DNA of 64,000 bases from a virus. The position numbers were made by a program, and so were the translations under genes. Under the pieces are notes generated by a model. The model ran no database searches and had not been told where the DNA came from. It was given only the letters and a program-made list of their open reading frames with translations. Positions 1-64,000 of this stretch are shown one piece after another (the first letter of the stretch is position 1; each line of letters opens with the position of its first letter). The stretch covers positions 35,041 to 99,040 of IMG/VR virus record IMGVR_UViG_3300013132_000033; one strand, given 5' to 3'.

Positions 1-1
1 T

Positions 2-3000
2 GGTACATTAGTACATAGTATTCAAGAAAAAATAACGTCTGTTATTTACAATGATATTAAAGATATGTCATTAGACGCTGCATTAAATTATTTAGCAAAT
101 GTTGAATATATAACTTATGAAAATACTGTAAAAAATCAAATTAAAACTATCAAAGCTAGTAATCCAGATTTAGCTGAAGTTACTATTATAGCTAATCAAT
201 TAGAAAATTTATTTGCAGGAGGTCGTGATATTTTATTACAAATATATAATCAACAAAAAGCTATTACTAAGCTTACAGGTATTGAAGGTACACCTCAGTT
301 ATTTTTTGAACAAATTATTATTGATCCTAAAAATGATATAGGTGGTACTGCAGATTTAATTGCTATTTATAGTGATAATACTGCTGCAGTATATGATTAT
401 AAAACTAAAATACCATATAAAAAATATGTTGATAATGATGGTAATCTTATTAGTTATGATTACATATCTTATAACGATAAAGAAAAATATAAAAAACAAT
501 TAGGTACTATTGCCAGAATACTTGAACGTAATTATGGTATATCTAAAGTAATTAAAAGTCGTATTGTACCAATTCAAATTACAGCAGCATTTGATCCTGA
601 TACTAGTCTTATTAGTAGTCATATATCACAAATTAAAATTGGTGTTAAACAAAGTGAATTTTTAAATCAATACGCACCTATTCCTGAATTAACCGGGTTT
701 AAAGGATTGGATGAGTTTTTAAAAGCTATTGATAAAAATATTAAAAACTTGGAAAATAAACTAAGATCTGATCCAACAAATAGAACATCTTTAAAAGAAC
801 AATTAATAACTTTAGAGCATGCTCGTCAAGCAGTATTAACTAAACATAGTTTTAATGAATTAATGGATTATGCTCAAACATTATTTAATAAAGCGTCTTC
901 AGATAATCTTAGTAAAATGACTATTGAAGAATTGAGGTTTTTAAAAGAACAACTTCATACTTTAATGTTGTTATCAAGATCTACTTATGAATATCGTAAT
1001 GCATTAGATCCTGTAGTGCATGCTGATATTATTAAACAACTTGAAGATACTATTAAAGAAATGACAGCTATTGTAAATGATAAATATCAAGATGTAGAAA
1101 ATGAATTATATTTTAATCGTGTAGCTAAATTAGTACAAGATCTTACAGGATATAGTATTGTAGATCAATCAGGACGATTGATACCATTTAACGAAGAAGG
1201 TTTTGCAGGTAAGAATTTTTATCAACTTAGTAACTTTGAAAATCCAATTTTTAAAACATATCGTAAACTTTTAGATGATGCTCAATATGAAACTAAACGT
1301 AATACATTAGATAGTATTGAAGAAATTACTAAAATAGATAATGATCTTAGAAATTGGATGAAAGCTAATGGTAAAGATGAAGCTTGGTTTGTAGCTACTT
1401 TCATTGATACTAATAAAGATTCTAGTAATGTAGATAATCTTCATAATAAATTATCTAAAGAGTTTAGAACTAAACTAAAAGAATTAAAATCATCTAAAAA
1501 TATTAATGAAATTATTAAAATGTACGAACCTGTTAGTGGTTATCAAAAATATTATGATAATGCTTTTCAAAATGAAAAAAATCGTCTTGAAGTAATTTAT
1601 AAAGGTGATCAAAACAAAATAAATAACTTTTTAAATAAATGGGTATCTGAGCATAGTCTTGAATTAAAAAATGGTACACCAGTATATCCTGACGCTTGGA
1701 TAAATTCATTTTTAAAAGATAAACTCAAACTTAAAGACAATGTAAAATCAGATAATTATTCTAAAGAATATCAATATATTTTAAGCATACCTCAAGCAAA
1801 AGCTTATTATGATATGTTTGAAAGATATAATGATAAATTTAGAGATATTCTTGGAGTAGAGTATTTTAAATTACCTAATAACTTTTTACCTAATGTTCGT
1901 AAAAGTAATATTGATAGACTAATGGATAATGGTATGATTGAAGGTACTAAAGATGTATTAAACAATTTCTTGGAAGAACTTAATGTTAGAGAAGATGATA
2001 TGATGTATGGGGAATTAGATGAGAACCTAGAAGGTCTAAAAAAAACCATCCCGCGTTTTTATTTGAATCCTTTCAAAGACGCTGATGGTAATGTTATAGT
2101 AGGTGAGAAAAGTTATGACTTAACTAAGTCATTAATTTTGTTTAGTAAAATGGCTTACAATTACGAACAAATGAATCGTATTGAAGGTGCTGTATTAGCT
2201 ATGCGAGATTTTATGTCTGATAAAGCAGAACAGTTTATTAAACGTGGTGGTAATGTACTTAGAGATGATTTAGTAGGTACAGAATTAGCAGCTAAAGTTA
2301 AAGGTAAAAGTATTGAAAAAATATTTGATACTTTTATTGATATGTATTTATATGGTGTAAGTATTCAACCTATCAGCGAAGATTCATCTGGTCAGTTGGA
2401 AAAGTTAATAATGGAAGCTAAGCAATATTATACTTTAAAAGCTTTAGGTTTAGGATTTATTCCTGCTGCTGGTTCGTTTATATCTGCTAAAATACAATCT
2501 GCTATTGAAGGATTTAAAGGTCAAATATATACTAAAGATCAGTATAAAAAAGCTATGACATATTCATATAAAGAACGTGAAAAGTTTTTAGCTTTAACTG
2601 CTTTCTTTGATCCAATGGATGTTAAATATGAATTTTTTAGTATTGGAGATAAACCTAAATTTGGTCTTGGTGATTCTAGAGAACGTAATCCTATTAAACG
2701 TTATGTAAGTAGTAGAATGTTAATGCGTGTATTTAGTGCTGGTGATGAATTTATTGATGAAGTAATTCTTGCATCTATGGCTCAGAATTATTATATTGAT
2801 AATGACGGTGCTGTACGACGTATGCGAAGTGAAGAAGATAGAGTTAAATATGCTGAAAGATCTGTATGGAATTTATTTAATTACAAAGATGGTGAAGCTA
2901 AATTAAACATTCCTGATGAACAAGTTAAAGAAGTTGTTAAAACCATTCGTAATGCAGCTCAAGCAGCTCAAAGTAAAATTAAAGGTGTAATTCCTGAAAC

Positions 3001-3796
3001 TGATAAAGCTTATTGGCAATCTCAAATTGTAGGTCAAGTAGTAATGCATTTTAAATCATGGATGCCTGGATTATTACGTGAGCGATTTGGTAAAGAAAAG
3101 TATAACGATGCTTTACAAATAATGGAAATGGGTAGGTTTATAGCTCTTAAACGTGAAATGTATACTGACGATAAACTTGGAGCAATGGAGTTTATGAAAA
3201 GTATTGCTATACCTAAACTATTAGATTTATCTAAACAGTTAGTTTGGTTTAGTGGTACTAAAGGTAATCCTCGAGTAAGACTTGCTTATGAAAATTGGCT
3301 AATGAATAATCCTCAATATAAAGATAAAGTAAGTTTTGAAGAATATCAAGAATCACAACAAGCTCAAATGAAAGCTTTAATTATAGAGCTTAGAATTATT
3401 CTTACATTTGCTCTTATGATAGCATTACTTGGATCTGATTTTGATGATGATGGTAAAAAAATGTATCAAGAAATGTGGGCAACTAGAAAACTTGCTGCAG
3501 TTATTGTTAAAGTAAATCAAGAATTAAGTTTTAGTTATAATCCTAAAGAGTTTGCTAAAATGATTGCTAACCCCATTCCTACTGCAAGTTTATTAGTTGA
3601 TGCAACTAAAGCTATTGGTAATACATATGATACTGCTATTGATATTACACTTGGTCAAAAGTTTCCATTACCATTTCATAAACCTGAAAAAAATGATAAA
3701 ACTCCATTTATGTATTATAGTTCAAGATTTATTCCTGGAGGTTATCATTTAACTAAATTGTTTGAAATATTTGATCAACCCGATCCATTAAAATAA
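2..3796 (+). CDS. Giant virion protein, 3' end, with PD-(D/E)XK nuclease domain (partial)
   Basis: The frame is already open at base 2, so the gene starts upstream and only its last 1264 codons are here. Counting from the in-frame Met at 65, about residues 75-175 carry a RecB-type nuclease signature: GTADLIA (metal-binding Asp), then VYDYKT (Asp-x-Lys), then a downstream Gln in KKQLG. The rest is long, helical and charged, with a hydrophobic stretch near residue 1120. crAss-like phages carry very large virion proteins (RNA polymerase and cargo) in this position, and some include such nucleases; its role as an ejected or cargo protein is inferred. It is the last gene of the rightward virion block and ends 16 bp before a strong terminator. 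Confidence 0.7.
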   Translation, partial: GTLVHSIQEKITSVIYNDIKDMSLDAALNYLANVEYITYENTVKNQIKTIKASNPDLAEVTIIANQLENLFAGGRDILLQIYNQQKAITKLTGIEGTPQLFFEQIIIDPKNDIGGTADLIAIYSDNTAAVYDYKTKIPYKKYVDNDGNLISYDYISYNDKEKYKKQLGTIARILERNYGISKVIKSRIVPIQITAAFDPDTSLISSHISQIKIGVKQSEFLNQYAPIPELTGFKGLDEFLKAIDKNIKNLENKLRSDPTNRTSLKEQLITLEHARQAVLTKHSFNELMDYAQTLFNKASSDNLSKMTIEELRFLKEQLHTLMLLSRSTYEYRNALDPVVHADIIKQLEDTIKEMTAIVNDKYQDVENELYFNRVAKLVQDLTGYSIVDQSGRLIPFNEEGFAGKNFYQLSNFENPIFKTYRKLLDDAQYETKRNTLDSIEEITKIDNDLRNWMKANGKDEAWFVATFIDTNKDSSNVDNLHNKLSKEFRTKLKELKSSKNINEIIKMYEPVSGYQKYYDNAFQNEKNRLEVIYKGDQNKINNFLNKWVSEHSLELKNGTPVYPDAWINSFLKDKLKLKDNVKSDNYSKEYQYILSIPQAKAYYDMFERYNDKFRDILGVEYFKLPNNFLPNVRKSNIDRLMDNGMIEGTKDVLNNFLEELNVREDDMMYGELDENLEGLKKTIPRFYLNPFKDADGNVIVGEKSYDLTKSLILFSKMAYNYEQMNRIEGAVLAMRDFMSDKAEQFIKRGGNVLRDDLVGTELAAKVKGKSIEKIFDTFIDMYLYGVSIQPISEDSSGQLEKLIMEAKQYYTLKALGLGFIPAAGSFISAKIQSAIEGFKGQIYTKDQYKKAMTYSYKEREKFLALTAFFDPMDVKYEFFSIGDKPKFGLGDSRERNPIKRYVSSRMLMRVFSAGDEFIDEVILASMAQNYYIDNDGAVRRMRSEEDRVKYAERSVWNLFNYKDGEAKLNIPDEQVKEVVKTIRNAAQAAQSKIKGVIPETDKAYWQSQIVGQVVMHFKSWMPGLLRERFGKEKYNDALQIMEMGRFIALKREMYTDDKLGAMEFMKSIAIPKLLDLSKQLVWFSGTKGNPRVRLAYENWLMNNPQYKDKVSFEEYQESQQAQMKALIIELRIILTFALMIALLGSDFDDDGKKMYQEMWATRKLAAVIVKVNQELSFSYNPKEFAKMIANPIPTASLLVDATKAIGNTYDTAIDITLGQKFPLPFHKPEKNDKTPFMYYSSRFIPGGYHLTKLFEIFDQPDPLK

Positions 3797-3811
3797 TACA
3801 AAAGGTAAAAT

Positions 3812-3848
3812 AAAAAGCCCGGCCACTATTACAGTGACTGGGCTTTTT
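3812..3848. terminator. Bidirectional terminator between convergent blocks
   Basis: Hairpin AAAAAGCCC...GGGCTTTTT with an inner CACT/AGTG continuation. It has an A-run on one side and a T-run on the other, so it can stop transcription from both strands. It lies exactly between the + virion gene and the end of the minus-strand block. Confidence 0.9.
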
Positions 3849-3852
3849 GTGT

Positions 3853-3939
3853 TTATAACCAAATTATAATAATAAGACCTCCTATTATTATTACAGCGAA
3901 CATTAGTTCAGCTAAAAAACTTTTATTTTTATACTCCAT
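3853..3939 (-). CDS. 28-aa single-pass membrane peptide
   Basis: Short ORF with a charged N-terminus (MEYKNKSF) followed by about 18 hydrophobic residues (AVIIIGGLIIIIWL). Last gene of the minus-strand block, just before the terminator and three bases from the next small ORF. Function unknown. Small membrane peptides at operon ends can be lysis accessory proteins, but nothing here proves that. Confidence 0.45.
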   Translation of the reverse strand: MEYKNKSFLAELMFAVIIIGGLIIIIWL

Positions 3940-3941
3940 AA

Positions 3942-4037
3942 TTAACAGTTTATGTAAATCATAGCTACAGCTAAAAATATTAGTATGATACCTGTACCAA
4001 TATCGTATTTATCAATATCTGAATAATTATTTTCCAT
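3942..4037 (-). CDS. 31-aa single-pass membrane peptide
   Basis: ORF with an acidic N-terminal third (MENNYSDIDKYD) and one hydrophobic helix (IILIFLAVAMIYI). It overlaps the 3' end of the pyrophosphohydrolase-like gene and is followed at once by a second membrane peptide, so the two form a small membrane-protein pair. Function unknown. Confidence 0.45.
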   Translation of the reverse strand: MENNYSDIDKYDIGTGIILIFLAVAMIYINC

Positions 4038-4422
4038 ATTTTTTAATTTGATATGTGATCATCATTGCGTTTAAGGCAATTGAATATAAATGCCCTAGTT
4101 CTTCATCACCATCTTTGTAATTTCCTTTTAATACTTCCATTGTATGCCTTATCAATGATTGCTTTAAACGATCTACACCATCTGACATTGGTTTTTGCCA
4201 ATTCCATTTAGGGTAAATAGTTTTATTATTAGACATTGTTTTAGCCATACCTTCAACAAATTCCCAATCTACTTCATAATACAATTTAGCTTTATCATCT
4301 TTAACACCTTCGACAGTTTGAACAGTTTCATTTAGGGATTTCCCCGCCATCGGGCCTATCGGTTGGTTTGTAATCTGCAACGGTACCGGGGTGTTTGTTG
4401 TCATTACGTTTCCAGTTGTCAT
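4027..4422 (-). CDS. dATP/dGTP pyrophosphohydrolase-like protein
   Basis: 131 aa. Residues about 45-125 have the pattern of the phage dATP/dGTP diphosphohydrolase N-terminal family: YPKWNWQKPMSD, then an Arg-His pair in LIRHTMEVLKG, an acidic GDEELGHL segment and a C-terminal helix. In other phages such proteins hydrolyse host or phage dNTPs to adjust the pool. The first 24 residues overlap the preceding gene by 95 bp, so a later start (Met25, base 4350) is equally possible. It follows a MazG-like gene, which fits a nucleotide-pool role. The family call rests on motif resemblance only. Confidence 0.6.
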   Translation of the reverse strand: MTTGNVMTTNTPVPLQITNQPIGPMAGKSLNETVQTVEGVKDDKAKLYYEVDWEFVEGMAKTMSNNKTIYPKWNWQKPMSDGVDRLKQSLIRHTMEVLKGNYKDGDEELGHLYSIALNAMMITYQIKKYGK

Positions 4423-4513
4423 TAAATTGTTTATTTAATTGAGTAATGGTTGCTCTAACATCTTCTTCTTTAAGATCTTCTAAATCGCGAATGTCTTTAT
4501 AGTCTTTACTCAT
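4328..4513 (-). CDS. Small charged hypothetical protein (61 aa)
   Basis: Start taken at the Met of MSKDYKDIRDLEDL; the longer frame upstream would run back over the MazG-like gene and adds a hydrophobic, unlikely N-terminus. The protein is highly charged with no membrane segment and ends in a Gly/Pro/Asp-rich tail. It lies between two nucleotide-hydrolase-like genes and overlaps both. Function unknown. Confidence 0.5.
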   Translation of the reverse strand: MSKDYKDIRDLEDLKEEDVRATITQLNKQFNDNWKRNDNKHPGTVADYKPTDRPDGGEIPK

Positions 4514-5045
4514 AACGATTGTTTGCAAGATAATCAGTGTATTGATCAGGATAACGACCAGCAAGTTTTTCGATGTTTAGTCGCATAACGTTTTCAATTT
4601 TAAAAGGTTTAGCGGCAATCCAGTTAATAATTGTATATACTGCTTTTTGAATATGATCTAAAGGTACATAACCTTTATGATTTACAGTTTCTAAATCTCG
4701 ATTGTAAACCCAATGAGCTTTAAATTCTGATGTTAGTGTTTCAATTGCTTTTTCAATATTAGCATTACCGGGATCGTTATCAGATTCAAATCGCAAATTA
4801 GCAAAATGACAAAGTCCTGCAAGATACCATAAAATATCTCCAAGCTCTTTCTCAAATTCTGCAACTAAAGCAATTGATTCATCAATACTTACTGTAGATG
4901 CGTTTTTAAAAGATCGCAAATCTGCTTCTTTAGCTTCAAAATATTCTGAGACAATTCCCAGAAGCATGTGATTAACATTATCCATTAATGTTGGCATTTG
5001 TTTGCATGTCCGCAAAGCTGCCGACTGATAAAGTTGGAAATCCAT
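4506..5045 (-). CDS. MazG-like nucleotide pyrophosphohydrolase
   Basis: 179 aa from the Met of MDFQLYQ; the 21 residues before it lie inside the upstream gene and do not resemble the family. The helical all-alpha NTP pyrophosphatase pattern is clear: an early helix with EYFEAKEAD (ExxE/D metal ligands), then EFEKELGDILWYLAGL (ExxxD). An insertion of about 70 residues follows and the protein ends with KLAGRYPDQYTDYLANNR, the usual C-terminal signature of phage MazG proteins. Predicted to hydrolyse NTPs or dNTPs to monophosphates, or possibly alarmones. It sits in a run of overlapping genes. Confidence 0.75.
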   Translation of the reverse strand: MDFQLYQSAALRTCKQMPTLMDNVNHMLLGIVSEYFEAKEADLRSFKNASTVSIDESIALVAEFEKELGDILWYLAGLCHFANLRFESDNDPGNANIEKAIETLTSEFKAHWVYNRDLETVNHKGYVPLDHIQKAVYTIINWIAAKPFKIENVMRLNIEKLAGRYPDQYTDYLANNRYE

Positions 5046-5715
5046 ATCGTAAGATTTCTTGATTGAGTGATGGTTTAAAATCGTATTCCATAGCAGTAAC
5101 ATCTGCATTTGTTAAAGTAGTATTAAATTCATCTTTGACTTGATCTATAAAAGTACTTATGTAAGATGGATCTTTAGTTAAAACTGACCATTGAACAGTT
5201 AATTTTTTACTTGTTTTAATAGATTCTCCATCTACAACTTTTACTTGTATTTCTTTTATAAACCAATCTTCAAGTTGTTTTTTAGTGTACATTTGAGAAT
5301 ATGTACCTTTAAGAAATAAATCTATTTTTTCAGGAAATGGTAATTTTAATACAACTACATGATAATGACCTGTACGATTACTATCATAACAATAATCTGT
5401 AACATAAGCAGAATGTGATTGAAAGTACATTAAAGATTGACTAAACACAATTCTGCTTGATGCTACATCTGTATAATTACCTGCTTTACGTCTACCATTT
5501 GTATCGAATAACATGTATACATTTGACTCTAGCTTTCTAGAATCTTCTGTAACATTAAATCCGAAATCTTGTAAAGCAAATGCTATAATAGAATTTTTCG
5601 ATAAGTGACTTATAAAATCTTCACCGTAATGTTGTAGTTGTTGAACAAGGTATAATCTACATTTATTCATTACAACTCCATTATCAGGATCAATTTGTTT
5701 ATTTGTATAATACAT
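4978..5715 (-). CDS. Hypothetical protein (245 aa)
   Basis: The start is placed at the Met of MYYTNKQIDPDNG, 38 bp after the upstream stop; the longer ORF (to 5766) would overlap that gene with a weak N-terminus. Soluble alpha/beta protein without signal peptide or membrane segment. I do not recognise it. Its 3' end overlaps the MazG-like gene by 68 bp, so it is in the same translationally coupled string. A replication or nucleotide-related role is only suggested by context. Confidence 0.6.
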   Translation of the reverse strand: MYYTNKQIDPDNGVVMNKCRLYLVQQLQHYGEDFISHLSKNSIIAFALQDFGFNVTEDSRKLESNVYMLFDTNGRRKAGNYTDVASSRIVFSQSLMYFQSHSAYVTDYCYDSNRTGHYHVVVLKLPFPEKIDLFLKGTYSQMYTKKQLEDWFIKEIQVKVVDGESIKTSKKLTVQWSVLTKDPSYISTFIDQVKDEFNTTLTNADVTAMEYDFKPSLNQEILRYGFPTLSVGSFADMQTNANING

Positions 5716-5752
5716 TAGGATTATATGATTAAGCAGTTTGATTTGCAGAATC

Positions 5753-6151
5753 TCAAAGAATGTCAAGAATATCTTGCTGTTGATGTAACATTAATTTAAT
5801 AAAATCATCTAGCGTCATTGTTATTTGAGTATGTTGTGGACCTCTTTTATGTCCAGCACCTACGTTTAATTCATACGCTAAAACTACAGGGTAAGATTGA
5901 ATTATATGATCTTTTTTAAAGTTTTTTAATAAGTTATCTTTAATATATTCATACTCTTCTTCAAATCTAGGTCTACGAGTAGCATAACCTGATTTACATT
6001 GCCACAATACATTAGTACCAATCAAATCAATACCACAAGCGTCTAACATTCTGCTAGAAGATCTTGTAGTTCTACACTTCTCGTGACCTAGACTTTCTCG
6101 AACTATTTTAGCAATTTTTCTTTCAAAGTTATGACCTTTTTTTCGGCTCAT
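5753..6151 (-). CDS. PD-(D/E)XK nuclease, Holliday-junction-resolvase-like
   Basis: 132 aa. N-terminal KKGHNFERKIAKIV supplies the conserved Glu, followed by GIDLIG (Asp) and VLWQCKSG (Gln-x-Lys), the standard order of the restriction-endonuclease fold, here closest to Hjc-type resolvases and small phage nucleases. A C-terminal acidic helix follows. Likely resolves recombination or replication branches or repairs DNA; the exact substrate cannot be read from sequence. It overlaps the amidoligase upstream by 23 bp. Confidence 0.7.
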   Translation of the reverse strand: MSRKKGHNFERKIAKIVRESLGHEKCRTTRSSSRMLDACGIDLIGTNVLWQCKSGYATRRPRFEEEYEYIKDNLLKNFKKDHIIQSYPVVLAYELNVGAGHKRGPQHTQITMTLDDFIKLMLHQQQDILDIL

Positions 6152-7682
6152 TTAAAATTGCGTTAGGGATCGCAAAATTATTATCTGAGCGGAATTCATT
6201 GCCATAAACATTACCATCATGACGAATTACTTTTTGAACATTGTCATTTATACGTAATTGAATATAAGTTTTCAGAAAATCGTAAATTATTTTACCATCG
6301 TTATCATTAGCTGGATCATATACTACATTAAAGATTTCATCAAGATCGATTTTGTCTTTAGTGTATAAAATTCTATCTGCATGTAATTCTACAAATTTAG
6401 TAATAGCTGAAGTTATAAAAATCCAGGCTAATGCTTTATGTTTATTTACAGTGCCAGAATGTACACGATATTCTATGCGAGAAAACGATAGATTACCAAA
6501 ATACAAAGGTATCAAGTTAAGAGCGTAATAGCGACTATGCCATTCCCACTTAGGATGATTATGTTTTTGATGTCGACGAGTTTCTATGTTATAAGTATTA
6601 TTGTAAACACCTTCGTTTAACCATGTAAATATAAGTTTATCAGATTCATTAATATCTGAAGTATTGTCAAGATTATAACGTTTAACAATACCCAAACTTT
6701 CTAAAGGTTTACAATGATCTTTTGCACCACCAGTTTTAGACAAGAAGTAACTTAAATCACGTTTGTACAACGGTATAAATTGATTAATTTCTTGTTGTAA
6801 ACGATAGTACAATACATATAATGCAACTCTAAATTTAGGCGTATTTTCAAATCCACTCATATTTACATGAAGTGAATTATTCTGTTGAGCCATAGTATAG
6901 GTTGAAAGATCATTAAACAATTGTCGAATATAATCTACAGATAATTTTGATGGTAACGTAGTAATTTCTGTACCAAGTATAGAACCATCTTTTAATGGTA
7001 ATGCGCCATACTTATAATACAGTTTTTCTGGAAACCATCCGCCATCAGTTTCTATTTCTAATCCGAATGTATAATCAAATAAAAACTTATCAAAATTACT
7101 TTTAGCATATTTAACACTTTCAGATTGAGTTTTAATATTTCCAACAATTTCTGAAGGATATTCAGCCATACCATATATATTATTAGGTAATGTCCGATAT
7201 GTAGGTTTTTGTCTAAGTACTATTGGAGCATTAAATACAGGATTGAAACTATAAGCACCTCTTGAAAAATCATACTTCATATTAAGATATGATGCAGTTT
7301 CTTCATTCATAATAAGTTCATCATCTGCAGAAATAATACAATCATCTGTTTTTGTAAAATAACCTTTATTGTTGGATCTATCTGGTACTAAACCTTGTAC
7401 CATATTATCAATAAAATTATATTGCTTTAGGTTATAATCCCAAGCAATTTTTTTACTTACCAATCTGTAATATGTATCATTTATTTGATAACAATCCCCA
7501 GAGTCTTTTTGATTAATATTACCAATCTTGTAATATTTACCATTAATTAAACGGCATTCATTACGAGGATAAGTTTTACCATTATATGTAATAACTGTAT
7601 TTACAGTTGGTTCTACTTCTTTTGTTGCTTGTTGGATAATAGGTTCTTCAATAACTATTGGCTTTTTTCTTGATTTACTCAT
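6129..7682 (-). CDS. Amidoligase-family protein (GxExE type)
   Basis: 517 aa. After a 190-residue N-terminal region with repeated short beta motifs, the segment FGLEIETDGG has the GxExE signature of the amidoligase (glutamine-synthetase-like) family. It is followed by KDGSILGTEITTLP (Asp-Gly-Ser and Glu) and an LHVNMSG strand, matching the order in the family. Amidoligases form amide bonds from carboxylates and amines using ATP. The gene overlaps the class II glutamine amidotransferase by 8 bp and lies in a seven-gene ligase/amidotransferase island, which supports a biosynthetic or cell-surface-modifying role. The substrate is unknown. Confidence 0.75.
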   Translation of the reverse strand: MSKSRKKPIVIEEPIIQQATKEVEPTVNTVITYNGKTYPRNECRLINGKYYKIGNINQKDSGDCYQINDTYYRLVSKKIAWDYNLKQYNFIDNMVQGLVPDRSNNKGYFTKTDDCIISADDELIMNEETASYLNMKYDFSRGAYSFNPVFNAPIVLRQKPTYRTLPNNIYGMAEYPSEIVGNIKTQSESVKYAKSNFDKFLFDYTFGLEIETDGGWFPEKLYYKYGALPLKDGSILGTEITTLPSKLSVDYIRQLFNDLSTYTMAQQNNSLHVNMSGFENTPKFRVALYVLYYRLQQEINQFIPLYKRDLSYFLSKTGGAKDHCKPLESLGIVKRYNLDNTSDINESDKLIFTWLNEGVYNNTYNIETRRHQKHNHPKWEWHSRYYALNLIPLYFGNLSFSRIEYRVHSGTVNKHKALAWIFITSAITKFVELHADRILYTKDKIDLDEIFNVVYDPANDNDGKIIYDFLKTYIQLRINDNVQKVIRHDGNVYGNEFRSDNNFAIPNAILNEPKKRS

Positions 7683-9084
7683 TTGCTGGTTGTGTTTGGT
7701 AACTTAATGTTTTAGATACATATACAATACCATTTTTGCAATAATAATAAACATCGCAAAACATTGGTTTTATATAATAATTGTCATCTACGACTCCGCT
7801 ATGTTTTGTAATAACAGTTGACATTGATCCATACCAAGGAGAACCTACTATAATTGTAGATCTATGAATATACTGTTGTTTAGATTGTATACTCCAACTA
7901 TGAAAATTAACAGCAGCTTCTAGTTTTAAATAATGTTCTTTATCTTTAATCATATAACCCTCTTTAAAGAAATAAACATTATTAAAATCAAAATTAGTAG
8001 CATCCCAATCTTGACGAAATAATTGTGTAACTTTAGATAGTTCGTGACTATGCCGCCAAACACCATTAACAATATGACCATTGTGATAATATCTACCTTT
8101 CCAAAAGTAAATACCATTAGCTTGTTGTTGGGGCGAAAGTTGTTTAGTATATTCTAAATTTACATTTAGATCGTTTTTTGTCTTTTTTTCGCTTTCGACC
8201 CCATTTGACTTTTTTTCATCATCAACAGTAGGATCATATTTTGCAGAAGGGATAGTATGTTTTGGATTGTTAGTATTTTTATACAAAGGATACCCCCAGT
8301 CATCTCCCCAAGCACCACTTCCAAAGATACTTTTTGGCTTTGGTTTATATTCAATAGCACTTCTATCATAGAATGTTTTTGAAACTATTTTACCTTCTTT
8401 AATTTTATAAAGATAATTAGGTTCAAATTCTTGAATATCTTCAACAGGTACATTTAAAGCAGTAGCCAATGTCATAGCTTCTGATGAATAATATAATTGT
8501 GTTTTGGTTTTGTTTTGCCAAAATGACAATGGTCTTTCAACAGTTGGTGTAACAGAATCACATTGTGATAAGCCCTTCCATATATAAAGAGCATCTTCTT
8601 CGTAATCTAAATACGAGAATGCTGCATAACCAACATATTCTTTTAATACATCAAAACCATGTTCATATATAATATTACCCAATATTTTACTATCTACTTC
8701 TCCAGTATAAGTTTTAATATTGTATATTTTAGCAAGATCTTCAATATTCTGTATTGTGCCATTATGCGCAAAAAATACTGTATTACCCTTGCTATTATAT
8801 TCAAATGGATGTGTATTATTTATATTTACATTACCTACACTTCTAGCACGATTATGTGCTATAATTGTATGACGATATTTAGTAGTATTAAATAGTTTAC
8901 CATATACTACATTTTCTGAATTAGAATTGTCAGTACCTTTTTCGTAACCGCAATATTTAAACGCTTGTTTACCAATAACTACTCCAAAACCATCTTTACC
9001 TCGGCGATTACCATAAATAAATAATAGTTTCATTTTATCAACGTTAACAGGAGTTTTTCCTGAGTAACCAGTAAGATTGCACAT
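7675..9084 (-). CDS. Class II glutamine amidotransferase (Ntn-type) with long C-terminal region
   Basis: 469 aa. The start is fixed by chemistry: Met-Cys (MCNLTGYSG) puts a cysteine at position 2, the N-terminal nucleophile of class II amidotransferases after Met removal; the track-style start three codons upstream would bury it. NRARSVG and FAHNGTIQN follow at the expected spacing. The N-terminal ~220 residues are the glutaminase domain that releases ammonia. The C-terminal ~240 residues resemble no synthetase I recognise and include short Trp/Tyr-rich repeats (GIYFWKGRYYHNG). Lies between an ATP-grasp ligase and an amidoligase, which could use the ammonia. Confidence 0.8.
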   Translation of the reverse strand: MCNLTGYSGKTPVNVDKMKLLFIYGNRRGKDGFGVVIGKQAFKYCGYEKGTDNSNSENVVYGKLFNTTKYRHTIIAHNRARSVGNVNINNTHPFEYNSKGNTVFFAHNGTIQNIEDLAKIYNIKTYTGEVDSKILGNIIYEHGFDVLKEYVGYAAFSYLDYEEDALYIWKGLSQCDSVTPTVERPLSFWQNKTKTQLYYSSEAMTLATALNVPVEDIQEFEPNYLYKIKEGKIVSKTFYDRSAIEYKPKPKSIFGSGAWGDDWGYPLYKNTNNPKHTIPSAKYDPTVDDEKKSNGVESEKKTKNDLNVNLEYTKQLSPQQQANGIYFWKGRYYHNGHIVNGVWRHSHELSKVTQLFRQDWDATNFDFNNVYFFKEGYMIKDKEHYLKLEAAVNFHSWSIQSKQQYIHRSTIIVGSPWYGSMSTVITKHSGVVDDNYYIKPMFCDVYYYCKNGIVYVSKTLSYQTQPANE

Positions 9085-9085
9085 A

Positions 9086-10645
9086 TTAATCAAGTTGTTG
9101 AATTAAACGATTTAACTCTGCTTCATAACGCTGAGCAGTAATTTCACCAAAAGATGGTGCTGAATTAATTTCACAAATAATAAAATCATTTGTACTGCTA
9201 GCAACTCGTACATCACACGCGCCAATATCCAATCCTACAGCTTTTAATGCTTTTACACATTCTTCTACAATAACATCCCAGTTTGTAGGTTTGTTAAATT
9301 TAGGATTTGTTTCAAGAATCCATGTGCAATTATTGTCATTTCTATACCAACGTTCTTGAGCATCTTCACGAAGCATTTTACGATTAGTATAAAAACAACC
9401 ATTTTTACTTATATGAAGTCTATACTCTCGATTGTAATTATAATATTTTTCAATAATATGATTGCCATATCCATGAGATCTAAACCATTCAAGTGCTTCA
9501 GTTCCATTCTGAACAAGATATAAACCACGACCACGAGAACCAGTAAGAGATTTAATAATAAGTTTTTTATCTCCAAAATTATTATTTGAAATCCATTCTG
9601 TTAATTGAGCTTCATTAGTAGCAAATATATATTTTGCAGTACGTACATTATGTTCAGTAAATTTAGCTTTCATTAAACCTTTATTAGCTGAATTTCGTAC
9701 TGCTTCTGGAGTATTAATTTCATGTGTAGCACCTTCAACAATAGATGTTGAACCTAAGCGAAGAACTATTCTTTTATCGCCAGTTCTAATTTTGCGACGT
9801 AAAACAGCATGAGATGGGTGGCGACTTCTAATTTTAAGTAGCATACCAGTTGTTATTTTAGTGAAAGGATTATTTTTAATGTATTTTAATAATGGTTTAG
9901 CAAATTCAGCAATGCCGTAAGTATGGCTATTTGTTGCATAAAGATTTTGAGATAGTTCTGATATATGTTTTAAATCAAACGTTTCAACATCAATTTCATT
10001 ATCTCTATCTATAGCAGCTACATCTTCAACATTATATAATGTCAAATGCGGTACATTGGGGATTTGTAATTTAGATAATTCATAAAGTTGCGGTATGTGT
10101 TTAAAACCATCACCTTCAAAATTTTGTCTAGTTATAGTACCGCAATAACCAGCCCTATACAAATGTAACAAAGCTTGAAGTTTCCATTTAGTATAAAACC
10201 ACTTAGTAGTTTTACCTGTAAATATAAATGTACTATCAACATGAAACATCTCTTCAATTTCAAAATCCCAATTACAAGCAGCTTCAATTAACATGTCAAC
10301 AGCTTTTTGATGATAAGCTATTGCAATTGATATATTGTAAGGAGTATTGAAACTATTATCTGTTACATCTAAACCGTTAATACCTGCATTAGGATAATAC
10401 GCTGTATTAAATTTTAACATTGAGGCTATATCTAATGGATAACCCATACAACTCAAATACCCTGAATATAATCTTAAATTATCACCATAAGATAGAGTTT
10501 TAGATGGAATTTCTGTAAAAATACCATATACAATAGTTATATTTTGAGTATTAGGTGCGTAAGTAAAATAACTAGAGTTTACTAATTTATTAAATTTACG
10601 AAGCCAGTGTTGTTCCGGTATACTGGTGGCTATTGGCATATTCAT
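9086..10645 (-). CDS. ATP-grasp ligase
   Basis: 519 aa. The C-terminal half carries the ATP-grasp pattern: LIIKSLTGSRGRGLYLV (Lys and Gly-rich loop), HIIEKYYNYNREYRLHI, and a final ACDVRV...IICEINSAPSFGE with the metal-binding Glu and Asn. The N-terminal ~240 residues are unassigned and may bind the substrate. ATP-grasp enzymes join a carboxylate to an amine or thiol through an acyl phosphate. It overlaps the COOH-NH2 ligase-type gene by 50 bp and is followed by the class II amidotransferase, so the three are probably co-translated and act in one pathway. Confidence 0.85.
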   Translation of the reverse strand: MNMPIATSIPEQHWLRKFNKLVNSSYFTYAPNTQNITIVYGIFTEIPSKTLSYGDNLRLYSGYLSCMGYPLDIASMLKFNTAYYPNAGINGLDVTDNSFNTPYNISIAIAYHQKAVDMLIEAACNWDFEIEEMFHVDSTFIFTGKTTKWFYTKWKLQALLHLYRAGYCGTITRQNFEGDGFKHIPQLYELSKLQIPNVPHLTLYNVEDVAAIDRDNEIDVETFDLKHISELSQNLYATNSHTYGIAEFAKPLLKYIKNNPFTKITTGMLLKIRSRHPSHAVLRRKIRTGDKRIVLRLGSTSIVEGATHEINTPEAVRNSANKGLMKAKFTEHNVRTAKYIFATNEAQLTEWISNNNFGDKKLIIKSLTGSRGRGLYLVQNGTEALEWFRSHGYGNHIIEKYYNYNREYRLHISKNGCFYTNRKMLREDAQERWYRNDNNCTWILETNPKFNKPTNWDVIVEECVKALKAVGLDIGACDVRVASSTNDFIICEINSAPSFGEITAQRYEAELNRLIQQLD

Positions 10646-11459
10646 AAGGATTATTGATATTATATTTATTCATGATAGAAGCTGCAACTTCTACATTATT
10701 GTTACGAATAGCTTCAGCAGCTATTAACGTATCATTTTCAAGTTGACTACTCCAATTATTAGCTAATTCTACAGCTTGCATAACACCGTCATATACCCAA
10801 CCAGTAATTATTTCATTCCTACTCATTGCACCACCAAGCGTTCTGTATTCAACAATATTAATATTTTCAATTTGTCGAAAACGAAAATCACCTGGATTAC
10901 CATAGATTTGCCTACGATCAGTATCAGTATCAAGAAATAAACTACCAAGACCTACTGTTAAGTCCATAGCTTTAATAATATTAATAGCCGCATCACGAGC
11001 ATCACTACCTTCACATTCATAACCAATATGAATATGAAAACCAAAAGACCTTAAATTACCAACTTGTTCAGGAGTTGGACGAGGACTAATATCTAGTGTA
11101 TAAGCATCATAAGAAGGTTCACAACCAAACAATTGAGCTATTTGTGAATTAAGTTCTTTATTACTATATCTTGCAGAAGATACACATCGCAACTGCCATA
11201 ATGGTTGTTGTTCTTGAAGCTTTTCTTGCGTAAGCTTTTTAATAATTTCTATATTATTAACAAATTGTTCTTTAGTATATGCTGGTGGAATACAACCTTC
11301 TACACCAACATTATCAATTTGAATACTAAACTCACCATCATCTGTAAGAGGATACGGTTGACGTTTAGTTCCAGGAATGAAACCTACAGCTGACTTAGGA
11401 GTTTCGTTTTCAAAGGCAGCAAATTCAGGATCGCTACCAACAGTGATATTTTTAATCAT
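10596..11459 (-). CDS. phiEco32-like COOH-NH2 ligase / amidoligase
   Basis: 287 aa. Starts with TVGSDPEFA (GxDPEF), the hallmark of the phiEco32-type amidoligase family. It also has DDGEFSIQIDNVGVEG near residue 45 and FHIHIGYE near residue 140, the metal/ATP-binding strands of a glutamine-synthetase-like fold. In phiEco32-like phages this family is found with amidotransferases and ATP-grasp enzymes and was proposed to make a peptide-like modification. Five bases from the GNAT gene upstream. Confidence 0.82.
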   Translation of the reverse strand: MIKNITVGSDPEFAAFENETPKSAVGFIPGTKRQPYPLTDDGEFSIQIDNVGVEGCIPPAYTKEQFVNNIEIIKKLTQEKLQEQQPLWQLRCVSSARYSNKELNSQIAQLFGCEPSYDAYTLDISPRPTPEQVGNLRSFGFHIHIGYECEGSDARDAAINIIKAMDLTVGLGSLFLDTDTDRRQIYGNPGDFRFRQIENINIVEYRTLGGAMSRNEIITGWVYDGVMQAVELANNWSSQLENDTLIAAEAIRNNNVEVAASIMNKYNINNPYEYANSHQYTGTTLAS

Positions 11460-11463
11460 TGTA

Positions 11464-11883
11464 TTAATCGAAATTAAAATAATACAAACTAATTGTATTA
11501 CCTGTTTTAAAATTGGTGAATGTACTCATAACTTGAAAACCATACTTTTTTAAAAGATGGTCCATTTCAGGACTATAACCATTTGTAGTAGCTTGCAATT
11601 GAGAACAATAATGAATTTTAAGTACTAACTGCAATAATAAATTACCGTAACCTTGATTACGCATTTCTTCTATAACTACTACAGAATTTAAAACTTCAAT
11701 ACCACAACAACCGGGATAAGCATTAATGTTAAACATACCAATTTCTTGATATTTTTTACCATAAATCAACCTTCGTTTCCAATTATTTTTAATATAAACT
11801 GTATAACGAGATTGATCAAATCCACGATTATAGTAAAGAGTTTTACCATTTATCATGTATTTAGTTAAATCTTTTTCTTCCAT
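11464..11883 (-). CDS. GNAT-family acetyltransferase
   Basis: 139 aa. Motif A is VVVIEEMRNQGYGNLLLQLVL (R-x-x-G-x-G acetyl-CoA pyrophosphate loop) near residues 75-95, preceded by the beta strand CGIEVLNSV. The C-terminal YGFQVMSTF strand completes a minimal GNAT fold. It overlaps the preceding amidotransferase by 23 bp. In the surrounding island it may acylate an amine or, as some GNAT relatives do, transfer an amino acid. Substrate unknown. Confidence 0.8.
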   Translation of the reverse strand: MEEKDLTKYMINGKTLYYNRGFDQSRYTVYIKNNWKRRLIYGKKYQEIGMFNINAYPGCCGIEVLNSVVVIEEMRNQGYGNLLLQLVLKIHYCSQLQATTNGYSPEMDHLLKKYGFQVMSTFTNFKTGNTISLYYFNFD

Positions 11884-12553
11884 AAAGCATGCTGTTTATT
11901 ATATTAATACTAAACTCATCATAGATTTCTTCTGGATGCCATTGTACTGCTACAATTGGTTTGTCTTTAACCCAAAATGCTTCTACATTATTAAATACTG
12001 AATTTGTATAAATAATTTTAATATTTTCACCTAAACGATCTTTATTAGTAATACCTTGATGATGTAATGAATTAACTTTTAGTTTAAAAAGTTTAACTTC
12101 ATTGTCAGTAAAATACTTAAAAGCATTTGTAAAATTATCAGCAGATCCAACTAAAGTATCAACAAGTTTATCACGAGGATCTGAATACTCTTGAGCAATA
12201 TGTTGACTTAAAGTACCACCAAAATGAACATTAAGTGTTTGAAAACCACGGCAAATACCAAACATAGGAATACCTGCAGCGATATATTGTGGTAACATAT
12301 ATTTATCCCAATCTTCTAATTGAATATTAGGATTACCTGATTGAAATACTGGTCTTTCACCATAACGAGAAGGATCGACATCCGCTCCGCCTGGAATAAT
12401 CAACAAATCAATATCTGTATGTACTTTATTATCGTATGCAAAAATTGGTATTGGAATACCAAAATGTGCTGCAAATGTACTATACGTTGCGGGCAGATTC
12501 ATCTGACCAGACTCTACTTTCGTTAATAATACTCCTATTCGCTGTTGTTTCAT
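11861..12553 (-). CDS. Class I glutamine amidotransferase-like hydrolase (peptidase C26 type)
   Basis: 230 aa. The nucleophile elbow FGICRGFQTLN has the catalytic Cys, and VQWHPEEIYD near the C-terminus has the His-x-Glu pair, giving a full Cys-His-Glu triad. LLIIPGGADVDPSRYGE matches gamma-glutamyl hydrolases such as PuuD, which cleave gamma-glutamyl amides, rather than synthetase-bound glutaminases. First 74 bp overlap the related upstream gene, so the two are probably ancient duplicates. Likely function: hydrolysing or remodelling gamma-glutamyl bonds made by the neighbouring ligases (inference). Confidence 0.8.
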   Translation of the reverse strand: MKQQRIGVLLTKVESGQMNLPATYSTFAAHFGIPIPIFAYDNKVHTDIDLLIIPGGADVDPSRYGERPVFQSGNPNIQLEDWDKYMLPQYIAAGIPMFGICRGFQTLNVHFGGTLSQHIAQEYSDPRDKLVDTLVGSADNFTNAFKYFTDNEVKLFKLKVNSLHHQGITNKDRLGENIKIIYTNSVFNNVEAFWVKDKPIVAVQWHPEEIYDEFSINIINSMLYGRKRFN

Positions 12554-13394
12554 GCGTTGTAATTAATTTTGTAGTTGGTAATTCTAATGGTAAAGTTGGT
12601 TGAGGTGTGGGAGTAGTAATAATTGTTGGTATAGCCCTAACTTTATTAAGTGTTTCTTTTAAATAAGGATATACATCAGCAAAATTACTAAATCTTTTAT
12701 CAATAAGGACATTGTGCGGATTTACACTATCTTTATGTTTATCAAACAATATTTTAAGATATTTATTAATAAACTCTAATGTTTTACTTGGCATTCTCAG
12801 TTCTGGGTGTCCTTGAATACCAAAACCTTTAATCAAACCTAAATAAAAGATTTCAGGTTCACGGTAAGTTATACTGTTTAACGGTACAGTTTCATAATTA
12901 GCATTTGGAACTAATGTTTCATTATCAGTACCGTTAATATAACAATTACTAATAGAATCAGCCCATGCAAGTAATATATTTTTATGTTCTACTGATGATG
13001 CCAAAGAATACCAATTAACCATTTGATGGTGAATTGAATTAGTAGTTAACAAATCTTTTTTACCTATAATATTAATATTATGATCACCTCTCATGTGATT
13101 ACTTACATGTTGAATAAGAACACCGCCATTAGCAATACCTAATAATTGCGCACCCCTGCATATACCAATTAAAAATTTATTTTGATAATAAGCTTCAATC
13201 AAACATTTTAATTGATGTTTATCTACGTCTTCATAAAAATATGTTTGATGAGAAGTTTTTTCTCCATATAATGCTGGATACCAATCTGAACCTCCCGGAA
13301 ATATTACTGCATCTGCATCTTCAATACTGTTAACTATTTCAACATTATCTATCCACGCCGCATCGCGATTTGAACCTACACAAAATACCTTCAT
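12480..13394 (-). CDS. Class I glutamine amidotransferase-like protein
   Basis: 304 aa. VIFPGGSDWYPALYGE, then LIGICRGAQLLGIANGG with the catalytic Cys, a conserved His-His in SIHHQMV, and FGIQGHPELR with His and Glu: an intact triad. The last ~80 residues form a Pro/Thr-rich tail (TIITTPTPQPTLPLELP) absent from the sister gene. Same fold as the next gene but only distantly similar by eye. It begins the amidotransferase/ligase island and starts 3 bp from the stop of the preceding hypothetical. Confidence 0.78.
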   Translation of the reverse strand: MKVFCVGSNRDAAWIDNVEIVNSIEDADAVIFPGGSDWYPALYGEKTSHQTYFYEDVDKHQLKCLIEAYYQNKFLIGICRGAQLLGIANGGVLIQHVSNHMRGDHNINIIGKKDLLTTNSIHHQMVNWYSLASSVEHKNILLAWADSISNCYINGTDNETLVPNANYETVPLNSITYREPEIFYLGLIKGFGIQGHPELRMPSKTLEFINKYLKILFDKHKDSVNPHNVLIDKRFSNFADVYPYLKETLNKVRAIPTIITTPTPQPTLPLELPTTKLITTHETTANRSIINESRVWSDESARNV

Positions 13395-13396
13395 AC

Positions 13397-14278
13397 TTAT
13401 TCTTTGTTATATTGTTTTTTAATTATTTCATCTATAGACCTTTCAGCTTCTTCTATAAATTTTTTGTCGTAAGCACCTCTTTTACTTTCCGATATAGCAT
13501 TACGAAATCCTATATTAGTATTTGCAGAATACGTAGTGGAATTACCTATTGTAATATGTTCAGGATTGAATTCTGAATTAACTTTTGGATTAGCTTCTTC
13601 TATATTATCAACTATTTGCAACTCTTCTTTATCTTTGCGACGGTTTGGTCTTTTAGCAGGAGCTTTTTCAATTACTATATTAATAATATCAGTAATAACT
13701 TTGTATTTAACAGGATCTGATTCAATTACCCTAAGCGCTTCAAGATAGTCTTGAAAGTTTGAGAATGAACTTTCATGTGACCATTTTAATTTTAATTTTT
13801 CATATTCTGCTTGAATATCAATTTCAGATGTTTTATCTTCTTCATTTAATTGAAGTTCTGTAATAATCTGATTGTAATATTCATTTTGTAAACAAAGTTT
13901 TACAATAACTTGTGCCAAGTCACTAAGTTTATACTTAGAAGCAAGTTCGTCTTCTGTTAAACCATTGACATTTTCTGCAGTAATTTCTTGATTGTATAAA
14001 GAACTAATTTCTTCAAAAGATGGTAATTCCAGCTTATTAATAATACTTTCAATTTTATGATTTGTATTAGCATACCCTTTAAAAATACCACCTTTTTGAA
14101 GAGGATTTGTAAGAGCTATAATACCATCATATTGATAATCTGGAATCCATGCGTACAGTTGTGTAGTATTACCTTTAATATTTTTAAAAGCATATGCACG
14201 ATAGTATTGATTACCACCAGATATTGAAAAAGCTTTTTTAGGTAAATCCCAAATTTCTATTGTTCTAAGATCTGACAT
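13397..14278 (-). CDS. Hypothetical replication-block protein (293 aa)
   Basis: Soluble, acidic, mostly helical in the second half, with a basic patch (KAPAKRPNRRKDKEE) near residue 210 that could contact nucleic acid. No recognised motif. It overlaps the primase by 22 bp, so it is probably co-translated with it. Primase accessory or single-strand-binding partner is possible but unproven. Confidence 0.55.
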   Translation of the reverse strand: MSDLRTIEIWDLPKKAFSISGGNQYYRAYAFKNIKGNTTQLYAWIPDYQYDGIIALTNPLQKGGIFKGYANTNHKIESIINKLELPSFEEISSLYNQEITAENVNGLTEDELASKYKLSDLAQVIVKLCLQNEYYNQIITELQLNEEDKTSEIDIQAEYEKLKLKWSHESSFSNFQDYLEALRVIESDPVKYKVITDIINIVIEKAPAKRPNRRKDKEELQIVDNIEEANPKVNSEFNPEHITIGNSTTYSANTNIGFRNAISESKRGAYDKKFIEEAERSIDEIIKKQYNKE

Positions 14279-15216
14279 AATTCGTCATTTAAATTATGAT
14301 TATTAGACGCATCATATACGTCTTTTGCTAAAGTTAAAAATCTTATTTGACTATTAGGTAGTTTATCACTTAATAGTTTACTATATTTGATGCCAGTATC
14401 ATCATTGTCAAATAATATAATTACTTTACGAAACTGATTAATAACATCCATGTATTTATATGGAAAATTAATACTAGTTTCTGATTGCGGTGCTATACTA
14501 TTATAACCATATTTATGAGTTAATAATAATCTGTCTTTTTGAGATTTAGTTATTACTAATAATTCTGGATTGCATTCGTAATAATTTTCTAGTTCATTTC
14601 CACCATATACATCGTTTTCATTACAATTAGTAAAAAATTTAAATTGAGTATTAGGAAAATAAAGTTTTACATTATTTGTATCTGGAAAGTAATAAGCGTA
14701 CGTATCAACTTTAGTAGGGTTATAAATATTATTCATATCCCAACTACCATTGTTATATATCCAATATTTAGATACTTTATATACATGTTCTGCTTGTAAT
14801 ATATTAGGTGCAATCTTAAAGTAATTATCGTTATCAAACGGTATGTGTTCAAATCTAATTTGAACTTTAGGTTTGTTAGATTCTACACGTTTAAGATTAT
14901 AATTTAATTTTACATTACTTTCTTTAATAATTAAATGCAAAGCTTCTAGAAAACTACAACCTTTTAATATAGCTAATGTATCAATTACTGTAAAATACAA
15001 TTTATTATTGTAAGTAGCATTATCTTTAAAATAAAGAATACCGGAATGCCAGATAAACCGACATCCCGGATTCTTATCGTTTCTAAATATTGAATGATAC
15101 ATCTTGTTTAAATCAACAGTCAATCCAGTATATTTAAAAAATAAATCTTCTTGATTTAATTGTATTAATGCTGTATGAGCATCAATATATTCGTAAGATT
15201 GACTTGATTTGAACAT
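14257..15216 (-). CDS. DnaG-like primase (TOPRIM)
   Basis: 319 aa. The N-terminal half has the IFRNDKNPGCRFIWHSGILYF pattern of phage primases (zinc-ribbon-like region without a clear Cys set). It continues with LLVITKSQKDRLLL (TOPRIM Glu replaced by Thr-Lys-Ser-Gln) and VIILFDNDDTGIKYS (TOPRIM DxD). Makes RNA primers at the fork. It lacks an obvious helicase domain; the DnaB-like helicase is a separate gene at 17659. It touches the next gene by one base. Confidence 0.72.
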   Translation of the reverse strand: MFKSSQSYEYIDAHTALIQLNQEDLFFKYTGLTVDLNKMYHSIFRNDKNPGCRFIWHSGILYFKDNATYNNKLYFTVIDTLAILKGCSFLEALHLIIKESNVKLNYNLKRVESNKPKVQIRFEHIPFDNDNYFKIAPNILQAEHVYKVSKYWIYNNGSWDMNNIYNPTKVDTYAYYFPDTNNVKLYFPNTQFKFFTNCNENDVYGGNELENYYECNPELLVITKSQKDRLLLTHKYGYNSIAPQSETSINFPYKYMDVINQFRKVIILFDNDDTGIKYSKLLSDKLPNSQIRFLTLAKDVYDASNNHNLNDELCQILEQ

Positions 15217-16076
15217 TAAATCAAACTAGAGTAGTTAAATGAAGATGAAGAATTATTTACTATTTCTGCTGGTACAGCATTTAGACATTCTTCTTTGACA
15301 AATGGTTGAAACTCTGCAGTAAACAAGTATTTAGTAATACGCTCACCTTTACTATAAGCATTTTTAACTGCTTCAATAGCTTTTTGAGATACATCACCAT
15401 TAGACCTGAAGAAGAAATCAGGATTTGTACAAATGTTTTGATTATAATAGATTTTTTCTTCATCATTAACAATTTTACTTGTACTACGTACACAAGTTAA
15501 CAACGTAATGCTATTACTATTTGTATTACACCAATCAAAAAACTTTGTTAAACCATTTAGATTGTTGTTATATAAATTAGAAATAGTAATTCCATTGCTT
15601 TCTGCATCTGCAATAAACGAAGCATTTTCTCCATTAGAAGAATACCTCATTAACTGTTGCATAAATGTATACAATTCATATTCACCAATTAACGCTGGAC
15701 GATACTTATGTTTTGTAAACCAAGTCATTTTTGGATTACTATCCAAAGTACTAAGATCTTTCACATAAGTAAATGTACCCACACTATTTACCATTCGAGC
15801 TGTACCTGATTGAGTAACTTCTGGCTCATTTGCCACAAGAAACCTCAAAGATAAAGCTTCAATGTTATTATTTACTTCTTGAACCCAAATTTCAATAGGT
15901 CGGTAAGACTTACCGTTTAGTTCAACAATATCATAATTAACATTAAGTTTGTATTCTCGATTGATAAATTTTTCAATTTGATCTTTAGTTGGATTAACAG
16001 TCAATACTTTAAATGATGCTAAACCAGTAAAGAATTTAGGTGTTGCGGAAGAGGTAGAATTGGATGAATTAAACAT
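15216..16076 (-). CDS. Probable single-stranded DNA-binding protein
   Basis: 286 aa. Beta-rich with an N-terminal Ser/Thr-rich leader. The call comes mainly from position: crAss-like phages place an SSB between primase and the Sak4-like ATPase. No diagnostic OB-fold motif or acidic tail can be confirmed by eye; the C-terminus is Ser/Asn-rich (NNSSSSFNYSSLI). Base composition is balanced and the ORF is clean. Alternative: another recombination mediator. Confidence 0.5.
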   Translation of the reverse strand: MFNSSNSTSSATPKFFTGLASFKVLTVNPTKDQIEKFINREYKLNVNYDIVELNGKSYRPIEIWVQEVNNNIEALSLRFLVANEPEVTQSGTARMVNSVGTFTYVKDLSTLDSNPKMTWFTKHKYRPALIGEYELYTFMQQLMRYSSNGENASFIADAESNGITISNLYNNNLNGLTKFFDWCNTNSNSITLLTCVRSTSKIVNDEEKIYYNQNICTNPDFFFRSNGDVSQKAIEAVKNAYSKGERITKYLFTAEFQPFVKEECLNAVPAEIVNNSSSSFNYSSLI

Positions 16077-16126
16077 GATAAGATAAGTTAAGATTAAATT
16101 AAAGATTATATTGTATAAGTTGATCT

Positions 16127-16927
16127 TTATTCTTTTATAAAGATTTCATTCCAGCCGTATTCAAATTGACGGCTGCCTGGTTCTTTTTCAGAAATAATAA
16201 CAAATTCTTTTTGTGCTAAATGTGGCGGCCTTGCACCTGTTACTTGGTCACGCTCATCAGTTTTAAATGATAACATTGTTTTGTTACCATCTTTCCGATA
16301 CATATAACCAATAGCATCTGCATTAGCGCAAAGAATAAGTTTTAATTTACCGGGTAAATTTAAATCACGAGCTGAAATATCAGCACCATTTTTTTGAATA
16401 CTAGAGTCTTTAACATGACCTATTTCTATAGAGCATATTTTTGCTGGTGCTTCCATAATTGATAACAGTTTTTCGTATGCTTGGCGAAGATAATCATAAC
16501 CACCACCATTAGGTAAATCTGCAACTACATCTCTACCGGTGTAGTTTTTACCCATAGGTTTAGATTTATAAATTTCACCTGCAAGAAATGTTGCAATTTT
16601 CAATAAAGCTGTAACAGAATCGATAACTACAAAATCGTAATTATGTTTTTGTAATTCTGCAGCAAGCTCTTTAATTATTTCAATACATGTTGCAGGACCA
16701 TCGGGATGATTTAATACTTCTTTAGGATTAACATTTAGTTTAATACTTGCAATTTTAAGCACATTAACAATATCTCCTGTAACAAAATTAGTACCATCTT
16801 CAAAATCAATGATGATTGATTTAGGAAGTCCTGCTACAGCAGTAGTCTTCCCCACTTTAGGAGAAGCAAATAAAAGTAAACGACGTGGATTTACTGATAC
16901 AGTCGTTTTAGTTTGAATTAAACTCAT
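16127..16927 (-). CDS. Sak4-like RecA-fold ATPase
   Basis: 266 aa. Walker A FASPKVGKTTAVAGL at residues ~20-34, IIIDFEDGTNFV next, and Walker B YDFVVIDSVTALL near residue 100, in the order of the Sak4 single-strand annealing/recombination ATPases. A conserved RPPHLAQKEFVI segment follows. Probably loads on SSB-coated DNA for recombination-dependent replication. It stands between the SSB candidate and an unknown gene. Confidence 0.82.
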   Translation of the reverse strand: MSLIQTKTTVSVNPRRLLLFASPKVGKTTAVAGLPKSIIIDFEDGTNFVTGDIVNVLKIASIKLNVNPKEVLNHPDGPATCIEIIKELAAELQKHNYDFVVIDSVTALLKIATFLAGEIYKSKPMGKNYTGRDVVADLPNGGGYDYLRQAYEKLLSIMEAPAKICSIEIGHVKDSSIQKNGADISARDLNLPGKLKLILCANADAIGYMYRKDGNKTMLSFKTDERDQVTGARPPHLAQKEFVIISEKEPGSRQFEYGWNEIFIKE

Positions 16928-16942
16928 ATTTAAATGTATAGA

Positions 16943-17662
16943 TTAAGATATAAAAATGGTAAAGTAAGTTTTTGCCAAGTCTGTAAAATATTCTGTTAAT
17001 GTTTGATTAACAGCTATTTTAGTGTCATATGGCGCACCTTGGCTTTTGTAAAAATCCCAATTAGAAATAGTAAAAGAACCACCAATACTGTTTTTTTGTT
17101 CATCATGAATAGCATCAAATTGCTTTATTACTTCTGGCTTAAATATTTGAATAGTATTTGGAGGTGTTAATATCATTGGTCTAATTGGTACCATATACGT
17201 ATAAATAATATTACCTGAATTAGGATTGTATGCTGCAATTGGTTTAATAGGATTAACAAATAATTTTTCATTTAAATAATCTATAGTTCTTATTAGTTTA
17301 ACAGGATATGCATTATGCGCAAATGTTGCTATAGCAGCTCTGTATTGTCTTAATATTAAAAATGTTGTAATAATAGGTAAAAATTTTACATAAGTATTTT
17401 TTTTGTGTGGTGCAACTAAACTTAAATCAGATACTACTTTAATACCGCAACAATCTTGATATTTAGAAATAGACCATTGATATCTGCTTTCACCCCCTGA
17501 TGCATTACAAATTATTAATTTAAATACAACTCTATCATTTTCATTTGTAAATTTTAAATATACTTCATTTATAATTTTATTTAATTCAGGAGTATCTTTA
17601 ATAAATTCATTTAATGAAAGTTGAATAGCATCATATTGTTCTTGAAATTCGTATTTTTTCAT
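16943..17662 (-). CDS. Hypothetical protein (239 aa)
   Basis: Soluble alpha/beta ORF with no motif that I recognise. A four-base ATGA-type overlap with the DnaB-like gene shows translational coupling, so a role in replication initiation or helicase loading is conceivable. No signal or membrane segment. Confidence 0.55.
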   Translation of the reverse strand: MKKYEFQEQYDAIQLSLNEFIKDTPELNKIINEVYLKFTNENDRVVFKLIICNASGGESRYQWSISKYQDCCGIKVVSDLSLVAPHKKNTYVKFLPIITTFLILRQYRAAIATFAHNAYPVKLIRTIDYLNEKLFVNPIKPIAAYNPNSGNIIYTYMVPIRPMILTPPNTIQIFKPEVIKQFDAIHDEQKNSIGGSFTISNWDFYKSQGAPYDTKIAVNQTLTEYFTDLAKTYFTIFIS

Positions 17663-18615
17663 AATTCTCTAAAATGTGAAACTGCACCGTCAAAATAAAG
17701 AGCAGTTTCTTTATTACCATTACTTTCTCGACCTCCTATAATATTGAGGATTCTAAGATTATCTTCATATTTTGATACATTAATACCTCCATACATTGTC
17801 ATTTTTGCATTGTGCGGAGAAAATATACCAAACGCTATATCAATATCTCTAGCTGTATCTTTGCTATCTGATAAACCGCCAAATGATGGTAGTAAATCAC
17901 CAAGCTTTTTAGCATCTAACGATTCTTTATCATTAGATTGCTGTTGAATAACTACAGGATTTAACCTAAAGTTATTACGAGCTTTAACAAAATGGGTAGC
18001 CGATAATTCATCAATAGCATTTTTTAAAGATTGCCCTTGACGAGGTGTTACTAAAGAAATATGATCTATAATTAATTCGTGTATTTGTTCTGATTTTGAA
18101 TCAAACTTACTACATATATTAGCAGTATAATTTGCAATTTCAGTAACAGTACGGATATTATCAACGTACTGGACTTTGTCCAAATACTTAATAAAAAATG
18201 GTTCATATTTTCTAATAGCTTCTAAAGTTTCGTTATCAAGAGCTTTGTTTTTTGATCGTAATATTGAAGGTGAAATTTTTATAGTACCTTTAGAATCATG
18301 ATGCAAAAAATAACACATAGCTTGCATCATTTTCTGTTCAGCAGTCATTTCTAAACAAAGATAATCTATTTTAACATCTAGATCTGATTCAGTACTTATA
18401 CTAAACATTACAGGATGATACACATACATGTAATCTGCAAATTGTGTTTTACCTGCTTTTTTATTAGCTGTTACTAATTCATATTTACCTTTTTCAATAC
18501 CTGAATAATATTCAGATAGTTTAGGAAACGGACATGGTATAGAATTATATTTACCTTGTTCTACACGTCGTTTTCTATTTTCAATATTAGTTAATACTGA
18601 ATTAAATAAACTCAT
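17659..18615 (-). CDS. DnaB-like replicative helicase (RecA core)
   Basis: 318 aa. Walker A LVTANKKAGKTQFAD near residue 45, a Glu in YLCLEMTAEQKMMQA (the EM(S/T) motif of DnaB), Walker B ELIIDHISLV and a Gln/Arg sensor region VVIQQQSND. Consistent with the SF4 RecA core. It has no N-terminal DnaB domain, as is common in crAss-like phages. Expected to unwind DNA at the fork with the primase. Overlaps neighbours by four bases on both sides. Confidence 0.78.
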   Translation of the reverse strand: MSLFNSVLTNIENRKRRVEQGKYNSIPCPFPKLSEYYSGIEKGKYELVTANKKAGKTQFADYMYVYHPVMFSISTESDLDVKIDYLCLEMTAEQKMMQAMCYFLHHDSKGTIKISPSILRSKNKALDNETLEAIRKYEPFFIKYLDKVQYVDNIRTVTEIANYTANICSKFDSKSEQIHELIIDHISLVTPRQGQSLKNAIDELSATHFVKARNNFRLNPVVIQQQSNDKESLDAKKLGDLLPSFGGLSDSKDTARDIDIAFGIFSPHNAKMTMYGGINVSKYEDNLRILNIIGGRESNGNKETALYFDGAVSHFREL

Positions 18616-19139
18616 AGTAAATTAGATTTGTGTAAAGAATATTCTTCCAATACTGTTTCTAATTTAGAAACTGTAGATCCATTTACAATTTTGTAAATAA
18701 AATTTTCTGCATTCATAACATAAGTACTTTCTGTATTTTGTATATAATATGCTGTAGCAGCTAAAATTTCATCAAAAGTTACATCTTTATGAGAATGTAA
18801 AAATTGTTTTAATAAACTTACTACAGTTGCTTTAACACCCATGTTACCAACACGAGCATCTTTAAAAAGATGTCTATATTCATTAACACGATTTTCAATA
18901 TTATTACTTGTATCCAAGATAATATCTGTAAGAATATCGTTTTCATAAAATGGTACATTAAGTATAAATGAAGATTTTATATAATCTCTTGTAATAACTC
19001 TGTCTTTTAATAATTTATTTAAATCTTCATCATCAATTGGAATATCCCAATTAAGTTCATGTTTTATACTAAATAAATAACTAGCTACTAGATACGGTAT
19101 TTTGAACTGGTTGAGGTATTGTAACATCATTGTGCTCAT
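18612..19139 (-). CDS. Hypothetical protein (175 aa)
   Basis: Start placed at the Met of MSTMMLQYLNQF; a longer frame adds 12 hydrophobic residues of doubtful value. Helical and acidic with no known motif. It overlaps the preceding gene by 59 bp and the DnaB-like gene by four, so it belongs to the replication operon. Confidence 0.5.
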   Translation of the reverse strand: MSTMMLQYLNQFKIPYLVASYLFSIKHELNWDIPIDDEDLNKLLKDRVITRDYIKSSFILNVPFYENDILTDIILDTSNNIENRVNEYRHLFKDARVGNMGVKATVVSLLKQFLHSHKDVTFDEILAATAYYIQNTESTYVMNAENFIYKIVNGSTVSKLETVLEEYSLHKSNLL

Positions 19140-19680
19140 AATAGTATTTTTTATTATTGTAATCAATCGCAACAATTACTCCAAGTTCGTCTTTACTCAA
19201 TTTTTGAATACCTTGTAAATTACTAAATATTTTAAGTTGTGGATTATTATTTGCCATAAAAGAATTATACAAATATACTCTTTTATGAATAGTACTACAT
19301 ATACTAGTAGATAAATAGTTATAACGTTGTAATTCAGCTAATGCTATATACACATCTTGTAGTTTAATTTCTGGTCTATAGTGTATAGCAATCATAAATA
19401 AATCTACAACACTTCTAGAAGTATTATATTTTTTATCACTACCTCCGTGATTTACAGTTCGTTTAAATCTATGACTATATCTTTTTGTAAGATAACAAAA
19501 ATTTAATTCTAAAATATATTTAATAAAATCAACAGTATTTTCAATTTCTAACAAATATTTTAAACGATCTTCAGGTAGATTTACAAAATAAATGGACGAC
19601 AAATTTCGCAATTTATCGTCCATTTCATCAAATGAGTTAAATGTATATTTATTACAATTAACTCGTAGTTGTTGGTACAT
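19081..19680 (-). CDS. Hypothetical protein (199 aa)
   Basis: Basic, helical protein rich in Tyr and Arg (LTKRYSHRFKRTVNHGG), so nucleic-acid binding is plausible. Ends with TAG, one of few TAG stops here. Long overlap with the next gene indicates coupling. No family recognised. Confidence 0.5.
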   Translation of the reverse strand: MYQQLRVNCNKYTFNSFDEMDDKLRNLSSIYFVNLPEDRLKYLLEIENTVDFIKYILELNFCYLTKRYSHRFKRTVNHGGSDKKYNTSRSVVDLFMIAIHYRPEIKLQDVYIALAELQRYNYLSTSICSTIHKRVYLYNSFMANNNPQLKIFSNLQGIQKLSKDELGVIVAIDYNNKKYYYEHNDVTIPQPVQNTVSSS

Positions 19681-20854
19681 ATTGGCTTATATTATTTATT
19701 CTTATATACTCAAGATCTAAAGACTCTAGCATTTTATTAAGCCATGTTTCTTCTTGCGTATTTTTAGTTACAAATAGAAATACAACACCTGTTTGATTAC
19801 TTTGACGCAATCTACCTACTCTTTGAATAAAATCTTTTTCTTTACTGTAATATGAATGAAATATTACATAATTAAGATCTTTTAAATTAACGCCTTGTTT
19901 TAGCATTTTAAAAGAACCTATTGTGTTAATATTACCTTTATTAAATTCATCAATAAGGTGTTTATTTACAGATAGTGTATTTTTAGAAGAAACTGTTGGA
20001 CATATTTTAATTAATTCATCTATACTATTACCAAATACTATAGTCCTGTCAAAATTATACATAGATAAAAGTTTGATTACTTGTCGAGTTTTAGACTTTA
20101 ATCCATACAACAGATTATTACGTCTATTTCCCCAGTATCTAATTGTAAACTGATTTCCTGAAAATAAAGATTGTTTGTATCGCATATTAGCATACGTATA
20201 TGCTTCATATTCTGTTTGATAAAATGTTTGCTCTTTACCATTTTTATCTTTATACGATACAGCAATGTCTTTAGTTTTATTATCTAATTCGTGATCTACA
20301 ATTATAATTTTTAATTTACGAGCTGTTTTATCTAATTGACCATCTTTAATTGAATATGTAGCACATATCGGTGCTATTGTATTTAACATGTCAAGTTTTG
20401 TATACTCGTTCCCTACTTCATCAGTATATGAAGTTTTTTTATCAATAGTTGCACTTAAACCAAGTAAATGAGTATATCTATTATTAGTATAATACTTAAA
20501 ATACTCAGGTGTAAGAGAGTCATGAATTTCATCCGCTACTACCATATCGTGATACAATCCTGCTTTTTTATAAGCAGATTGATAACATAGAAAACTAACT
20601 TTATGATGTGATCTAATATTATAACCAAACATCTCACGATATTTAGCCATATCTTCTTCTATATTTTGTTCACGCATAGTTGTTTCTGCCAAAAACAATA
20701 CAGACTTGGGTTTTAACAATTTTATCAAATGAAATGATATAAATGTTTTACCCAAGCCTGTTATTGCTTCAATTGTTACACGAAGACGTCCATGCTCGTC
20801 TAAAGAATTTATTGCTCTGTCTACGAGCATTTGTTGAACTTCGCTTTGATTCAT
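19658..20854 (-). CDS. SF2 DNA/RNA helicase
   Basis: 398 aa from the Met of MNQSEVQQML, which begins one base after the RNR stop; the longer frame reads back into RNR. Motif I is EAITGLGKTFIS, motif II VVADEIHDS (DEIH), motif III LLGLSATID and motif VI FIQRVGRLRQ, with a C-terminal helicase domain containing TIVFGNSIDEL. This is the standard DExH order. In crAss-like phages such helicases sit in the replication block and may act in recombination or origin opening. Confidence 0.85.
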   Translation of the reverse strand: MNQSEVQQMLVDRAINSLDEHGRLRVTIEAITGLGKTFISFHLIKLLKPKSVLFLAETTMREQNIEEDMAKYREMFGYNIRSHHKVSFLCYQSAYKKAGLYHDMVVADEIHDSLTPEYFKYYTNNRYTHLLGLSATIDKKTSYTDEVGNEYTKLDMLNTIAPICATYSIKDGQLDKTARKLKIIIVDHELDNKTKDIAVSYKDKNGKEQTFYQTEYEAYTYANMRYKQSLFSGNQFTIRYWGNRRNNLLYGLKSKTRQVIKLLSMYNFDRTIVFGNSIDELIKICPTVSSKNTLSVNKHLIDEFNKGNINTIGSFKMLKQGVNLKDLNYVIFHSYYSKEKDFIQRVGRLRQSNQTGVVFLFVTKNTQEETWLNKMLESLDLEYIRINNISQYVPTTTS

Positions 20855-20855
20855 T

Positions 20856-23384
20856 TTAACCGCATTTAGAACTACCGCATTCTTTACACTTTTGACAACC
20901 TTCTTCATAAACGATAGCTTTACTACCACAATCTAAACATGTAGCTGTAGAAGTAGTACCATCTGGAATATATTGTTTAAGTGTTCTTGCAATAGCTTTT
21001 GTAAAACTATTTAATTCGCCATCTGTTTTTAATAGTTGCTCTACAATAAATTTAATATCTGCACCATGTCGTAATGATGTAGAAATAAGTCTTGTAATAG
21101 CTTGTTGTTCATCCGACATTGATTTAGTAATATCATTAACAATACTAAATTCATTATCAAGTGTACAAGTTAAATTGTAAACTCCACGACTTTTCTTTTT
21201 TAAAAATCCTGTTTTATATCCTGAACATAAAATATTAGGAATACAGAATACTTCGTATGGTTTACGATCTAATAAACCTACTAAAATAGTGTAAGGTTCA
21301 GCTTTTGCTTTAATATGATAAATATCTACATGCAATTCTTCAGGACGTTTAGGAGCGTCTCGATATTCAAATACATCTGCTTTTTTAGCATCTATTTGAA
21401 CTAGTACTCCTGTACGACATCCATCTCTATAAATAGTTGTACCTTTTAAACCTTTTTTCCACGATTCAGTATAAATAGTTGCAACTTCATCTACTGTAAC
21501 TTCGTTAGGTAAATTAATTGTACTACTTATACTATGTGTAGTATATTTTTGAATTATACCTTGAATTTCAACACGTTTAGTCCAATCTATATCATTAGCA
21601 GTTGATTCGTACCAAGGTGATAGTGCAAATAAACTTTGTATTTCATCATTAGACATTGCTTGAATTATTTCACAAGCAGTATCATAAGGAGTACTTGTAA
21701 ATACACTATACCAATTAATAAATTTAGGATGCACTACAGGATATTCCATCCAAGTATCACCATTTTGATCTGTAAAATCAACACGTACTCCAGAATCTCC
21801 TGGATTTACTTTTTTTCTCCTCATATAACCCCAATTAAACAATGGTTCTAATCCGCTAGTTGTTTGTGTGAGGATACTTACGGAACCTGTTGGGGCAACT
21901 GTTGAAAATGATACATTACGCCTGCCTTGTTCAATCATTCGTAATACTTCAGGATAAAAGTTATCAACTAACATTTGGTAAAATTGATTTTTACCTTTAA
22001 TTGATGTTATTTTATCTTTGTTATCACGTACAATATCAAATTCAGCATTAGCATCAAATCCTATAAACGCACCATATTGCTCTGCCATATTAATAGAAGC
22101 ATTTAACTCAGCTTTAAACTTAGTTTTCATTACTTCTTCAATAATTGATAGTGCTTCATTAGAATCGTATTTAATTCTTAAAGCGGCAAGCATATCACCT
22201 AAACCAGTAAATCCGCAACCTGTACGTCTACCAGATTTTGTAATGTACCTGATATTTTCCCATAGACTATATTCAGTATTATAGATAGACGGATCATCGC
22301 AATTAACACGATCATTATCAATTTTATCTAAAATTCTGTTTATATGTTCTACTTCAAGATCAATTACACCATCAGCTAATACTTGTTGATTATACGACAT
22401 TTCATATAATTTCTGATAGTCAATACGAGCATCTTTAGTAAAAGGATTATTTACAAATGAATATAAATTTAACGCTATTAAACGACAAGCATCATATTTA
22501 CCCATAAAGATTTCTCCGCATGGATTTGTAGTGATTCCTTTATATTCAGGATATACAGTATCGGGAGAATAATCCCAATGCTTATCAATAAATATAATTC
22601 CTGGTTCGGCAGACGCCCAAGCTGCTTGAATAATTTGATCATAAATAGCTTTAGCGTTTACTTTTTTTGTATAAACAGTTATGTTGTCTACATTAAATTG
22701 TTCATAATTGTCAGAAGCATTTTTTAATACTTCATCATTATCATAATCACACGGCCATCGAAGTACATAATCTTCATTATTAGTAACTGCTTTCATAAAA
22801 TCATCGCGAAGCATTACACTAATATTAGCACCAGTTACTTTAGTAAGATCTTTTTTAATGTTTATAAAATGTTCAACATCAGGATGTCGTACATCTATTG
22901 AAATCATTAAAGCACCCCTACGTCCATTTTGAGCAACTTCTCTAGTACTATTAGAGTACCTATCCATAAAAGATACAGCTCCTGTCGATGATCCTGCAGC
23001 ATTTGTAACTGGAGAATTAGCCGGCCTAAGTGTAGAAATATCAATACCTACACCACCACGTCGTTTCATTAACTGAACTAATTCTTCATCTTTACGCATA
23101 ATACCTGAATAAGAATCATGAGGCTGACCAACTACAAAACAATTAGATAAACTAGCTATTTTGTAATTTTTACCTAATGTAGCCATTATACTACCTTGAG
23201 GAATAATGTATTTAAAATGATCAAACATAACCATTATTTCATCATATGAAAGTTTAGTAACACGAGCAAATTCTCGTGCCATTCTTTCATGCATATCTTT
23301 AGGCGTAACATCCGCCTTATCAGAATATTTACCTTGCCATACTGACATGGCAAGTTCATCATTATTAAAATATGCTTTTAACAT
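20856..23384 (-). CDS. nrdJ: Adenosylcobalamin-dependent (class II) ribonucleotide reductase
   Basis: 842 aa. SIMATLGKNY, ASLSNCFVVG (thiyl-site Cys), RRGGVGIDISTLRP, TTNPCGEI (NPCGE) and a PTGSVSIL segment are all in class II order. The C-terminal ~25 residues hold paired CxxC units (CLDCG, CQKCKECG, SSKCG) of a zinc-ribbon/redox tail. It reduces ribonucleotides to deoxyribonucleotides without oxygen, which fits an anaerobic gut host. It needs B12 from the host; no separate radical subunit or activase is present. Works with ThyX (36402) and the nucleotide hydrolases at 4.0-5.0 kb. Confidence 0.92.
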   Translation of the reverse strand: MLKAYFNNDELAMSVWQGKYSDKADVTPKDMHERMAREFARVTKLSYDEIMVMFDHFKYIIPQGSIMATLGKNYKIASLSNCFVVGQPHDSYSGIMRKDEELVQLMKRRGGVGIDISTLRPANSPVTNAAGSSTGAVSFMDRYSNSTREVAQNGRRGALMISIDVRHPDVEHFINIKKDLTKVTGANISVMLRDDFMKAVTNNEDYVLRWPCDYDNDEVLKNASDNYEQFNVDNITVYTKKVNAKAIYDQIIQAAWASAEPGIIFIDKHWDYSPDTVYPEYKGITTNPCGEIFMGKYDACRLIALNLYSFVNNPFTKDARIDYQKLYEMSYNQQVLADGVIDLEVEHINRILDKIDNDRVNCDDPSIYNTEYSLWENIRYITKSGRRTGCGFTGLGDMLAALRIKYDSNEALSIIEEVMKTKFKAELNASINMAEQYGAFIGFDANAEFDIVRDNKDKITSIKGKNQFYQMLVDNFYPEVLRMIEQGRRNVSFSTVAPTGSVSILTQTTSGLEPLFNWGYMRRKKVNPGDSGVRVDFTDQNGDTWMEYPVVHPKFINWYSVFTSTPYDTACEIIQAMSNDEIQSLFALSPWYESTANDIDWTKRVEIQGIIQKYTTHSISSTINLPNEVTVDEVATIYTESWKKGLKGTTIYRDGCRTGVLVQIDAKKADVFEYRDAPKRPEELHVDIYHIKAKAEPYTILVGLLDRKPYEVFCIPNILCSGYKTGFLKKKSRGVYNLTCTLDNEFSIVNDITKSMSDEQQAITRLISTSLRHGADIKFIVEQLLKTDGELNSFTKAIARTLKQYIPDGTTSTATCLDCGSKAIVYEEGCQKCKECGSSKCG

Positions 23385-23412
23385 ATTGAAAGGATTAAAT
23401 GTGAATTTAAAT

Positions 23413-23550
23413 TTATTTTTTAAGTTTTTTAACTAAACGAAAGCCAAGAAAAGTAAAACGATGATTTTTCTCATAGTAAACACGTACATTTATTTTACAA
23501 ACTTCAATAACAGTACCATAAGAACCACCATAAATAAAAATATTATCCAT
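23413..23550 (-). CDS. Array unit 12: variable FGE C-terminal cassette (45 aa)
   Basis: MDNIFIYGGSYG start, single Cys in EVCKI, then VLGFR-type ending TFLGFRLVKKLKK. Last unit before RNR. AT-rich throughout, with Ser-Tyr in place of Ser-Trp and Lys in place of the Arg after Cys, so more diverged than the GC-rich units. Begins six bases before the previous unit's stop. Confidence 0.8.
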   Translation of the reverse strand: MDNIFIYGGSYGTVIEVCKINVRVYYEKNHRFTFLGFRLVKKLKK

Positions 23551-23683
23551 GTTTTAATGTTTTAATTAAACGGAACCCCAAGCCGCCGTAGCGGTAGTCG
23601 GGCGTGTCGCCGCTGCGATCCGCCACCCGGCAGTACTGCGGGTAGCCGTACCACGACCCGCCGCGAATATACTTATAATTCAT
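23543..23683 (-). CDS. Array unit 11: variable FGE C-terminal cassette (46 aa)
   Basis: MNYKYIRGGSW then variable YGYPQY, CRVADR, variable SGDTPDYRYGG, LGFRLIKTLK. Nearly all variable codons are NNC or NNG in a GC-rich core flanked by AT-rich ends, as expected if AAC codons of a template were changed at A positions. The closest of all units to textbook diversity-generating retroelement variable repeats. Confidence 0.88.
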   Translation of the reverse strand: MNYKYIRGGSWYGYPQYCRVADRSGDTPDYRYGGLGFRLIKTLKHG

Positions 23684-23817
23684 TATTTCAGTTTTTTAAT
23701 TAAACGAAATCCTAAGACTTTGTAGCGGTGATCCAGCTCGTCTAAGTACTGAAAATCGGGCAAGCAACCGATTGCTAGGCTACCATAGCTACCACCACGA
23801 ATATACTTATAATTCAT
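23683..23817 (-). CDS. Array unit 10: variable FGE C-terminal cassette (44 aa)
   Basis: MNYKYIRGGSYG, identical to unit 11 for its first ten residues, then a divergent core (SLAIGCLPDFQYLDELDHRYKV shortened here to its landmarks Cys18 and His30) and LGFRLIKKLK. The shared N-terminus shows duplication from unit 11 followed by change in the core. TAATG overlap with the next unit. Confidence 0.85.
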   Translation of the reverse strand: MNYKYIRGGSYGSLAIGCLPDFQYLDELDHRYKVLGFRLIKKLK

Positions 23818-23954
23818 GTTTTAACTGTTTTAATAAGTCTAAACCCAACATAATTACAACAATATTGTTGATGACTCCACAATCGATCTGATGATTTACA
23901 CGCTAGATTATTACTAATCCACGATCCACCATAATTAATAAGATAATTTTTCAT
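23814..23954 (-). CDS. Array unit 9: variable FGE C-terminal cassette (46 aa)
   Basis: MKNYLINYGGSW with one residue inserted before GGSW, Cys at 19, CK instead of CR, SSDR, and VGFRLIKTVKT. AT-rich. ATGA overlap with unit 10. Confidence 0.82.
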   Translation of the reverse strand: MKNYLINYGGSWISNNLACKSSDRLWSHQQYCCNYVGFRLIKTVKT

Positions 23955-24091
23955 GATTTTAATGATTTAGTTAAACGAAAGCCAATGTATTGTGTCCTGA
24001 ATGACGGTCGATAAGTTGTGCGAAAATCAGTACGGCAAAATTTTAGATTAAAATTATCCCAACAACCTCCAAAAATAATAAATGTATTCAT
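23951..24091 (-). CDS. Array unit 8: variable FGE C-terminal cassette (46 aa)
   Basis: MNTFIIFGGCW (Cys replaces Ser), FCRTDFR with the CR and R landmarks kept, then IGFRLTKSLKS. The N-terminus matches units 3 and 5 (MNTF). ATGA overlaps on both sides. Confidence 0.84.
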   Translation of the reverse strand: MNTFIIFGGCWDNFNLKFCRTDFRTTYRPSFRTQYIGFRLTKSLKS

Positions 24092-24231
24092 GATTTTAAT
24101 ATTTTAATTAATCGAAATCCAACATACAAATATTTGTAAATTGCTTTATTTCTAACATGTTCTGATGAACGATCAACTATTAAACAATTTTGATGATAAA
24201 CACCTGTTCCTTTTATAGTTATTTGGTTCAT
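24088..24231 (-). CDS. Array unit 7: variable FGE C-terminal cassette (47 aa)
   Basis: MNQITIKGTGVYHQNC keeps the Gly-x-Gly but has lost the Ser-Trp; VDR and VGFRLIKILKS remain. Longest and most diverged unit and fully AT-rich. It may be old or relaxed. Confidence 0.78.
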   Translation of the reverse strand: MNQITIKGTGVYHQNCLIVDRSSEHVRNKAIYKYLYVGFRLIKILKS

Positions 24232-24368
24232 AATTTTAATGATTTAGTTAAACGAAATCCTAAAGCGTTAGCATGATAATCCAATATACTAAGATTGCGA
24301 TAAACTGTAAGACAACCGTAGTTAAAACTGCTACATCCACCGCCGCGAATGTTAAAATATTTTTACAT
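24228..24368 (-). pseudogene. Array unit 6: cassette with stop directly after ATG
   Basis: The frame reads ATG-TAA and then KYFNIRGGG...GCLTVYR...LGFRLTKSLKL, so a complete cassette body lacks a usable start: the position that is ATG in other units is TAA here. The joint with unit 5 is the same length as normal joints but AATG has become GTAA. Either a broken unit, a sequencing error, or translation by another route. Stop is TGA overlapping the next ATG. Confidence 0.7.
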
Positions 24369-24499
24369 TTTAATGTTTTAATTAGACGAAAACCAACTAT
24401 GTTGCTACGACACTCATGTACACCGATGTCACGATATAATACTCGACAACGCTCGGGAACGTTAATCCAGCTACCGCTACAAAGAATAAAGGTATTCAT
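24260..24499 (-). CDS. Array unit 5: variable cassette running on into unit 6 (79 aa)
   Basis: The first 44 residues are a normal cassette (MNTFILCSGSW, ERCRVLYR, VGFRLIKTLK). The usual stop is missing, so the frame continues 35 residues through unit 6 in another frame; that extension happens to be strongly hydrophobic (VAVLTTVVLQFIAILVYWII). Whether the product is a membrane-tailed cassette or a mutation relic is unclear. Confidence 0.7.
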   Translation of the reverse strand: MNTFILCSGSWINVPERCRVLYRDIGVHECRSNIVGFRLIKTLKCKNILTFAAVDVAVLTTVVLQFIAILVYWIIMLTL

Positions 24500-24633
24500 T
24501 ATTTCAGTTTTTTAATTAAACGGAAGCCAATGCTGAAGTTGCGGAAGTCCGAATCGTCCCAGCCCCGAAACGCTACCCGGCAGTACTCCGGGGAGCGGTT
24601 CCAACTACCTCCAACAATATTAAAGTATTTCAT
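24499..24633 (-). CDS. Array unit 4: variable FGE C-terminal cassette (44 aa)
   Basis: MKYFNIVGGSWN, then RSPEYCRVAFR, GWDDSDFR, NFSIGFRLIKKLK. GC-rich core with NNC/NNG codons at the variable positions. Landmarks Trp11, Cys18 and Arg19 kept. TAATG overlaps with both neighbours. Confidence 0.88.
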   Translation of the reverse strand: MKYFNIVGGSWNRSPEYCRVAFRGWDDSDFRNFSIGFRLIKKLK

Positions 24634-24767
24634 TATTTTAATGTTTTAATTAAGCGAAAGCCCAAAAAGTTGAAGCGGCGGTCCGGCCCGCTGATGAAGC
24701 GATCCGATGCGCGGCAGAACCTGGCAGTGTTGAGCCAGCCGCCGCTAAAAACTACAAATGTATTCAT
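24633..24767 (-). CDS. Array unit 3: variable FGE C-terminal cassette (44 aa)
   Basis: MNTFVVFSGGWL, then NTARFCRASDR, FISGPDRRFNFLGFRLIKTLK. Shares the DNA framework GGGCCGGAC...CGCTTC with unit 2, while codons between differ mainly in their first two bases. TAATG overlaps. Confidence 0.88.
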   Translation of the reverse strand: MNTFVVFSGGWLNTARFCRASDRFISGPDRRFNFLGFRLIKTLK

Positions 24768-24901
24768 TATTTTAATGTTTTAATTAAGCGAAAGCCGAGA
24801 TGGCTGAAGCGGTAGTCCGGCCCGTAGAAGTTGCGATACGAAGCGCAGCAGTACACGGCATTGATGACCCAGCTGCCGCCTTTTATAATAAAGTATTTCA
24901 T
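24767..24901 (-). CDS. Array unit 2: variable FGE C-terminal cassette (44 aa)
   Basis: MKYFIIKGGSWV, then YCCASYR, FYGPDYRFSHLGFRLIKTLK. GC-rich core, AT-rich ends. Compared with unit 3, differences are concentrated at NNC codons (for example TAC versus CGC, AGC versus AAC), with third bases kept. TAATG overlaps. Confidence 0.88.
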   Translation of the reverse strand: MKYFIIKGGSWVINAVYCCASYRNFYGPDYRFSHLGFRLIKTLK

Positions 24902-25032
24902 TATTTAAGTTTTTTGATTAATCGAAAACCAAGATATTTTTCGCAATATCTTAATTTATCATAACTAGATATTGTTATACGGCAGTTTGTAATACTATTA
25001 TAACTACCGCCTTTAATTATAATTTGTTTCAT
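24901..25032 (-). CDS. Array unit 1: variable FGE C-terminal cassette (43 aa)
   Basis: First unit of the array. MKQIIIKGGSYN, NCRITISSY, LGFRLIKKLK. AT-rich. It begins 24 bp after the terminator hairpin of the FGE-like gene, so the array may have its own promoter or be transcribed by read-through. No TAnnTTTG box is visible in that 24 bp. Confidence 0.84.
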   Translation of the reverse strand: MKQIIIKGGSYNSITNCRITISSYDKLRYCEKYLGFRLIKKLK

Positions 25033-25056
25033 TGTCAAGTAGTGTTAAAATTTAAA

Positions 25057-25083
25057 AAGGGGGCTGCTGTTAACAACCCCCTT
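25057..25083 (-). terminator. Intrinsic terminator after the FGE-like gene
   Basis: AAGGGGG/CCCCCTT stem of 7 bp with a 13-nt loop, followed on the minus strand by a T-run. It lies between the FGE core gene and the cassette array and could set the ratio of core to cassettes. Confidence 0.85.
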
Positions 25084-25089
25084 AAAAAA

Positions 25090-25698
25090 TTATTTAGGTA
25101 GTGGCATGTTTTGATCTACGGACTGAGGAATTCGTTTGTTACGATAAAAATCAATAAAGTTTTGATTTGTAACGTTTGGAACAATAGGTCCATAGACACT
25201 ATTAGTCCATTCCCACACGTTGCCGCTCATATCATACAGACCAATTGAATTTGGTTTTTTCAAACCAACAGGATGTGTTTCTCCGCCGGAATTTCCATAA
25301 TACCATGCAACTTCGTCAATATTATCAGAACCTGCGTATTTATGTGAAGTCATTTCATGACCTCCCCTTGCAGCATATTCCCACTGTTCTTCTGTTGGTA
25401 ATTCATATTTATACTTAGGATCTAACTCATTAAGTTTTGCAATAAATTTTTTGATATCGTTGTAAGATATATTTTCAACAGGTCGATTTTCCCAATCAGG
25501 ACGATTTTTAAAATACGATGGATTTTCACCCATCACATCTACCCATTGTTTTTGGGTAACAAGAAATGTTGTCATTTCAAAATTTTCAGCAATCTCAACC
25601 ATTTTGTTACGATTGGGACCGAAAAGAAATTTACCAGCAAGTACTTTTATAGTGCTGAAATTTGGGAGTGTTGGTTTAAAACCTTTTGGTTTAGCCAT
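25090..25698 (-). CDS. FGE-sulfatase (C-type-lectin fold) protein lacking its C-terminal variable segment
   Basis: 202 aa. Family landmarks in order: FLVTQKQWVDVMGENPSYF (residues ~46-63), NRPVENISY (71-79), YELPTEEQWEYAARGG (98-113), YAGS (121), VAWYYGNSGGETHPVG (130-145) and GLYDMSGNVWEW (153-164). In full-length relatives the next part is RGGSW...CR...R...GFRL, but this protein ends 38 residues later without it. The 12 mini-genes downstream encode exactly that missing piece. In phages such folds are usually receptor-binding or displayed ligand-binding proteins; catalytic FGE function is not implied. It could bind cassettes in trans. Confidence 0.85.
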   Translation of the reverse strand: MAKPKGFKPTLPNFSTIKVLAGKFLFGPNRNKMVEIAENFEMTTFLVTQKQWVDVMGENPSYFKNRPDWENRPVENISYNDIKKFIAKLNELDPKYKYELPTEEQWEYAARGGHEMTSHKYAGSDNIDEVAWYYGNSGGETHPVGLKKPNSIGLYDMSGNVWEWTNSVYGPIVPNVTNQNFIDFYRNKRIPQSVDQNMPLPK

Positions 25699-25710
25699 TT
25701 TGAAATTTTT

Positions 25711-26648
25711 TTAAAATAGTGAATGTTTTGGTTTAAATTTAACTACTTCGTTATTTGCTTGAACGATGTAGTATTGATAATTAATATTATAATCTTTTGG
25801 ATTAGTACTTTGAACTTGATTTAATAATTGACTATAATATGATTTTCCTTTTTGAGGATGCGCATTGAGATATTCATACGATCCTTTTGAATATACTTTT
25901 TTAAATATCATACCTGTTTTAGATATGATATATCTTATTGTCTTTGGTAATTTAGTTACAGTATTATTATTTGTGATACCTATAAAAGAACTATCTTGTT
26001 TAGCCCTAACGCCTATACAATAATCAAAAATATTATCACCATTAATAATTGTATCTTCTACAGGTGTGTTATACAAAAAATAATTATAAATAGCTTTTCT
26101 AACTATTAATTCAGATTTATTTTTATGTAACGGTAAATTTTCAAACTCAAAACTACCTTTACATTTTGCTTTACCATTAGTATAAATTGCAATATAATTG
26201 TTGACATCTCGAATAATCATTTTACTATAATAAGCGTATTCTAATTGAAGTCTAGTTATAGACTCCCATTGTTTACAAATATTATAATATTCTGATTCAT
26301 GTTGTTTTCTAAGTTTACAAGTTAAACCGTCTGTATTTATTTGAATAAGTGTCAAATCAGGTATTTCCATTAATTGTTCAGCTAACATTGTTAACATTAA
26401 CTGACCATTAATAGTTGTAGATAATGTATATTTAAAATCACGTAACCAAGAAGTTTCTTCATTACTTTTACCGTAGACACTATTAGCAGCTTCTTTATAA
26501 CCGGCAACAATAACAAAATCTCCATTTTTACCTTTTGCTTTTTCACGTAATCTTACATCTACAATATCTTCTTTGTAAACTCTACTAAATTCTTCTCCTA
26601 AATGTTCAGGATATAAATTATTTACTGTAGCTATACTTGGGTATAGTG
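25711..26648 (-). CDS. Family B DNA polymerase, 3' exon
   Basis: Continues the 27741-28635 exon after intron removal. It opens with LYPSIATVNNLYPEHLG (rest of motif A), then KEAANSVYGKSN (motif B, KxxxNSxYG), INTDGLTC (motif C with the catalytic Asp) and KMIIRDVNNYIAI, the conserved KxxDVxNYI segment of protein-primed and phage family B enzymes. The joined gene has 610 codons plus a stop. The first ATG in this exon (26397) is internal and should not be taken as the gene start. Ends with TAA 13 bp before the FGE-like gene. Confidence 0.88.
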
Positions 26649-27740
26649 CATACCCTCTGAATATTTCTATTCAGTTTGGACTTTATCATCAATTAAAACC
26701 TTATTCCACCAATATCCATACATACTTGGTTTTTCACCACTACATACTGCATAAATATTGTGTCGTTTGTAATCAGGGTTTTGCTCTAACAATTCATAAA
26801 CGGTATTCCATCTTTTTATTAAAGTTTGTTTATCTTTAGTATATTGATCTATATAATATTTAGTTATTTTTTGAGATTGCTTTAATATATCCTGTTTTTT
26901 AATTTCAGGATTATTTTCATATTTTTGTTTTCTAGTATATACACCTTTTACTTGAATTTCATATGGAACTTTTTTTCTATTACCTTCTTTAAAAGTTTTT
27001 AATATCTTTTCTGACATTATTTTCTTTTGTTCTTCTGTCCATTTATTATTAAAATTTGGATTGAGTTCTCCTTTCATTCTTTTTTTTAATAATTCTCTTG
27101 TTTTTTCATGAACAAAAGATTGGGAAGAAGAATCTTGTCTAAGATTATATCCATAATTTAAATCAGTAGTATTGTAATACTTCATCCAATATAATTCTCT
27201 GTCTTTAATATTATTTTGAAAATTTTCTGAATGAATATCTATTTCTTCTAAAATTTCATATATAAAATTATTTTTTCCATATTTATGCCAAGAATTAATT
27301 AAATATCTATTACAATCTTTAGATTTACTAGTTAACCCGCAAATATGATTTGCAATTCTATTATTAATATTAATTGATTTTCCAATATACCTTTTTCCGT
27401 TTATTATATTGATAATGCAATAAATTCCCGATTTGTTTTTAAGTTGTTTGTTTATCTTCATATCTTTTTTAAATTTATTACAAAGATACGACGTTTCTTC
27501 TCTATATCCAAATATTTTAACAACTTTAACAAAACTTTAACGTTTTAATGCTTCCTGTTAAGTCTCTGAACCTTATTCTCATATTTTTGTGAGAATCTTG
27601 GCTGCGGATTGACCAATACTTTCTCTTTTTACTATACTCAATTGATTAGATTGACCACTATATACATCACTGTCATAGTTTAGTAAGAAAGTCTCTAAGG
27701 TTATTCCCGCAATTTAAGAAGTTTTAGTTGCGCCACTTTA
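26649..27740 (-). mobile_element. Group I-like intron in the DNA polymerase gene
   Basis: 1092 nt. The 5' exon end GTTGCGT pairs with an internal guide GCGCAAC 7 nt into the intron, ending in the required U-G wobble; the last intron base is G. Group I core landmarks are visible: AATTGCGGGAA (P), CAATCCGCAGCC (Q) and GTTCAGAGACTTAACAGG (R). Joining the predicted sites restores DADVASLYPSI, the canonical motif A. I could not place the S element with certainty. The GIY-YIG ORF lies in its 3' half. Confidence 0.88.
26667..27461 (-). CDS. GIY-YIG homing endonuclease (intron-encoded)
   Basis: 264 aa. KSGIYCIINIINGKRYIGKS near residues 10-29 has GIY and YIG separated by 9 residues, followed by a conserved Arg/His and Glu further on (NRIANH; NFIYEILEE). 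A middle NUMOD-like region precedes the C-terminal RWNTVYELLEQNPDYKRHNI and PSMYGYWW DNA-binding modules. It cuts intronless alleles and spreads the intron. Ends with TAG 18 bp before the predicted 3' splice site, inside the intron. Confidence 0.92.
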   Translation of the reverse strand: MKINKQLKNKSGIYCIINIINGKRYIGKSININNRIANHICGLTSKSKDCNRYLINSWHKYGKNNFIYEILEEIDIHSENFQNNIKDRELYWMKYYNTTDLNYGYNLRQDSSSQSFVHEKTRELLKKRMKGELNPNFNNKWTEEQKKIMSEKILKTFKEGNRKKVPYEIQVKGVYTRKQKYENNPEIKKQDILKQSQKITKYYIDQYTKDKQTLIKRWNTVYELLEQNPDYKRHNIYAVCSGEKPSMYGYWWNKVLIDDKVQTE

Positions 27741-28635
27741 ACGCAACATCGGCATCAAGAATTATCCAATCATTGTCAGCATTTACAATTTCAGTATTTA
27801 CACTACCATGTATACCGCCTTTACCATAATCAAATTGAAATCCTTTATAAATAAAAGATTTATTAAATTTTTCTGTTGGTTCAATATTTTTATCTTTAAA
27901 CCAATTTAATAAACCTTGTAATTCTATATTTTTAAATTGTATATACGGAAAAAGTATATCTTTTACATATACATTTGTACGTATAGTTTGTTTTTTACTA
28001 ATTTCTTTTTTATTAGCTTTAACTGCTTTACAGTATAAATCTAACATTAATTCTGATCCTATTTTACTATTACTAGCATTTATAAAATTTATACCATATT
28101 TGCTAGTTAAACTTATTCTTAACTGTAATTCTTTTTCATACAGTTTAAATAATTGATCTGTAGCATTTACATCATTAATACAATATTTTATAGTAGCATC
28201 AGCTTCTTCTCTTGAATTAACATGACCATGATAAGGCATATCTTCAAGATTTGGCCAATCAACCATAAATTCACACCATTTTAAACTTACCATTCTGTTT
28301 TTATTATCAAGATGTAATATCTTGTAAATATCAACATTAAATATAGTTCGTTTGTATATAGGAACAATTATTTCTTCTTGTTCAATTATTCTTACTGTAT
28401 ATTCATGAATTTGTTTAGCAGTTAACTTTCTTAATTTTAACAGTTCGATAATTTGACCATCAAAATTTAAATTGTTATATCCGCGTAAAGAATTAACAGT
28501 TTTTAAAAAAGCTACTAATTCATTATACTCATTTTTCCAATCACTTATTTCAAAGATTTTATAATTATCTTCATTTTTAAATACAGCACAAAAGAAATTA
28601 GGTAGAGTTTCTACATCATAAGTCCAATTTGCCAT
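27741..28635 (-). CDS. Family B DNA polymerase, 5' exon (exonuclease domain)
   Basis: First 298 codons. ExoI YDVETLPNF (residues 6-14), ExoII GYNNLNFDGQ, ExoIII YCINDVNATD: all three carboxylate motifs of the 3'-5' proofreading exonuclease are intact. The frame then reaches WIILDADVA, the start of polymerase motif A, and is interrupted by the intron; read straight through, it would end in LKWRN and a stop. Starts 20 bp inside the preceding gene, hence coupled. Confidence 0.9.
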
Positions 28636-29176
28636 AAGAAATATTGACTATCTTTAATTGCATTGCAAAATTATTTTTACAATATTGTTTCCAATATTTT
28701 GATGTATAATGATCTGGAGTTTCCAATCGTCTAAGAAATATTTGAATTCCTAACTTTAACTTTTTGTCTTCAGTATTTTTAAATACTTCTTTTAGATTAG
28801 CAATTCTTAACCTTAATTTATTAGTTTCTAGATTTAATTGACGTTTATCAATTAAACCTGGAATACCAGTAGTATATGCTAATATACCATCAGTATGATA
28901 ATTTGGAGGATCTTTGGGTTCATTTACTGATTGCTGATAAGGTTTATTACTAGCTTCCTCTGCGGGAATGCGAAATACATAGTGTTTTCTAACACCACTT
29001 TTAGTTTCACATTCCCAAACTTCTCCAGCGTATTTAACTCCATCATGCATTTTATACATAATGTAGTTATTATAACCTCTAAGACCTAAAAATTTAATTT
29101 TTTTAACTAATTCACCAGCATTATCTCTATGAGATGACCAATATGTATATGCCCATTCCCATTGTATTTTACTCAT
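28616..29176 (-). CDS. Hypothetical protein (186 aa)
   Basis: Soluble protein with a Trp-rich start (KIQWEWAYTYWSSH) and a coiled-coil-like segment (LNLETNKLRLRIANLKEVFKN). Starts with an ATGA overlap with the lysozyme-like gene and overlaps the DNA polymerase start. Unrecognised; context suggests an accessory gene moved with the polymerase. Confidence 0.5.
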   Translation of the reverse strand: MSKIQWEWAYTYWSSHRDNAGELVKKIKFLGLRGYNNYIMYKMHDGVKYAGEVWECETKSGVRKHYVFRIPAEEASNKPYQQSVNEPKDPPNYHTDGILAYTTGIPGLIDKRQLNLETNKLRLRIANLKEVFKNTEDKKLKLGIQIFLRRLETPDHYTSKYWKQYCKNNFAMQLKIVNISYGKLDL

Positions 29177-29805
29177 ATTATTATTGAGTAGTATAGATCG
29201 CGAATAAACTTGTTTTTACTATGATTTATTCTAGCATCTTGAAATAATACAAAATCAATAGCAGTAATTAATTTGTCATGATTTTTGTCTAATGCTTTTA
29301 AATATTTATTACTTGTAGAAGAAAGAATATCTTTACCATAATTACTAGGTGAAAAATTAATAATATGAAAGTCAATAGGTGTTTTCATAGATTTTAAAAA
29401 TCTACGATTTACACTTCTTAAAAACTTTTCATGAATTTTTATTTGTTCACTTACATTCATATTAGTATATTCTTCAGGATTTGTTTTTAAGTTTAATAAA
29501 TTTGTTACAGTTATCTGATGAATACCAACACTATTATCTCCTGACTTAACATTAGTTTTTAAACCAGATTCACAATAAGCTACAATAGTAGCTGCTCTTG
29601 CAAATTCAGTTGGTGAAATACTAATTAGACTATCTTTTAATAATCTTTCCCCACATTTTGTGTATTCAAAAAATACACGTTCTTCAAAACTTATAGGTTG
29701 AATTGAGTCTGTTTTTATTGTTCTGGCGGGGATCTCATAATGATAATTTTTTACAACAGTACAGTTTGTAAGCACTATTGTAATAAGTAAAATTAAATGT
29801 TTCAT
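29173..29805 (-). CDS. Lipoprotein with lysozyme-like (transglycosylase) domain
   Basis: 210 aa. N-terminus MKHLILLITIVLTNC is a lipoprotein signal with lipobox Cys15. Residues ~70-130 read AATIVAYCESGL...GDNSVGIHQITVTNL, the Glu-Ser and Gly-x-x-Gln pattern of lytic transglycosylase folds. It could be a membrane-anchored cell-wall hydrolase used for lysis or for altering the infected cell surface. The location among early-side genes rather than virion genes is noteworthy. Terminator upstream at 29815, so it is transcribed separately or by read-through. Confidence 0.68.
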   Translation of the reverse strand: MKHLILLITIVLTNCTVVKNYHYEIPARTIKTDSIQPISFEERVFFEYTKCGERLLKDSLISISPTEFARAATIVAYCESGLKTNVKSGDNSVGIHQITVTNLLNLKTNPEEYTNMNVSEQIKIHEKFLRSVNRRFLKSMKTPIDFHIINFSPSNYGKDILSSTSNKYLKALDKNHDKLITAIDFVLFQDARINHSKNKFIRDLYYSIII

Positions 29806-29814
29806 AAAAGGTAA

Positions 29815-29854
29815 AATTAAAAGACTGGAGATTTAAATAAAAAACCTCCAGTCT
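29815..29854 (-). terminator. Intrinsic terminator
   Basis: Perfect 9-bp stem AGACTGGAG/CTCCAGTCT with a 15-nt loop and a T-run on the minus strand. It follows the stop of the 148-aa gene. Confidence 0.85.
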
Positions 29855-29867
29855 AATAAATGAATAA

Positions 29868-30314
29868 TTATTCAACGTTTTCGTTCAGCCAATTTTTCAA
29901 GGCAACTGCACGTTCATACATGTCAGTTTTACCTCCCGGGGTAATTTTGTTTTTGATCATTTCACGAAGAGCGTCACCTGCTGTAAAGAGCATTGCAAAA
30001 GCAGCATTTACATTATTTGATGCAATTCGTCTGTAATCGGGACTGTTTTGAATGGCTTGAAGTGCTACTTTTTCTCCAAACGGAGTAAGTTTACCTTCAG
30101 GTGTTACATACCCTTGTTGTGTCAGTTCTTCTAAACCTTTTGTAAAGATTTCGGAACCTGTCCAATTAGGGTCAAACAGCGTATCCATAAATGGAGATGC
30201 TGCTTTTTCTTCGTCACGACGTGGAGAAGTGCGAATCATTGTGGCGATTAACACCATTGTAGAGATCAATGATCTCTTAGTACTTACTGGAACTTGATTG
30301 TCTGTTGTTGACAT
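29868..30314 (-). CDS. Hypothetical protein (148 aa)
   Basis: One moderately hydrophobic N-terminal segment (SLISTMVLIATMI) then a soluble helical domain ending NWLNENVE. More G+C in third positions than its neighbours, which often marks a highly expressed phage gene. Flanked by the tRNA-like cluster upstream and its own terminator downstream. Function unknown. Confidence 0.6.
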   Translation of the reverse strand: MSTTDNQVPVSTKRSLISTMVLIATMIRTSPRRDEEKAASPFMDTLFDPNWTGSEIFTKGLEELTQQGYVTPEGKLTPFGEKVALQAIQNSPDYRRIASNNVNAAFAMLFTAGDALREMIKNKITPGGKTDMYERAVALKNWLNENVE

Positions 30315-30347
30315 ATAAAAAAAGTTTTAAAATTACAAAATTAAAAA

Positions 30348-30447
30348 AATACTGCTAGAAACCCACCTTCTAGATCAATTCTATTTGCAAACCACCCTTC
30401 ACAATGATAAGATATAATAGAATTGGTTTTTCTTAAACTACAGTATT
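30348..30447 (-). ncRNA. tRNA-like cloverleaf without canonical T loop
   Basis: Terminal stem AATACTG/CAGTATT closes three inner arms: a D-like region, a 10-bp helix CAATTCTATT/AATAGAATTG with a 30-nt top, and CTAGA/TCTAG at the T-arm position with an odd 9-nt loop. Lies three bases from the next element. No normal anticodon. Confidence 0.4.
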
Positions 30448-30450
30448 TAG

Positions 30451-30542
30451 CTATACAGGTCATCTTCTTGACTAATAGGCCAGCATAATGTTTACATCAT
30501 GTTCGCCCGGAATCGCACCGTATTTAAATCAATGCTGTATAG
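30451..30542 (-). ncRNA. tRNA-like cloverleaf without canonical arms
   Basis: An 8-bp terminal stem CTATACAG/CTGTATAG encloses three hairpins: CGG-TGCGATT-CCG (T-arm-like but in the D position), a 7-bp helix CATGATG/CATTATG, and GTCA/TGAC. One base separates it from the truncated tRNA at 30544. Confidence 0.4.
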
Positions 30543-30543
30543 T

Positions 30544-30602
30544 TGGTAGGGAGGGAAGGACTCGAACCTTCAATTAAGAGCTCTACCTTTGAGCTACCTC
30601 CC
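30544..30602 (-). ncRNA. tRNA-like gene lacking the anticodon arm
   Basis: 59 nt. Acceptor GGGAGG/CCTCCC, canonical D arm GCTC-AAAGGTA-GAGC, canonical T arm GAAGG-TTCGAGT-CCTTC and a 3' ACCA. Only eight bases (TCTTAATT) replace the whole anticodon arm and variable loop. It therefore cannot decode a codon but could still be folded and CCA-tailed. Confidence 0.65.
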
Positions 30603-30609
30603 AATAAAA

Positions 30610-30876
30610 TTAGCAATCTCCGTTACACGGATATTCACAAGTACCAAAATAACTACATTTTTGAGTGTAACCAGTTGGTGAACTTGAATCTTCCCATGCA
30701 CCTGAAATAATAAGCCATGAATTACCATATTTTTTTGCTGATGATAATGGTAATAAATTACACCAATTATCTTCTTGTCGAACTAGATTAACTCGATCAC
30801 GATAAGATTTATTACGAGCTTCTTTACGTTTATTAGCTCGTTCTTTACGCTTTTGAATCTTTTCGCTACGTTTCAT
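30610..30876 (-). CDS. Small basic, Cys-rich C-terminal protein (88 aa)
   Basis: The first 25 residues are almost all Lys/Arg/Glu (KRSEKIQKRKERANKRKEAR), suggesting nucleic-acid or ribosome contact. The C-terminus has five cysteines (KCSYFGTCEYPCNGDC) like a small metal-binding knuckle. Ends seven bases before a tRNA-like gene. Unrecognised. Confidence 0.55.
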   Translation of the reverse strand: MKRSEKIQKRKERANKRKEARNKSYRDRVNLVRQEDNWCNLLPLSSAKKYGNSWLIISGAWEDSSSPTGYTQKCSYFGTCEYPCNGDC

Positions 30877-30878
30877 AA

Positions 30879-31571
30879 CTAATTAATGATTTTATAAACT
30901 AAACCCACATTAATAGCAAAGTTTGTCATTCTTGCTGGTTTTGTTTTATAAGCACTAACATCAATTTCCCAAATTCCTTCTAATTGTACAGCACAATTTC
31001 GAATAAAAGTATAATTAATACCACTATTTACTCTTAAAATATGCCCGTAATTGATACCTAAATCATTTGCAACAAACCATTCTCTAAGAAGATTTTTAGC
31101 TTTTCGATTGTGCATACTGTTAATTAGAGTTTGTGTTCCCCAACCCCAGTCTTTTACAAACTTGTATCCGCAAAAGAAATTTATAAACAAATCATCTTCA
31201 ATATAAAATTTATCAAACAATCCTAATTCAACTCCAACACGTGGTGCAGTAATAGTAGATGGCGATGTTGCTATTTCTACGTTTACAGAAAATGGTAAAT
31301 TTTCAGGTTTGACAAATATTTTAGCTCCTGCACGAGGTTGATATACATTAGTATTAATACGATATACTTCTTTAAATTTTTCAAATGTATATTCTTCAGT
31401 ATCTGGTACAAAAATTGAAATAGATTTGTACAACGGATAATAATTAGTTGTTTCTAAATTTGCTTTATGTGTTAATACACCTACACCTCCAAATACACTA
31501 ACATAACTTTTAATTTGAGCATTAACTATAGTAGATAAAAAAAGTAAAAATAAAAAAAGAATTTTTTTCAT
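30879..31571 (-). CDS. Secreted outer-membrane beta-barrel-like protein (230 aa)
   Basis: MKKILFLFLLFLSTIVNAQ is a signal peptide with a cleavage site after VNA. The mature part consists of alternating hydrophobic/aromatic strands ending in FAINVGLVYKIIN, with a C-terminal aromatic/hydrophobic strand like outer-membrane barrels. A phage-made outer-membrane protein could block receptors against superinfection, but that is inference. Overlap-free start, two bases from the Cys-rich gene. Confidence 0.6.
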   Translation of the reverse strand: MKKILFLFLLFLSTIVNAQIKSYVSVFGGVGVLTHKANLETTNYYPLYKSISIFVPDTEEYTFEKFKEVYRINTNVYQPRAGAKIFVKPENLPFSVNVEIATSPSTITAPRVGVELGLFDKFYIEDDLFINFFCGYKFVKDWGWGTQTLINSMHNRKAKNLLREWFVANDLGINYGHILRVNSGINYTFIRNCAVQLEGIWEIDVSAYKTKPARMTNFAINVGLVYKIIN

Positions 31572-31602
31572 TAATTTAATTTTTGTAAATTGAATTTATT
31601 AG

Positions 31603-31707
31603 TGACCAAGACAGGATTCGAACCTGTACGGGATTCTGAGTCATTACTTCCTCTCGATGTTCCTCCCAGTATATTTCAACTTACGTCTACCATTTCGCCA
31701 CTTGGTC
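31603..31707 (-). ncRNA. Leu-type tRNA-like gene with expanded anticodon arm
   Basis: 105 nt. Acceptor GACCAAG/CTTGGTC, Leu-type D arm (TGGCGAAATGGTAGACG) and T arm ACAGG-TTCGAAT-CCTGT are all perfect. Between a TAAGT/ACTCA stem the loop is about 37 nt instead of 7. A CTCAGAA segment resembles a Leu(CAG) loop but is not flanked by a proper stem. Confidence 0.6.
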
Positions 31708-31729
31708 AAATTAAAAAATAAAATAAAAA

Positions 31730-31810
31730 CCTTTCCGGTGGGTCACAACTCCCACGTCTCTTCACGTTGTTTGAAGTATTCTGTGTGTACCATACTTGAA
31801 CTACGGAAAG
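31730..31810 (-). ncRNA. Degenerate tRNA-like gene
   Basis: Acceptor CTTTCCG/CGGAAAG and a five-bp anticodon stem CTTCA/TGAAG are present. However, the D loop has extra bases (CACACA), the anticodon loop AACAACG lacks U33, and the T loop (AGTTGTGA) lacks TTC. Probably not a decoding tRNA. Confidence 0.45.
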
Positions 31811-31832
31811 ATTTGAGGATGAGAAGTCCTCT

Positions 31833-31916
31833 GTGTTGTAGTGAGTCTTTTACGTAGAGCTACTACTTCATAAACTTACACTCTGAATAACCATTCCTTT
31901 CTCAAGGGAACAACAC
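31833..31916 (-). ncRNA. tRNA-like cloverleaf without canonical T loop
   Basis: Terminal stem GTGTTGT/ACAACAC encloses TTCC/GGAA and GTAG/CTAC hairpins. No TTC in the T position and no clear anticodon. Spaced 22 bases from the previous and four from the next element. Confidence 0.35.
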
Positions 31917-31920
31917 TTTG

Positions 31921-32069
31921 TGGTCAGGGAGGGATTTGAACCCTCAAGCACTTTTCTGTGTTCTCTTTACCCAAGCTGGCCTGCTTTGGAGATACTTACT
32001 GTGGCATGAGCAGATTAAATCTGTCGATAGGGTGCTTACACCAGTGCGTCTATATTCCGCCACCTGACC
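31921..32069 (-). ncRNA. Leu-type tRNA-like gene with ~60-nt insertion in the anticodon arm
   Basis: 149 nt. Acceptor GGTCAGG/CCTGACC and T arm GAGGG-TTCAAAT-CCCTC are perfect. The D loop lacks the usual GG (GGAATATAGAC). The anticodon stem CTGG/CCAG is separated by about 60 nt that contain their own hairpins, one with loop ATTTAAT. Confidence 0.6.
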
Positions 32070-32074
32070 ATATA

Positions 32075-32311
32075 TTATCTTGTTTCTACTTTTATGTGAA
32101 ATAATTTATCAGATAAATTTTTTTCATCAATAATATCACGAATTTGTTCTGCAACTTTTTTATGGTTATAACCAAATACTTCAATACAATACTTTGCTTT
32201 ACCATAATTTTTACTTTTCCAAGTAGGGTTAAAATATGATAATAAATTATCATTTACATGTTTAACTTCATTAGTTTCAGTTGATACATAAAATGTTTCT
32301 GAATGTGGCAT
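32075..32311 (-). CDS. Hypothetical protein (78 aa)
   Basis: Short soluble alpha/beta ORF (SETFYVSTETNEVKH...KVETR) between tRNA-like genes. No motif. Clean ATG after an A/T-rich leader. Confidence 0.5.
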   Translation of the reverse strand: MPHSETFYVSTETNEVKHVNDNLLSYFNPTWKSKNYGKAKYCIEVFGYNHKKVAEQIRDIIDEKNLSDKLFHIKVETR

Positions 32312-32325
32312 ATTATTTTATTTTT

Positions 32326-32490
32326 TTATTTTATAAACAGTTTATAAAGTAAAAATCCAACAGTAGTTAACCAAGCTGAAAGTATCATGCACAAGGCTAT
32401 AATTGCTATTATTTTTATATATATTGCAGCAAATATAAATATAGTTAAAACTATAAAAATAATAATTAATGTTAAGATATTTTTTTTCAT
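32326..32490 (-). CDS. Small membrane protein (54 aa)
   Basis: Start set at MKKNILTL; the longer ORF upstream runs through tRNA-like sequence. Two adjoining hydrophobic helices (ILTLIIIFIVLTIFIFAAIY and IIALCMILSAWLTTVGFLLY) and a basic end. Function unknown. Confidence 0.55.
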   Translation of the reverse strand: MKKNILTLIIIFIVLTIFIFAAIYIKIIAIIALCMILSAWLTTVGFLLYKLFIK

Positions 32491-32555
32491 ATTGATAATG
32501 TTAATTAAGGCTGTTTTCCAACGATCACATTTAACATTACTTACACACCTCCTAG

Positions 32556-32600
32556 TGGAGATGCGGGATTCGAACCCTATTGTAATGCACCTTGATATTA
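32556..32600 (-). ncRNA. tRNA 3' half (T arm plus acceptor strand)
   Basis: Contains AGGG-TTCGAAT-CCCG and the 3' acceptor strand CATCTCC-A, but no 5' half precedes it. Immediately after it (32546-32552) is GGAGGTG, which could pair with CATCTCC, an arrangement like a permuted tRNA; the rest of a D arm is not convincing. Confidence 0.4.
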
Positions 32601-32603
32601 TTA

Positions 32604-32758
32604 TAGTCAAAACAGGATTCGATACCTGTACGATGCTCACCCAATCCCAAGCCATCCAGCTACGTTGCTCTTTTTACGGAAAGTTTTATTCGGATGATTA
32701 CAATTAGTATCTCATCTAATTACATCTTTGCTTAGCGTCTATCTTCCGCCACTTGACT
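32604..32758 (-). ncRNA. Leu-type tRNA-like gene with ~78-nt insertion in the anticodon arm
   Basis: 155 nt. Acceptor AGTCAAG/TTTGACT, type II D arm without GG (GGAAGATAGAC), T arm ACAGG-TATCGAAT-CCTGT with an extra base in the loop. Anticodon stem TAAGC/GCTTG encloses about 78 nt; then a long variable arm. No tRNA intron endonuclease is expected in a phage or Bacteroidetes host. Confidence 0.55.
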
Positions 32759-32766
32759 ATGTTTTG

Positions 32767-32899
32767 TACCCGGAACAGGACTCGAACCTACATTGTTGTA
32801 CACCATCCGTAAATAGGTTTTATCTTTAATGTGGGCTTTCTCTTCCCAGAGTGCTTCTCCACAACTTTACGAGCGTCTAACCAATTCCGCCACCTGACC
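32767..32899 (-). ncRNA. Chimeric Leu-type tRNA-like gene
   Basis: The 5' half (GGTCAGGTGGCGGAATTGG) copies the element at 31921, while the 3' half (TTCGAGTCCTGTTCCGGGTA) nearly copies the tRNA-Leu at 33044. As a result the acceptor strands pair poorly. The anticodon stem TCGTA/TACGG encloses about 60 nt. Confidence 0.55.
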
Positions 32900-32956
32900 T
32901 TAAAATCTAATTCTATGCTGCCATCAAAGGCTCTATGAATTAGTAACAGTCTAATA

Positions 32957-33036
32957 CCACACCAAACCCTTTCACGGGTACGGGGTCTTGGTTATACCGC
33001 GTTCTCCGGCATGCTCGGAGCGATTATATGGTGTGG
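32957..33036 (-). ncRNA. tRNA-like cloverleaf with CAT-containing arm
   Basis: An 8-bp stem CCACACCA/TGGTGTGG encloses CTCCG-AGCATGC-CGGAG (5 bp, 7-nt loop with CAT in the anticodon place but G at 33) and ACCC/GGGT. The D and T arms are not canonical. Confidence 0.4.
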
Positions 33037-33043
33037 ATATTCG

Positions 33044-33127
33044 TACCCGGAACAGGACTTGAACCTGTACAACCTTTTGGGTCAAGGGATTTTAAGTCCC
33101 TCGTGTCTACCATTTCACCACCCGGGC
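33044..33127 (-). tRNA. tRNA-Leu(UAA)
   Basis: 84 nt type II tRNA: acceptor GCCCGGG/TCCGGGT with terminal wobble pairs, D arm with GG (AAATGGTAGAC), anticodon arm AGGGA-CTTAAAA-TCCCT (anticodon TAA, U33 present), variable arm GACCCAAAAGGTT, T arm ACAGG-TTCAAGT-CCTGT. UUA is a dominant Leu codon in these AT-rich genes. Confidence 0.9.
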
Positions 33128-33134
33128 ATTAATG

Positions 33135-33217
33135 TGGGTAAGAAGGGATTCGAACCCTCAATCCATAATGGCAACAGATTTTAAGTCTGTCGTGTATACC
33201 AGTTCCACCACTTACCC
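33135..33217 (-). tRNA. tRNA-Leu(UAA), second copy
   Basis: Acceptor GGGTAAG/CTTACCC, D loop AACTGGTATAC, anticodon arm ACAGA-CTTAAAA-TCTGT, long variable arm, T arm GAGGG-TTCGAAT-CCCTT. Complete and canonical. Same anticodon as its neighbour but a different body, so not a recent duplication. Confidence 0.92.
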
Positions 33218-33220
33218 ATT

Positions 33221-33242
33221 GCTAGAGTATTGCTACTCTAGC
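33221..33242 (-). terminator. Hairpin after the 180-aa gene
   Basis: Nine-bp stem GCTAGAGTA/TACTCTAGC with a four-base loop (GCAA on the minus strand, a GNRA tetraloop). No T-run, so an RNA processing or stability hairpin between mRNA and tRNA is as likely as a terminator. Confidence 0.5.
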
Positions 33243-33250
33243 TTGTGCAT

Positions 33251-33793
33251 TTAAACTACTTCAAATGCGTCTGCAGTTGCTTTTACCAGATTTATAACTT
33301 CTGGTTTAGCATTGGCAGCTTTGCGCTGATCAGTTTCTGTAATTACAGAAACAGTTGCACGACCGGCAACAAGTTGAGTGTGACGATAGATGGGTTTACT
33401 ACCAAACGTTTGTACTTCACCTGTTGCAGGATTGATTTTTGGTTGCTGATTAGGAGCCGCCGGGTTTTGTGTAGTGTTCTCGATAACTTCGATGTTTACT
33501 TCTTGACCCAGTTCAGCAACCAGTTTGTCCGGCGTAGGCCATTGATCAAAAGGAAGTTGAGAATAATCCGCATTGATTGTACCAAAAAGTGTTTGTGCTA
33601 TATCCGCATTGAAGGATAAGAGCGCCATAACGATGCCAGAACCACCAGGATTACCCTGAGCGATTGCCACAAGACGATTTCCGCCTCCAGCGTTAGCATC
33701 AATCACGTCTTTCTGTGCAAATTGTACAGTGACTTGATTTTTTTTGGAATTTGAATTTTGTTTGATTGAACGGATTCTTACTTGACTAGCCAT
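33251..33793 (-). CDS. Hypothetical protein (180 aa), probably highly expressed
   Basis: Basic N-terminus (SQVRIRSIKQNSNSKKNQ) then a compact domain with Gly-rich loop GNPGGSG and acidic middle. G+C-richer codons than neighbours. No signal or membrane segment. Its genomic setting, directly upstream of the tRNAs, suggests an abundant early protein, perhaps nucleic-acid binding (inference). Confidence 0.6.
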   Translation of the reverse strand: MASQVRIRSIKQNSNSKKNQVTVQFAQKDVIDANAGGGNRLVAIAQGNPGGSGIVMALLSFNADIAQTLFGTINADYSQLPFDQWPTPDKLVAELGQEVNIEVIENTTQNPAAPNQQPKINPATGEVQTFGSKPIYRHTQLVAGRATVSVITETDQRKAANAKPEVINLVKATADAFEVV

Positions 33794-33834
33794 AAAATTG
33801 AAATTGAAAAATGAAATGAAAAAATGAAAAGAAA

Positions 33835-34230
33835 TTAACGCAAGTTTAATTTTACAATTAAATTTGCGTATTTTTTATAAGCAGGCTCTAAAACTTCTTT
33901 ATTACCGTCAAATGCAATTACTCGCATTTTAACAGGATAATGTTTAGTTTTAGAAAACTTTTTATTTAATAAGTTACTATATTGACTAATAATATTAGTC
34001 ATTTCTTGTTCGTATTGTTTACGAACATCTTCTACAAGAGAGTCATTGTTGAGATTCTCTCTTACAACTTTGTTTTTAGCTTCTAGCGCTTCAAATTCAA
34101 TTTTACGTTCATTAAATTCTTGATAAAACACTGCTTCACAAAGTTTACCGGATACGATTTTACCTATCATAGTATTTTTACTTCTAGGTAAATAAAATTT
34201 ATCTTGAGATTTGTCGTAATATATAATCAT
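33835..34230 (-). CDS. Hypothetical protein (131 aa)
   Basis: Starts with a beta hairpin (MIIYYDKSQDKFYLPRS) followed by a long coiled-coil-like helix (FNERKIEFEALEAKNKVVRE...) and a basic C-terminus. No known motif. Follows a pair of tRNA-like elements. Confidence 0.55.
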   Translation of the reverse strand: MIIYYDKSQDKFYLPRSKNTMIGKIVSGKLCEAVFYQEFNERKIEFEALEAKNKVVRENLNNDSLVEDVRKQYEQEMTNIISQYSNLLNKKFSKTKHYPVKMRVIAFDGNKEVLEPAYKKYANLIVKLNLR

Positions 34231-34245
34231 AATGTTGAGTTTTAG

Positions 34246-34313
34246 TAGGACGTTCAGGACTCGAACCTGAATAAGACCTTTTTCGGTTATGTTACCAATT
34301 ACATCAACGTCCT
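34246..34313 (-). ncRNA. tRNA-like gene with collapsed anticodon arm
   Basis: 68 nt. Acceptor AGGACGT/ACGTCCT, D arm ATGT-AATTGGTA-ACAT and T arm TCAGG-TTCGAGT-CCTGA are textbook. The anticodon arm is only ACC-GAAAAA-GGT, three base pairs and no anticodon. The rest is too perfect for random decay. Confidence 0.65.
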
Positions 34314-34316
34314 GTA

Positions 34317-34364
34317 AGAGGCTTCAGGAATTTAACCTGATAATTAAGTACCCATGACACCTCT
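34317..34364 (-). ncRNA. Minimal acceptor/T-arm RNA
   Basis: 48 nt: AGAGGT/GCCTCT stem, T arm TCAGG-TTAAATT-CCTGA and a short stretch with GGGTA between them. No anticodon arm. It is three bases from the previous element. Confidence 0.45.
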
Positions 34365-34409
34365 GTTTAATGCTCGGATATAGCCTAGAATTCACCGAGT
34401 CATTGTATT

Positions 34410-34634
34410 TTAATTGTGCAGTATTCTATATACTGCACTAGCATATTCTTTAATATTTTCGTCAGCCGTACCATCATCAATTTTAGAAATTATTTCATGA
34501 TTAATAAGCCTTCTAGAAGGATCTCTATCATTACTATTTTCGTAATTATTTACCAATTCTTTGTTAGAAATTGGTGGAATATTAATTGATTCTGGTACTC
34601 CTTTTGCCCTAAGAGCATTGTGATATTTTGCCAT
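34410..34634 (-). CDS. Hypothetical protein (74 aa)
   Basis: Soluble, charged and helical; ends ASAVYRILHN. Its ATG overlaps the stop of the preceding gene by one base, so it is coupled to a secreted protein gene. Unrecognised. Confidence 0.5.
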   Translation of the reverse strand: MAKYHNALRAKGVPESINIPPISNKELVNNYENSNDRDPSRRLINHEIISKIDDGTADENIKEYASAVYRILHN

Positions 34635-35068
34635 TACTGTTTCAATTTAAAGTAAACGCGTTTGTTTACTTCCCCTACGTAAGGGTGTTCTACTACTACG
34701 TATACTTCTGAAGGTGCTCCGGTGCTAGCGTAGAGCTGCCAATACGCTCCTTGAGTGTATACTTCATGGATCGCATTAGCTAGTTCAAAGCTGTAATCTT
34801 TCCCGTCTAACATCACTGGCGTAATTAGTATGCCAGTATTGTAGTTAAGGATTTGTTCTTCAAAATTTCCGTAACTATCAGAATGATATTTGAGAACTCT
34901 TTTGTTTAAGTCAAACTGAAAAATTACGTTGTCGTAATTTGCAGTCAAAACTTGAAGTCGGTTATCAACACTGTTGACAACATCTGTCTGGATATTAAAT
35001 CCAGATTGAGCGTTTACAGTTATTACTGCAAACATTAAAATACAAAATGCTGCTATGATTTTACGCAT
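34634..35068 (-). CDS. Secreted hypothetical protein (144 aa)
   Basis: Signal peptide MRKIIAAFCILMFAVITVNAQ with likely cleavage after VNA. The mature 120 residues are beta-rich (VIFQFDLNKRVLKYHSDSYG, VYVVVEHPYV). Probably periplasmic or exported. G+C-richer third positions. Possible superinfection-exclusion or envelope-remodelling factor (inference). Confidence 0.6.
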   Translation of the reverse strand: MRKIIAAFCILMFAVITVNAQSGFNIQTDVVNSVDNRLQVLTANYDNVIFQFDLNKRVLKYHSDSYGNFEEQILNYNTGILITPVMLDGKDYSFELANAIHEVYTQGAYWQLYASTGAPSEVYVVVEHPYVGEVNKRVYFKLKQ

Positions 35069-35406
35069 GTATTTACTGGTTTTGTATCCTCTTCGAGGAT
35101 GGTTAAAATTAACAAATCAGTTTTCTTTGGCTTTTCTGGTGGTGGTGGGTATAAATTACAAATACACAATTTATATCCACATTTTCTACATACTTCTGGA
35201 TTGAAGTGAGTATAAACAAGATTTGTTGTTAATGCTTTGTTCATACCTTTCAATGCTATAGCAATCGTTCCTAAGTATATGATAAGCGAAAATGTTTTAA
35301 AAACATTAACGTATACATCAGGTATACCAAGTATACTAGGTTTAAATATTATCAACATTAATGTAATAATATTTAAAAGTACATTTACTATAAGTAATTT
35401 TTTCAT
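35053..35406 (-). CDS. Membrane protein with CxxC knuckle (117 aa)
   Basis: Two N-terminal hydrophobic helices (LLIVNVLLNIITLMLIIF and TFSLIIYLGTIAIALKGM), then a cytoplasmic CRKCGYKLCIC cysteine cluster and a Pro-rich stretch. Looks like a small membrane-anchored zinc-ribbon protein. Overlaps the secreted gene by 16 bp. Confidence 0.55.
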   Translation of the reverse strand: MKKLLIVNVLLNIITLMLIIFKPSILGIPDVYVNVFKTFSLIIYLGTIAIALKGMNKALTTNLVYTHFNPEVCRKCGYKLCICNLYPPPPEKPKKTDLLILTILEEDTKPVNTCVKS

Positions 35407-35422
35407 GAGTTGATTAATTTAG

Positions 35423-35507
35423 AGGGCCCTGGGAGATTCGAACTCCCATTTCTCAAATAAGTTTGAGGTTCTACCTTGTCTTCATTGAGACTTTAAACTA
35501 AGGGCCC
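35423..35507 (-). tRNA. tRNA-like gene with D-loop insertion and short anticodon loop
   Basis: 85 nt. Acceptor GGGCCCT/AGGGCCC and T arm GGGAG-TTCGAAT-CTCCC are perfect. The D arm is GTTT...AGGTA-GAAC with a 16-nt hairpin-forming insertion (GTCT/AGAC). The anticodon stem TCAAA/TTTGA leaves only a 4-nt loop (CTTA), so no triplet can be presented. Confidence 0.6.
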
Positions 35508-35514
35508 TTTCTTT

Positions 35515-35784
35515 TTATATTGGTAATTTACCAACATATCTACTTTGAACTTTCAATACCTTTTTTGCTAATTCTAGCGTTGGTATTGGTCCAATATACT
35601 TGTAAAACTTATTCGGTTTTGCAATGATTTTTAAATTAACTAAAATCATTGCGGCTGTAGTTGACACTTGATACGTGTTTTTAAAATGATTCATACTGGA
35701 TACATTTAAATTATCCAGATTAATGTATAAATCATTTAACATGTTCAAGTATTTTTTTACGGTATGATCATGATTTTTTTTCAC
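35515..35784 (-). CDS. Hypothetical protein (89 aa)
   Basis: Basic helical protein; no motif. Overlaps the upstream gene by 17 bp and ends eight bases before a tRNA-like gene. Confidence 0.5.
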   Translation of the reverse strand: MKKNHDHTVKKYLNMLNDLYINLDNLNVSSMNHFKNTYQVSTTAAMILVNLKIIAKPNKFYKYIGPIPTLELAKKVLKVQSRYVGKLPI

Positions 35785-36004
35785 AAATGAATTTTCTTTC
35801 TATGAAATTAAAATCAAGCCATAGTGTCCATCTTCCGTCATCATTTGTCAGCTTTATAGCTAAATCATGATGATTAGGAAACTTTTTTCGAAGCATACGC
35901 CTTGTTTTGACGTATGCTTCTTCTTTCGTTTTGTAATCCACTGTGTTTGATAACACAGGATCGGGATCAATAATCCATTTCTGGAATTCTTTTACCTGGA
36001 CCAT
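35768..36004 (-). CDS. Hypothetical protein (78 aa)
   Basis: Alpha/beta fold likely (EEAYVKTRRMLRKKF, then DDGRWTLWLDFNF). Charged, soluble, no motif. Five bases after the preceding stop. Confidence 0.5.
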   Translation of the reverse strand: MVQVKEFQKWIIDPDPVLSNTVDYKTKEEAYVKTRRMLRKKFPNHHDLAIKLTNDDGRWTLWLDFNFIERKFICEKKS

Positions 36005-36009
36005 ATTCT

Positions 36010-36405
36010 TTATTTTTCAATAAAAGAATAGGTACAGTCTGATGGCCGGCTGCCTATACCCTCGATCAGAGCATACGCATGCTCTTTTTGCCAATATTCA
36101 AATCTCTTTTGGAGATTGAATTTTGGCGGCATTGGAACGGGCTTTTCTTCCAATATTGCTTTTGCTTTGGCTGCCGTGTATTCTGACATCAATCTTTTGT
36201 CAGCAGGCGTAGGCGTAAGCAACCAATCTCTTTGAAGATCGACACTTACTTTTGCCAAATAATGAGCAGTATTGGGAACACGAACTTTGACAACAATATC
36301 ATTGTTATCTTCATCCTTTTGGATAGCCTCGACTATCCTCACGCCTCTTCCCGGCATCTCAATTTTGAGAATCCGTTCGGTCAGCGAATTGAAATTGATT
36401 TTCAT
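36010..36405 (-). CDS. Hypothetical protein (131 aa)
   Basis: Starts with an ATGA overlap at the end of thyX, so it is coupled to it. Beta-rich N-terminus (GRGVRIVEAIQKDEDNNDIVVKVRV) and a helical middle with a Pro run (EEKPVPMPPK). Unrecognised. Confidence 0.55.
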   Translation of the reverse strand: MKINFNSLTERILKIEMPGRGVRIVEAIQKDEDNNDIVVKVRVPNTAHYLAKVSVDLQRDWLLTPTPADKRLMSEYTAAKAKAILEEKPVPMPPKFNLQKRFEYWQKEHAYALIEGIGSRPSDCTYSFIEK

Positions 36406-37061
36406 ATCTTTAATAGATGTGAACTATGATATTCAGCATCCCATTTGTTTCTTTCTTCTATAGCCGCAATAGCAGCACTTATTGAAGTATCTTTACTAAC
36501 TAAATCCCACATTTTTTGTGCAATTGTTTGAATTTCTAATTGCGCATGTGGACTATTTCGTAAAAACATAAAATGAGCTAAACTACGCAAATTAAATGTA
36601 ACATCAGATTGTATTTCTGAATTGTATAATTTAAAATATCTAGCAGATTCTTTAGCTCTTTGTCTACCATAAATTGGCTCTAATACTTTAATAGCATAAT
36701 GATATAAATCGTTCATATATGCAGTAGCACTTTCAAGTTGTTGTTGCAACTCTTCAGGCCAATCATTAGGTATATAATATTTATCTTCTTTCAGCTCTTT
36801 ATACCTTGCTGATTCAGTGTTAATAGATACTGCAATTCTATGTTTTAAGAATTGAATATGACTGGCAATATCCATATTAATAATAAAATCAATTGTAACT
36901 TTTTCGAAAGGTGTTTCATGTCTTTCAAGCCACAATCTTCTTACAAAAGCGGGTATACGCTCTTGTTTTTGCGGTGTAATTTGAGAATTTGTACTAGCCC
37001 AAGCAGCTTGTGCAATTCTTCTATCATTACCGCTTACTCCTAAGAGTTCAACTGTAATCAT
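36402..37061 (-). CDS. thyX: Flavin-dependent thymidylate synthase
   Basis: 219 aa. LERHETPFEKVTIDF near the N-terminus and the ThyX signature in the form KHRIAVSINTESARY (RHRxxSxNxxSxRY with the first Arg as Lys). Converts dUMP to dTMP with FAD and methylene-tetrahydrofolate, which supports AT-rich DNA synthesis together with class II RNR. First gene of a six-gene overlapping run. Confidence 0.92.
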   Translation of the reverse strand: MITVELLGVSGNDRRIAQAAWASTNSQITPQKQERIPAFVRRLWLERHETPFEKVTIDFIINMDIASHIQFLKHRIAVSINTESARYKELKEDKYYIPNDWPEELQQQLESATAYMNDLYHYAIKVLEPIYGRQRAKESARYFKLYNSEIQSDVTFNLRSLAHFMFLRNSPHAQLEIQTIAQKMWDLVSKDTSISAAIAAIEERNKWDAEYHSSHLLKI

Positions 37062-37077
37062 AATTAAGGATTAAACC

Positions 37078-37110
37078 GAAAATACAAGCCCGATATAATA
37101 TCGAGCTTGT
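37078..37110 (-). terminator. Probable terminator upstream of thyX
   Basis: ACAAGCTCGATA/TATCGGGCTTGT hairpin with a single mismatch and a short T-rich tail on the minus strand. It separates the thyX run from upstream genes. Confidence 0.6.
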
Positions 37111-37130
37111 AAATGAAATCGGTTGTGAAA

Positions 37131-37199
37131 AGATATAGCACCCTAACATTTTATTAGGGTCTAGCTGAGAACTTCCTACAGTTTACTAGCAACATATCT
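37131..37199 (-). ncRNA. Possible tRNA-like cloverleaf
   Basis: 69 nt. AGATAT/ATATCT terminal pairing with inner hairpins CCCTAA/TTAGGG (7-nt loop) and CTG/CAG inside a CTAG/CTAG stem. No canonical T loop. Fills most of the 187-bp gap upstream of thyX. Confidence 0.3.
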
Positions 37200-37248
37200 C
37201 ATACATTTGCATCTGTATCTTATATTACTATAAGATTTCAATCAGGAT

Positions 37249-37449
37249 TTAGTTTGTTTTCATTAGCATTGCTATATATAATATAAATACAGCAAGTGCT
37301 AATGATATGGTTTTCAATAATGACCATACGAAATGAGGTTCGTATACGTCATTTTTAAAAGGGTTTTGCAACCATTTATCTTTGTGTTTATCTGTTTGAT
37401 TAGCAGAAAGCACAAAGATAAGAAATAAAACTAAACTAAGTATTATCAT
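37249..37449 (-). CDS. Two-helix membrane protein (66 aa)
   Basis: N-terminal helix IILSLVLFLIFVLSA and C-terminal helix ISLALAVFILYIAML separated by a charged 30-residue loop. Overlaps the preceding gene by 14 bp. Function unknown. Confidence 0.55.
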   Translation of the reverse strand: MIILSLVLFLIFVLSANQTDKHKDKWLQNPFKNDVYEPHFVWSLLKTISLALAVFILYIAMLMKTN

Positions 37450-37741
37450 TATTATTTTTATTTAAATTTATTACTCTTTTAATAAGAGCTTTATGTTTAA
37501 ACTCATATTGTTTATCGGTAGGTTTTAATTTTTTCATACCTTTATAATAATGATATACTTGTTTTAATGTAATAAATACTCCTTCAGGAAGAATATTTTT
37601 ACAAGTATCATCCAATATTATATATGTATTGTATTCAGGATACATTGATACTAATCTTGGCGTAAAACTTAGGTTACCATCATGTTTTTGAATAAGCTTT
37701 AAACACCAATCGGCAAAATCTTGTACATCTTGATGAGTCAT
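37436..37741 (-). CDS. Hypothetical protein (101 aa)
   Basis: Soluble, basic C-terminus (KHKALIKRVINLNKNNNDNT). No motif. Coupled to the downstream membrane protein. Confidence 0.5.
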   Translation of the reverse strand: MTHQDVQDFADWCLKLIQKHDGNLSFTPRLVSMYPEYNTYIILDDTCKNILPEGVFITLKQVYHYYKGMKKLKPTDKQYEFKHKALIKRVINLNKNNNDNT

Positions 37742-37769
37742 AATTCTTTTTCTTTTTCCATGGTTTAAT

Positions 37770-38081
37770 TTATTTATAGCAATTCATTATCATACTAACA
37801 ATTAATAAAATAAAACCTGCAAGCATTTGAAAAAATAAATACACCGTAAAAACAAATACGCTAAATTTTGTAATAAACCACATGTTATGAGGTCTATCAA
37901 ATAATGCAATATAATTAATAACATTATTATTTACATCACGACCAGATTTTAATGTTAATTTTGATTCTTTACGATACCAAAACCAATTTAGAAAAATGAT
38001 TAAATATGTAAATGCAACAGTTCTACAATAAATAATTTCTGCTATTAAAGCATATTTACAAATAATTTCTAAATGTTCCAT
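37770..38081 (-). CDS. Membrane protein (103 aa)
   Basis: Start set at the Met of MEHLEIICKY. Hydrophobic segments at residues ~12-32 (TVAFTYLIIFLNWFW region) and ~72-100 (FVFTVYLFFQMLAGFILLIVSMI), with a charged middle loop. Two or three membrane passes. Unrecognised. Confidence 0.55.
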   Translation of the reverse strand: MEHLEIICKYALIAEIIYCRTVAFTYLIIFLNWFWYRKESKLTLKSGRDVNNNVINYIALFDRPHNMWFITKFSVFVFTVYLFFQMLAGFILLIVSMIMNCYK

Positions 38082-38083
38082 AA

Positions 38084-38938
38084 TTAAAAAATATATCTTA
38101 CATAATTCCAAGGAATAATATCCTTATGAATTTGTAAGAATTGGTGAATGTAATTTGTTTTTAAAATATGATGATATCTTAAATTAATACCACCATATTG
38201 AGATTGTTTAGTTTCCTGAATATCAGGATTCCATATCAAGTTTTCACCTGATAAATTATTATTTATGTTATAAAGATGTTTATCAGCATTATGAGTTAAA
38301 AATATAACTTCAGCTTTTACTATATCTTTATGTTTAACATTTTCATCAACAAGTTGGAATAATTGCTCATAATATTTTAGCCAATTATCTGTTACAATAA
38401 CAGGACTAAAATTAATATGCACATCATATCCTGCATCTATAAATTTATCAATAGCTTTTATTCTATCAATAATTTTAGATGTGTTAGGTTCTAATTCATC
38501 TGCAAATATTTGAGGCATTAAACTAAATCTTACTCTAATTTTTTGTTTAGAGTTATAATTTAAGAATGCTTCATTTACATATTTAGTAGCAAAAGAACCA
38601 AATGCTACAGGATGATCTACAAAGAATTCAAATATTCTTTGCCAATCATGATACTTTGCATGTAACGCAAAGTCTTCATTACAAGATATATCATATGTGA
38701 TATACTTGTCATGAGTTTGATTTGGTTTATCAACATGAGTAAAATACGCATGTTGATTAATAGCTGTTAATATATCACCTATATTAGTAGCTATTGTTAA
38801 TCCTTCTGGTAGATGACGTTTCATATAACAGTATGTACAGTTATATAAACAACCATATCCAAAAGATGGACTTATAAAATCAGTGCTTCTACCGCTTTCA
38901 CGTATTAGCATTGATTTTCTTTTTATGTGTTCTATCAT
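38084..38938 (-). CDS. Radical SAM protein, spore-photoproduct-lyase-like
   Basis: 284 aa from the Met of MIEHIKRKSML. SPSFGYGCLYNCTYCYMKRH supplies CxxxCxxC for the 4Fe-4S cluster. The following ~200 residues have the TIM-barrel landmarks typical of SPL/DNA-repair photolyase-like proteins, including SFATKYVNEAFLNY, IRVRFSLMPQ, DVHINFSPVIV and VEVIFLTHN-like strands. SPL reverses a UV-induced thymine dimer. A phage copy might repair DNA or modify another substrate. Two bases from the next gene, and a terminator precedes it. Confidence 0.75.
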   Translation of the reverse strand: MIEHIKRKSMLIRESGRSTDFISPSFGYGCLYNCTYCYMKRHLPEGLTIATNIGDILTAINQHAYFTHVDKPNQTHDKYITYDISCNEDFALHAKYHDWQRIFEFFVDHPVAFGSFATKYVNEAFLNYNSKQKIRVRFSLMPQIFADELEPNTSKIIDRIKAIDKFIDAGYDVHINFSPVIVTDNWLKYYEQLFQLVDENVKHKDIVKAEVIFLTHNADKHLYNINNNLSGENLIWNPDIQETKQSQYGGINLRYHHILKTNYIHQFLQIHKDIIPWNYVRYIF

Positions 38939-38948
38939 GATTAAAATG

Positions 38949-38988
38949 AAAAAAGCTTGCAAGATTACCAAAGTAAGAGCTTGCAAGC
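38949..38988 (-). terminator. Intrinsic terminator
   Basis: GCTTGCAAG/CTTGCAAGC stem with a 15-nt loop and T6 on the minus strand, between the small lipoprotein gene and the radical SAM gene. Confidence 0.85.
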
Positions 38989-39007
38989 CAGCCGGGATGT
39001 TATTGTT

Positions 39008-39157
39008 TTAAAAACGACCTCTACATTTTGAAACATTTACAGGTTTCGGTTTGTTGTCGTTTTGACCTGGACATCCTTGTTTAGAAGATGAACAGGAGCT
39101 CATAGCAATTGTAATTGCTACAAGCATTGTGATGAAAAAATAAAATGCTTTTTTCAT
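39008..39157 (-). CDS. Small lipoprotein (49 aa)
   Basis: MKKAFYFFITMLVAITIAMSSC is a lipoprotein signal peptide ending at lipobox Cys22 (written here in parts: hydrophobic core FFITMLVAITIA, then MSSC). The mature part is 28 residues, rich in Lys, Pro and two more cysteines. Too short for an enzyme; possibly a surface-exclusion peptide. Function unknown. Confidence 0.6.
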   Translation of the reverse strand: MKKAFYFFITMLVAITIAMSSCSSSKQGCPGQNDNKPKPVNVSKCRGRF

Positions 39158-39176
39158 TTTGAATTGTTTTATTTAT

Positions 39177-39476
39177 TTATGGAACAACGTTTACCCATAA
39201 GGCAAACTTTTCAATTGAATCAAAGTTTTGTGGAATAATTTATTTATCTTCTGATACAAAACTGTTTTTTCTGAAATCTTCTCCACTTAGTTTTGGAACA
39301 TGTAAATAATTACATTGCGCTACTATTGGATAAGAGTTCAGGTAAAATGTTACTTGAAGACATAACCATGGGTCATCAGTATTTTTTAAATTCTTTACTG
39401 ATAACTACACCATATGTATATTTTCTTTAATCCAAAACCTAATACGATTTGGATTTTTATTGTCAAGTGAATGCAT
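39177..39476 (-). pseudogene. Stop-interrupted reading frame
   Basis: One frame reads MHSLDNKNPNRIRFWI..., TAG at 39405-39407, then 54 protein-like codons (including DDPWLCLQVTFYLNSYP), TAA at 39240-39242, then 20 more (QNFDSIEKFALWVN) and a final TAA. Just after the TAG is a 7-bp hairpin ATCAGTA/TACTGAT. Most simply a decaying gene with two nonsense changes; read-through of the TAG cannot be excluded. Confidence 0.5.
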
Positions 39477-39595
39477 GGTTAAATATTTTTTTTGTTTAAA
39501 AATAAGACGTTTACCCGCGACGTCTCAGGACAATCTTACCCATTCTTATAGAATGTCATGTCGGCTACAGTTACAAGATTAGCCCTATTATTTAA

Positions 39596-39877
39596 CTAAA
39601 TCATTTCATCATCGAAACGATCATCATCTTCATCAGAATGATGACTTTCATGAAATTCATTAGCCATGTCACCATAAAGTTTTATTTCAACTTTATGTTT
39701 TTTTTGTGCAACTCTTTGATTATTATTTCTAATAATCATTTTAAGAGTATTTCTAAGGTGGTTAATATCCATATCATCTACAGATATTAACTCACCGTTT
39801 CGCATTTTCCAAAATACTTGATCAGACATATTTCTTTTAAAAAAATCTTTCAGCTTTTTTTTAACAATTTTTTCCAT
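39596..39877 (-). CDS. Small protein with basic start and acidic tail (93 aa)
   Basis: MEKIVKKKLKDFFKRN start, middle helix, and tail HHSDEDDDRFDDEM. Charge separation resembles DNA mimics or histone-binding-type small phage proteins, but no family is recognised. Confidence 0.5.
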   Translation of the reverse strand: MEKIVKKKLKDFFKRNMSDQVFWKMRNGELISVDDMDINHLRNTLKMIIRNNNQRVAQKKHKVEIKLYGDMANEFHESHHSDEDDDRFDDEMI

Positions 39878-40382
39878 GGTTTAGAAATTTATTTGATTAA
39901 CAATTATGACTACTATTTTACGCATAGTTGCGACAAGATATTGGTTATTTTCTTGTGAATCTTAAACTTACGAGTAAAGTTTCATTTTATAAACCATACC
40001 AAGATTAAAATAGGATGTCTATTTTATCTAGGTTATCAACTTGTGATATAAAGGTTGCATTCTCGTTTTAAAAAGATTTATTTAAATCTTATGTGATGGA
40101 ATCGTGTCCCCATCTACTCAGTATTTTATGACTTACCATAAGATTTATACAGATTACGGCTGTATCACGGCATGATTTTTAAGTCCGCACTATAGTCTTT
40201 ACCTTCATTCTTGGTCAAAATAGACCGTAAATTACCAGTTAAGATTAGCCCCACATGCTTGTAGGAATTGCTATTGATGAATGTTTTTACTCCTCCCCAG
40301 TTCCAACGCGTTTGGTGTTCCTTACTGGATGACTCTGCAGTTTGTCTGAGGAGGAGCTTTCTTTTCGATTTCTTTATATCCT
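39878..40382 (-). other. 505-bp non-coding stretch with tRNA-like foldable elements
   Basis: No credible ORF on either strand. Two closed structures stand out on the minus strand: 40290-40356 (CTCCTCC/GGAGGAG stem with CAG-ACAAA-CTG and CCAA-ACGCG-TTGG arms) and 40084-40146 (10-bp AAATCTTATG/CATAAGATTT stem). Smaller hairpins occur at 40006-40027 and around 39920. Likely structured RNAs related to the cloverleaf family at 30-33 kb. Confidence 0.4.
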
Positions 40383-40409
40383 AACCCGAACATTAAATAT
40401 GCTCGGGTA
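40383..40409 (-). terminator. Hairpin after the 98-aa lipoprotein gene
   Basis: ACCCGA/TCGGGT stem with a 14-nt loop just after the stop. There is no strong T-run, so termination is only probable. Confidence 0.45.
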
Positions 40410-40414
40410 TCACA

Positions 40415-40711
40415 TTACTTCATACCATCATCGATCACTTTTGTTATCACCCAACGGCAATTTGCATTGCCGTTTACCATGTTATTCCCATCCCATTTGT
40501 TTATAACAAAGGTTGAGAATACTGTGTCACCAACTTCGTGACCATCGAGGCCACTGTATTTTATTTTGGTGATTCCCTTATTAAGAGAATCAACTCCTAC
40601 CATTTTATAGGTAGAGTTGTGTGCTGACATTCCCTCTTCGCAAGAAGTAGATACCATTGTCAGCATTACAAGCAGAATGGCAACAATGAGTTGCCCGTAC
40701 GTTTTTTTCAT
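40415..40711 (-). CDS. Lipoprotein (98 aa)
   Basis: Signal peptide with hydrophobic core LIVAILLVMLTMV and lipobox STSC at Cys24, followed by Glu-Glu-Gly; acidic residues right after the lipid Cys are the Bacteroidetes surface-export signal. Mature domain of 75 residues with beta-strand pattern (KIKYSGLDGHEVGDTVFSTF, cut here). G+C-richer codons. Possibly displayed on the infected cell. Confidence 0.65.
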   Translation of the reverse strand: MKKTYGQLIVAILLVMLTMVSTSCEEGMSAHNSTYKMVGVDSLNKGITKIKYSGLDGHEVGDTVFSTFVINKWDGNNMVNGNANCRWVITKVIDDGMK

Positions 40712-40781
40712 GTTGTTGTGAGTTTAGAGATGAATAATTTTTTGCCTTAACATTATATAATGTCAAGGCTTTTATTATTAC

Positions 40782-40828
40782 GTAAAAAATAGATTGGGTA
40801 GATACGTTTAAGTATGTTTACCCAATCT
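40782..40828 (-). terminator. Intrinsic terminator
   Basis: Perfect 10-bp AGATTGGGTA/TACCCAATCT stem followed by T6 on the minus strand, right after the 34-aa membrane peptide gene. A second inverted repeat (GCCTT...AAGGC) lies 12 bases beyond. Confidence 0.85.
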
Positions 40829-40831
40829 ACT

Positions 40832-40936
40832 TTATAATCCTGTATCCCAGCTAAATACCATTGCCAGGAGTGACAACAAAAGCAACAGACTAAGAGCCAT
40901 TTTGGCTAACATCTGTAAAAATTTATTTTCTTTCAT
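40832..40936 (-). CDS. 34-aa membrane peptide
   Basis: MKENKFLQML start and one hydrophobic helix (ALSLLLLLSLLAMVFSW). Ends three bases before a terminator. Possibly a toxin-like or envelope peptide; unknown. Confidence 0.5.
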   Translation of the reverse strand: MKENKFLQMLAKMALSLLLLLSLLAMVFSWDTGL

Positions 40937-40967
40937 GATTTTGTTTTTAAAGAATGTACATTATTCA

Positions 40968-41282
40968 CTACAACGCCACATAGCCCCTGTTAAGGAGCGT
41001 TTGCTTGGCGTCATCGCCAGAGTCCGTCAACTTCAACCGGGTTTCCCCGCCTGCATTTACCGTTTCAACAACCGACCAGTTACGGTCGATGTTCTTGCCA
41101 ATCTCGGCGCGCTCAGACGCCTTGATTGACAAATACACGTTCTCCGCCTCTTCCGGGTTGGAAGAGTTAAGAAACGTGCAGAAGAGATAGCCCGCCGCAT
41201 TTTTGCGGATTGGGCTCACGAGGTCGTAACCCTTCGTGGACATGTAGTCCTTGATGGGTGTCTTAACAAAACTATTTTCCAT
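40968..41282 (-). CDS. Hypothetical protein (104 aa), G+C-rich
   Basis: Soluble basic/acidic mixed protein (KTPIKDYMSTKGYDLVSPI...NRGYVAL). The codon third positions are much richer in G and C than surrounding genes. That can mean strong expression or recent acquisition. No motif. It has its own terminator upstream at 41311. Confidence 0.6.
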   Translation of the reverse strand: MENSFVKTPIKDYMSTKGYDLVSPIRKNAAGYLFCTFLNSSNPEEAENVYLSIKASERAEIGKNIDRNWSVVETVNAGGETRLKLTDSGDDAKQTLLNRGYVAL

Positions 41283-41310
41283 TGAACAAAAGTTTATTGT
41301 TTTTTGAATG

Positions 41311-41340
41311 AAAAAATCCTGTTATTATTACAACAACAGG
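41311..41340 (-). terminator. Intrinsic terminator
   Basis: CCTGTT/AACAGG stem with T6 on the minus strand, upstream of the 104-aa gene; it ends transcription arriving from the tRNA-like region. Confidence 0.7.
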
Positions 41341-41446
41341 GGGAAAACAAAAGTATCAAATAAAATTTCAACATGAGTTTTTTGAGTTTAAAAACTCCCC
41401 CCAGTATCTATATACTAGAGGGAGACTCTCATTCTAAACTCTTCTG

Positions 41447-41545
41447 CTATAATACTTGGAGTCGAACCAAGACTTTTAAAATCAGTATAAAACTAATTTT
41501 AACGTGCATCCAAAAGCTAGCGAGCGTAGATTACACCATATTATG
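41447..41545 (-). ncRNA. tRNA-like gene with extended anticodon arm
   Basis: 99 nt. T arm CTTGG-TTCGACT-CCAAG is canonical; acceptor CATAATA/TATTATA pairs at six of seven positions; D arm starts TGGTGTAA but lacks GG. The anticodon region is a 10-bp helix TTAAAATTAG/CTGATTTTAA topped by the 7-nt loop TTTTATA, which would present UUA (a UAA reader) if it worked as a tRNA. Confidence 0.5.
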
Positions 41546-41975
41546 TACCACCTCCATCTAGTGAAGACTGGAAAACCGTTTCCCTCGGAGGAGGCGAATG
41601 GGGAATTGAGTACTACCTGGCCGGCTGCTTTATAGCCGAATGGGTAGGCAAAAAAGAAAACATGAGTGAATTTTTATTGACTACTCTCGCCCTGCCAGCA
41701 TAACTGGTTTTACTGCAGGTTGAATTTCGACCCTATTGAGTAGTCATATTCATAAATGTCCTATTTCTATGTACTGCTACATAGTTTACACTTATATTAC
41801 ATAAACTCTGTTGTTATGTAATACTCTTCAATAGGCTGAAGCTAGTGTAGTTGTAATTACAACTAATGGAATTAAAGTTAATTGTAATAGCTGTATTTCT
41901 GGAACAGCATATTTACACAGTTATATTACAATTAATAACACTTTTTGATAAACCAGAAGTGTAACTGGTATTCCT
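41546..41975. other. 430-bp gap with structured elements and a coding-like remnant
   Basis: Contains (a) a start-less + strand frame at 41527-41703 whose codons look protein-like (EDWKTVSLGGGEWGIEYY); (b) a 69-nt element 41678-41746 closed by an 8-bp stem TGACTACT/AGTAGTCA; (c) 41760-41835 closed by CCTATT/AATAGG with CTATGTA/TACATAG and TTACATAA/TTATGTAA arms; (d) 41876-41939, a long GTTAATTGTAATA-type inverted repeat. No complete gene. Confidence 0.4.
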
Positions 41976-42569
41976 TCAATCTATGATAACAATCTGTAGC
42001 TTTTTAGCTACAAATGTATTAGCAGCTTCATTAGTCCAGCAATCGGGCCAATGACCCGCAACTTCCGCAACAGACGGAAGGAAAAAAGCTTTCAGATACG
42101 GATTCCAATGCCGTTTCGCTTGCTGAGAAGCTAAAACGGATAAGGCAATAGACAATTGACCCTCCCAAACCCTTCGGGAAGAACTGTCAAGGCCCAGCAA
42201 CATACCCACATGTTCGTGAGTAAGTGGCGCAGTGATCCTGTACTGGTACTTTTCCCCATTGGGGTATGTACCAATTGAAACAGGCCCAAAAGGCATACTC
42301 TCAAACATAAAAGATTGAGACGTCTCGAGGGTTTGGCCCCAAGATGTTGTCTCAATCTCTGCTTGAGACAGCCACCCCCGACCAGCATCGACCATAGGAT
42401 AACCCATGTCGACAACTGAGAAAAGGGATGGACAAACCAATCCCAGAGTACACACTTCAGTGTACATGCCAAACTTAGAATGGATGACAGACTGAGGCGT
42501 TACGAGCATATGCTCACCACTCAGAGCAACAACAACAAAATGGTTTTCCATGAACCAATAGTCTTTCAT
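41976..42569 (-). CDS. Hypothetical protein (197 aa), first gene of the leftward block
   Basis: No signal or membrane helix; mixed alpha/beta with Gly/Ser-rich loops (ALSGEHMLVTPQ, GLDSSSRRVWEGQL). G+C-rich codons compared with most leftward genes. First gene after the divergent control region, the place where crAss-like and other phages keep early host-takeover genes; the role is otherwise unknown. A second Met six codons in (42551) is an alternative start. Confidence 0.6.
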   Translation of the reverse strand: MKDYWFMENHFVVVALSGEHMLVTPQSVIHSKFGMYTEVCTLGLVCPSLFSVVDMGYPMVDAGRGWLSQAEIETTSWGQTLETSQSFMFESMPFGPVSIGTYPNGEKYQYRITAPLTHEHVGMLLGLDSSSRRVWEGQLSIALSVLASQQAKRHWNPYLKAFFLPSVAEVAGHWPDCWTNEAANTFVAKKLQIVIID

Positions 42570-42880
42570 TTATATACCGCTAATGGACAAGAGCGGTGGG
42601 TTGAAGAAAGTTAGAAGAGAATGAAAAATAACGCCAGGGGACCTTCCCCAGCTATAATTTAGTGGGGGGTGGGGTCTGGGATACCCAAACACCTATAATC
42701 CTCACAAAAAATAGGGGGGGGGAGTCAACTTAAAAAAAAGACTCCGGGGGGCATCTTTTTATATAAAATACAAAAACTAAATTTATAAAAAAATATTTAA
42801 ATTTTCTTTTTGCGTTATCCGTTATAAAATAAGGTTTTTTTTCAAAACCACTATTATCGGTTCTTCAAGTTATTTTTTTT
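42570..42880. promoter_or_regulatory. Divergent control region with G tracts and hairpin
   Basis: No gene. Contains G-runs of 6-9 on the + strand (42664-42722), a GGAGTC/GACTCC hairpin (42719-42746) with a polyA loop and a 3' T-run, and long A/T tracts. It separates the leftward early block from the rightward virion block, so promoters for both directions are expected. I see no perfect TAnnTTTG box on the minus strand. A replication origin here is possible. Confidence 0.5.
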
Positions 42881-42884
42881 TACT

Positions 42885-42892
42885 TATCTTTG
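42885..42892 (+). promoter_or_regulatory. Bacteroidetes-type -7 promoter box for the virion operon
   Basis: TATCTTTG matches the Bacteroidetes -7 consensus TAnnTTTG and is preceded by a T-rich tract. It is followed by about 390 nt of non-coding leader before the first ORF. The -33 element is weak, so confidence is moderate. Confidence 0.6.
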
Positions 42893-42897
42893 TACCG

Positions 42898-43287
42898 CAA
42901 TTTGATCTCATAAATCAAATCATCCGGTTGCAACTCATAACCATGAGAGAACAGGGCCTGGATCAGACGGTGGGTAGTAGGGATAGACTTGAAATAATAG
43001 TCAACATAATTCCGAGGTGTCCCCGCCAATTGCAAAAATGCTTAAAGTATATAAGCTTGTAGTTGAGATGAATTAGAGGGTGAGCCGAAGTTAGTAGGCT
43101 TGGTTCCAGAATCACCAATAACCGAAAAGGTATAAAGACTGGTAATTCATCGAGGTTTGTAAATGCACTGGCTACAAGGAAAACTTTAAGTAAGATGTCA
43201 GTTACGTGAAGAACGTATATTGATTCTCCGGTTAAGACAATTAACGGGCATAGGGAGAGGTATATCTAAAATACAATATAGTTTAAT
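42898..43287 (+). ncRNA. Long structured leader RNA of the virion operon
   Basis: About 390 nt without an ORF. Nested long-range pairs build a rod: CTTAAAGT/ACTTTAAG, inside it CTTGTAG/CTACAAG, inside it GATGAATTA/TAATTCATC, inside it GGTGA/TCACC, with an ACC-GAAAA-GGT hairpin near the tip and separate GTTAA/TTAAC and ACGT/ACGT hairpins downstream. Could be a riboswitch-like leader, a free ncRNA or an RNA used in packaging. No known family is recognised. Confidence 0.6.
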
Positions 43288-43716
43288 ATGAATGAAATTT
43301 TACATCGAATAAGTTTAATTCGTAACAGTCATCCAGCAATGGTAGATATATTTACTAAAGGTAGTTGTTATAATATGTTTACTATATTGCATTCATTATA
43401 TCCAAATGCTATAGCTTATTATGATGGTGATCATGTAGTTACTAAAATAGGTAATAGATTATATGATATAAATGGAATAGTTCGAAATAAAAATAATTAC
43501 ATACCTTTGCGTGACAAATCATCAATCTCTAAATTACAACGTAGCATGAAATTAAAATTTACAGGTTTAGGAGAAAATCCTATAATAGTAGAGTGGGAAA
43601 AAGGAAAAGGTTTTTCTTTATATGATCCTCATAAAAAAGAAGAACCTGAAAAAGAAGATTTAAATAAAAATAAAGACAATGGAACTGAACCTACTGAACA
43701 AGAAACTAAACGTTGA
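43288..43716 (+). CDS. Papain-like-fold small protein (142 aa)
   Basis: First ORF of the virion operon. GSCYNMFTILHSLYP (Cys27), YYDGDHVVTKIG (His49) and RLYDINGIV (Asp) are in the order Cys-His-Asp found in phage papain/transglutaminase-like small proteins. The C-terminal 35 residues are Lys/Glu-rich and disordered. A cysteine hydrolase role is a motif-level inference. Overlaps the next gene by 38 bp. Confidence 0.5.
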   Translation: MNEILHRISLIRNSHPAMVDIFTKGSCYNMFTILHSLYPNAIAYYDGDHVVTKIGNRLYDINGIVRNKNNYIPLRDKSSISKLQRSMKLKFTGLGENPIIVEWEKGKGFSLYDPHKKEEPEKEDLNKNKDNGTEPTEQETKR

Positions 43717-44089
43717 TGTTGATACATATCATGAACGTACAGAAAAAGACTTTTGGAAGTTATACTGTTATTTATTAAATGTAAGAAATCCAATATTATC
43801 GGATAAAGATTGTGACATATTAAGTGTTATTTTAAGTATGGAAGATAATGAGTTATCTATACTTGAAAAAGAAAATGGTAAATTATTAGAGCAATCTACA
43901 AATACACCGTTATCTAATTTATATTCTAAATGTAAGCAGTTAAGTGAAAAAGGTTTCTTAGTAAAAGAAGATAAAGGTTATTATTTGAATCCTGCTTTTA
44001 AATCATTTCAAAAGTATGTAAGATCAGGAAAAAAAGTTAAATTTGTAATACCAATAAAAATTATAGAAAATGGGATTATCAATTCTTGA
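43679..44089 (+). CDS. Hypothetical protein, possibly winged-helix (136 aa)
   Basis: Acidic helical protein with a C-terminal LYSKCKQLSEKGFLVKEDKGYYLNP segment that resembles the recognition helix plus wing of DNA-binding winged helices. In crAss-like phages small proteins precede the HU-like gene. Overlaps neighbours at both ends. Confidence 0.5.
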   Translation: MELNLLNKKLNVDVDTYHERTEKDFWKLYCYLLNVRNPILSDKDCDILSVILSMEDNELSILEKENGKLLEQSTNTPLSNLYSKCKQLSEKGFLVKEDKGYYLNPAFKSFQKYVRSGKKVKFVIPIKIIENGIINS

Positions 44090-44267
44090 TGTTATACTTG
44101 ATATGCAATTAAAGTTTTATGAAAAGTATAATACAGCTGTTAGTTTATTATTTATAAATTTGGAACATTATAGATTTTTAACCAGAGAATTAGAAACTCC
44201 AGATTTAGATAATTTGCATGGTATGAAAATCATCATTACTAAAAAAACTAAAATAGAAATGTTATGA
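44070..44267 (+). CDS. Hypothetical protein (65 aa)
   Basis: Short helical ORF overlapping its neighbours by 20 and 4 bp. No motif; probably real because of the tight packing. Confidence 0.45.
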   Translation: MGLSILDVILDMQLKFYEKYNTAVSLLFINLEHYRFLTRELETPDLDNLHGMKIIITKKTKIEML

Positions 44268-44599
44268 ATCCTGATATTATACAAAAACTTGCCAAAAAAC
44301 ATGATTTACCTGAAGAACAAATTAAGATTATAATTCAATCATTTTATGACGGGTTAAGATATTATTTATCAAATCCTCTAGAAGCTAAAGGAGGAGTTAT
44401 TATTCACAACTTTATTACGTTTTACATTAATTTTAAAAGATTGTTGGGAAGTATTCATAATACTACGTATGAATCAAAATATGTTGGAACAGAAAAAAAT
44501 ATTGAATATCTTAAATTTTTAAATCAATTAAAAACTAACACCTACAAATATGCAAGACAAACCAAAGGCAAAAACAAGTATGAAAGATTTGTTAAATGA
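44264..44599 (+). CDS. HU/IHF-like DNA-binding protein
   Basis: 111 aa. LAKKHDLPEEQIKIIIQSFYDGLRYYL matches the N-terminal helix-turn-helix body of HU/IHF subunits, followed by KGGVIIHNFITFYIN in place of the usual LxGFGTF turn. The DNA-clasping arm is short and atypical. IHF-like genes occur at this place in crAss-like phages. Likely bends DNA during packaging or transcription. Confidence 0.68.
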   Translation: MNPDIIQKLAKKHDLPEEQIKIIIQSFYDGLRYYLSNPLEAKGGVIIHNFITFYINFKRLLGSIHNTTYESKYVGTEKNIEYLKFLNQLKTNTYKYARQTKGKNKYERFVK

Positions 44600-45143
44600 A
44601 CATCGCGCTCAAGACGGTAATATTAAAAGTCAACAAATCGATATGAGTAATAACTCAATTAAAGATGAGATTATGACTCAAGAACAGTTAGAATCTGTTT
44701 TTAAATATAATGAAAATGTTACTAAATTAGATGAGTTGTATACATCTGTACGACCTTTAAATAAAGTATTAGTACGAGTATTTTTACTTGAACCATCAAA
44801 GACTGATAATGGATTGTTAATTCCTCATAAACAAGTATTACCAGTACCTACTAATAGTGGTGTAGGATCATTAATGGAAATGGAATCTCCATATCCTTAT
44901 TCTAATAAAGCAGTTGTAGTATCTACACCTCAGATGGTTAGTGTAAAACCAGGTAATATTGTACAACTTGAATCTGCTCCTGTACGAGTAGCTGGAGCTG
45001 GACATAATGCTTCAATTGTTGTACCTTATGGTTACATGCATCCTGATGCTAATTCGGTAATTATATCTACCGATCCTTCTAACAGGCATTATGGATATCT
45101 TCTCGTTCCCAGTCATGAAATAATGGTTGTACTCAATGCTTAA
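44550..45143 (+). CDS. GroES-like co-chaperonin (Cpn10-type)
   Basis: 197 aa, twice the usual Cpn10 length because of a 60-residue N-terminal extension. VRPLNKVLVRVFLLEPSKTDNGLLIP is the Cpn10 start (R-P-L-x-D/N-R-V), with a mobile loop rich in Pro/Ser/Gly and a C-terminal strand YLLVPSHEIMVVL. It should cap the chaperonin encoded at 49082. The pair probably folds capsid or other virion proteins. Confidence 0.78.
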   Translation: MQDKPKAKTSMKDLLNEHRAQDGNIKSQQIDMSNNSIKDEIMTQEQLESVFKYNENVTKLDELYTSVRPLNKVLVRVFLLEPSKTDNGLLIPHKQVLPVPTNSGVGSLMEMESPYPYSNKAVVVSTPQMVSVKPGNIVQLESAPVRVAGAGHNASIVVPYGYMHPDANSVIISTDPSNRHYGYLLVPSHEIMVVLNA

Positions 45144-45546
45144 TCATTACATACCAACAGTAGACGAATTACATGTAGGATTTGAGTGTAAAATTAAAGA
45201 AGGTGATAACTATGTTCCATATGTAATTACACCACATACTAATTTAAACGTACCCATGTCTGATTTTAAAGTAAAATGGTTAGATAAACAAGATATTATA
45301 GATTTAGGGTTTACTTTAAAAAAAGATTTTGATGAGTTTTGTAAGTTTTACATTAATGTTCCTCATTCAGAACCTTTGTATTATACACTTGAATTTGAAC
45401 ATGTTGGCCCAAATGTATATATTACATTGTATGATAATTTTAATAAAACATTGATTGAAAAGTTATGGATTCGTAACAAAAATGAAATTAAATGGATTTT
45501 AAATCGTTATGGGATTCTTACAAAAAACAGTACAACAGACAATTAG
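45127..45546 (+). CDS. Hypothetical protein (139 aa)
   Basis: Beta-rich (GDNYVPYVITPHTNLNV) with C-terminal amphipathic helices. Start may be at 45127 or the Met three codons in. Overlaps both neighbours. Unrecognised, probably virion-associated. Confidence 0.5.
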   Translation: MYSMLNHYIPTVDELHVGFECKIKEGDNYVPYVITPHTNLNVPMSDFKVKWLDKQDIIDLGFTLKKDFDEFCKFYINVPHSEPLYYTLEFEHVGPNVYITLYDNFNKTLIEKLWIRNKNEIKWILNRYGILTKNSTTDN

Positions 45547-45757
45547 TAAAGGTTCTACGTTTAGACATACTTTTACGCATGATAATGATAAAAAGATTAT
45601 TCGTATAAACCCACTGTGTAGTTGTGTTAAATATACAGTAAATATGCCAAATATTACATTTTGGTATAAAGCAAATAAAACAACAACCAAAATTGTAGTA
45701 ATAACTTACGATGATGAATCGAGTGATTTTTTACAATTACAAACAATTATAAAATGA
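45509..45757 (+). CDS. Small Ig-like/DUF1573-like protein (82 aa)
   Basis: RINPLCSCVKYTVN resembles the Cys-x-Cys strand of DUF1573-type beta-sandwich domains common in Bacteroidetes, and the remainder is a single beta sandwich. No signal peptide, so intracellular or virion-bound. Weak assignment. Confidence 0.4.
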   Translation: MGFLQKTVQQTISKGSTFRHTFTHDNDKKIIRINPLCSCVKYTVNMPNITFWYKANKTTTKIVVITYDDESSDFLQLQTIIK

Positions 45758-46185
45758 AATTAAATAAATACTTTGAAATTGAAGAATTTGTACCTCCTCA
45801 AATATTTAAACAATATGGTCAAAAATCTTTGTGGTTTATCGATCCTAAAATTATTGATATTGCTACTGCTTATCGTGAATTTTTTGAAGTACCTGTAAAG
45901 ATTAATAATTGGCATAATGGAGGACCCTATTCTTATCGTGGTTACAGACCTCCTCGTGTTAATATTGGAAGTGAATATTCACAACATAAATTTGGTCGAG
46001 CATTTGACTGTAATATTGGTACAATGAATGCTAAACAAATGTTTGATGAAGTTATTAAAAATCAAGAACATTTTAAAAAATTTGGTTTAACAACTTTAGA
46101 AAATTACAAATTTACTGATGGATGGTTGCATTCAGATTGTCGTGTTACAAATATAGATAAACTTTTAATTGTAGATCCTCTATAA
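45754..46185 (+). CDS. M15-type zinc peptidase (endolysin-like)
   Basis: 143 aa. SQHKFGRAFD gives His78 and Asp85 and DGWLHSD gives His126, the zinc-ligand set of M15 D-Ala-D-Ala carboxypeptidase/L-Ala-D-Glu endopeptidase folds. Cuts peptidoglycan stem peptides; either the lysis enzyme or a virion-carried wall hydrolase. Four-base overlap with the preceding gene. Confidence 0.82.
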   Translation: MKLNKYFEIEEFVPPQIFKQYGQKSLWFIDPKIIDIATAYREFFEVPVKINNWHNGGPYSYRGYRPPRVNIGSEYSQHKFGRAFDCNIGTMNAKQMFDEVIKNQEHFKKFGLTTLENYKFTDGWLHSDCRVTNIDKLLIVDPL

Positions 46186-46793
46186 TGAATACATTTATCA
46201 ATATAAAAAAAGATTTAAAACCTGATGTTAATTTTTGGGAATTAAATCCTCATTTGCGATTTGTCAGTCCTTTTGCAAGTTTATATGATAAAGATACTAC
46301 AAAAAATAAAGATCAATCTTCTAAAGATATGTGGTGTATATTCTTTTTATCAGAACCAGATGAAGATATAAACTTGTATTATAGGTTAACTTACAGTGAA
46401 ATTTTAAATGTTTGTAAGAACTTTAATTCTGATTTTAATATTGAAGATGAACTTATTTTACAATGCTTGCAAGAATATCCTGAAACGTGTTTAACTGTTA
46501 TACAAAGATTATTAAAAACTACAAAAGATTTATTTAAAAAACGTAATCAATTTTTAAAAGAAGCTGATTACAATTTTGAAACAATGACTGCTATTGATAA
46601 TGCTATTGCTAAAACACCTAAAATGGAAGAAGACTTTGATAAAATAGTACAAAAATATGCTGAAGAAAAGAATAAAGAAATTCAATTATATGGTGGTAGA
46701 AAGTTAACTGCACGAGAAAAGAAAACAATTAAAGCTGATATATCTGATGATACAGAACTTAGATCTATTGAAAAAGGATTTGATCAAAATTGA
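46185..46793 (+). CDS. Hypothetical protein upstream of terminase; small-terminase candidate
   Basis: 202 aa, helical and charged. The C-terminal half is one long coiled coil (RLLKTTKDLFKKRNQFLKEAD, cut). Position directly before the large terminase, overlapping it by 47 bp, makes a small terminase subunit plausible; sequence alone does not show a DNA-binding domain. Confidence 0.45.
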   Translation: MNTFINIKKDLKPDVNFWELNPHLRFVSPFASLYDKDTTKNKDQSSKDMWCIFFLSEPDEDINLYYRLTYSEILNVCKNFNSDFNIEDELILQCLQEYPETCLTVIQRLLKTTKDLFKKRNQFLKEADYNFETMTAIDNAIAKTPKMEEDFDKIVQKYAEEKNKEIQLYGGRKLTAREKKTIKADISDDTELRSIEKGFDQN

Positions 46794-49119
46794 AAATATA
46801 GATACATGGAAAGTAAAAATTCCTAAACTTCATCCTGATAATGAAAAATTTAGTAAAATATGGTCATTATATACAAAACATTGTATAGAAGGATTATGGG
46901 GATTTGATTCAGGAGGTTGGCGTTTTATGCCAGGAACTTTATTTTTTTATGGTAATTTCTTTTCAATTCTTGACATAGATAAAAAACAAAAAGTTCGCCG
47001 ATACGTAAGACCTGACATTCGAGATATAGATTGGATGTTACATTATGCTTATCTTGAATGTCAAGGTTTTTCGGGTTGGAGAGATGATGATGAATATACA
47101 TCTAATTATGATGTATTAAAATGTCAAAGTATAGCAGATACAAATAATCCAAATTTAGTAAGTTCTAAAGGTAAACTTAAAACTTTTATAGCACCTAGAG
47201 AAAATATTAAAAAGTTACATGATAAAGTTAAAGGTCCTCCTTTATATGAAAATCCAGCTAAAAATCTTTTAGTATTTGGATCACGTGGCGGAGGTAAATC
47301 ATTTACTTTTTCTGGTATATCTGGACACCATGTAACATTTGATGGATTAAAGTATTTTACACAAGAAGATTTTGATAATCCTCCTACTATTGAAGTATGT
47401 GTAGGTTCCGGTAATACTGATAAATCATCTGAATTTTGTACTAAAATTGAAGAAGGTTTAAAAGCATTTGGAACAGATAATGATTTAGGGGTATGGGGTA
47501 AAGCTGATAGAGGTGATGATGATTATACTCCCAACCCTTTTTATCGAGATTGGGAAGGTTCTATTGGAGTAGGCAATAAAAAGAATCCGTTTAGATATGA
47601 ATATTCAGCTAAAATAAATAATCGATGGATTCATGGTTTAGGTACTAAAACTAAACTTATACATGTAAACTATTCTGATAAAAAACAAGGTGGTGAAGCA
47701 GCTGCAGCAGGTGGACGTTATGTTTTAATATTATATGAAGAAATTGGTTTAATGTCTAATATTGTTGATGCTTGGTTTTCTAATGTGGGTACTGTAACAG
47801 ATCCTAATGGTAATCAATTTGGAGTACAAGTTGGTATTGGTACATCAGGTAATATTGAATTAGTACAGCAATCAAAAAAGATTTTTAATAATCCTAGAGA
47901 TTATAATTGTTTAGCTTATAATGATATTTGGGAAAATAATGGTGAAATAGGTTTTTTCTTATCTGCTTATTTAACTAACTCTCAATTTAAAGATAAAAAT
48001 GGAAATACTGATGTAGAAAAAGCTTTACAATTTTATATGGACAGGCGTATTGAAGCTGGTAAATCAACTGATCCTGAAGCATTACGTAATGAAAAAATGA
48101 ATTATCCGTTGATACCATCTGATATGTGGCATTCATCTAAAGGACATCACTTTCCAGTAATGGAATTAATGGATAGAGAAAAAGAACTTGTAAAATTTGG
48201 TAAATATAGAACTATTGGTCAACCTGTAAATTTACTTTGGGATTCTACTAGACAATATGGTGTAAAATCAGAACCTGATTTAAATGCTGAACCTTTTTAT
48301 GAGTTTCCTTATAATCACACAAATACTAAATTAGATGGTTCTATTTTAATATATCAAGAACCTGAATTAGTAAATGGCGAAATACCTCCAGATATGTATT
48401 TCTTTGTATTAGATCCTTATGTTGCAGATGATGTTGATGAAGGCGGATCGTTAGGTGCTTTTTATGGTTTTATTAACCCTAAATATGGAGCGCCTTATAA
48501 TGGAGGAAGTATGGTATGTTCTTACGTTGGTAAACACCCTAAAGGACGTGATGGTTATTATGAAAATATTGAAAAGATTATTGCATATTATGGTAATAAT
48601 AATAGAAGTTTATGGTATGAAGCAAACCGAGGTGATTCTGTAAGAGGTTATTTTTTAAGACGTAACAAGTTAAATTTATTAGCGTTAAGTCCTACTAGAG
48701 AAAAAGGTAGTTCGGCCTACGAAAAGAAAGTATTAAGTTATGGTATTATGCTAAACGGTATAGAACAAAAACTTGAAATGATTGGTGATGCTTCAGATTA
48801 TTTAATGCAACAAGTGATTTATAATAATAAAGAAATACGATTTGTTGAAACATTACCTGATATATTTTTAATACGTCAAATGTTAGCATTTGAGTTAAAA
48901 AAACATAAAAACTTTGATGCTGTTTCTGCTTTTATTATGGCACCTTTTGTAATGAAAGAATTAAGACACTTACAAATCAGAGAAGAAGAAAAGAAACATA
49001 GACATAATCCTCTAGCGGCATTATCTATGAATCCTAATATCTTTAGACCTGATGATATACAACAAAAAATAAAACGTTTTCATGAACAATATACAACCTA
49101 CAACGAAAATAATCAATGA
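46747..49119 (+). CDS. terL: Large terminase subunit
   Basis: 790 aa. Walker A FGSRGGGKSFTF near residue 175, Walker B YVLILYEEIG near 325. The nuclease half begins with FFVLDPYVADD (metal Asp) and continues to LWYEANRGDSVRGYF. Packs genome into preformed heads and cuts it. Overlaps the chaperonin gene by 38 bp, so the two are made in fixed proportion. Confidence 0.92.
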   Translation: MIQNLDLLKKDLIKIENIDTWKVKIPKLHPDNEKFSKIWSLYTKHCIEGLWGFDSGGWRFMPGTLFFYGNFFSILDIDKKQKVRRYVRPDIRDIDWMLHYAYLECQGFSGWRDDDEYTSNYDVLKCQSIADTNNPNLVSSKGKLKTFIAPRENIKKLHDKVKGPPLYENPAKNLLVFGSRGGGKSFTFSGISGHHVTFDGLKYFTQEDFDNPPTIEVCVGSGNTDKSSEFCTKIEEGLKAFGTDNDLGVWGKADRGDDDYTPNPFYRDWEGSIGVGNKKNPFRYEYSAKINNRWIHGLGTKTKLIHVNYSDKKQGGEAAAAGGRYVLILYEEIGLMSNIVDAWFSNVGTVTDPNGNQFGVQVGIGTSGNIELVQQSKKIFNNPRDYNCLAYNDIWENNGEIGFFLSAYLTNSQFKDKNGNTDVEKALQFYMDRRIEAGKSTDPEALRNEKMNYPLIPSDMWHSSKGHHFPVMELMDREKELVKFGKYRTIGQPVNLLWDSTRQYGVKSEPDLNAEPFYEFPYNHTNTKLDGSILIYQEPELVNGEIPPDMYFFVLDPYVADDVDEGGSLGAFYGFINPKYGAPYNGGSMVCSYVGKHPKGRDGYYENIEKIIAYYGNNNRSLWYEANRGDSVRGYFLRRNKLNLLALSPTREKGSSAYEKKVLSYGIMLNGIEQKLEMIGDASDYLMQQVIYNNKEIRFVETLPDIFLIRQMLAFELKKHKNFDAVSAFIMAPFVMKELRHLQIREEEKKHRHNPLAALSMNPNIFRPDDIQQKIKRFHEQYTTYNENNQ

Positions 49120-50533
49120 TGACTTACAATTTATCATTGATGGTATAAAACTAGCTTCTGATGTAGTTATATCTACAATGGGAGGTTCAGGTAAAAATAT
49201 TATTCTTAGTAATAATAAAGATTTAAACTTTACTAAAGATGGTGTATCAGTAGCTAAAGCTATTTCGCTACCCGATCCTCAAAACAATATTGGAGCTAAA
49301 TTACTTATTAACGCAGCTAATAAAACTGTAGAACAATGTGGTGATGGTACTACATCTACTATTTTATTCGTACGTTCTTTAATTGATTCTATTTATATTC
49401 AAGATATTACAGATGTTAATAAATTTATTGAAGATCTTGATGATTTTGTAGAAAAATTTAAAACTATTATTACACAACAATCTAAACCTGTAGATAATAT
49501 TGATGATATTTACAAGATTGCACTTACATCTAGTAAATCACCAAAGATTGCAGCTTTAATTAAAGATATTTATTCTAAAACTGGTTTTAAAGCAAATATT
49601 TCATTAGAAGAATCTAAAGTATCTGATAAAACGTATTATGATTTAATTGAAGGTTTAAATTTTGAATCTGGTATGGTTAATACACGATTTGCAAATCAAG
49701 AAAATGGTAATTGTACTCTTGAAAGTGCTACGTTAATTCTTGAAGAAGAACTTGTATCATCACCTCAATCTTATGAAAAGATTTTAGGATACTGTTTAGA
49801 AAATGATAATGCTATTGTAATTATGGCGCCTATGTTTTCAGATGCATTTGTTCGATTTGCACTAACTAATAAAATGCAAAATGGGTTAAAAATATGTTTA
49901 GTTAAAACTCCTGGGTATGGTAATTACAGTAAAGAAAATTATAAAGATATAATGTCATTTGCTAATGATGATGGTACAGTAAATAAAATTGTAATTTCTC
50001 AACATGATTTTACAATTTATAATAAACCTGAACTTACTAAACTTAATCGTCGTTTAAATCAATTACAAAAACTTGCTGATAATAGTACTGAAATTTATGA
50101 TATTGAAGATTATACAAATCGAATTCATAGGTTAAATCAAACTGGTGCTATTATTTATGTTGGCGGAGTTACTGAAAAAAATCTAAAAGAAGAATATGAT
50201 CGAATTGAAGATGCTATTGGTGCAGTGTCAGTAGCTATTAAGAATGGTTATGTTCGAGGAGCTGGTGTTGAACTAGTGCAAATTATACCTTTGTTTAAAG
50301 ATAGTCCTATTTTTAAATTAATTAAAGACGTCCTGTATAAACCCTACAGTCAGATTTTAAAAAATGCTAATATTACAAGAACTTTAAAGACAGATATTCC
50401 GTACAATGTACGATCTAAATCCTACGATGAAAACATTATTGATCCGTCAAGTGTAGTTATTAGTTCCTTGACAAATGCAGTATCATTATTTAAACTTTTG
50501 ATTAACACTTCGTATGTTGTACATAACGAGTAA
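49082..50533 (+). CDS. GroEL-like chaperonin
   Basis: 483 aa, shorter than bacterial GroEL (about 545). N-terminal MGGSGKNIILSN...FTKDGVSVAKAI and CGDGTTSTILF are the chaperonin nucleotide-site motifs (TKDGVT and GDGTTT). An apical region with long insertions follows and YVRGAGVELV stands for GGGxAL/E. Together with the GroES-like gene at 44550 it forms a phage-encoded folding machine. Whether it makes single or double rings cannot be told here. Confidence 0.85.
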   Translation: MNNIQPTTKIINDDLQFIIDGIKLASDVVISTMGGSGKNIILSNNKDLNFTKDGVSVAKAISLPDPQNNIGAKLLINAANKTVEQCGDGTTSTILFVRSLIDSIYIQDITDVNKFIEDLDDFVEKFKTIITQQSKPVDNIDDIYKIALTSSKSPKIAALIKDIYSKTGFKANISLEESKVSDKTYYDLIEGLNFESGMVNTRFANQENGNCTLESATLILEEELVSSPQSYEKILGYCLENDNAIVIMAPMFSDAFVRFALTNKMQNGLKICLVKTPGYGNYSKENYKDIMSFANDDGTVNKIVISQHDFTIYNKPELTKLNRRLNQLQKLADNSTEIYDIEDYTNRIHRLNQTGAIIYVGGVTEKNLKEEYDRIEDAIGAVSVAIKNGYVRGAGVELVQIIPLFKDSPIFKLIKDVLYKPYSQILKNANITRTLKTDIPYNVRSKSYDENIIDPSSVVISSLTNAVSLFKLLINTSYVVHNE

Positions 50534-50544
50534 TAAATTTTAAA

Positions 50545-53139
50545 ATGGCTAAACTACAAAAAAAGAATCCAGTTTTTACTTTAAAAGTTTCTGAAAAAGA
50601 AAAATATTCTGATGATTGTGATTGGTTTAAACGTTACATGAATTATGTAATACCATTGCAAACAGCAGTTGTTGAAGATTATGATATGATGAAAATGTCA
50701 TATGAAGTTGCAAATAATAATTTAAGTGGTTTTAAAGATAAAGTAAAAGCTTTTTGTAATCCACTTGGAGAAGATATAGGACAAATTGAAGAAGAGCTTG
50801 TACCTTATCCTGAATTACATAATAAAGTAAATGCTCTTAAAGGTGAAATGCTAAAGCGTAGCGATGATTTTAAAATCGTGTTATTAACAGCTAAAGCAAT
50901 TCAAGATAAAAATGAAGCATTGTTTAATGCTATTAAAGCATCTGTAGATGAGAAATTGGGTATTCAAATGGAATCTCAAAAAGCTCAAATGCAAGGTATG
51001 TCTAAAGAACAAGTTGATGAATATGTTAAATCATTACGTACACAATTAGAACCAGCAGATTTAGCTGTAAAAACATGGCAATCTGAAATTGAAATATTTT
51101 ATTCTAAGGCATTAAATTATTTAATGTACGATCAAGATATTAAAGCTAAAAAACTTGAAACAATTGAAGACGTTATTAAAGTAGACAGATGTTTTATTTA
51201 TTCAGGTTGGAAACATGGAAAACCTGTTTTAGAGTTACGTAACCCATTATTTTCAATTTATCATAAATCTCCAAATGAAAGGTTTATTCATAAGGGTGAT
51301 TATTTTTGTTATAGACAAGCTATCACTCCTGCTGAAATTTTTAATAATTATGATCTAACTGATGAAGAACTTCAAAAGTTAGGTATTAATAATTATACAA
51401 CTGCTGTTGCAGATAAACGTCATGCTGTAGGTAGTAAAACTGCTACATACGCATATGATAAGACTAATCAAGAATTATTAATGGCTGCAGATAAACAATT
51501 AGTACATGATAAAACTATTGGTATGCACCAGTCAAGAGCTCAATCATTAGCTCGTCAATCAGACTTAATTTGGGAAACTCATTTTGAGTTTAAAGCATTT
51601 AAAGAAGTAATATTTTTATCGTACATAGATGATTATAATAAAGAAGTTGTAACTGTATTACCATCATCATTTTCAGACAATATTCCTGATAGTGCTTATA
51701 GCGAAAAGTTTACTAATAGATATGGTGTACAAACTACACGTTTAGTATGGTTTGATACTGTAACTGGCACTGAATATAAAGCTGAAAAAATATGGATTCC
51801 TCGTAAATATGAAATTGTAAGGTTAGGTAATCTTGTATATCCTATTTGTAGAGAAGTTCCTAATCAACATACTAATATAGATGATCCATTTGGAACATTT
51901 GAGTTATCTACTAAAGGTGCTGTATTTAGTGCTCGTAATGCTAAATCAGTATCATTATTACAACGTGCTTTACCTTCTTATTTTCAATTGTTATATATCA
52001 AGCATATTGAAAATAGAGAATTATCTAGGTATTTAGGTTCTAATTTAGATATTGATGTAGATCAAATACCTGATGATTTAGGTAAAGATTTTATGGGTAA
52101 TGATATTCGTGACAAGTTTTTAACATGGTATACATTCCTTAAAAAGACAGGTATTAACTTTTACTCAGGTTCTCAAACAAGTCTTGGAGGATTACCTCCA
52201 GCCACTCGTTCTCCTGGATCTAAAGGTAATTCATTTGATAATGCTATGAATATATTCAATCTTCAAAATCTTGCTGAAATATTAAAAAAAGAAATTGGTA
52301 TGGCTATGGGAGTATCTCCTCAACGAGAAGCTTTATTTGATAGTAGATCAAATGTAGCAGATAATCAACAAGCTATTGCTCAATCATATAATATTACAGA
52401 ACCTTATTTTTACATGCATAATGAAGTTTGGAAATATGCTATCAATGATTGGTTAATTAACTTTACAACTTATTGTAAAAATATATTTACCCAAAATCCT
52501 CAATTAAAAGAACATACTTTACATTATATTATGCCTAACGGTATGGAAGAACTTCTTAGAGTAACTCCTGATATGTTAGATCATAATAGTGTAGGATTAT
52601 ATCTTGGAGATTCTGGTAGAAGTCAGCGATATATCGATACTATGTTTAATTACGGTATGTCATTTGCTCAGAATGGTGGTCAAGGTATGACCGCTATCTC
52701 ACAATTAATTATGGCGTTAACTAGTGGTGCGCCACCTGCAGAAATCCATAAATTAATAAGTATGGAAGAAGCTAAGCAACAACAACGTCAACAAGAAATG
52801 CAACAAAAACAACTTGAATCTCAAGAACGTCAAGTTAAAATGCAAGTTGAAGCTCGAGAAGATATCCAAGCTCATGAAATTGAAAAGATTCGAGTTAAAG
52901 CTGAAGAAGATCGTACTACAGATGTTATGACAGCATCTATTGGGGCAATGGCTTGGAATGAAGATAAAGATGTTGACAAGAATGGATTACCTGATGTATT
53001 AGATGTAGCAAATCATTATTTAGATCAATCTAAGTTCCAATTGGAACAGGCTAAATTTGAACATCAAAAAGAAGTTGATAAAGAAAAACTGACCATTGAT
53101 AAAAAGAAGGCGTCGCAATCAAAAACAACTAAAAAATAA
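50545..53139 (+). CDS. Portal protein
   Basis: 864 aa. Position between terminase/chaperonin and scaffold/capsid, the length and pattern (acidic clip region, long C-terminal Gln/Lys-rich coiled coil RQQEMQQKQLESQERQ) match crAss-like portals. GGLPPATRSPGS and QREALFDSRSNV are typical phage-portal stem motifs. Twelve copies form the DNA entry ring. Confidence 0.85.
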   Translation: MAKLQKKNPVFTLKVSEKEKYSDDCDWFKRYMNYVIPLQTAVVEDYDMMKMSYEVANNNLSGFKDKVKAFCNPLGEDIGQIEEELVPYPELHNKVNALKGEMLKRSDDFKIVLLTAKAIQDKNEALFNAIKASVDEKLGIQMESQKAQMQGMSKEQVDEYVKSLRTQLEPADLAVKTWQSEIEIFYSKALNYLMYDQDIKAKKLETIEDVIKVDRCFIYSGWKHGKPVLELRNPLFSIYHKSPNERFIHKGDYFCYRQAITPAEIFNNYDLTDEELQKLGINNYTTAVADKRHAVGSKTATYAYDKTNQELLMAADKQLVHDKTIGMHQSRAQSLARQSDLIWETHFEFKAFKEVIFLSYIDDYNKEVVTVLPSSFSDNIPDSAYSEKFTNRYGVQTTRLVWFDTVTGTEYKAEKIWIPRKYEIVRLGNLVYPICREVPNQHTNIDDPFGTFELSTKGAVFSARNAKSVSLLQRALPSYFQLLYIKHIENRELSRYLGSNLDIDVDQIPDDLGKDFMGNDIRDKFLTWYTFLKKTGINFYSGSQTSLGGLPPATRSPGSKGNSFDNAMNIFNLQNLAEILKKEIGMAMGVSPQREALFDSRSNVADNQQAIAQSYNITEPYFYMHNEVWKYAINDWLINFTTYCKNIFTQNPQLKEHTLHYIMPNGMEELLRVTPDMLDHNSVGLYLGDSGRSQRYIDTMFNYGMSFAQNGGQGMTAISQLIMALTSGAPPAEIHKLISMEEAKQQQRQQEMQQKQLESQERQVKMQVEAREDIQAHEIEKIRVKAEEDRTTDVMTASIGAMAWNEDKDVDKNGLPDVLDVANHYLDQSKFQLEQAKFEHQKEVDKEKLTIDKKKASQSKTTKK

Positions 53140-53225
53140 TTTTGCAGTATTGATTATAAAATCATAAAAAATGTTATTATTACTATAATGGAAAAAACTA
53201 AACTTAAAATTAATCCTACATTTGC

Positions 53226-54239
53226 ATGGAAAATTTAACAATCCCTGAATTTGAAGATATCGTAATTGAAGATATTTCTCAAGAAGATAAAAATAATACT
53301 ACTAAAAAAGAACCTGAACAAGAGAAAGATCCTGATATAGCAGAAGATGTTATTATGTCAGATGATAAACAAGAAGATAATAAACAAGAATATGGTGAAA
53401 ATGCAGATGCTGCAGCAGTAGCTATTTTTGAAGAACTTATTAATAAAGGTATTCTTGATGAATCTGATCGTGAATCTTTTGATGGTTCCTGGGAAAAGAT
53501 TGAAGAGTCTTTGGATACATTACCACAACGAGTATTAAATGGTATTATTCAACAAGCTCCAGATCTCACTAAAAATGTTATTAGATTTGCGTTCGCTTCA
53601 GATAATATTACTAGAGATGATCTTGTTAATTTTTTAAATACTTATCTTGATGAAACTAAACCTGAAAATGTAGATATTTCTACAATGGATGATGCTCGAG
53701 ATTATTTATATAAAGTATACGAAGAACGTGGTTTAAAACCAAAAGCAATTAATGCAGCACTTGACTCATTAGAAGATGAAGGTGATTTACTTGATGAAGC
53801 TAAGAAAGAACATGAAAAGTTTCAACAAGAAAAACAAAAAACACCTAAATCAGAAAAACTTATTAGTGATAAAGAAAATGAAAAGCTTCAACAAACTCAA
53901 CAGCGCAATCAATTTATTGCATCAGTAAATGATGAACTTGAAGCTACTGGTTGGAAACCAACAAAAATTAATCAAATTCGACAAAACTTTACTAATATAA
54001 ATCAAATATTACAAGATGTTTATAAAAATCCAAAATCTTTAGTTAAACTCGTAGATTTTCTTACTTATTATAATAATGGTGATATTGACTATAGTAAATT
54101 TATTAATTCAATTGAAACACCAAAAGCTAAAGAGTTTAAATCAAGATTTCAAGACATTGTAAATTCACCAACATTATCAACTAAATCTAATTTTAAAAAC
54201 CCAAATTCAAAATCAGATGACGAAATTCCGATTATCTGA
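53226..54239 (+). CDS. Scaffold / capsid assembly protein
   Basis: 337 aa, strongly acidic N-terminus (EFEDIVIEDISQEDKN) and long helical middle. The gene sits between portal and major capsid, where scaffold is encoded. Charge pattern and lack of cysteines fit a scaffold that leaves the head. No protease motif is present in it. Confidence 0.65.
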   Translation: MENLTIPEFEDIVIEDISQEDKNNTTKKEPEQEKDPDIAEDVIMSDDKQEDNKQEYGENADAAAVAIFEELINKGILDESDRESFDGSWEKIEESLDTLPQRVLNGIIQQAPDLTKNVIRFAFASDNITRDDLVNFLNTYLDETKPENVDISTMDDARDYLYKVYEERGLKPKAINAALDSLEDEGDLLDEAKKEHEKFQQEKQKTPKSEKLISDKENEKLQQTQQRNQFIASVNDELEATGWKPTKINQIRQNFTNINQILQDVYKNPKSLVKLVDFLTYYNNGDIDYSKFINSIETPKAKEFKSRFQDIVNSPTLSTKSNFKNPNSKSDDEIPII

Positions 54240-54255
54240 TTAAACAAAATTTATC

Positions 54256-55857
54256 ATGGAAAGAAAAACAGCATTACAAACTGTAGAACGTCACGCGTGG
54301 GGTGGTAGTTTCTTTGACTCCCTTACTCATGCCGCTATGTTTCGGCGTTATCAACCATTTAACTTTGGTGTACGTACTTCACAATTATTTTCTTCTAAAC
54401 TTGGTAGCCATCTGATTAATAAGAAGTTTACGTACATGACTATTGCCAAGAAAAATGTTTATGTGCTTCCTGGAGGCACTGATGATTATCAATGGTATCT
54501 TATGGGAGATGCTGATGTAAACTTCCGTTTTACTGAAGTAATTACATCAAGCACTACTCCTGGTAAAGGAGGTCTTCCGTTTAAGATTGCTCTTGATCGT
54601 GATTGGCTGCATGAGCCGTCTATTATCAAACTGGAAGGTTCTGATCTTCCGTTGCTCCGTATTCTCGGACATCCTGTTCAACGTAGCACTAACTCTTGGG
54701 AGTATGAAGTTGAACTTCAAACTGGTGATCTGAATGCTTGGATTCCTTTGGAATACCTGCAACCAGGTCGTAGGGCTATGCGTGTATCCAGTCTTGTATC
54801 TGACGAACTGAATACTAAATATGCTCCAGATCAGTATGGTGAAATGTTCAAGCTTCAGTCTTGGGTATCTAACTATGCTAATAAAGCTGAATTTACTGAC
54901 AAATTTATTCGTACTGAAATTGCTTGTAAATCTGAAGGTCGCCCAATGCCTGCTAGCATGGGTTACAGTGTAGGTGGTTCTAACTATAATGAAAGTGCAG
55001 TTAGTTCTGGTTATGTTTATCAACAGCAGTTCCAGTCTAATGACAAAACTGTTTATGAAAAAGGTGTATTCATTTCTAAAATTGAAGCTCGTCTTCTTGA
55101 GCGTACAGAAATGGATCGCGAAATGGCTATGGAATGGGGTCAACTGCAAAAAACAGTAGATCGTGATTCTGGTCGTACTATTAAAGCTGCTCCAGGTTGG
55201 AGGCAAATTGTAAAAGATGGTCACTATAAAGAGCATAATGGTACACTTACACTAAGTGAAATTTATGAATATCTTTCTCAGATTTTCATCACTCGTAAGT
55301 CATTTGCTGATCGTCATATTGTAATTGCTTCTGGTGAAGCTGGTATTGAATTTCTTAGCCGACTGATTGCTCAAGAGGCTTCTCAATTCCAATACATTGA
55401 TACACTGTTTGCTTCTAAGCGTTCCGATCCTAAAGGATACCATGAAAACGAACTTGAGTTTGGTGCTCAGTTTACCAAAATCAAAATGATGAATGGTGTA
55501 ATTGTTGAGATTGTACATGATCCTATCAAAGATGATCGTAAACTGTTCCCTGAACTGGCTCCAGGTACTAATCGTACTATTGAGTCTTATGCTATGGACA
55601 TTTTTGACTTTGGTACATCTGAGCAAAAAGCTAATGATGCTGCCCGTGATGAAAATATCACTATGGTAATGCAAGATGGTGTTGAATCTTATTACAGCGT
55701 TTCTAACGTTTATAACTTTGAAACAGGTGCTGTTAAAGATGGTTCTAATGCTTACTCTAACAATAAAGAACTTGGTATTTACCGCGAAATGAGCGGAAGT
55801 CTGTGCGTATGGGATGTCACCCGTGTTGGTCGCATCGCTTTTGTCCCGACTGTTTAA
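54256..55857 (+). CDS. Major capsid protein
   Basis: 533 aa. Codon usage shifts to more G/C-ending codons, as in highly expressed genes. The HK97-type layout (long N-arm, then GGSNYNESAVSSGYVYQQQ E-loop-like region, spine helix, and A-domain with MVMQDGVESYYS) and a strong terminator after the stop support the main capsid subunit. The length matches crAss-like capsid proteins. Confidence 0.88.
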   Translation: MERKTALQTVERHAWGGSFFDSLTHAAMFRRYQPFNFGVRTSQLFSSKLGSHLINKKFTYMTIAKKNVYVLPGGTDDYQWYLMGDADVNFRFTEVITSSTTPGKGGLPFKIALDRDWLHEPSIIKLEGSDLPLLRILGHPVQRSTNSWEYEVELQTGDLNAWIPLEYLQPGRRAMRVSSLVSDELNTKYAPDQYGEMFKLQSWVSNYANKAEFTDKFIRTEIACKSEGRPMPASMGYSVGGSNYNESAVSSGYVYQQQFQSNDKTVYEKGVFISKIEARLLERTEMDREMAMEWGQLQKTVDRDSGRTIKAAPGWRQIVKDGHYKEHNGTLTLSEIYEYLSQIFITRKSFADRHIVIASGEAGIEFLSRLIAQEASQFQYIDTLFASKRSDPKGYHENELEFGAQFTKIKMMNGVIVEIVHDPIKDDRKLFPELAPGTNRTIESYAMDIFDFGTSEQKANDAARDENITMVMQDGVESYYSVSNVYNFETGAVKDGSNAYSNNKELGIYREMSGSLCVWDVTRVGRIAFVPTV

Positions 55858-55869
55858 TTTGATGGCTTT

Positions 55870-55904
55870 GACCGTTGAGCCGACAATCAACGGTCACTTT
55901 TTTT
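55870..55904 (+). terminator. Terminator after the major capsid gene
   Basis: GACCGTTGA/TCAACGGTC 9-bp stem with an 8-nt loop, then T7. Likely partial, to keep capsid mRNA abundant while the next genes are still read. Confidence 0.9.
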
Positions 55905-55937
55905 AAACCTACATAAATAGCAAGAAAAGCTAAAGAC

Positions 55938-57071
55938 ATGAAAAGTCAAGAAATAACTACAATTTTTGTTAATCCAGTACCTCGTATTTCAGCTCAAGGT
56001 CGCCATAAACAAGTGTACACTGTACAAGCTAAAACTGGAGAATTTGTTCCTACTACAGGAATGAATAAAAATAAAGAATTTGGTGTGCCATCTGAATATT
56101 CTTTCAGGTTAAATCTTACTACTAATAAACTTATTACTGGTTTAGATCGTATGATTGAAAATCCTTTTAAAGATTCTAAACCTGAAGATATTATTGAAAC
56201 ATATGGTTTATCACAAGATTGGTTAAAACATTTAGAATCTATTGTAAAACAAAGTCAAATTAAGTTGCAGACTAAGTATGAAATTATGGATAATGTTGGT
56301 TATAATTTCTATACTGATGAAGTAACTGGTACAATGTTTAGTTCTAATTGGAAACAAAGTCTTAATAAAGAACGTAACTTTTTAGAAACATTTAAAATTG
56401 TATTGTACGATAGTCCTAATAGATTTACCGATGAAACACCTCGTGGAAGAATTGCTATTCAACTTATTAAAATGCATCATAAAATTGCTAAAGTTAAAAA
56501 CGAAGTAAACGCTTCTGTGCATGACTGGTATATTTCTGAAGAGAATGAGGCTCAAATGGAAAAACAAAAACGTAGAGATATTATTGAAGATGCCATTGGT
56601 AAGTGGTATACTATGAAAACTAACAGTACACCATATAATATATATATGTTAGGTACACTGTTAACAAATCATGATGGTACACCAATTGTTAAAGGTAAAC
56701 TTCGAGATAGTACAGTAAAAGAAAATATATCTGACTATCTGCATGAACAATCTACATATCAGTTAGAAAATATTGAGAAGTTTTCAAAACTGTATGATAT
56801 GATGACATCTAAAGAAAATCGTGAACGTGTAAAGATTATGTATCTTGTAGGTCAAGCGATTAATACAGATGTTATCACTGTAAGAGATGGTTTCTATATC
56901 TGGCATTCTAAAATTAGTCAACCTAATATGTATAAACATACTACTTATGATGCTTTGGTAAGTAACCTTCAACGTGAATATAATATATTCAATTCTAAAG
57001 ATAAAGAAGTTACCAATTGGTATAAAGATCTTTATGAAGAATTGAGTACTAAAAATGTTTGGTTAGAATAA
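55938..57071 (+). CDS. Virion structural protein (377 aa)
   Basis: Beta-rich start (VNPVPRISAQGRHKQVYTVQ) and helical second half with many Lys/Glu. Follows the major capsid as in crAss-like gene order, where head-closure or auxiliary capsid proteins are found. No motif separates these options. Confidence 0.6.
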   Translation: MKSQEITTIFVNPVPRISAQGRHKQVYTVQAKTGEFVPTTGMNKNKEFGVPSEYSFRLNLTTNKLITGLDRMIENPFKDSKPEDIIETYGLSQDWLKHLESIVKQSQIKLQTKYEIMDNVGYNFYTDEVTGTMFSSNWKQSLNKERNFLETFKIVLYDSPNRFTDETPRGRIAIQLIKMHHKIAKVKNEVNASVHDWYISEENEAQMEKQKRRDIIEDAIGKWYTMKTNSTPYNIYMLGTLLTNHDGTPIVKGKLRDSTVKENISDYLHEQSTYQLENIEKFSKLYDMMTSKENRERVKIMYLVGQAINTDVITVRDGFYIWHSKISQPNMYKHTTYDALVSNLQREYNIFNSKDKEVTNWYKDLYEELSTKNVWLE

Positions 57072-57072
57072 C

Positions 57073-57825
57073 ATGGATATTAAACGAATGCATTCCGAGG
57101 TCAAACTTCGGTTTAACAAATTAAATTCAAATCATAAAACAGATTTGCCTACAGCATTTATTGACGATTTTTTAAACGATGCTCAGAATGAATTCGTTGA
57201 AATATGTTATTCTGCAAATGCTGCCAAACGTTTTAAACTTGGATTTGAATTTACTCAACAACGTATGGATATGTTATCTTCTTTAGTTATTCCTGAAGAA
57301 GATGCGTCATTAACTTTAATTAAACCTAATATTTATAGGATAAATCTTGACAACTTAGTTCATAAATATCGAAACTTTGTATCAGGTTATATTAATTCTA
57401 ATTGTGGTAAAATTGATTTAAACATTATTAGACATAATGATTTAGAAGGTATGTTATTAAATGAAAATACTAAACCTTCTAAAGTATGGAAACGATGTTT
57501 AGCTACTATGACAGGTAATACTTCTGTAGCTGGAAATCAATCAATACTTGTATATACAGGTGGTCAATTTACACCAACTAATGCTACACTTACTTATTTA
57601 AAAGAACCTCGAAAAATGTTTTATAGTGGGTATAATAGTTTAGAATATATTAATGGTGATTTAACTGCGCCATCTGCAACAACACCATCTATTAATTGTG
57701 AATTACCTGATACTGGAAGTGCTCACACTATTATTGTAGATATTGCTGTACAACTTATAGCAAGATCTATAGAAGATTTATCTAAAATTCAAATTGCTGA
57801 AGATAAAATTACAAGAACAATTTAA
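57073..57825 (+). CDS. Head-tail adaptor / ring protein (250 aa)
   Basis: Starts with MDIKRMHSEVKLRFNKL and DFLNDAQNEFVEICYSA, a helical hairpin like the P22 gp4/podoviral adaptor family that screws onto the portal. A beta insert with HNDLEGMLLNEN follows. It starts one base after the preceding stop. Confidence 0.6.
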   Translation: MDIKRMHSEVKLRFNKLNSNHKTDLPTAFIDDFLNDAQNEFVEICYSANAAKRFKLGFEFTQQRMDMLSSLVIPEEDASLTLIKPNIYRINLDNLVHKYRNFVSGYINSNCGKIDLNIIRHNDLEGMLLNENTKPSKVWKRCLATMTGNTSVAGNQSILVYTGGQFTPTNATLTYLKEPRKMFYSGYNSLEYINGDLTAPSATTPSINCELPDTGSAHTIIVDIAVQLIARSIEDLSKIQIAEDKITRTI

Positions 57826-57827
57826 TT

Positions 57828-59249
57828 ATGTCAAAAAGAACTAACAAACTTTCTATCCCTGTTATCATGAATGTAACAGGTGATCAAACGCTTGCAACTG
57901 GTACTCTTACCACTGCTACAAGCGCTCTTAATGTAGCCAATGGTCAACTTGGAGTCCTGTCTTGGGATTATAGCGGCACAAAACCACTTGGTACATTTAT
58001 TGCTTCTACTGATGATGCTACTGAAGTACGAGCAATTAAACTTATTACAGGTACACCTGCTTCAGCTAATACTCAGCTTGCTGATGTATGGGAAGTTGGT
58101 GATAAAGGTTATCTTGAGTCTGGCGTTATTCGTGCCGACAAAATTCGCAGTGTAGCTATTCGTAAAGCTCGTTATGGTCGTTACGGTGGTTTTGTTGCCA
58201 CTGGTTTTGATGTACCATCTGATGATGTAGAATACAAAGCATATATTCGTTTGCTGTCTGTACGTAATGATCGTACTTTTGGAGCAAACGATGATGTATT
58301 GTCTGTTGTAGTTCCTGCTCAAGATTTTACTACACTTGGTACAGTTGCACCCAAAGATTATGTATTAAAAAATGTAGTAACTGAAATTAACAGTTACAGC
58401 AAACTGATTCGTGGAAGTCGTGAAGTAGTTGCGTTTGGTGTTAAAATTGCTGGCGGTACTGGTACTACAATTGGTACTATTGCTCCAGGAACTTCTGTAC
58501 CATTTCAAACTATTAACGGTACTACTTATTCTATTACTGCTGATGAAGCATTTGTAACTGCTCTTGCTAAACTGAATGCTGATAGTGCTACACTTACAGG
58601 AACATCTTCTATTGTTAACGTTAATTCTGCTACTGCTGGTACAGTTGCCGATGTAGACGCTATCATTGTACTTGGTCTTCCAGCTAAGCGTGCAGCTTAT
58701 TATGACAATATTGAACAAACTCAAACTAGTGCTGAAGTTAGTTTTGGAGGTGGATTTGCTGATGTAGATTCTCCTAAACCTACAGTAACTAAAATGTGGG
58801 CTGAAGAATCAATTAATACTGGTGTTAAACTGCGTATTCAGTCTCGTGATCGTTATTTGCTGACAGTACATACCAAACAAAATCATCCGCATGGTGAATG
58901 GTTTGCAGAAGGTAAAGATTATATCAATGAGTCTAAACTGTACACTACATTAAGCATTGATTACTACGATACTGAAAATCCGTTAACTACAGAAGTAACA
59001 TCTCCTAAAAATGTTACACTGTTGTTTCCATGTGAAAAACTGTCAACATTTACACCTACTGTAAATAACGTTACTACTGAAATTGCTGCTGGTAACGCAC
59101 CTATTACAATGACTACAAGTAATGATGCCGGTACCGGTACAGCATCTGCTAATACAGTTACAGATGCTACTAACATTCTTGTTGCTTGGTTAAACTCTGC
59201 CAAAACTAATTATGGCGGTGTAGATTATATTGCCGATACTTCTTTGTAG
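57828..59249 (+). CDS. Virion structural protein, capsid-auxiliary or tail-tube type (473 aa)
   Basis: Ala/Thr/Gly/Val-rich beta protein with G/C-ending codons like the capsid gene, thus probably abundant. Several Ig-like strands (TPVATGTLTTATSALNV type repeats) and NGTTYSITADEAFV. Two bases from the adaptor gene and followed by a strong terminator. Exact role (head decoration or tail tube) is unresolved. Confidence 0.55.
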   Translation: MSKRTNKLSIPVIMNVTGDQTLATGTLTTATSALNVANGQLGVLSWDYSGTKPLGTFIASTDDATEVRAIKLITGTPASANTQLADVWEVGDKGYLESGVIRADKIRSVAIRKARYGRYGGFVATGFDVPSDDVEYKAYIRLLSVRNDRTFGANDDVLSVVVPAQDFTTLGTVAPKDYVLKNVVTEINSYSKLIRGSREVVAFGVKIAGGTGTTIGTIAPGTSVPFQTINGTTYSITADEAFVTALAKLNADSATLTGTSSIVNVNSATAGTVADVDAIIVLGLPAKRAAYYDNIEQTQTSAEVSFGGGFADVDSPKPTVTKMWAEESINTGVKLRIQSRDRYLLTVHTKQNHPHGEWFAEGKDYINESKLYTTLSIDYYDTENPLTTEVTSPKNVTLLFPCEKLSTFTPTVNNVTTEIAAGNAPITMTTSNDAGTGTASANTVTDATNILVAWLNSAKTNYGGVDYIADTSL

Positions 59250-59281
59250 GTGGAAGTTTCGTCTGTCTTAATTTTATTAAC

Positions 59282-59319
59282 AAGGGTCTTGTTGGCTTGT
59301 GTCAGCAAGGCCCTTTTTT
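59282..59319 (+). terminator. Intrinsic terminator before the fibre gene
   Basis: AAGGGTCTTG/CAAGGCCCTT 10-bp stem with one G-U pair and a T-run. Separates structural genes from the giant fibre gene. Confidence 0.85.
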
Positions 59320-59331
59320 ATTAGTTAACTT

Positions 59332-62300
59332 ATGGGAATTTACGATAAATATAAAAAACTAATATTACCATTAACTACAGTTAAAACTCAAGTTACAACT
59401 GCTTTACCTGGTGTAATAGGTAAAACAGTTACAACTGGGTTAGGTAATGAAGGTATTGATTTGGCTATATGGATAAATGAAAAATTACAAGATGATACTA
59501 TTACAATTCCAGGGTTAGCTGAATTAATACAATTGACAGGAATGCCAGAAGGATCTTCAACGTTAGGTTCTTTTAATGGTAATATTATTCCTGATAACTC
59601 AACTATTAAACAAGCATTGCAGATATTAGAAACTGCAGTAATGGGAGCTGGAGGAGGTTCTGGTTTAAATGGTATATACACTGGTAGCGGAGATATTGCT
59701 GCAAATGTAATAGCTAATGTTAATAGTTCATTTAGTATTAATACAGGTAATGATGAAACTGTAAAAATTGGCGATATTAATGGTGTAGTATCAAATGATT
59801 TTAATAGTATTAATGGTATAGGTTTAGAAATTAATACACAAGGTTATGTAAAATTAGGTAAAGTATTTAGTCAAACTGGATATGCTCCTAGTGTATCTAT
59901 ATCAAAAGATGAATTAGCTTTAACTCACGATTATAATAATTATATATTATATACTAGTACAGAATTTCCAGTACTAAAAACAGATAAAACTCAATTTACT
60001 ATTTGGGGAGCTTATCCTAATTTTAAAGGTCTTGTATATAAAAATGATTACTCAAATAATTATGTTGACAGATCTCTTGTAGATAAAGCTTATGTAGATT
60101 TAAAAGCTCAAATAGTAGCCGATGGGGATAAAGGTGATATTACATTAAGTAATAACGGTAGTGTATGGATATTAAATAATAATTCAGTAACTTATAGTAA
60201 ATTACAAAATGTAACATCATCTAAACTTTTAGGTAGATATGATGCTACAACAGGTACTGTTCAAGAAATATCTCTTGGCGCTGGATTAGCATTTGTAAAT
60301 AATACTTTAATATCTACTGGAGGTAGTGGTGGTATATTACTTACTACAAACAACTCATCTGGCCCGGCTACTTTAAATAGTGGTACATTAAATATTCCTA
60401 ATTATTCTTTAACAGGTTTGGGTGGTGTACCAACAACAAGAACTATTACAATTAATGGAGAATCTTATGATCTATCTCAAAATAGATCTTGGACCATTAA
60501 CTCAATGATTTATCCTTCAGCAGGTATTCCAATATCTACTGGTACTGCTTGGGGAAGTTCAATTGTAAATAATTCTACCAATTGGAATACAGCATACTCT
60601 TGGGGTAATCATGCTACACAAGGCTACCTTACGAGCTTGAATTTAAATGGATTAACAGATGTTACAATAGGTACATTAAACAATGGTCAAATACTTCAAT
60701 ATAATTCTACTACATCTCAGTGGGAAAACGTAAGTATAACTATTGGATCAGGAGATATGCAGAAATCTGTATATGATACTGATAATGATGGTGTAGTAGA
60801 TTATGCTGAAAGTATTCCCGTAGTAGTAAGAAACAACTCAAGTACTAATACATTATATAGAGGAACTATTGTATATTTAAGTGGTTCTACTGGTAATCGT
60901 CCTAATGCTTTTAAAGCACAAGCTAACTCAGAAGCAACTTCTTCTAAAACATTTGGTGTTGTTATAAATGATATAAATCCTAATAATGATGGTTTAGTTG
61001 CTGCTATGGGTAGCTTACATAATTTGGATACTAGAACAACTGCTACAAATCCATTTACTTCAGTTACTTTAGCAGATGGTGATAACCTTTGGTTAGATCC
61101 TAACACTGCTGGATATGTAACTAATGTAAAACCATCTGCACCTAATCACGTCGTATTTATAGGTGTAGTAGCAAGAACATCTCCTACTAATGGAAGTATT
61201 GTATATAAGATACAAAATGGTTATGAAATAGAAGAATTACATAATGTTAATATTATAGATCCTCTTACTAATAACCAAGTGTTAAGGTATAATTCTAGTA
61301 ATAGTCTTTGGGAAAATAAAACTCTTAATTTCCAAGTACCACTTACACTTACTACTACTGGTACAAGTGGAGCAGCTACATTAGCTGGAGATGGTGTTTT
61401 AAATATACCTAATTACTCTACTGCACCTGGAGGTAATAATACTGAAGTTCAATTTAATAATAGTGGGGCGTTTGGAGGATCTTCTAAACTTACTTGGGAT
61501 GGTACTAATTTAAAGTTATCAGATGTAATTCAATCAAGTCCTTCTATATCATTTAATTCTATAGAAGGAACTAATACAATTAATCAAACTACTGTTAAAA
61601 TAAATAATATTACTTTCAATGATTCACCTAGTCAGTATCGATCATCATTAATATTTAATAGTTATAATAATGTTAATGGTTATGGCTCTACACCTTTAGC
61701 TATTAATACTGTTTATAACACTGGTTCAAATACTTTTGTAAGAAATGAAATTCTTTTAGACGGAACGGTTAGTATTACTAATATTCCTACATCAGTTTCT
61801 ACAGCATCTGGATTAATAGGTATAACTACTGGTGACGGATTATTTAAAACTTCATTAGATGCATCTACATTATCTCTAAGTAACGCTGGTGTGTTATCTG
61901 GAGTTATAAAAACTTTAAATGATCTTACTGATGTAGTCGCACCTTCACCAACTACAAACCAATTTCTTAGGTATAATGGGACTAACTGGGTTAATCAAAC
62001 ATTAACTGATATTCAAATAAATACATCAAGTTTATTTAATATACGTCATCAAAATGCTAACCCAGCATTTGCTGTTAGTGATATTACTCAAGATGTATTT
62101 ATAGGAAGTCCTTCAGGAGCTAATTATATTTACTTAAATAATTCTCAAAGTTTAACTGTTGCTCCTAATACTTATATTGGAGATTCTGCAACTCCTTCTG
62201 TAGATTCTAATGCTATTCTTACATTAGACAGTAACTCTAAAGGATTGCTATTACCTCGACTTACTACTACTCAAATTAATTCTAGTTTAGGATCTGCTAC

Positions 62301-64000
62301 TGACGGTATGATGGTATATGATAGTACTACTATGTCATTTAAAGGTAGAGCTAATGGTGTATGGGGAGCGTTAGGTAGTGGAGGTGGTACTCCTGGTGGT
62401 TCTACTACGCAAATACAGTTTAATGATGACGGTTCGTTTGCAGGTAGTAATGGATTCACATACGACAAAACAGCGCTTACAAATACAGGTCAAGTTAACA
62501 TCGGCGATCCGAGTTCGCCAACGGGCCGCTTTAACGTGAAGGGGGGCGGTACGCTAACGACTGTTAATACAAGGCTTACTAATTCGTCTAACGTAGAACT
62601 GTTTTCCGTATTGGATAACGGGACCACTTCAATCGGAAACCCTGCCGTTACCGCTAAATTAAACATTAAAGGCGACGGAGCGACATCGTCAACTACATCT
62701 CTATCAATCAAGGATTCAGGCAATAGTCAGTATCTATCGGCTGCCGATAATGGTACTATTGCACTGGGCAAATCCTTCACTATTTCATCTCCCACCACAT
62801 ATCGTGTATTTTCGGGAGGCCCTACAATTACAAACACTGTTTCTGGAGGCCTCTCTCAGGATGTTGGTTTTTTTGTCGGGGGTATGACTTACGCAGGTAG
62901 TGAGCCATTTTTTGGCGCTAGAGCTATGGCGTTTAATGCGAATAACAGGAATACATCAACAAGTAATCAAGTTTGGGGTGCATACTTTGTGGCTCAAAAT
63001 GAAACAACTACTTCCCGCGCTTCTTCTTTGCGTGGCGTTGAGATATTAATGCTTAACAATTCAACCGGAGGAACGATTACAGATGCGCAAGGGTTGACGA
63101 TTAAGCTTCCTACACACGCGGTCGGCTCTACCATCACGAACACGGTAGGATTATTAATTGATGATTTAACCCCAACCACCGCAGGCACACAAACGAATGT
63201 CTATTCTATTCAATCAACAGATGCACTTGCGAGAATGACGCACGCCGGAAACGCGTCATTTGGGACGTATACATCCTCCGCTCGCCTTCACGTTCAAGGC
63301 GAAAACAATTTATCTACATCAAGTGCATTATTAGTACAAAATAATGATACTATTCCAGCTAACTTGTTAGACGTTAGAAACGACGGGATGGTAAGTTCAA
63401 CAGGCCACTTAAAGGTTTCAGGTACATCAGGGAGTTGGGTAATACAAGCTGAAGGTACAAGTAATTCAGGTGGCTTTAGAAGGATTGGTAATAATATTGA
63501 GGTGACGTCACTTAATACAATAACTAGCTTTGTTGGGCGTTATGGTTCATTAGATTTGCAAGGTTTTGCTGGTGGCAGCACTGGAAACGCAGCAGGGAGT
63601 TCGGTAACAATATCAAATACTTTTAATTTTAATGCTGATTCTGCAAATACAAAAGCATTAAGCATAACACCAACAATTAACCAAATAAGTACAGGTTCAT
63701 TTACATTATTGCATTTAAATCCGACAATTAATACAACAGGCAGTAGTTTAAATTATTTATTATGGTCTCCTAATATTAAATTATTATATAATGGGGATGT
63801 TCTTATTGGAGCGACTACTTCCTCTGCCCGTCTTCACGTTCGAGGCGAAAACACCACCGCAGGCGTGGGCGCATTTTTGGTTCAAAATAGTACACCGGAC
63901 GATATTTACAAAATCGAGAACAACGGCAAAATTACCTACTGGGCCACCAACACCGCCGCCGGTACGACTGCCCCACAGACCATAGACAAGCCGAGTGGTA
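59332..64000 (+). CDS. Giant tail fibre / receptor-binding protein, 5' part (runs off window)
   Basis: ATG at 59332 (MGIYDKYKKLILP), open for all 1556 codons to the window edge with no stop, and no other-strand gene. Many glycine/serine/asparagine-rich beta modules with repeated strands (GILNIPNYS, NNSVGAFGGSS-like). From about 62460 the codon usage becomes clearly G+C-richer and four modules of the type IG-x(4-6)-RLHV-x-GxG appear (near 62500, 62632, 63259, 63808), a motif common in Bacteroidetes phage fibres. Trimeric fibre used for host binding is inferred. Confidence 0.75.
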   Translation, partial: MGIYDKYKKLILPLTTVKTQVTTALPGVIGKTVTTGLGNEGIDLAIWINEKLQDDTITIPGLAELIQLTGMPEGSSTLGSFNGNIIPDNSTIKQALQILETAVMGAGGGSGLNGIYTGSGDIAANVIANVNSSFSINTGNDETVKIGDINGVVSNDFNSINGIGLEINTQGYVKLGKVFSQTGYAPSVSISKDELALTHDYNNYILYTSTEFPVLKTDKTQFTIWGAYPNFKGLVYKNDYSNNYVDRSLVDKAYVDLKAQIVADGDKGDITLSNNGSVWILNNNSVTYSKLQNVTSSKLLGRYDATTGTVQEISLGAGLAFVNNTLISTGGSGGILLTTNNSSGPATLNSGTLNIPNYSLTGLGGVPTTRTITINGESYDLSQNRSWTINSMIYPSAGIPISTGTAWGSSIVNNSTNWNTAYSWGNHATQGYLTSLNLNGLTDVTIGTLNNGQILQYNSTTSQWENVSITIGSGDMQKSVYDTDNDGVVDYAESIPVVVRNNSSTNTLYRGTIVYLSGSTGNRPNAFKAQANSEATSSKTFGVVINDINPNNDGLVAAMGSLHNLDTRTTATNPFTSVTLADGDNLWLDPNTAGYVTNVKPSAPNHVVFIGVVARTSPTNGSIVYKIQNGYEIEELHNVNIIDPLTNNQVLRYNSSNSLWENKTLNFQVPLTLTTTGTSGAATLAGDGVLNIPNYSTAPGGNNTEVQFNNSGAFGGSSKLTWDGTNLKLSDVIQSSPSISFNSIEGTNTINQTTVKINNITFNDSPSQYRSSLIFNSYNNVNGYGSTPLAINTVYNTGSNTFVRNEILLDGTVSITNIPTSVSTASGLIGITTGDGLFKTSLDASTLSLSNAGVLSGVIKTLNDLTDVVAPSPTTNQFLRYNGTNWVNQTLTDIQINTSSLFNIRHQNANPAFAVSDITQDVFIGSPSGANYIYLNNSQSLTVAPNTYIGDSATPSVDSNAILTLDSNSKGLLLPRLTTTQINSSLGSATDGMMVYDSTTMSFKGRANGVWGALGSGGGTPGGSTTQIQFNDDGSFAGSNGFTYDKTALTNTGQVNIGDPSSPTGRFNVKGGGTLTTVNTRLTNSSNVELFSVLDNGTTSIGNPAVTAKLNIKGDGATSSTTSLSIKDSGNSQYLSAADNGTIALGKSFTISSPTTYRVFSGGPTITNTVSGGLSQDVGFFVGGMTYAGSEPFFGARAMAFNANNRNTSTSNQVWGAYFVAQNETTTSRASSLRGVEILMLNNSTGGTITDAQGLTIKLPTHAVGSTITNTVGLLIDDLTPTTAGTQTNVYSIQSTDALARMTHAGNASFGTYTSSARLHVQGENNLSTSSALLVQNNDTIPANLLDVRNDGMVSSTGHLKVSGTSGSWVIQAEGTSNSGGFRRIGNNIEVTSLNTITSFVGRYGSLDLQGFAGGSTGNAAGSSVTISNTFNFNADSANTKALSITPTINQISTGSFTLLHLNPTINTTGSSLNYLLWSPNIKLLYNGDVLIGATTSSARLHVRGENTTAGVGAFLVQNSTPDDIYKIENNGKITYWATNTAAGTTAPQTIDKPSG

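Follow-up and report, generated by a model that had tools for sequence, protein, structure and literature searches.

A 'putative peptidoglycan modification cassette' has been named in RIO-1, phiEco32, LUZ24, PaP3 and PA11-like phages (PMC5498523; PMC11945000). The proposal goes back to Iyer 2009 as the original source and to Hardies 2013, both as cited in later work (PMC5498523; PMC11945000), and holds that peptidoglycan side chains are modified, with superinfection prevention, endolysin targets or a weaker wall as the proposed outcome (PMC5498523; PMC11945000; PMC10580990). In the literature that we searched, to which Iyer 2009 did not belong, we found neither a biochemical or genetic test of this role nor a paper treating the cassette in crAss-like phages. 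Two crAss-like records, cr108_1 and phi14:2, are already annotated with cassette genes. Outside these phages, PuuA/PuuD (putrescine use) and BtrJ/BtrG (butirosin side chain) pair an ATP-dependent gamma-glutamyl ligase with a remover of the C26 or GGCT type. The locus studied here is similar in this ligase-plus-remover logic, but there is no orthology of the whole set. Judged by gene content and position, it is a variant of the known phage amidoligase cassette, set apart by an ATP-grasp fusion, its C26/GGCT make-up and a GNAT gene, and carried by a crAss-like phage. The initial annotation had rightly linked it to phiEco32-like amidoligase sets, and had passed over the N-terminal fusion of the ATP-grasp protein, the absence of GGCT and the fact that this is a known cassette in a crAss-like phage. 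Its suggestion of a small peptide-like product or of altered peptidoglycan coincides with the published hypothesis (PMC5498523; PMC11945000), with which the enzymes are compatible.

The cassette was found in the virus record IMGVR_UViG_3300013132_000033 (99,040 bases), of which bases 35041-99040 were analysed (64,000 nucleotides, hereafter the window). TerL is closest to that of Cellulophaga phage phi14:2 (30% identity), followed by those of other crAss-like records, and a portal and an MCP gene, both identified by PHROG matches, are located downstream of the terminase. By these three proteins and its genome size of about 100 kb, the phage belongs to Crassvirales. In the interval between terminase and portal (49082-50533), a gene matches the PHROG 'chaperonin groEL' (4.7e-78), which is possibly a misannotated family of the crAss-like structural block. 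Two tRNA-Leu genes with the same anticodon (taa) lie side by side at 33043-33217.

As the initial annotation had described, seven co-directional genes form a dense, overlapping cluster at 6129-13394. All are long open reading frames on the minus strand that overlap or nearly abut, in the order of transcription C26a, C26b, GNAT, COOH-NH2 ligase, ATP-grasp, class II GAT and Amidoligase_2 (AL2). Pfam and PHROG matches bear out the assigned identities, namely two amidoligases, an ATP-grasp ligase, one class II and two class I amidotransferases and a GNAT protein (Table 1). The cluster is placed among early and replication genes, with a DNA primase and one gene of no assigned identity on one side and a RusA-like gene on the other. 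The homologous cassettes of cr108_1 and phi14:2 occupy the identical site, between the primase on one side and RusA-like/UDG genes on the other. The G+C content of the cassette (30%) equals that of its surroundings (29-31%), and there is therefore no sign of recent import.

Table 1. Genes and regions of the amidoligase cassette and its flanks (positions in the window)
Feature	Position	Strand	Size	Evidence or remark
RusA-like gene (flank)	5753-6151			
AL2, amidoligase (Amidoligase_2/GCS-like)	6129-7682	-	517 aa	phrog_2443 3.2e-16; alignment with 85 relatives
GAT2, class II glutamine amidotransferase (Ntn, Cys2)	7675-9084	-	469 aa from likely start ATG 9084	GATase_6 5.7e-12; 1te5 match
ATPg, ATP-grasp ligase	9086-10645	-	519 aa	ATP-grasp 2e-5; phrog_2599 6.8e-32
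Orphan N-terminal region fused to ATP-grasp	9860-10645	-	~262 aa	no relative detected
COOH, COOH-NH2 ligase type 2 (GCS-like)	10596-11459	-	287 aa	phrog_3815 2.6e-48
GNAT-family acetyltransferase-like	11464-11883	-	139 aa	PF13508 5.6e-5; motif RNQGYG
C26b, Peptidase_C26 gamma-glutamyl hydrolase-type class I GAT, B clade	11861-12553	-		PF07722 1.5e-33; PuuD/Lin1909-like
C26a, Peptidase_C26 gamma-glutamyl hydrolase-type class I GAT, A clade	12480-13394	-		PF07722 4.4e-15
DNA primase (flank, outside cassette)	14257-15216	-		phrog_12622 5e-25

Catalytic residues were checked in alignments made for each family (86-126 sequences). GAT2 keeps Cys2, Arg79, Asn108-Gly109 and Asp131. Its true start is likely the ATG at 9084, which puts the Cys directly after the initiator Met as in Ntn enzymes; the protein also bears a C-terminal extension without an assigned function. 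Both C26a and C26b keep the Cys nucleophile, the HHQ motif and His-x-Glu, as in the PuuD type, the HHQ motif being that of Lin1909/PuuD-type enzymes. The invariant K/E/R/K/D/E set of the ATP-grasp domain and D10/E12/H142/H144/R182/R193/E204/R206 of the COOH-NH2 ligase are intact. The earlier claim that all key residues are visible thus holds for these five proteins but is too strong for AL2. This protein keeps ExE, DGS, H272 and E404/R406, but its HxH motif reads HVN, with Asn274 at a position that is His in 99% of the relatives. It departs at three of the 19 columns that are at least 90% conserved, Asn274 among them, and is the second-worst of 80 sequences in this respect. The Asn in place of a near-invariant His means that one pathway step may be impaired. 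A docking domain common to the N-terminal region of AL2 and the C-terminal region of GAT2 was considered and rejected, as there was no convincing signal.

To survey gene neighbourhoods, a check that the initial annotation had suggested, relatives were collected from IMG/VR via the ATP-grasp and COOH-NH2 ligase alignments and combined with named phages, and iterated profiles served to assign their open reading frames. This gave 74 loci with flanking sequence, one of them that of the window. The cluster is present in relatives, and the four-enzyme core was found together in 73 of the 74 loci (COOH-NH2 ligase 74, ATP-grasp, class II GAT and Amidoligase_2 73 each). C26 is encoded in 64 loci, GGCT in 49 and at least one of the two in 69; because loci were picked by COOH-NH2 ligase or ATP-grasp, selection bias weighs less on the figures for GAT2, AL2, C26 and GGCT. 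Furthermore, the distance matrices of the core proteins correlate for all six pairs above all 200 permutations (Spearman 0.26-0.68), and the core is therefore inherited largely as a unit. By these matrices, the four core genes co-evolve. The window fits this pattern, with the four core genes encoded together and C26 present in two copies. The gene set had been called larger than usual, which is only mildly true, since many relatives have 7-9 cassette members. The GNAT gene is accessory (5/74 loci), with its closest relatives in the locus L159.

The two gamma-glutamyl-hydrolase-like proteins to which the initial annotation had drawn attention are both present, but they are not special. C26 proteins fall into two old clades, A and B, and every locus with at least two C26 genes has one of each, so that the pair in the window is ordinary; a recent duplication was rejected for the same reason. 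The window is the only one of the 74 loci with two C26 genes and without GGCT; no GGCT gene was detected in the whole 99-kb record. A strict replacement of GGCT by C26 was rejected, as both are present in 44/74 loci. In several loci (L013:16033-17481, L031:12253-13539, L077:15268-15945 and similar ones) a second, different class II GAT directly follows the amidoligase. In two unrelated phages, genes for PncB/nicotinamide phosphoribosyltransferase and PRPP synthetase were observed a few kb from the cassette (L004:3748-7957 and L007:1005-3568).

When compared with described phages, the same core as in the window is found in RIO-1/PSA-HP1-like podoviruses, LUZ24, PaP3, tf, PA11, phiEco32, 7-11 and CW02. 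A class I GAT and/or GGCT and the arrangement in one early operon beside replication genes are also common to both, whereas the window differs from RIO-1-type cassettes by the lack of GGCT, the two C26 clades, GNAT, the orphan N-terminal region of the ATP-grasp protein and its occurrence in a crAss-like phage. In cr108_1 and phi14:2, the cassettes have the core and genomic position of the window, and they provide the best sequence matches of its ATP-grasp protein (49% identity to cr108_1 gp028 and 42% to phi14:2); C26a is 36% identical to cr108_1 gp031. In contrast to the window, neither has the ATP-grasp fusion or GNAT; cr108_1 encodes one C26 and two proteins of the X family described below, and phi14:2 encodes GGCT and no C26. 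The Leptolyngbya phage Lbo-JY46 resembles the window in its full core and both C26 clades, with Lbo_10 38% identical to C26b, but also encodes GGCT, different companions and a third C26-like protein. In this third class I GAT-like protein (L004:15745-16506), the catalytic Cys was lost (GIGRGAS for GICRGxQ).

According to the family alignment, the ATP-grasp domain of the cassette corresponds to residues ~263-519 of ATPg. The region preceding it had no detectable relatives in IMG/VR, the fetched loci or 50,697 phage records, with no meaningful phage match even at E 10. An in-frame ATG at 9844, just ahead of the domain, makes separate translation of the ATP-grasp domain possible. We considered whether this region is GGCT or belongs to the X family and rejected both, as the resemblance was by eye only, without profile support. 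The X family comprises proteins of 200-340 aa in or beside the cassettes of many relatives (among others L150:8603-9376, L001:11941-12843 and 12853-13842, L142:8290-9540 and L006:3843-4775), carried by crAss-like and PA11-like phages and, where the profile links are weaker, also by phiEco32-like ones. An alignment of 24 sequences, whose columns average 18% identity, shows an invariant Cys, an invariant Arg and a His conserved to at least 90%. Nothing convincing was matched in Pfam, PHROGs or PDB; in L142 the protein is fused to C26. In the genome of the window, no X-family profile match was found, and the N-terminal region of ATPg is not detectably related to the family.

The reactions of the cassette enzymes can be proposed from what is known of their families. 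The seven genes would form an operon inside the replication genes and encode one pathway. AL2, the COOH-NH2 ligase and the ATP-grasp enzyme would use ATP to activate carboxylates and couple them to amines, with gamma-glutamyl bonds probably among those formed. The class II GAT would hydrolyse glutamine to supply ammonia or glutamate. The two C26 proteins would remove gamma-glutamyl groups or drive amidation, a role that GGCT may help to fill in relatives, and GNAT would be an optional cap. Three ligases, a glutaminase and two C26 proteins fit a pathway that builds and then trims amide or gamma-glutamyl bonds. Our leading, still tentative reading is a single phage pathway that makes and trims such bonds in the host cytoplasm, with the peptidoglycan precursor stem peptide as the likeliest target. 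New wall made during infection would then contain altered linkages, which may block superinfection or tune the wall for the phage's own lysin; this target and its benefit are a hypothesis only. The enzyme families with their catalytic residues, the co-presence of the core (73/74) and of C26/GGCT (69/74), the correlated distances and the HHQ motif count for this reading. No hydrophobic segment of the kind seen in exported or membrane proteins was found in the cassette proteins, and any effect on the wall would therefore be on cytoplasmic precursors.

In all, 317 phage records contain the cassette COOH-NH2 ligase, and most of them belong to phages of well-known diderms. The hosts listed are all diderms (Pseudomonadota, Bacteroidota and a cyanobacterium), with 15 organism names outside this listing, which is compatible with a peptidoglycan target, if weakly. 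Against this target counts that no dedicated peptidoglycan enzyme (Mur ligase, MurT or transpeptidase) was recognised among the conserved cassette neighbours. These are replication genes, with uracil-DNA glycosylase common (38 loci), a neighbourhood that may only reflect early expression. We also looked for a version on host chromosomes and rejected it, as the ATP-grasp search of GTDB gave one cassette contig, the 9-kb L162, which is probably viral. The other ATP-grasp matches in GTDB were Clostridia loci with glycosyltransferase-like genes and only distant similarity. Among them, L163 and L165 (Clostridiales and Mogibacterium contigs) represent loci of gut Clostridia in which these distant relatives are sometimes in tandem, together with genes for glycosyltransferase-like and membrane proteins.

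The lack of recognised wall-specific enzymes nearby favours another reading, doubtful in itself and nearly as likely as the peptidoglycan target, in which the product would be a small peptide, gamma-glutamyl or amidated, that is free to diffuse and serves as an inhibitor, signal, cofactor or osmolyte. By analogy with BtrJ/BtrG and PuuA/PuuD, gamma-glutamyl might serve as a temporary protecting group. The combination of ligases with gamma-glutamyl removers across the survey and the PuuD type of the C26 proteins point in this direction as well, but neither a carrier protein, a precursor peptide gene nor an exporter was recognised as a conserved companion. More speculatively, and rather unlikely in our estimate, diderms infected by these phages may contain a so far unrecognised multi-step pathway whose product is new, specific and gamma-glutamylated or amidated. 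X-family proteins would take part in it in many cassettes, and the N-terminal region of ATPg in the window would be a diverged or replaced form of a component of this kind.

The remaining explanations rank below the peptidoglycan and free-peptide readings. The ATP-grasp protein falls in a PHROG named 'ribosomal protein S6 glutaminyl transferase' (phrog_2599), and the cassette proteins are cytosolic in lacking export or membrane segments, as would suit a RimK-like tagging system that attaches amino acids or short peptides to a protein of host or phage and so alters transcription or translation. We regard this as improbable, since two GCS-like ligases, the C26/GGCT small-molecule hydrolases and a glutaminase exceed its needs, and a PHROG name annotates the protein without testing its function. 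Nitrogen scavenging, with the ligases in a secondary role and phage nucleotide synthesis fed by ammonia or glutamate from glutaminases and amidases, would suit the fact that unrelated phages carry the cassette between primase and further genes of DNA metabolism, but is very unlikely because three ATP-consuming ligases, superfluous for scavenging, are kept in nearly every locus. Least probable of all is DNA hypermodification by adding amino acids or peptides to bases, since, despite the location inside the replication block, no base-hydroxymethylating or pyrophosphorylase partner was recognised among the conserved neighbours and the frequent uracil-DNA glycosylase is as for ordinary DNA.

Whatever the product of the cassette, its COOH-NH2 ligase recurs in many environmental phages, including crAss-like phages of ~100 kb, and the whole set takes up 5-10 kb of coding capacity. 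Modification of peptidoglycan has been proposed repeatedly since 2009-2013, with no test of it found in the literature searched. Our survey defines a minimal four-gene core together with the trimming enzymes C26-A, C26-B and GGCT, so that the cassette can readily be reconstituted or deleted in experiments.

What the first reader, a model, noticed from the sequence alone, without database searches (positions are those of the whole stretch)
23413..25698. Split FGE/C-type-lectin protein: one core gene plus 12 swappable C-terminal cassettes
The gene at 25090-25698 carries the FGE-sulfatase fold up to GNVWEW and then ends. The next 12 tiny genes each encode only the missing C-terminal RGGSW...CR...GFRL segment, with the same framework and different residues at exposed positions. 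I know of no described system where the variable lobe is dispersed as a set of separate translationally coupled mini-genes. It could give combinatorial receptor or ligand binding: core plus any cassette in trans, or gene conversion into another fibre.
Basis: partly seen in the sequence, partly recalled or inferred. Interest (0 to 1): 0.95.

Follow-up and report, generated by a model that had tools for sequence, protein, structure and literature searches.

The report
Phage split lectin with swappable halves
A phage carries one gene for most of a lectin-like protein plus a row of twelve tiny genes that each encode only the missing, variable half; the same layout occurs in unrelated phages, and the best-preserved halves were copied from hypervariable genes of bacteria that look like anti-phage sensors.

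Summary
The gene at 25090-25698(-) matches FGE-sulfatase/C-type-lectin positions 5-194 and then stops. It is followed by a hairpin and 12 tandem cassettes of about 44 codons (134-nt period, mostly TAATG stop/start overlaps) that match only positions 212-255. One cassette (c6) has lost its ATG.

(1) The same split (core ending just before RGGSW, cassettes up- and downstream, no reverse transcriptase found) occurs in other phage records: G022 and the related pair G023/G024. In that pair the upstream cassettes differ while the core is nearly identical. (2) The cassettes carry the signature of diversity-generating retroelements (DGRs). In four, 47 of 48 variable codons end in C/T. c4 differs from a Saprospiraceae template repeat at 18/31 A sites but only 5/62 others. 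(3) That template lies beside a reverse transcriptase and an nSTAND-FGE gene; c2/c3 resemble the variable region of a caspase-FGE protein of the same MAG. Such proteins are proposed anti-phage antigen sensors.

Best reading: an RT-less split lectin, one core completed in trans by cassettes captured from host DGR sensors, probably counter-defence binders or decoys. Anatomy and DGR origin are shown; trans-assembly and function are inferred (AlphaFold inconclusive).

The parts
25090..25698 (-). core: FGE-sulfatase/C-type-lectin N-terminal part, 202 aa, no cysteine, lacks the C-terminal lobe
   Evidence: PF03781 positions 5-194/255, E=3e-29; relatives run on to RGGSW..GFR; closest solved sequence is Treponema TvpA, a DGR variable protein
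25057..25083 (-). hairpin with T-rich tail between core and array (terminator-like)
   Evidence: 12-bp stem; -20.2 kcal/mol, z=-3.6
24901..25038 (-). cassette c1 (45 aa from TTG 25038, or 43 aa from ATG 25032); in frame with the core
24767..24901 (-). cassette c2, GC-rich DGR-type centre
   Evidence: framework shared with c3 and the L214 caspase-FGE variable region
24633..24767 (-). cassette c3, GC-rich DGR-type centre
24499..24633 (-). cassette c4, GC-rich; product of a template repeat like that of Saprospiraceae G031
   Evidence: 18/31 A sites and 5/62 other sites changed relative to the L246 template repeat; flanks unrelated
24260..24499 (-). cassette c5; unit is 24366-24499, stop lost, ORF runs on to 24260 (79 aa)
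24232..24365 (-). cassette c6; frame open but start codon replaced by TAA
24088..24231 (-). cassette c7 (47 aa), most divergent centre
23951..24091 (-). cassette c8 (46 aa)
23814..23954 (-). cassette c9 (46 aa)
23683..23817 (-). cassette c10 (44 aa)
23543..23683 (-). cassette c11 (46 aa); up to 70% GC against a 31% mean
   Evidence: nearest bacterial variable region is Saprospiraceae L196
23413..23550 (-). cassette c12 (45 aa), last unit, 28 nt before the ribonucleotide reductase gene
25711..26397 (-). context: ORF likely to be the C-terminal part of DNA polymerase, just upstream of the core
   Evidence: N-terminal part 27724-28635 matches the DNA polymerase PHROG; 25711-26397 itself has no Pfam match but aligns with the C-terminal part of 622-648 aa ORFs in L106 and L107
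20856..23384 (-). context: ribonucleotide reductase, just downstream of the array
   Evidence: PF02867 E=4e-89
16127..16927 (-). context: Sak4-like ssDNA-annealing protein, a possible agent of cassette capture (inference)
   Evidence: phrog_124 E=2e-21

Best explanation
It is a phage-borne split C-type-lectin (FGE-type) binding protein. One invariant core lacks the C-terminal lobe, and a co-directional array of tiny, mostly coupled genes supplies alternative versions of that lobe. SHOWN: the complementary split; coding constraint on the cassettes; the same split in other phage records; cassette exchange between sister phages; DGR-type variation; near-identity of one cassette to the product of a Saprospiraceae DGR template; no reverse transcriptase found in the phage record. 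INFERRED: the phage copies host variable regions by short-homology exchange (or by host DGR retrohoming in trans) rather than mutating them itself; each cassette strand-complements the core in trans, giving a set of binders with different faces; expressed with the replication genes, these act inside the cell against the host's DGR-diversified nSTAND/caspase sensors, as decoys for their ligands or as dominant-negative partners.
For: Complementary Pfam ranges 5-194 and 212-255. G022 core covers 4-210 and ends ...[28 protein letters not shown], G023/G024 cores end ...FEWCRNEY(R/K)PY*, all just before RGGSW, with cassettes at about 203-254 next to them and no RT match. G023 vs G024: core 88-100% identical per 60-nt bin and downstream array almost entirely 100%, but the upstream three cassettes only about 40-65%. 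Variable codons end in C/T in 47/48 (GC-rich four) and 108/120 (ten cassettes) versus 91/160 in framework; c2 vs c3 differ at 15/24 first/second positions and 0/12 third positions. Template repeat of G031 vs c4: 18/31 A sites vs 5/62 others, p=4e-7, sharp edges with unrelated flanks. That template/RT is adjacent to an nSTAND1-FGE gene; the c2/c3-like variable region belongs to a caspase-FGE gene. The core is 50-66% identical over 67-132 aa to these FGE domains. DGR-diversified C-type-lectin domains are proposed as antigen sensors in anti-phage systems (PMC10907252, PMC7159879). Bacterial genomes rarely match the tandem pattern (1/395).
Against: No direct evidence of translation or of core-cassette binding. 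AlphaFold2 of core+c1 as one chain: core confident, cassette centre low (39-48), only the last strand high (94). In the natural G022 ORF with the cassette N-terminal, the cassette is not docked (35-44; only 3 sequences deep). One cassette has lost its start and its neighbour its stop. The record is linear and ends inside what looks like a tail-fibre gene, so an RT/template could be missing. The donor link rests on one template and a few variable regions; the host is inferred. No interaction with a host sensor has been shown.
Confidence: 0.5

Rival explanations
1. Silent cassette library: the array is a store of variable-region donors used by recombination to diversify an expressed full-length gene (as with pilS or vlsE), in the phage, a co-infecting phage or the host.
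For: Conserved flanks around variable centres; Sak4-like annealing protein; cassette replacement between sister phages; c6 has lost its start codon.
Against: No full-length FGE/lectin gene in the 99-kb record and only a truncated core plus cassettes among FGE matches in G022-G024; 11/12 cassettes keep starts, most overlapping the previous stop; purifying selection on the LIKxLK tail that a donor would not need.
Confidence: 0.17
2. In-situ DGR target array: the cassettes are multiple variable regions diversified within the phage genome by a DGR whose RT and template are on a missing piece of the record or supplied by the host.
For: A-specific variation; c2 and c3 share one framework and differ almost only at AAY positions; the record is linear.
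Against: No RT in this record nor in G022-G027; no match between template and phage beyond the GGSW..GFR tract, so no shared 3' initiation region; several frameworks (c2/c3, c4, c11) point to several templates; most cassettes are AT-rich and have partly lost the signature.
Confidence: 0.15
3. Virion receptor-binding diversification: core plus cassettes form alternative adhesins on the particle.
For: DGR C-type-lectin proteins of phages such as Mtd are receptor-binding (general knowledge; PMC7159879).
Against: Array lies between DNA polymerase and ribonucleotide reductase on the replication strand, far from the structural genes on the other strand; in G022 it follows a Sipho_Gp157 gene and in G025 it adjoins a helicase-like ORF (reading of the sequence); donor-like genes encode an nSTAND NTPase and a caspase.
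Confidence: 0.08
4. Decaying debris: repeated captures and tandem duplications of host variable-region fragments with no function.
For: c5/c6 damage; c7 divergent; cassettes of very different age and GC content.
Against: All 12 centres in frame, indels in threes, pN/pS about 0.3, the same split with coupled cassettes in other phages.
Confidence: 0.1

Closest known systems
DGR variable proteins (Treponema TvpA, Bordetella phage Mtd)
   Same: C-type-lectin/FGE fold with C-terminal variable region and AAY-codon diversification; TvpA is the best structural and sequence hit
   Different: those are single full-length proteins with RT and template nearby; here the variable lobe is a separate multi-gene array and no RT or template was found
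Cellular DGR-diversified conflict systems (nSTAND/NACHT- or caspase-linked FGE sensors; PMC10907252, PMC7159879)
   Same: same FGE/lectin domain; cassette c4 derives from such a DGR lineage and c2/c3 resemble such a variable region
   Different: phage version lacks NTPase and caspase parts, is split, and carries many variable regions at once
Silent cassette systems (Neisseria pilS, Borrelia vlsE, Mycoplasma vlhA; from general knowledge)
   Same: one core/expressed gene and many variant partial copies in tandem
   Different: here nearly every copy has its own start and stop and no recipient gene is present
Split or strand-complemented proteins (from general knowledge)
   Same: fold divided between two chains
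   Different: many alternative second chains for one first chain

Membership tests
Diversity-generating retroelement (DGR) | reverse transcriptase of the DGR clade | tested here: inconclusive
   no RVT_1 match in the 99,040-bp record or in G022-G027, but the records may be incomplete
Diversity-generating retroelement (DGR) | template repeat with A-rich codons near the RT | tested here: inconclusive
   none seen in the phage: the cassette search of the whole record found only the array itself, though no dedicated template scan was run; a matching template exists in Saprospiraceae G031
Diversity-generating retroelement (DGR) | variable region differing from a template specifically at adenines | tested here: met
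   c4: 18/31 A sites vs 5/62 others, p=4e-7; template is in a bacterium, not in the phage
Diversity-generating retroelement (DGR) | target protein with C-type-lectin fold | tested here: met
   Pfam FGE-sulfatase; Foldseek and phmmer top hit TvpA
Formylglycine-generating enzyme (active) | catalytic cysteine pair | tested here: not met
   core has no cysteine in its translation and cassettes share only one conserved cysteine
Silent-cassette gene conversion system | expressed full-length recipient gene | tested here: not met
   only the truncated core and the cassettes match FGE in the record; the record may be incomplete
Silent-cassette gene conversion system | donor copies without translation starts | tested here: not met
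   11 of 12 have start codons, most overlapping the preceding stop
Crassvirales-like phage of Bacteroidota (carrier) | crAss-like major capsid, portal and terminase | tested here: met
   PHROG matches for all three; capsid relatives in crAss-like and Flavobacterium phages at 24-25% identity

The most novel reading that the evidence does not exclude
Phages of several groups carry a split, RT-less counterpart of the DGR-diversified lectin sensors of their hosts: one truncated sensor core plus an exchangeable, translated array of variable lobes copied from host sensor genes. The lobes complete the core in trans and blunt host immunity by sequestering the ligands, or poisoning the complexes, of nSTAND/caspase sensors.
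Probability: 0.3. Interest if true: 0.97.

Novelty: categorically new. Interest (0 to 1): 0.88.

Why it matters
DGR-diversified sensors have been proposed as a form of anticipatory immunity in multicellular bacteria but remain untested. A phage that collects variable regions of exactly that kind, in arrays that turn over between strains, would be independent evidence that those sensors act against phages and gives a concrete way to test it. The architecture itself (one core, a dozen alternative second halves encoded as coupled mini-genes, found in several phage lineages) is a way of making a binding repertoire that I could not find described, and could be useful for protein engineering.

Tried and rejected
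A reverse transcriptase in the phage: none. Relatives by cassette alignment or by capsid/RNR/polymerase neighbours: no array; the 108.8-kb capsid relative G015 keeps much of the replication module and the structural genes but gave no match to the core, RNR or polymerase ORFs. Two stricter DNA patterns in viral contigs: no match; the first tandem pattern was mis-spaced and was corrected, which then found the other arrays. Named Microcystis phages have full-length FGE genes, with one 41-residue cassette-like remnant near the LMM01 gene. G022 and G024 neighbour proteins: no match in named phages, so their hosts are unknown. Foldseek was run only on the core+c1 model. Literature searches found no description of a split or arrayed DGR target.

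Full report
OBSERVATION. The window is bases 35041-99040 of a 99,040-base virus record, a crAss-like-type phage by terminase, portal and capsid; named capsid relatives are crAss-like and Flavobacterium phages at 24-25% identity. On the minus strand, between DNA polymerase and ribonucleotide reductase genes, lies the core 25090-25698. It matches FGE-sulfatase positions 5-194 of 255 and ends 38 residues after GNVWEW. FGE relatives in viral contigs continue to RGGSW..GFR in the residue-level alignment of 26 sequences; a profile scan of the wider set finds the same C-terminal part in most. Downstream are 12 tandem units that match only positions 212-255. Spacing is 133-140 nt, frames are kept, indels come in threes, and most neighbours overlap as TAATG. 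c6 has lost its ATG and c5 its stop. A terminator-like hairpin separates core and array. Between cassettes pN/pS is 0.29 in framework codons and 0.33 in the phage-specific tail (pairs are not independent, c6 and c7 left out).

RECURRENCE. A DNA pattern for two neighbouring cassettes found twelve other viral stretches; several are arrays, others are ordinary full-length genes or a DGR template. G022 (87.8 kb) has about 15 cassettes, several with ATGA overlaps, the last of them in one ORF with a core that ends ...[28 protein letters not shown]. G023 and G024 (88 and 87 kb, related to each other) have cores ending ...FEWCRNEY(R/K)PY with cassettes on both sides. These cores end at the same place relative to full-length relatives. 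None of these records shows a reverse transcriptase. Two further fragments (G025, G026) carry three cassettes each without a recognised core. Between G023 and G024 the core is nearly identical and the downstream array almost entirely 100% identical, but the three upstream cassettes are only about 40-65% identical per 60-nt bin, with sharp borders. In 395 Bacteroidia genomes the pattern occurs once, and that one was not examined further.

DGR ORIGIN. In cellular template repeats (such as RGGSWNNNARNCRVSNRNNNTPDNRNNNLGFRL) the N codons sit where the cassettes vary. In the four GC-rich cassettes 47 of 48 variable codons end in C or T; c2 and c3 differ at 15/24 first and second positions but at 0/12 third positions. 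The best cellular match to c3 among 150 Saprospiraceae is MAG G031. A template repeat in G031 beside an RT matches c4 at 57 of 62 non-A sites and differs at 18 of 31 A sites (p=4e-7); the match covers only the tract from GGSW to GFR, and flanks are unrelated. The gene next to that RT encodes nSTAND1-FGE with its own variable region; the c2/c3-like variable region ends a caspase-FGE protein. The phage core is 50-66% identical over 67-132 residues to these FGE domains. Other cassettes (c1, c7, c9, c12) are AT-rich and carry the signature less clearly, which suggests older captures (inference). In G022 the C/T excess at variable codons is weaker (59/73 vs 89/135, p=0.03).

MECHANISM. Shown: the complementary split, coding constraint, recurrence, cassette exchange, and DGR-type origin. 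Inferred: that cassettes are translated (starts, overlaps and selection suggest it), that they complete the core in trans, that they were copied from host genes by short-homology exchange (the phage has a Sak4-like annealing protein), and that they act inside the cell as decoys or dominant-negative partners of host sensors. The last step rests on the literature proposal that DGR C-type-lectin domains are antigen sensors in anti-phage conflict systems (PMC10907252; PMC7159879), itself untested. Structure prediction was modest: core+c1 as a single chain, read through two stops and folded only as a test, gave a confident core and final strand, an unconfident cassette centre, and TvpA as top structural hit. 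The natural cassette-core ORF of G022 did not dock its cassette, with only three sequences informing that part.

LIMITS. The record is linear and its right end lies inside what looks like a tail-fibre gene, so RT or template could be missing. The host is inferred from sequence similarity only. Hosts of G022-G026 are unknown. No expression data exist. The literature library lacks many subscription papers, so the absence of a description is not proof of novelty.

Noticed in passing
window 25711-28635 (-): DNA polymerase appears split into 27724-28635 and 25711-26397, with a GIY-YIG-like ORF (26667-27461) between: looks like an intron with a homing endonuclease. Rfam found no group I intron at gathering threshold.
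   Followed up: partly
window 33043-33217 (-) and 30547-30603 (-): Two adjacent tRNA-Leu genes with the same anticodon (TAA), and a further tRNA found by Rfam but not by ARAGORN.
   Followed up: no
window 49082-50533 (+): ORF between terminase and portal that reads like a GroEL-type chaperonin (483 aa).
   Followed up: no
window 40951-42750 and 62461-63990: Other GC-rich patches (up to 0.53-0.56 against a 0.31 mean); the second lies in what looks like a tail-fibre gene at the contig end and may also be host-derived.
   Followed up: no
window 11861-13394 (-): Two adjacent genes that read like class I glutamine amidotransferase/C26 peptidases, conserved in order in relative G015.
   Followed up: no
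L254 3651-3773 (+): Microcystis phage LMM01 has a short cassette-like open frame (RCRSATRDEFNRRDIRSYIFGFRIG) just upstream of its full-length FGE gene, possibly a remnant cassette.
   Followed up: no
L249 7771-8165 (+): In G022 two neighbouring cassettes 134 nt apart are near duplicates in the first half and differ mainly in the variable half: tandem duplication followed by local change.
   Followed up: no
L259 (G327:C53:6085-6228): The one match of the tandem-cassette pattern among 395 Bacteroidia genomes.
   Followed up: no
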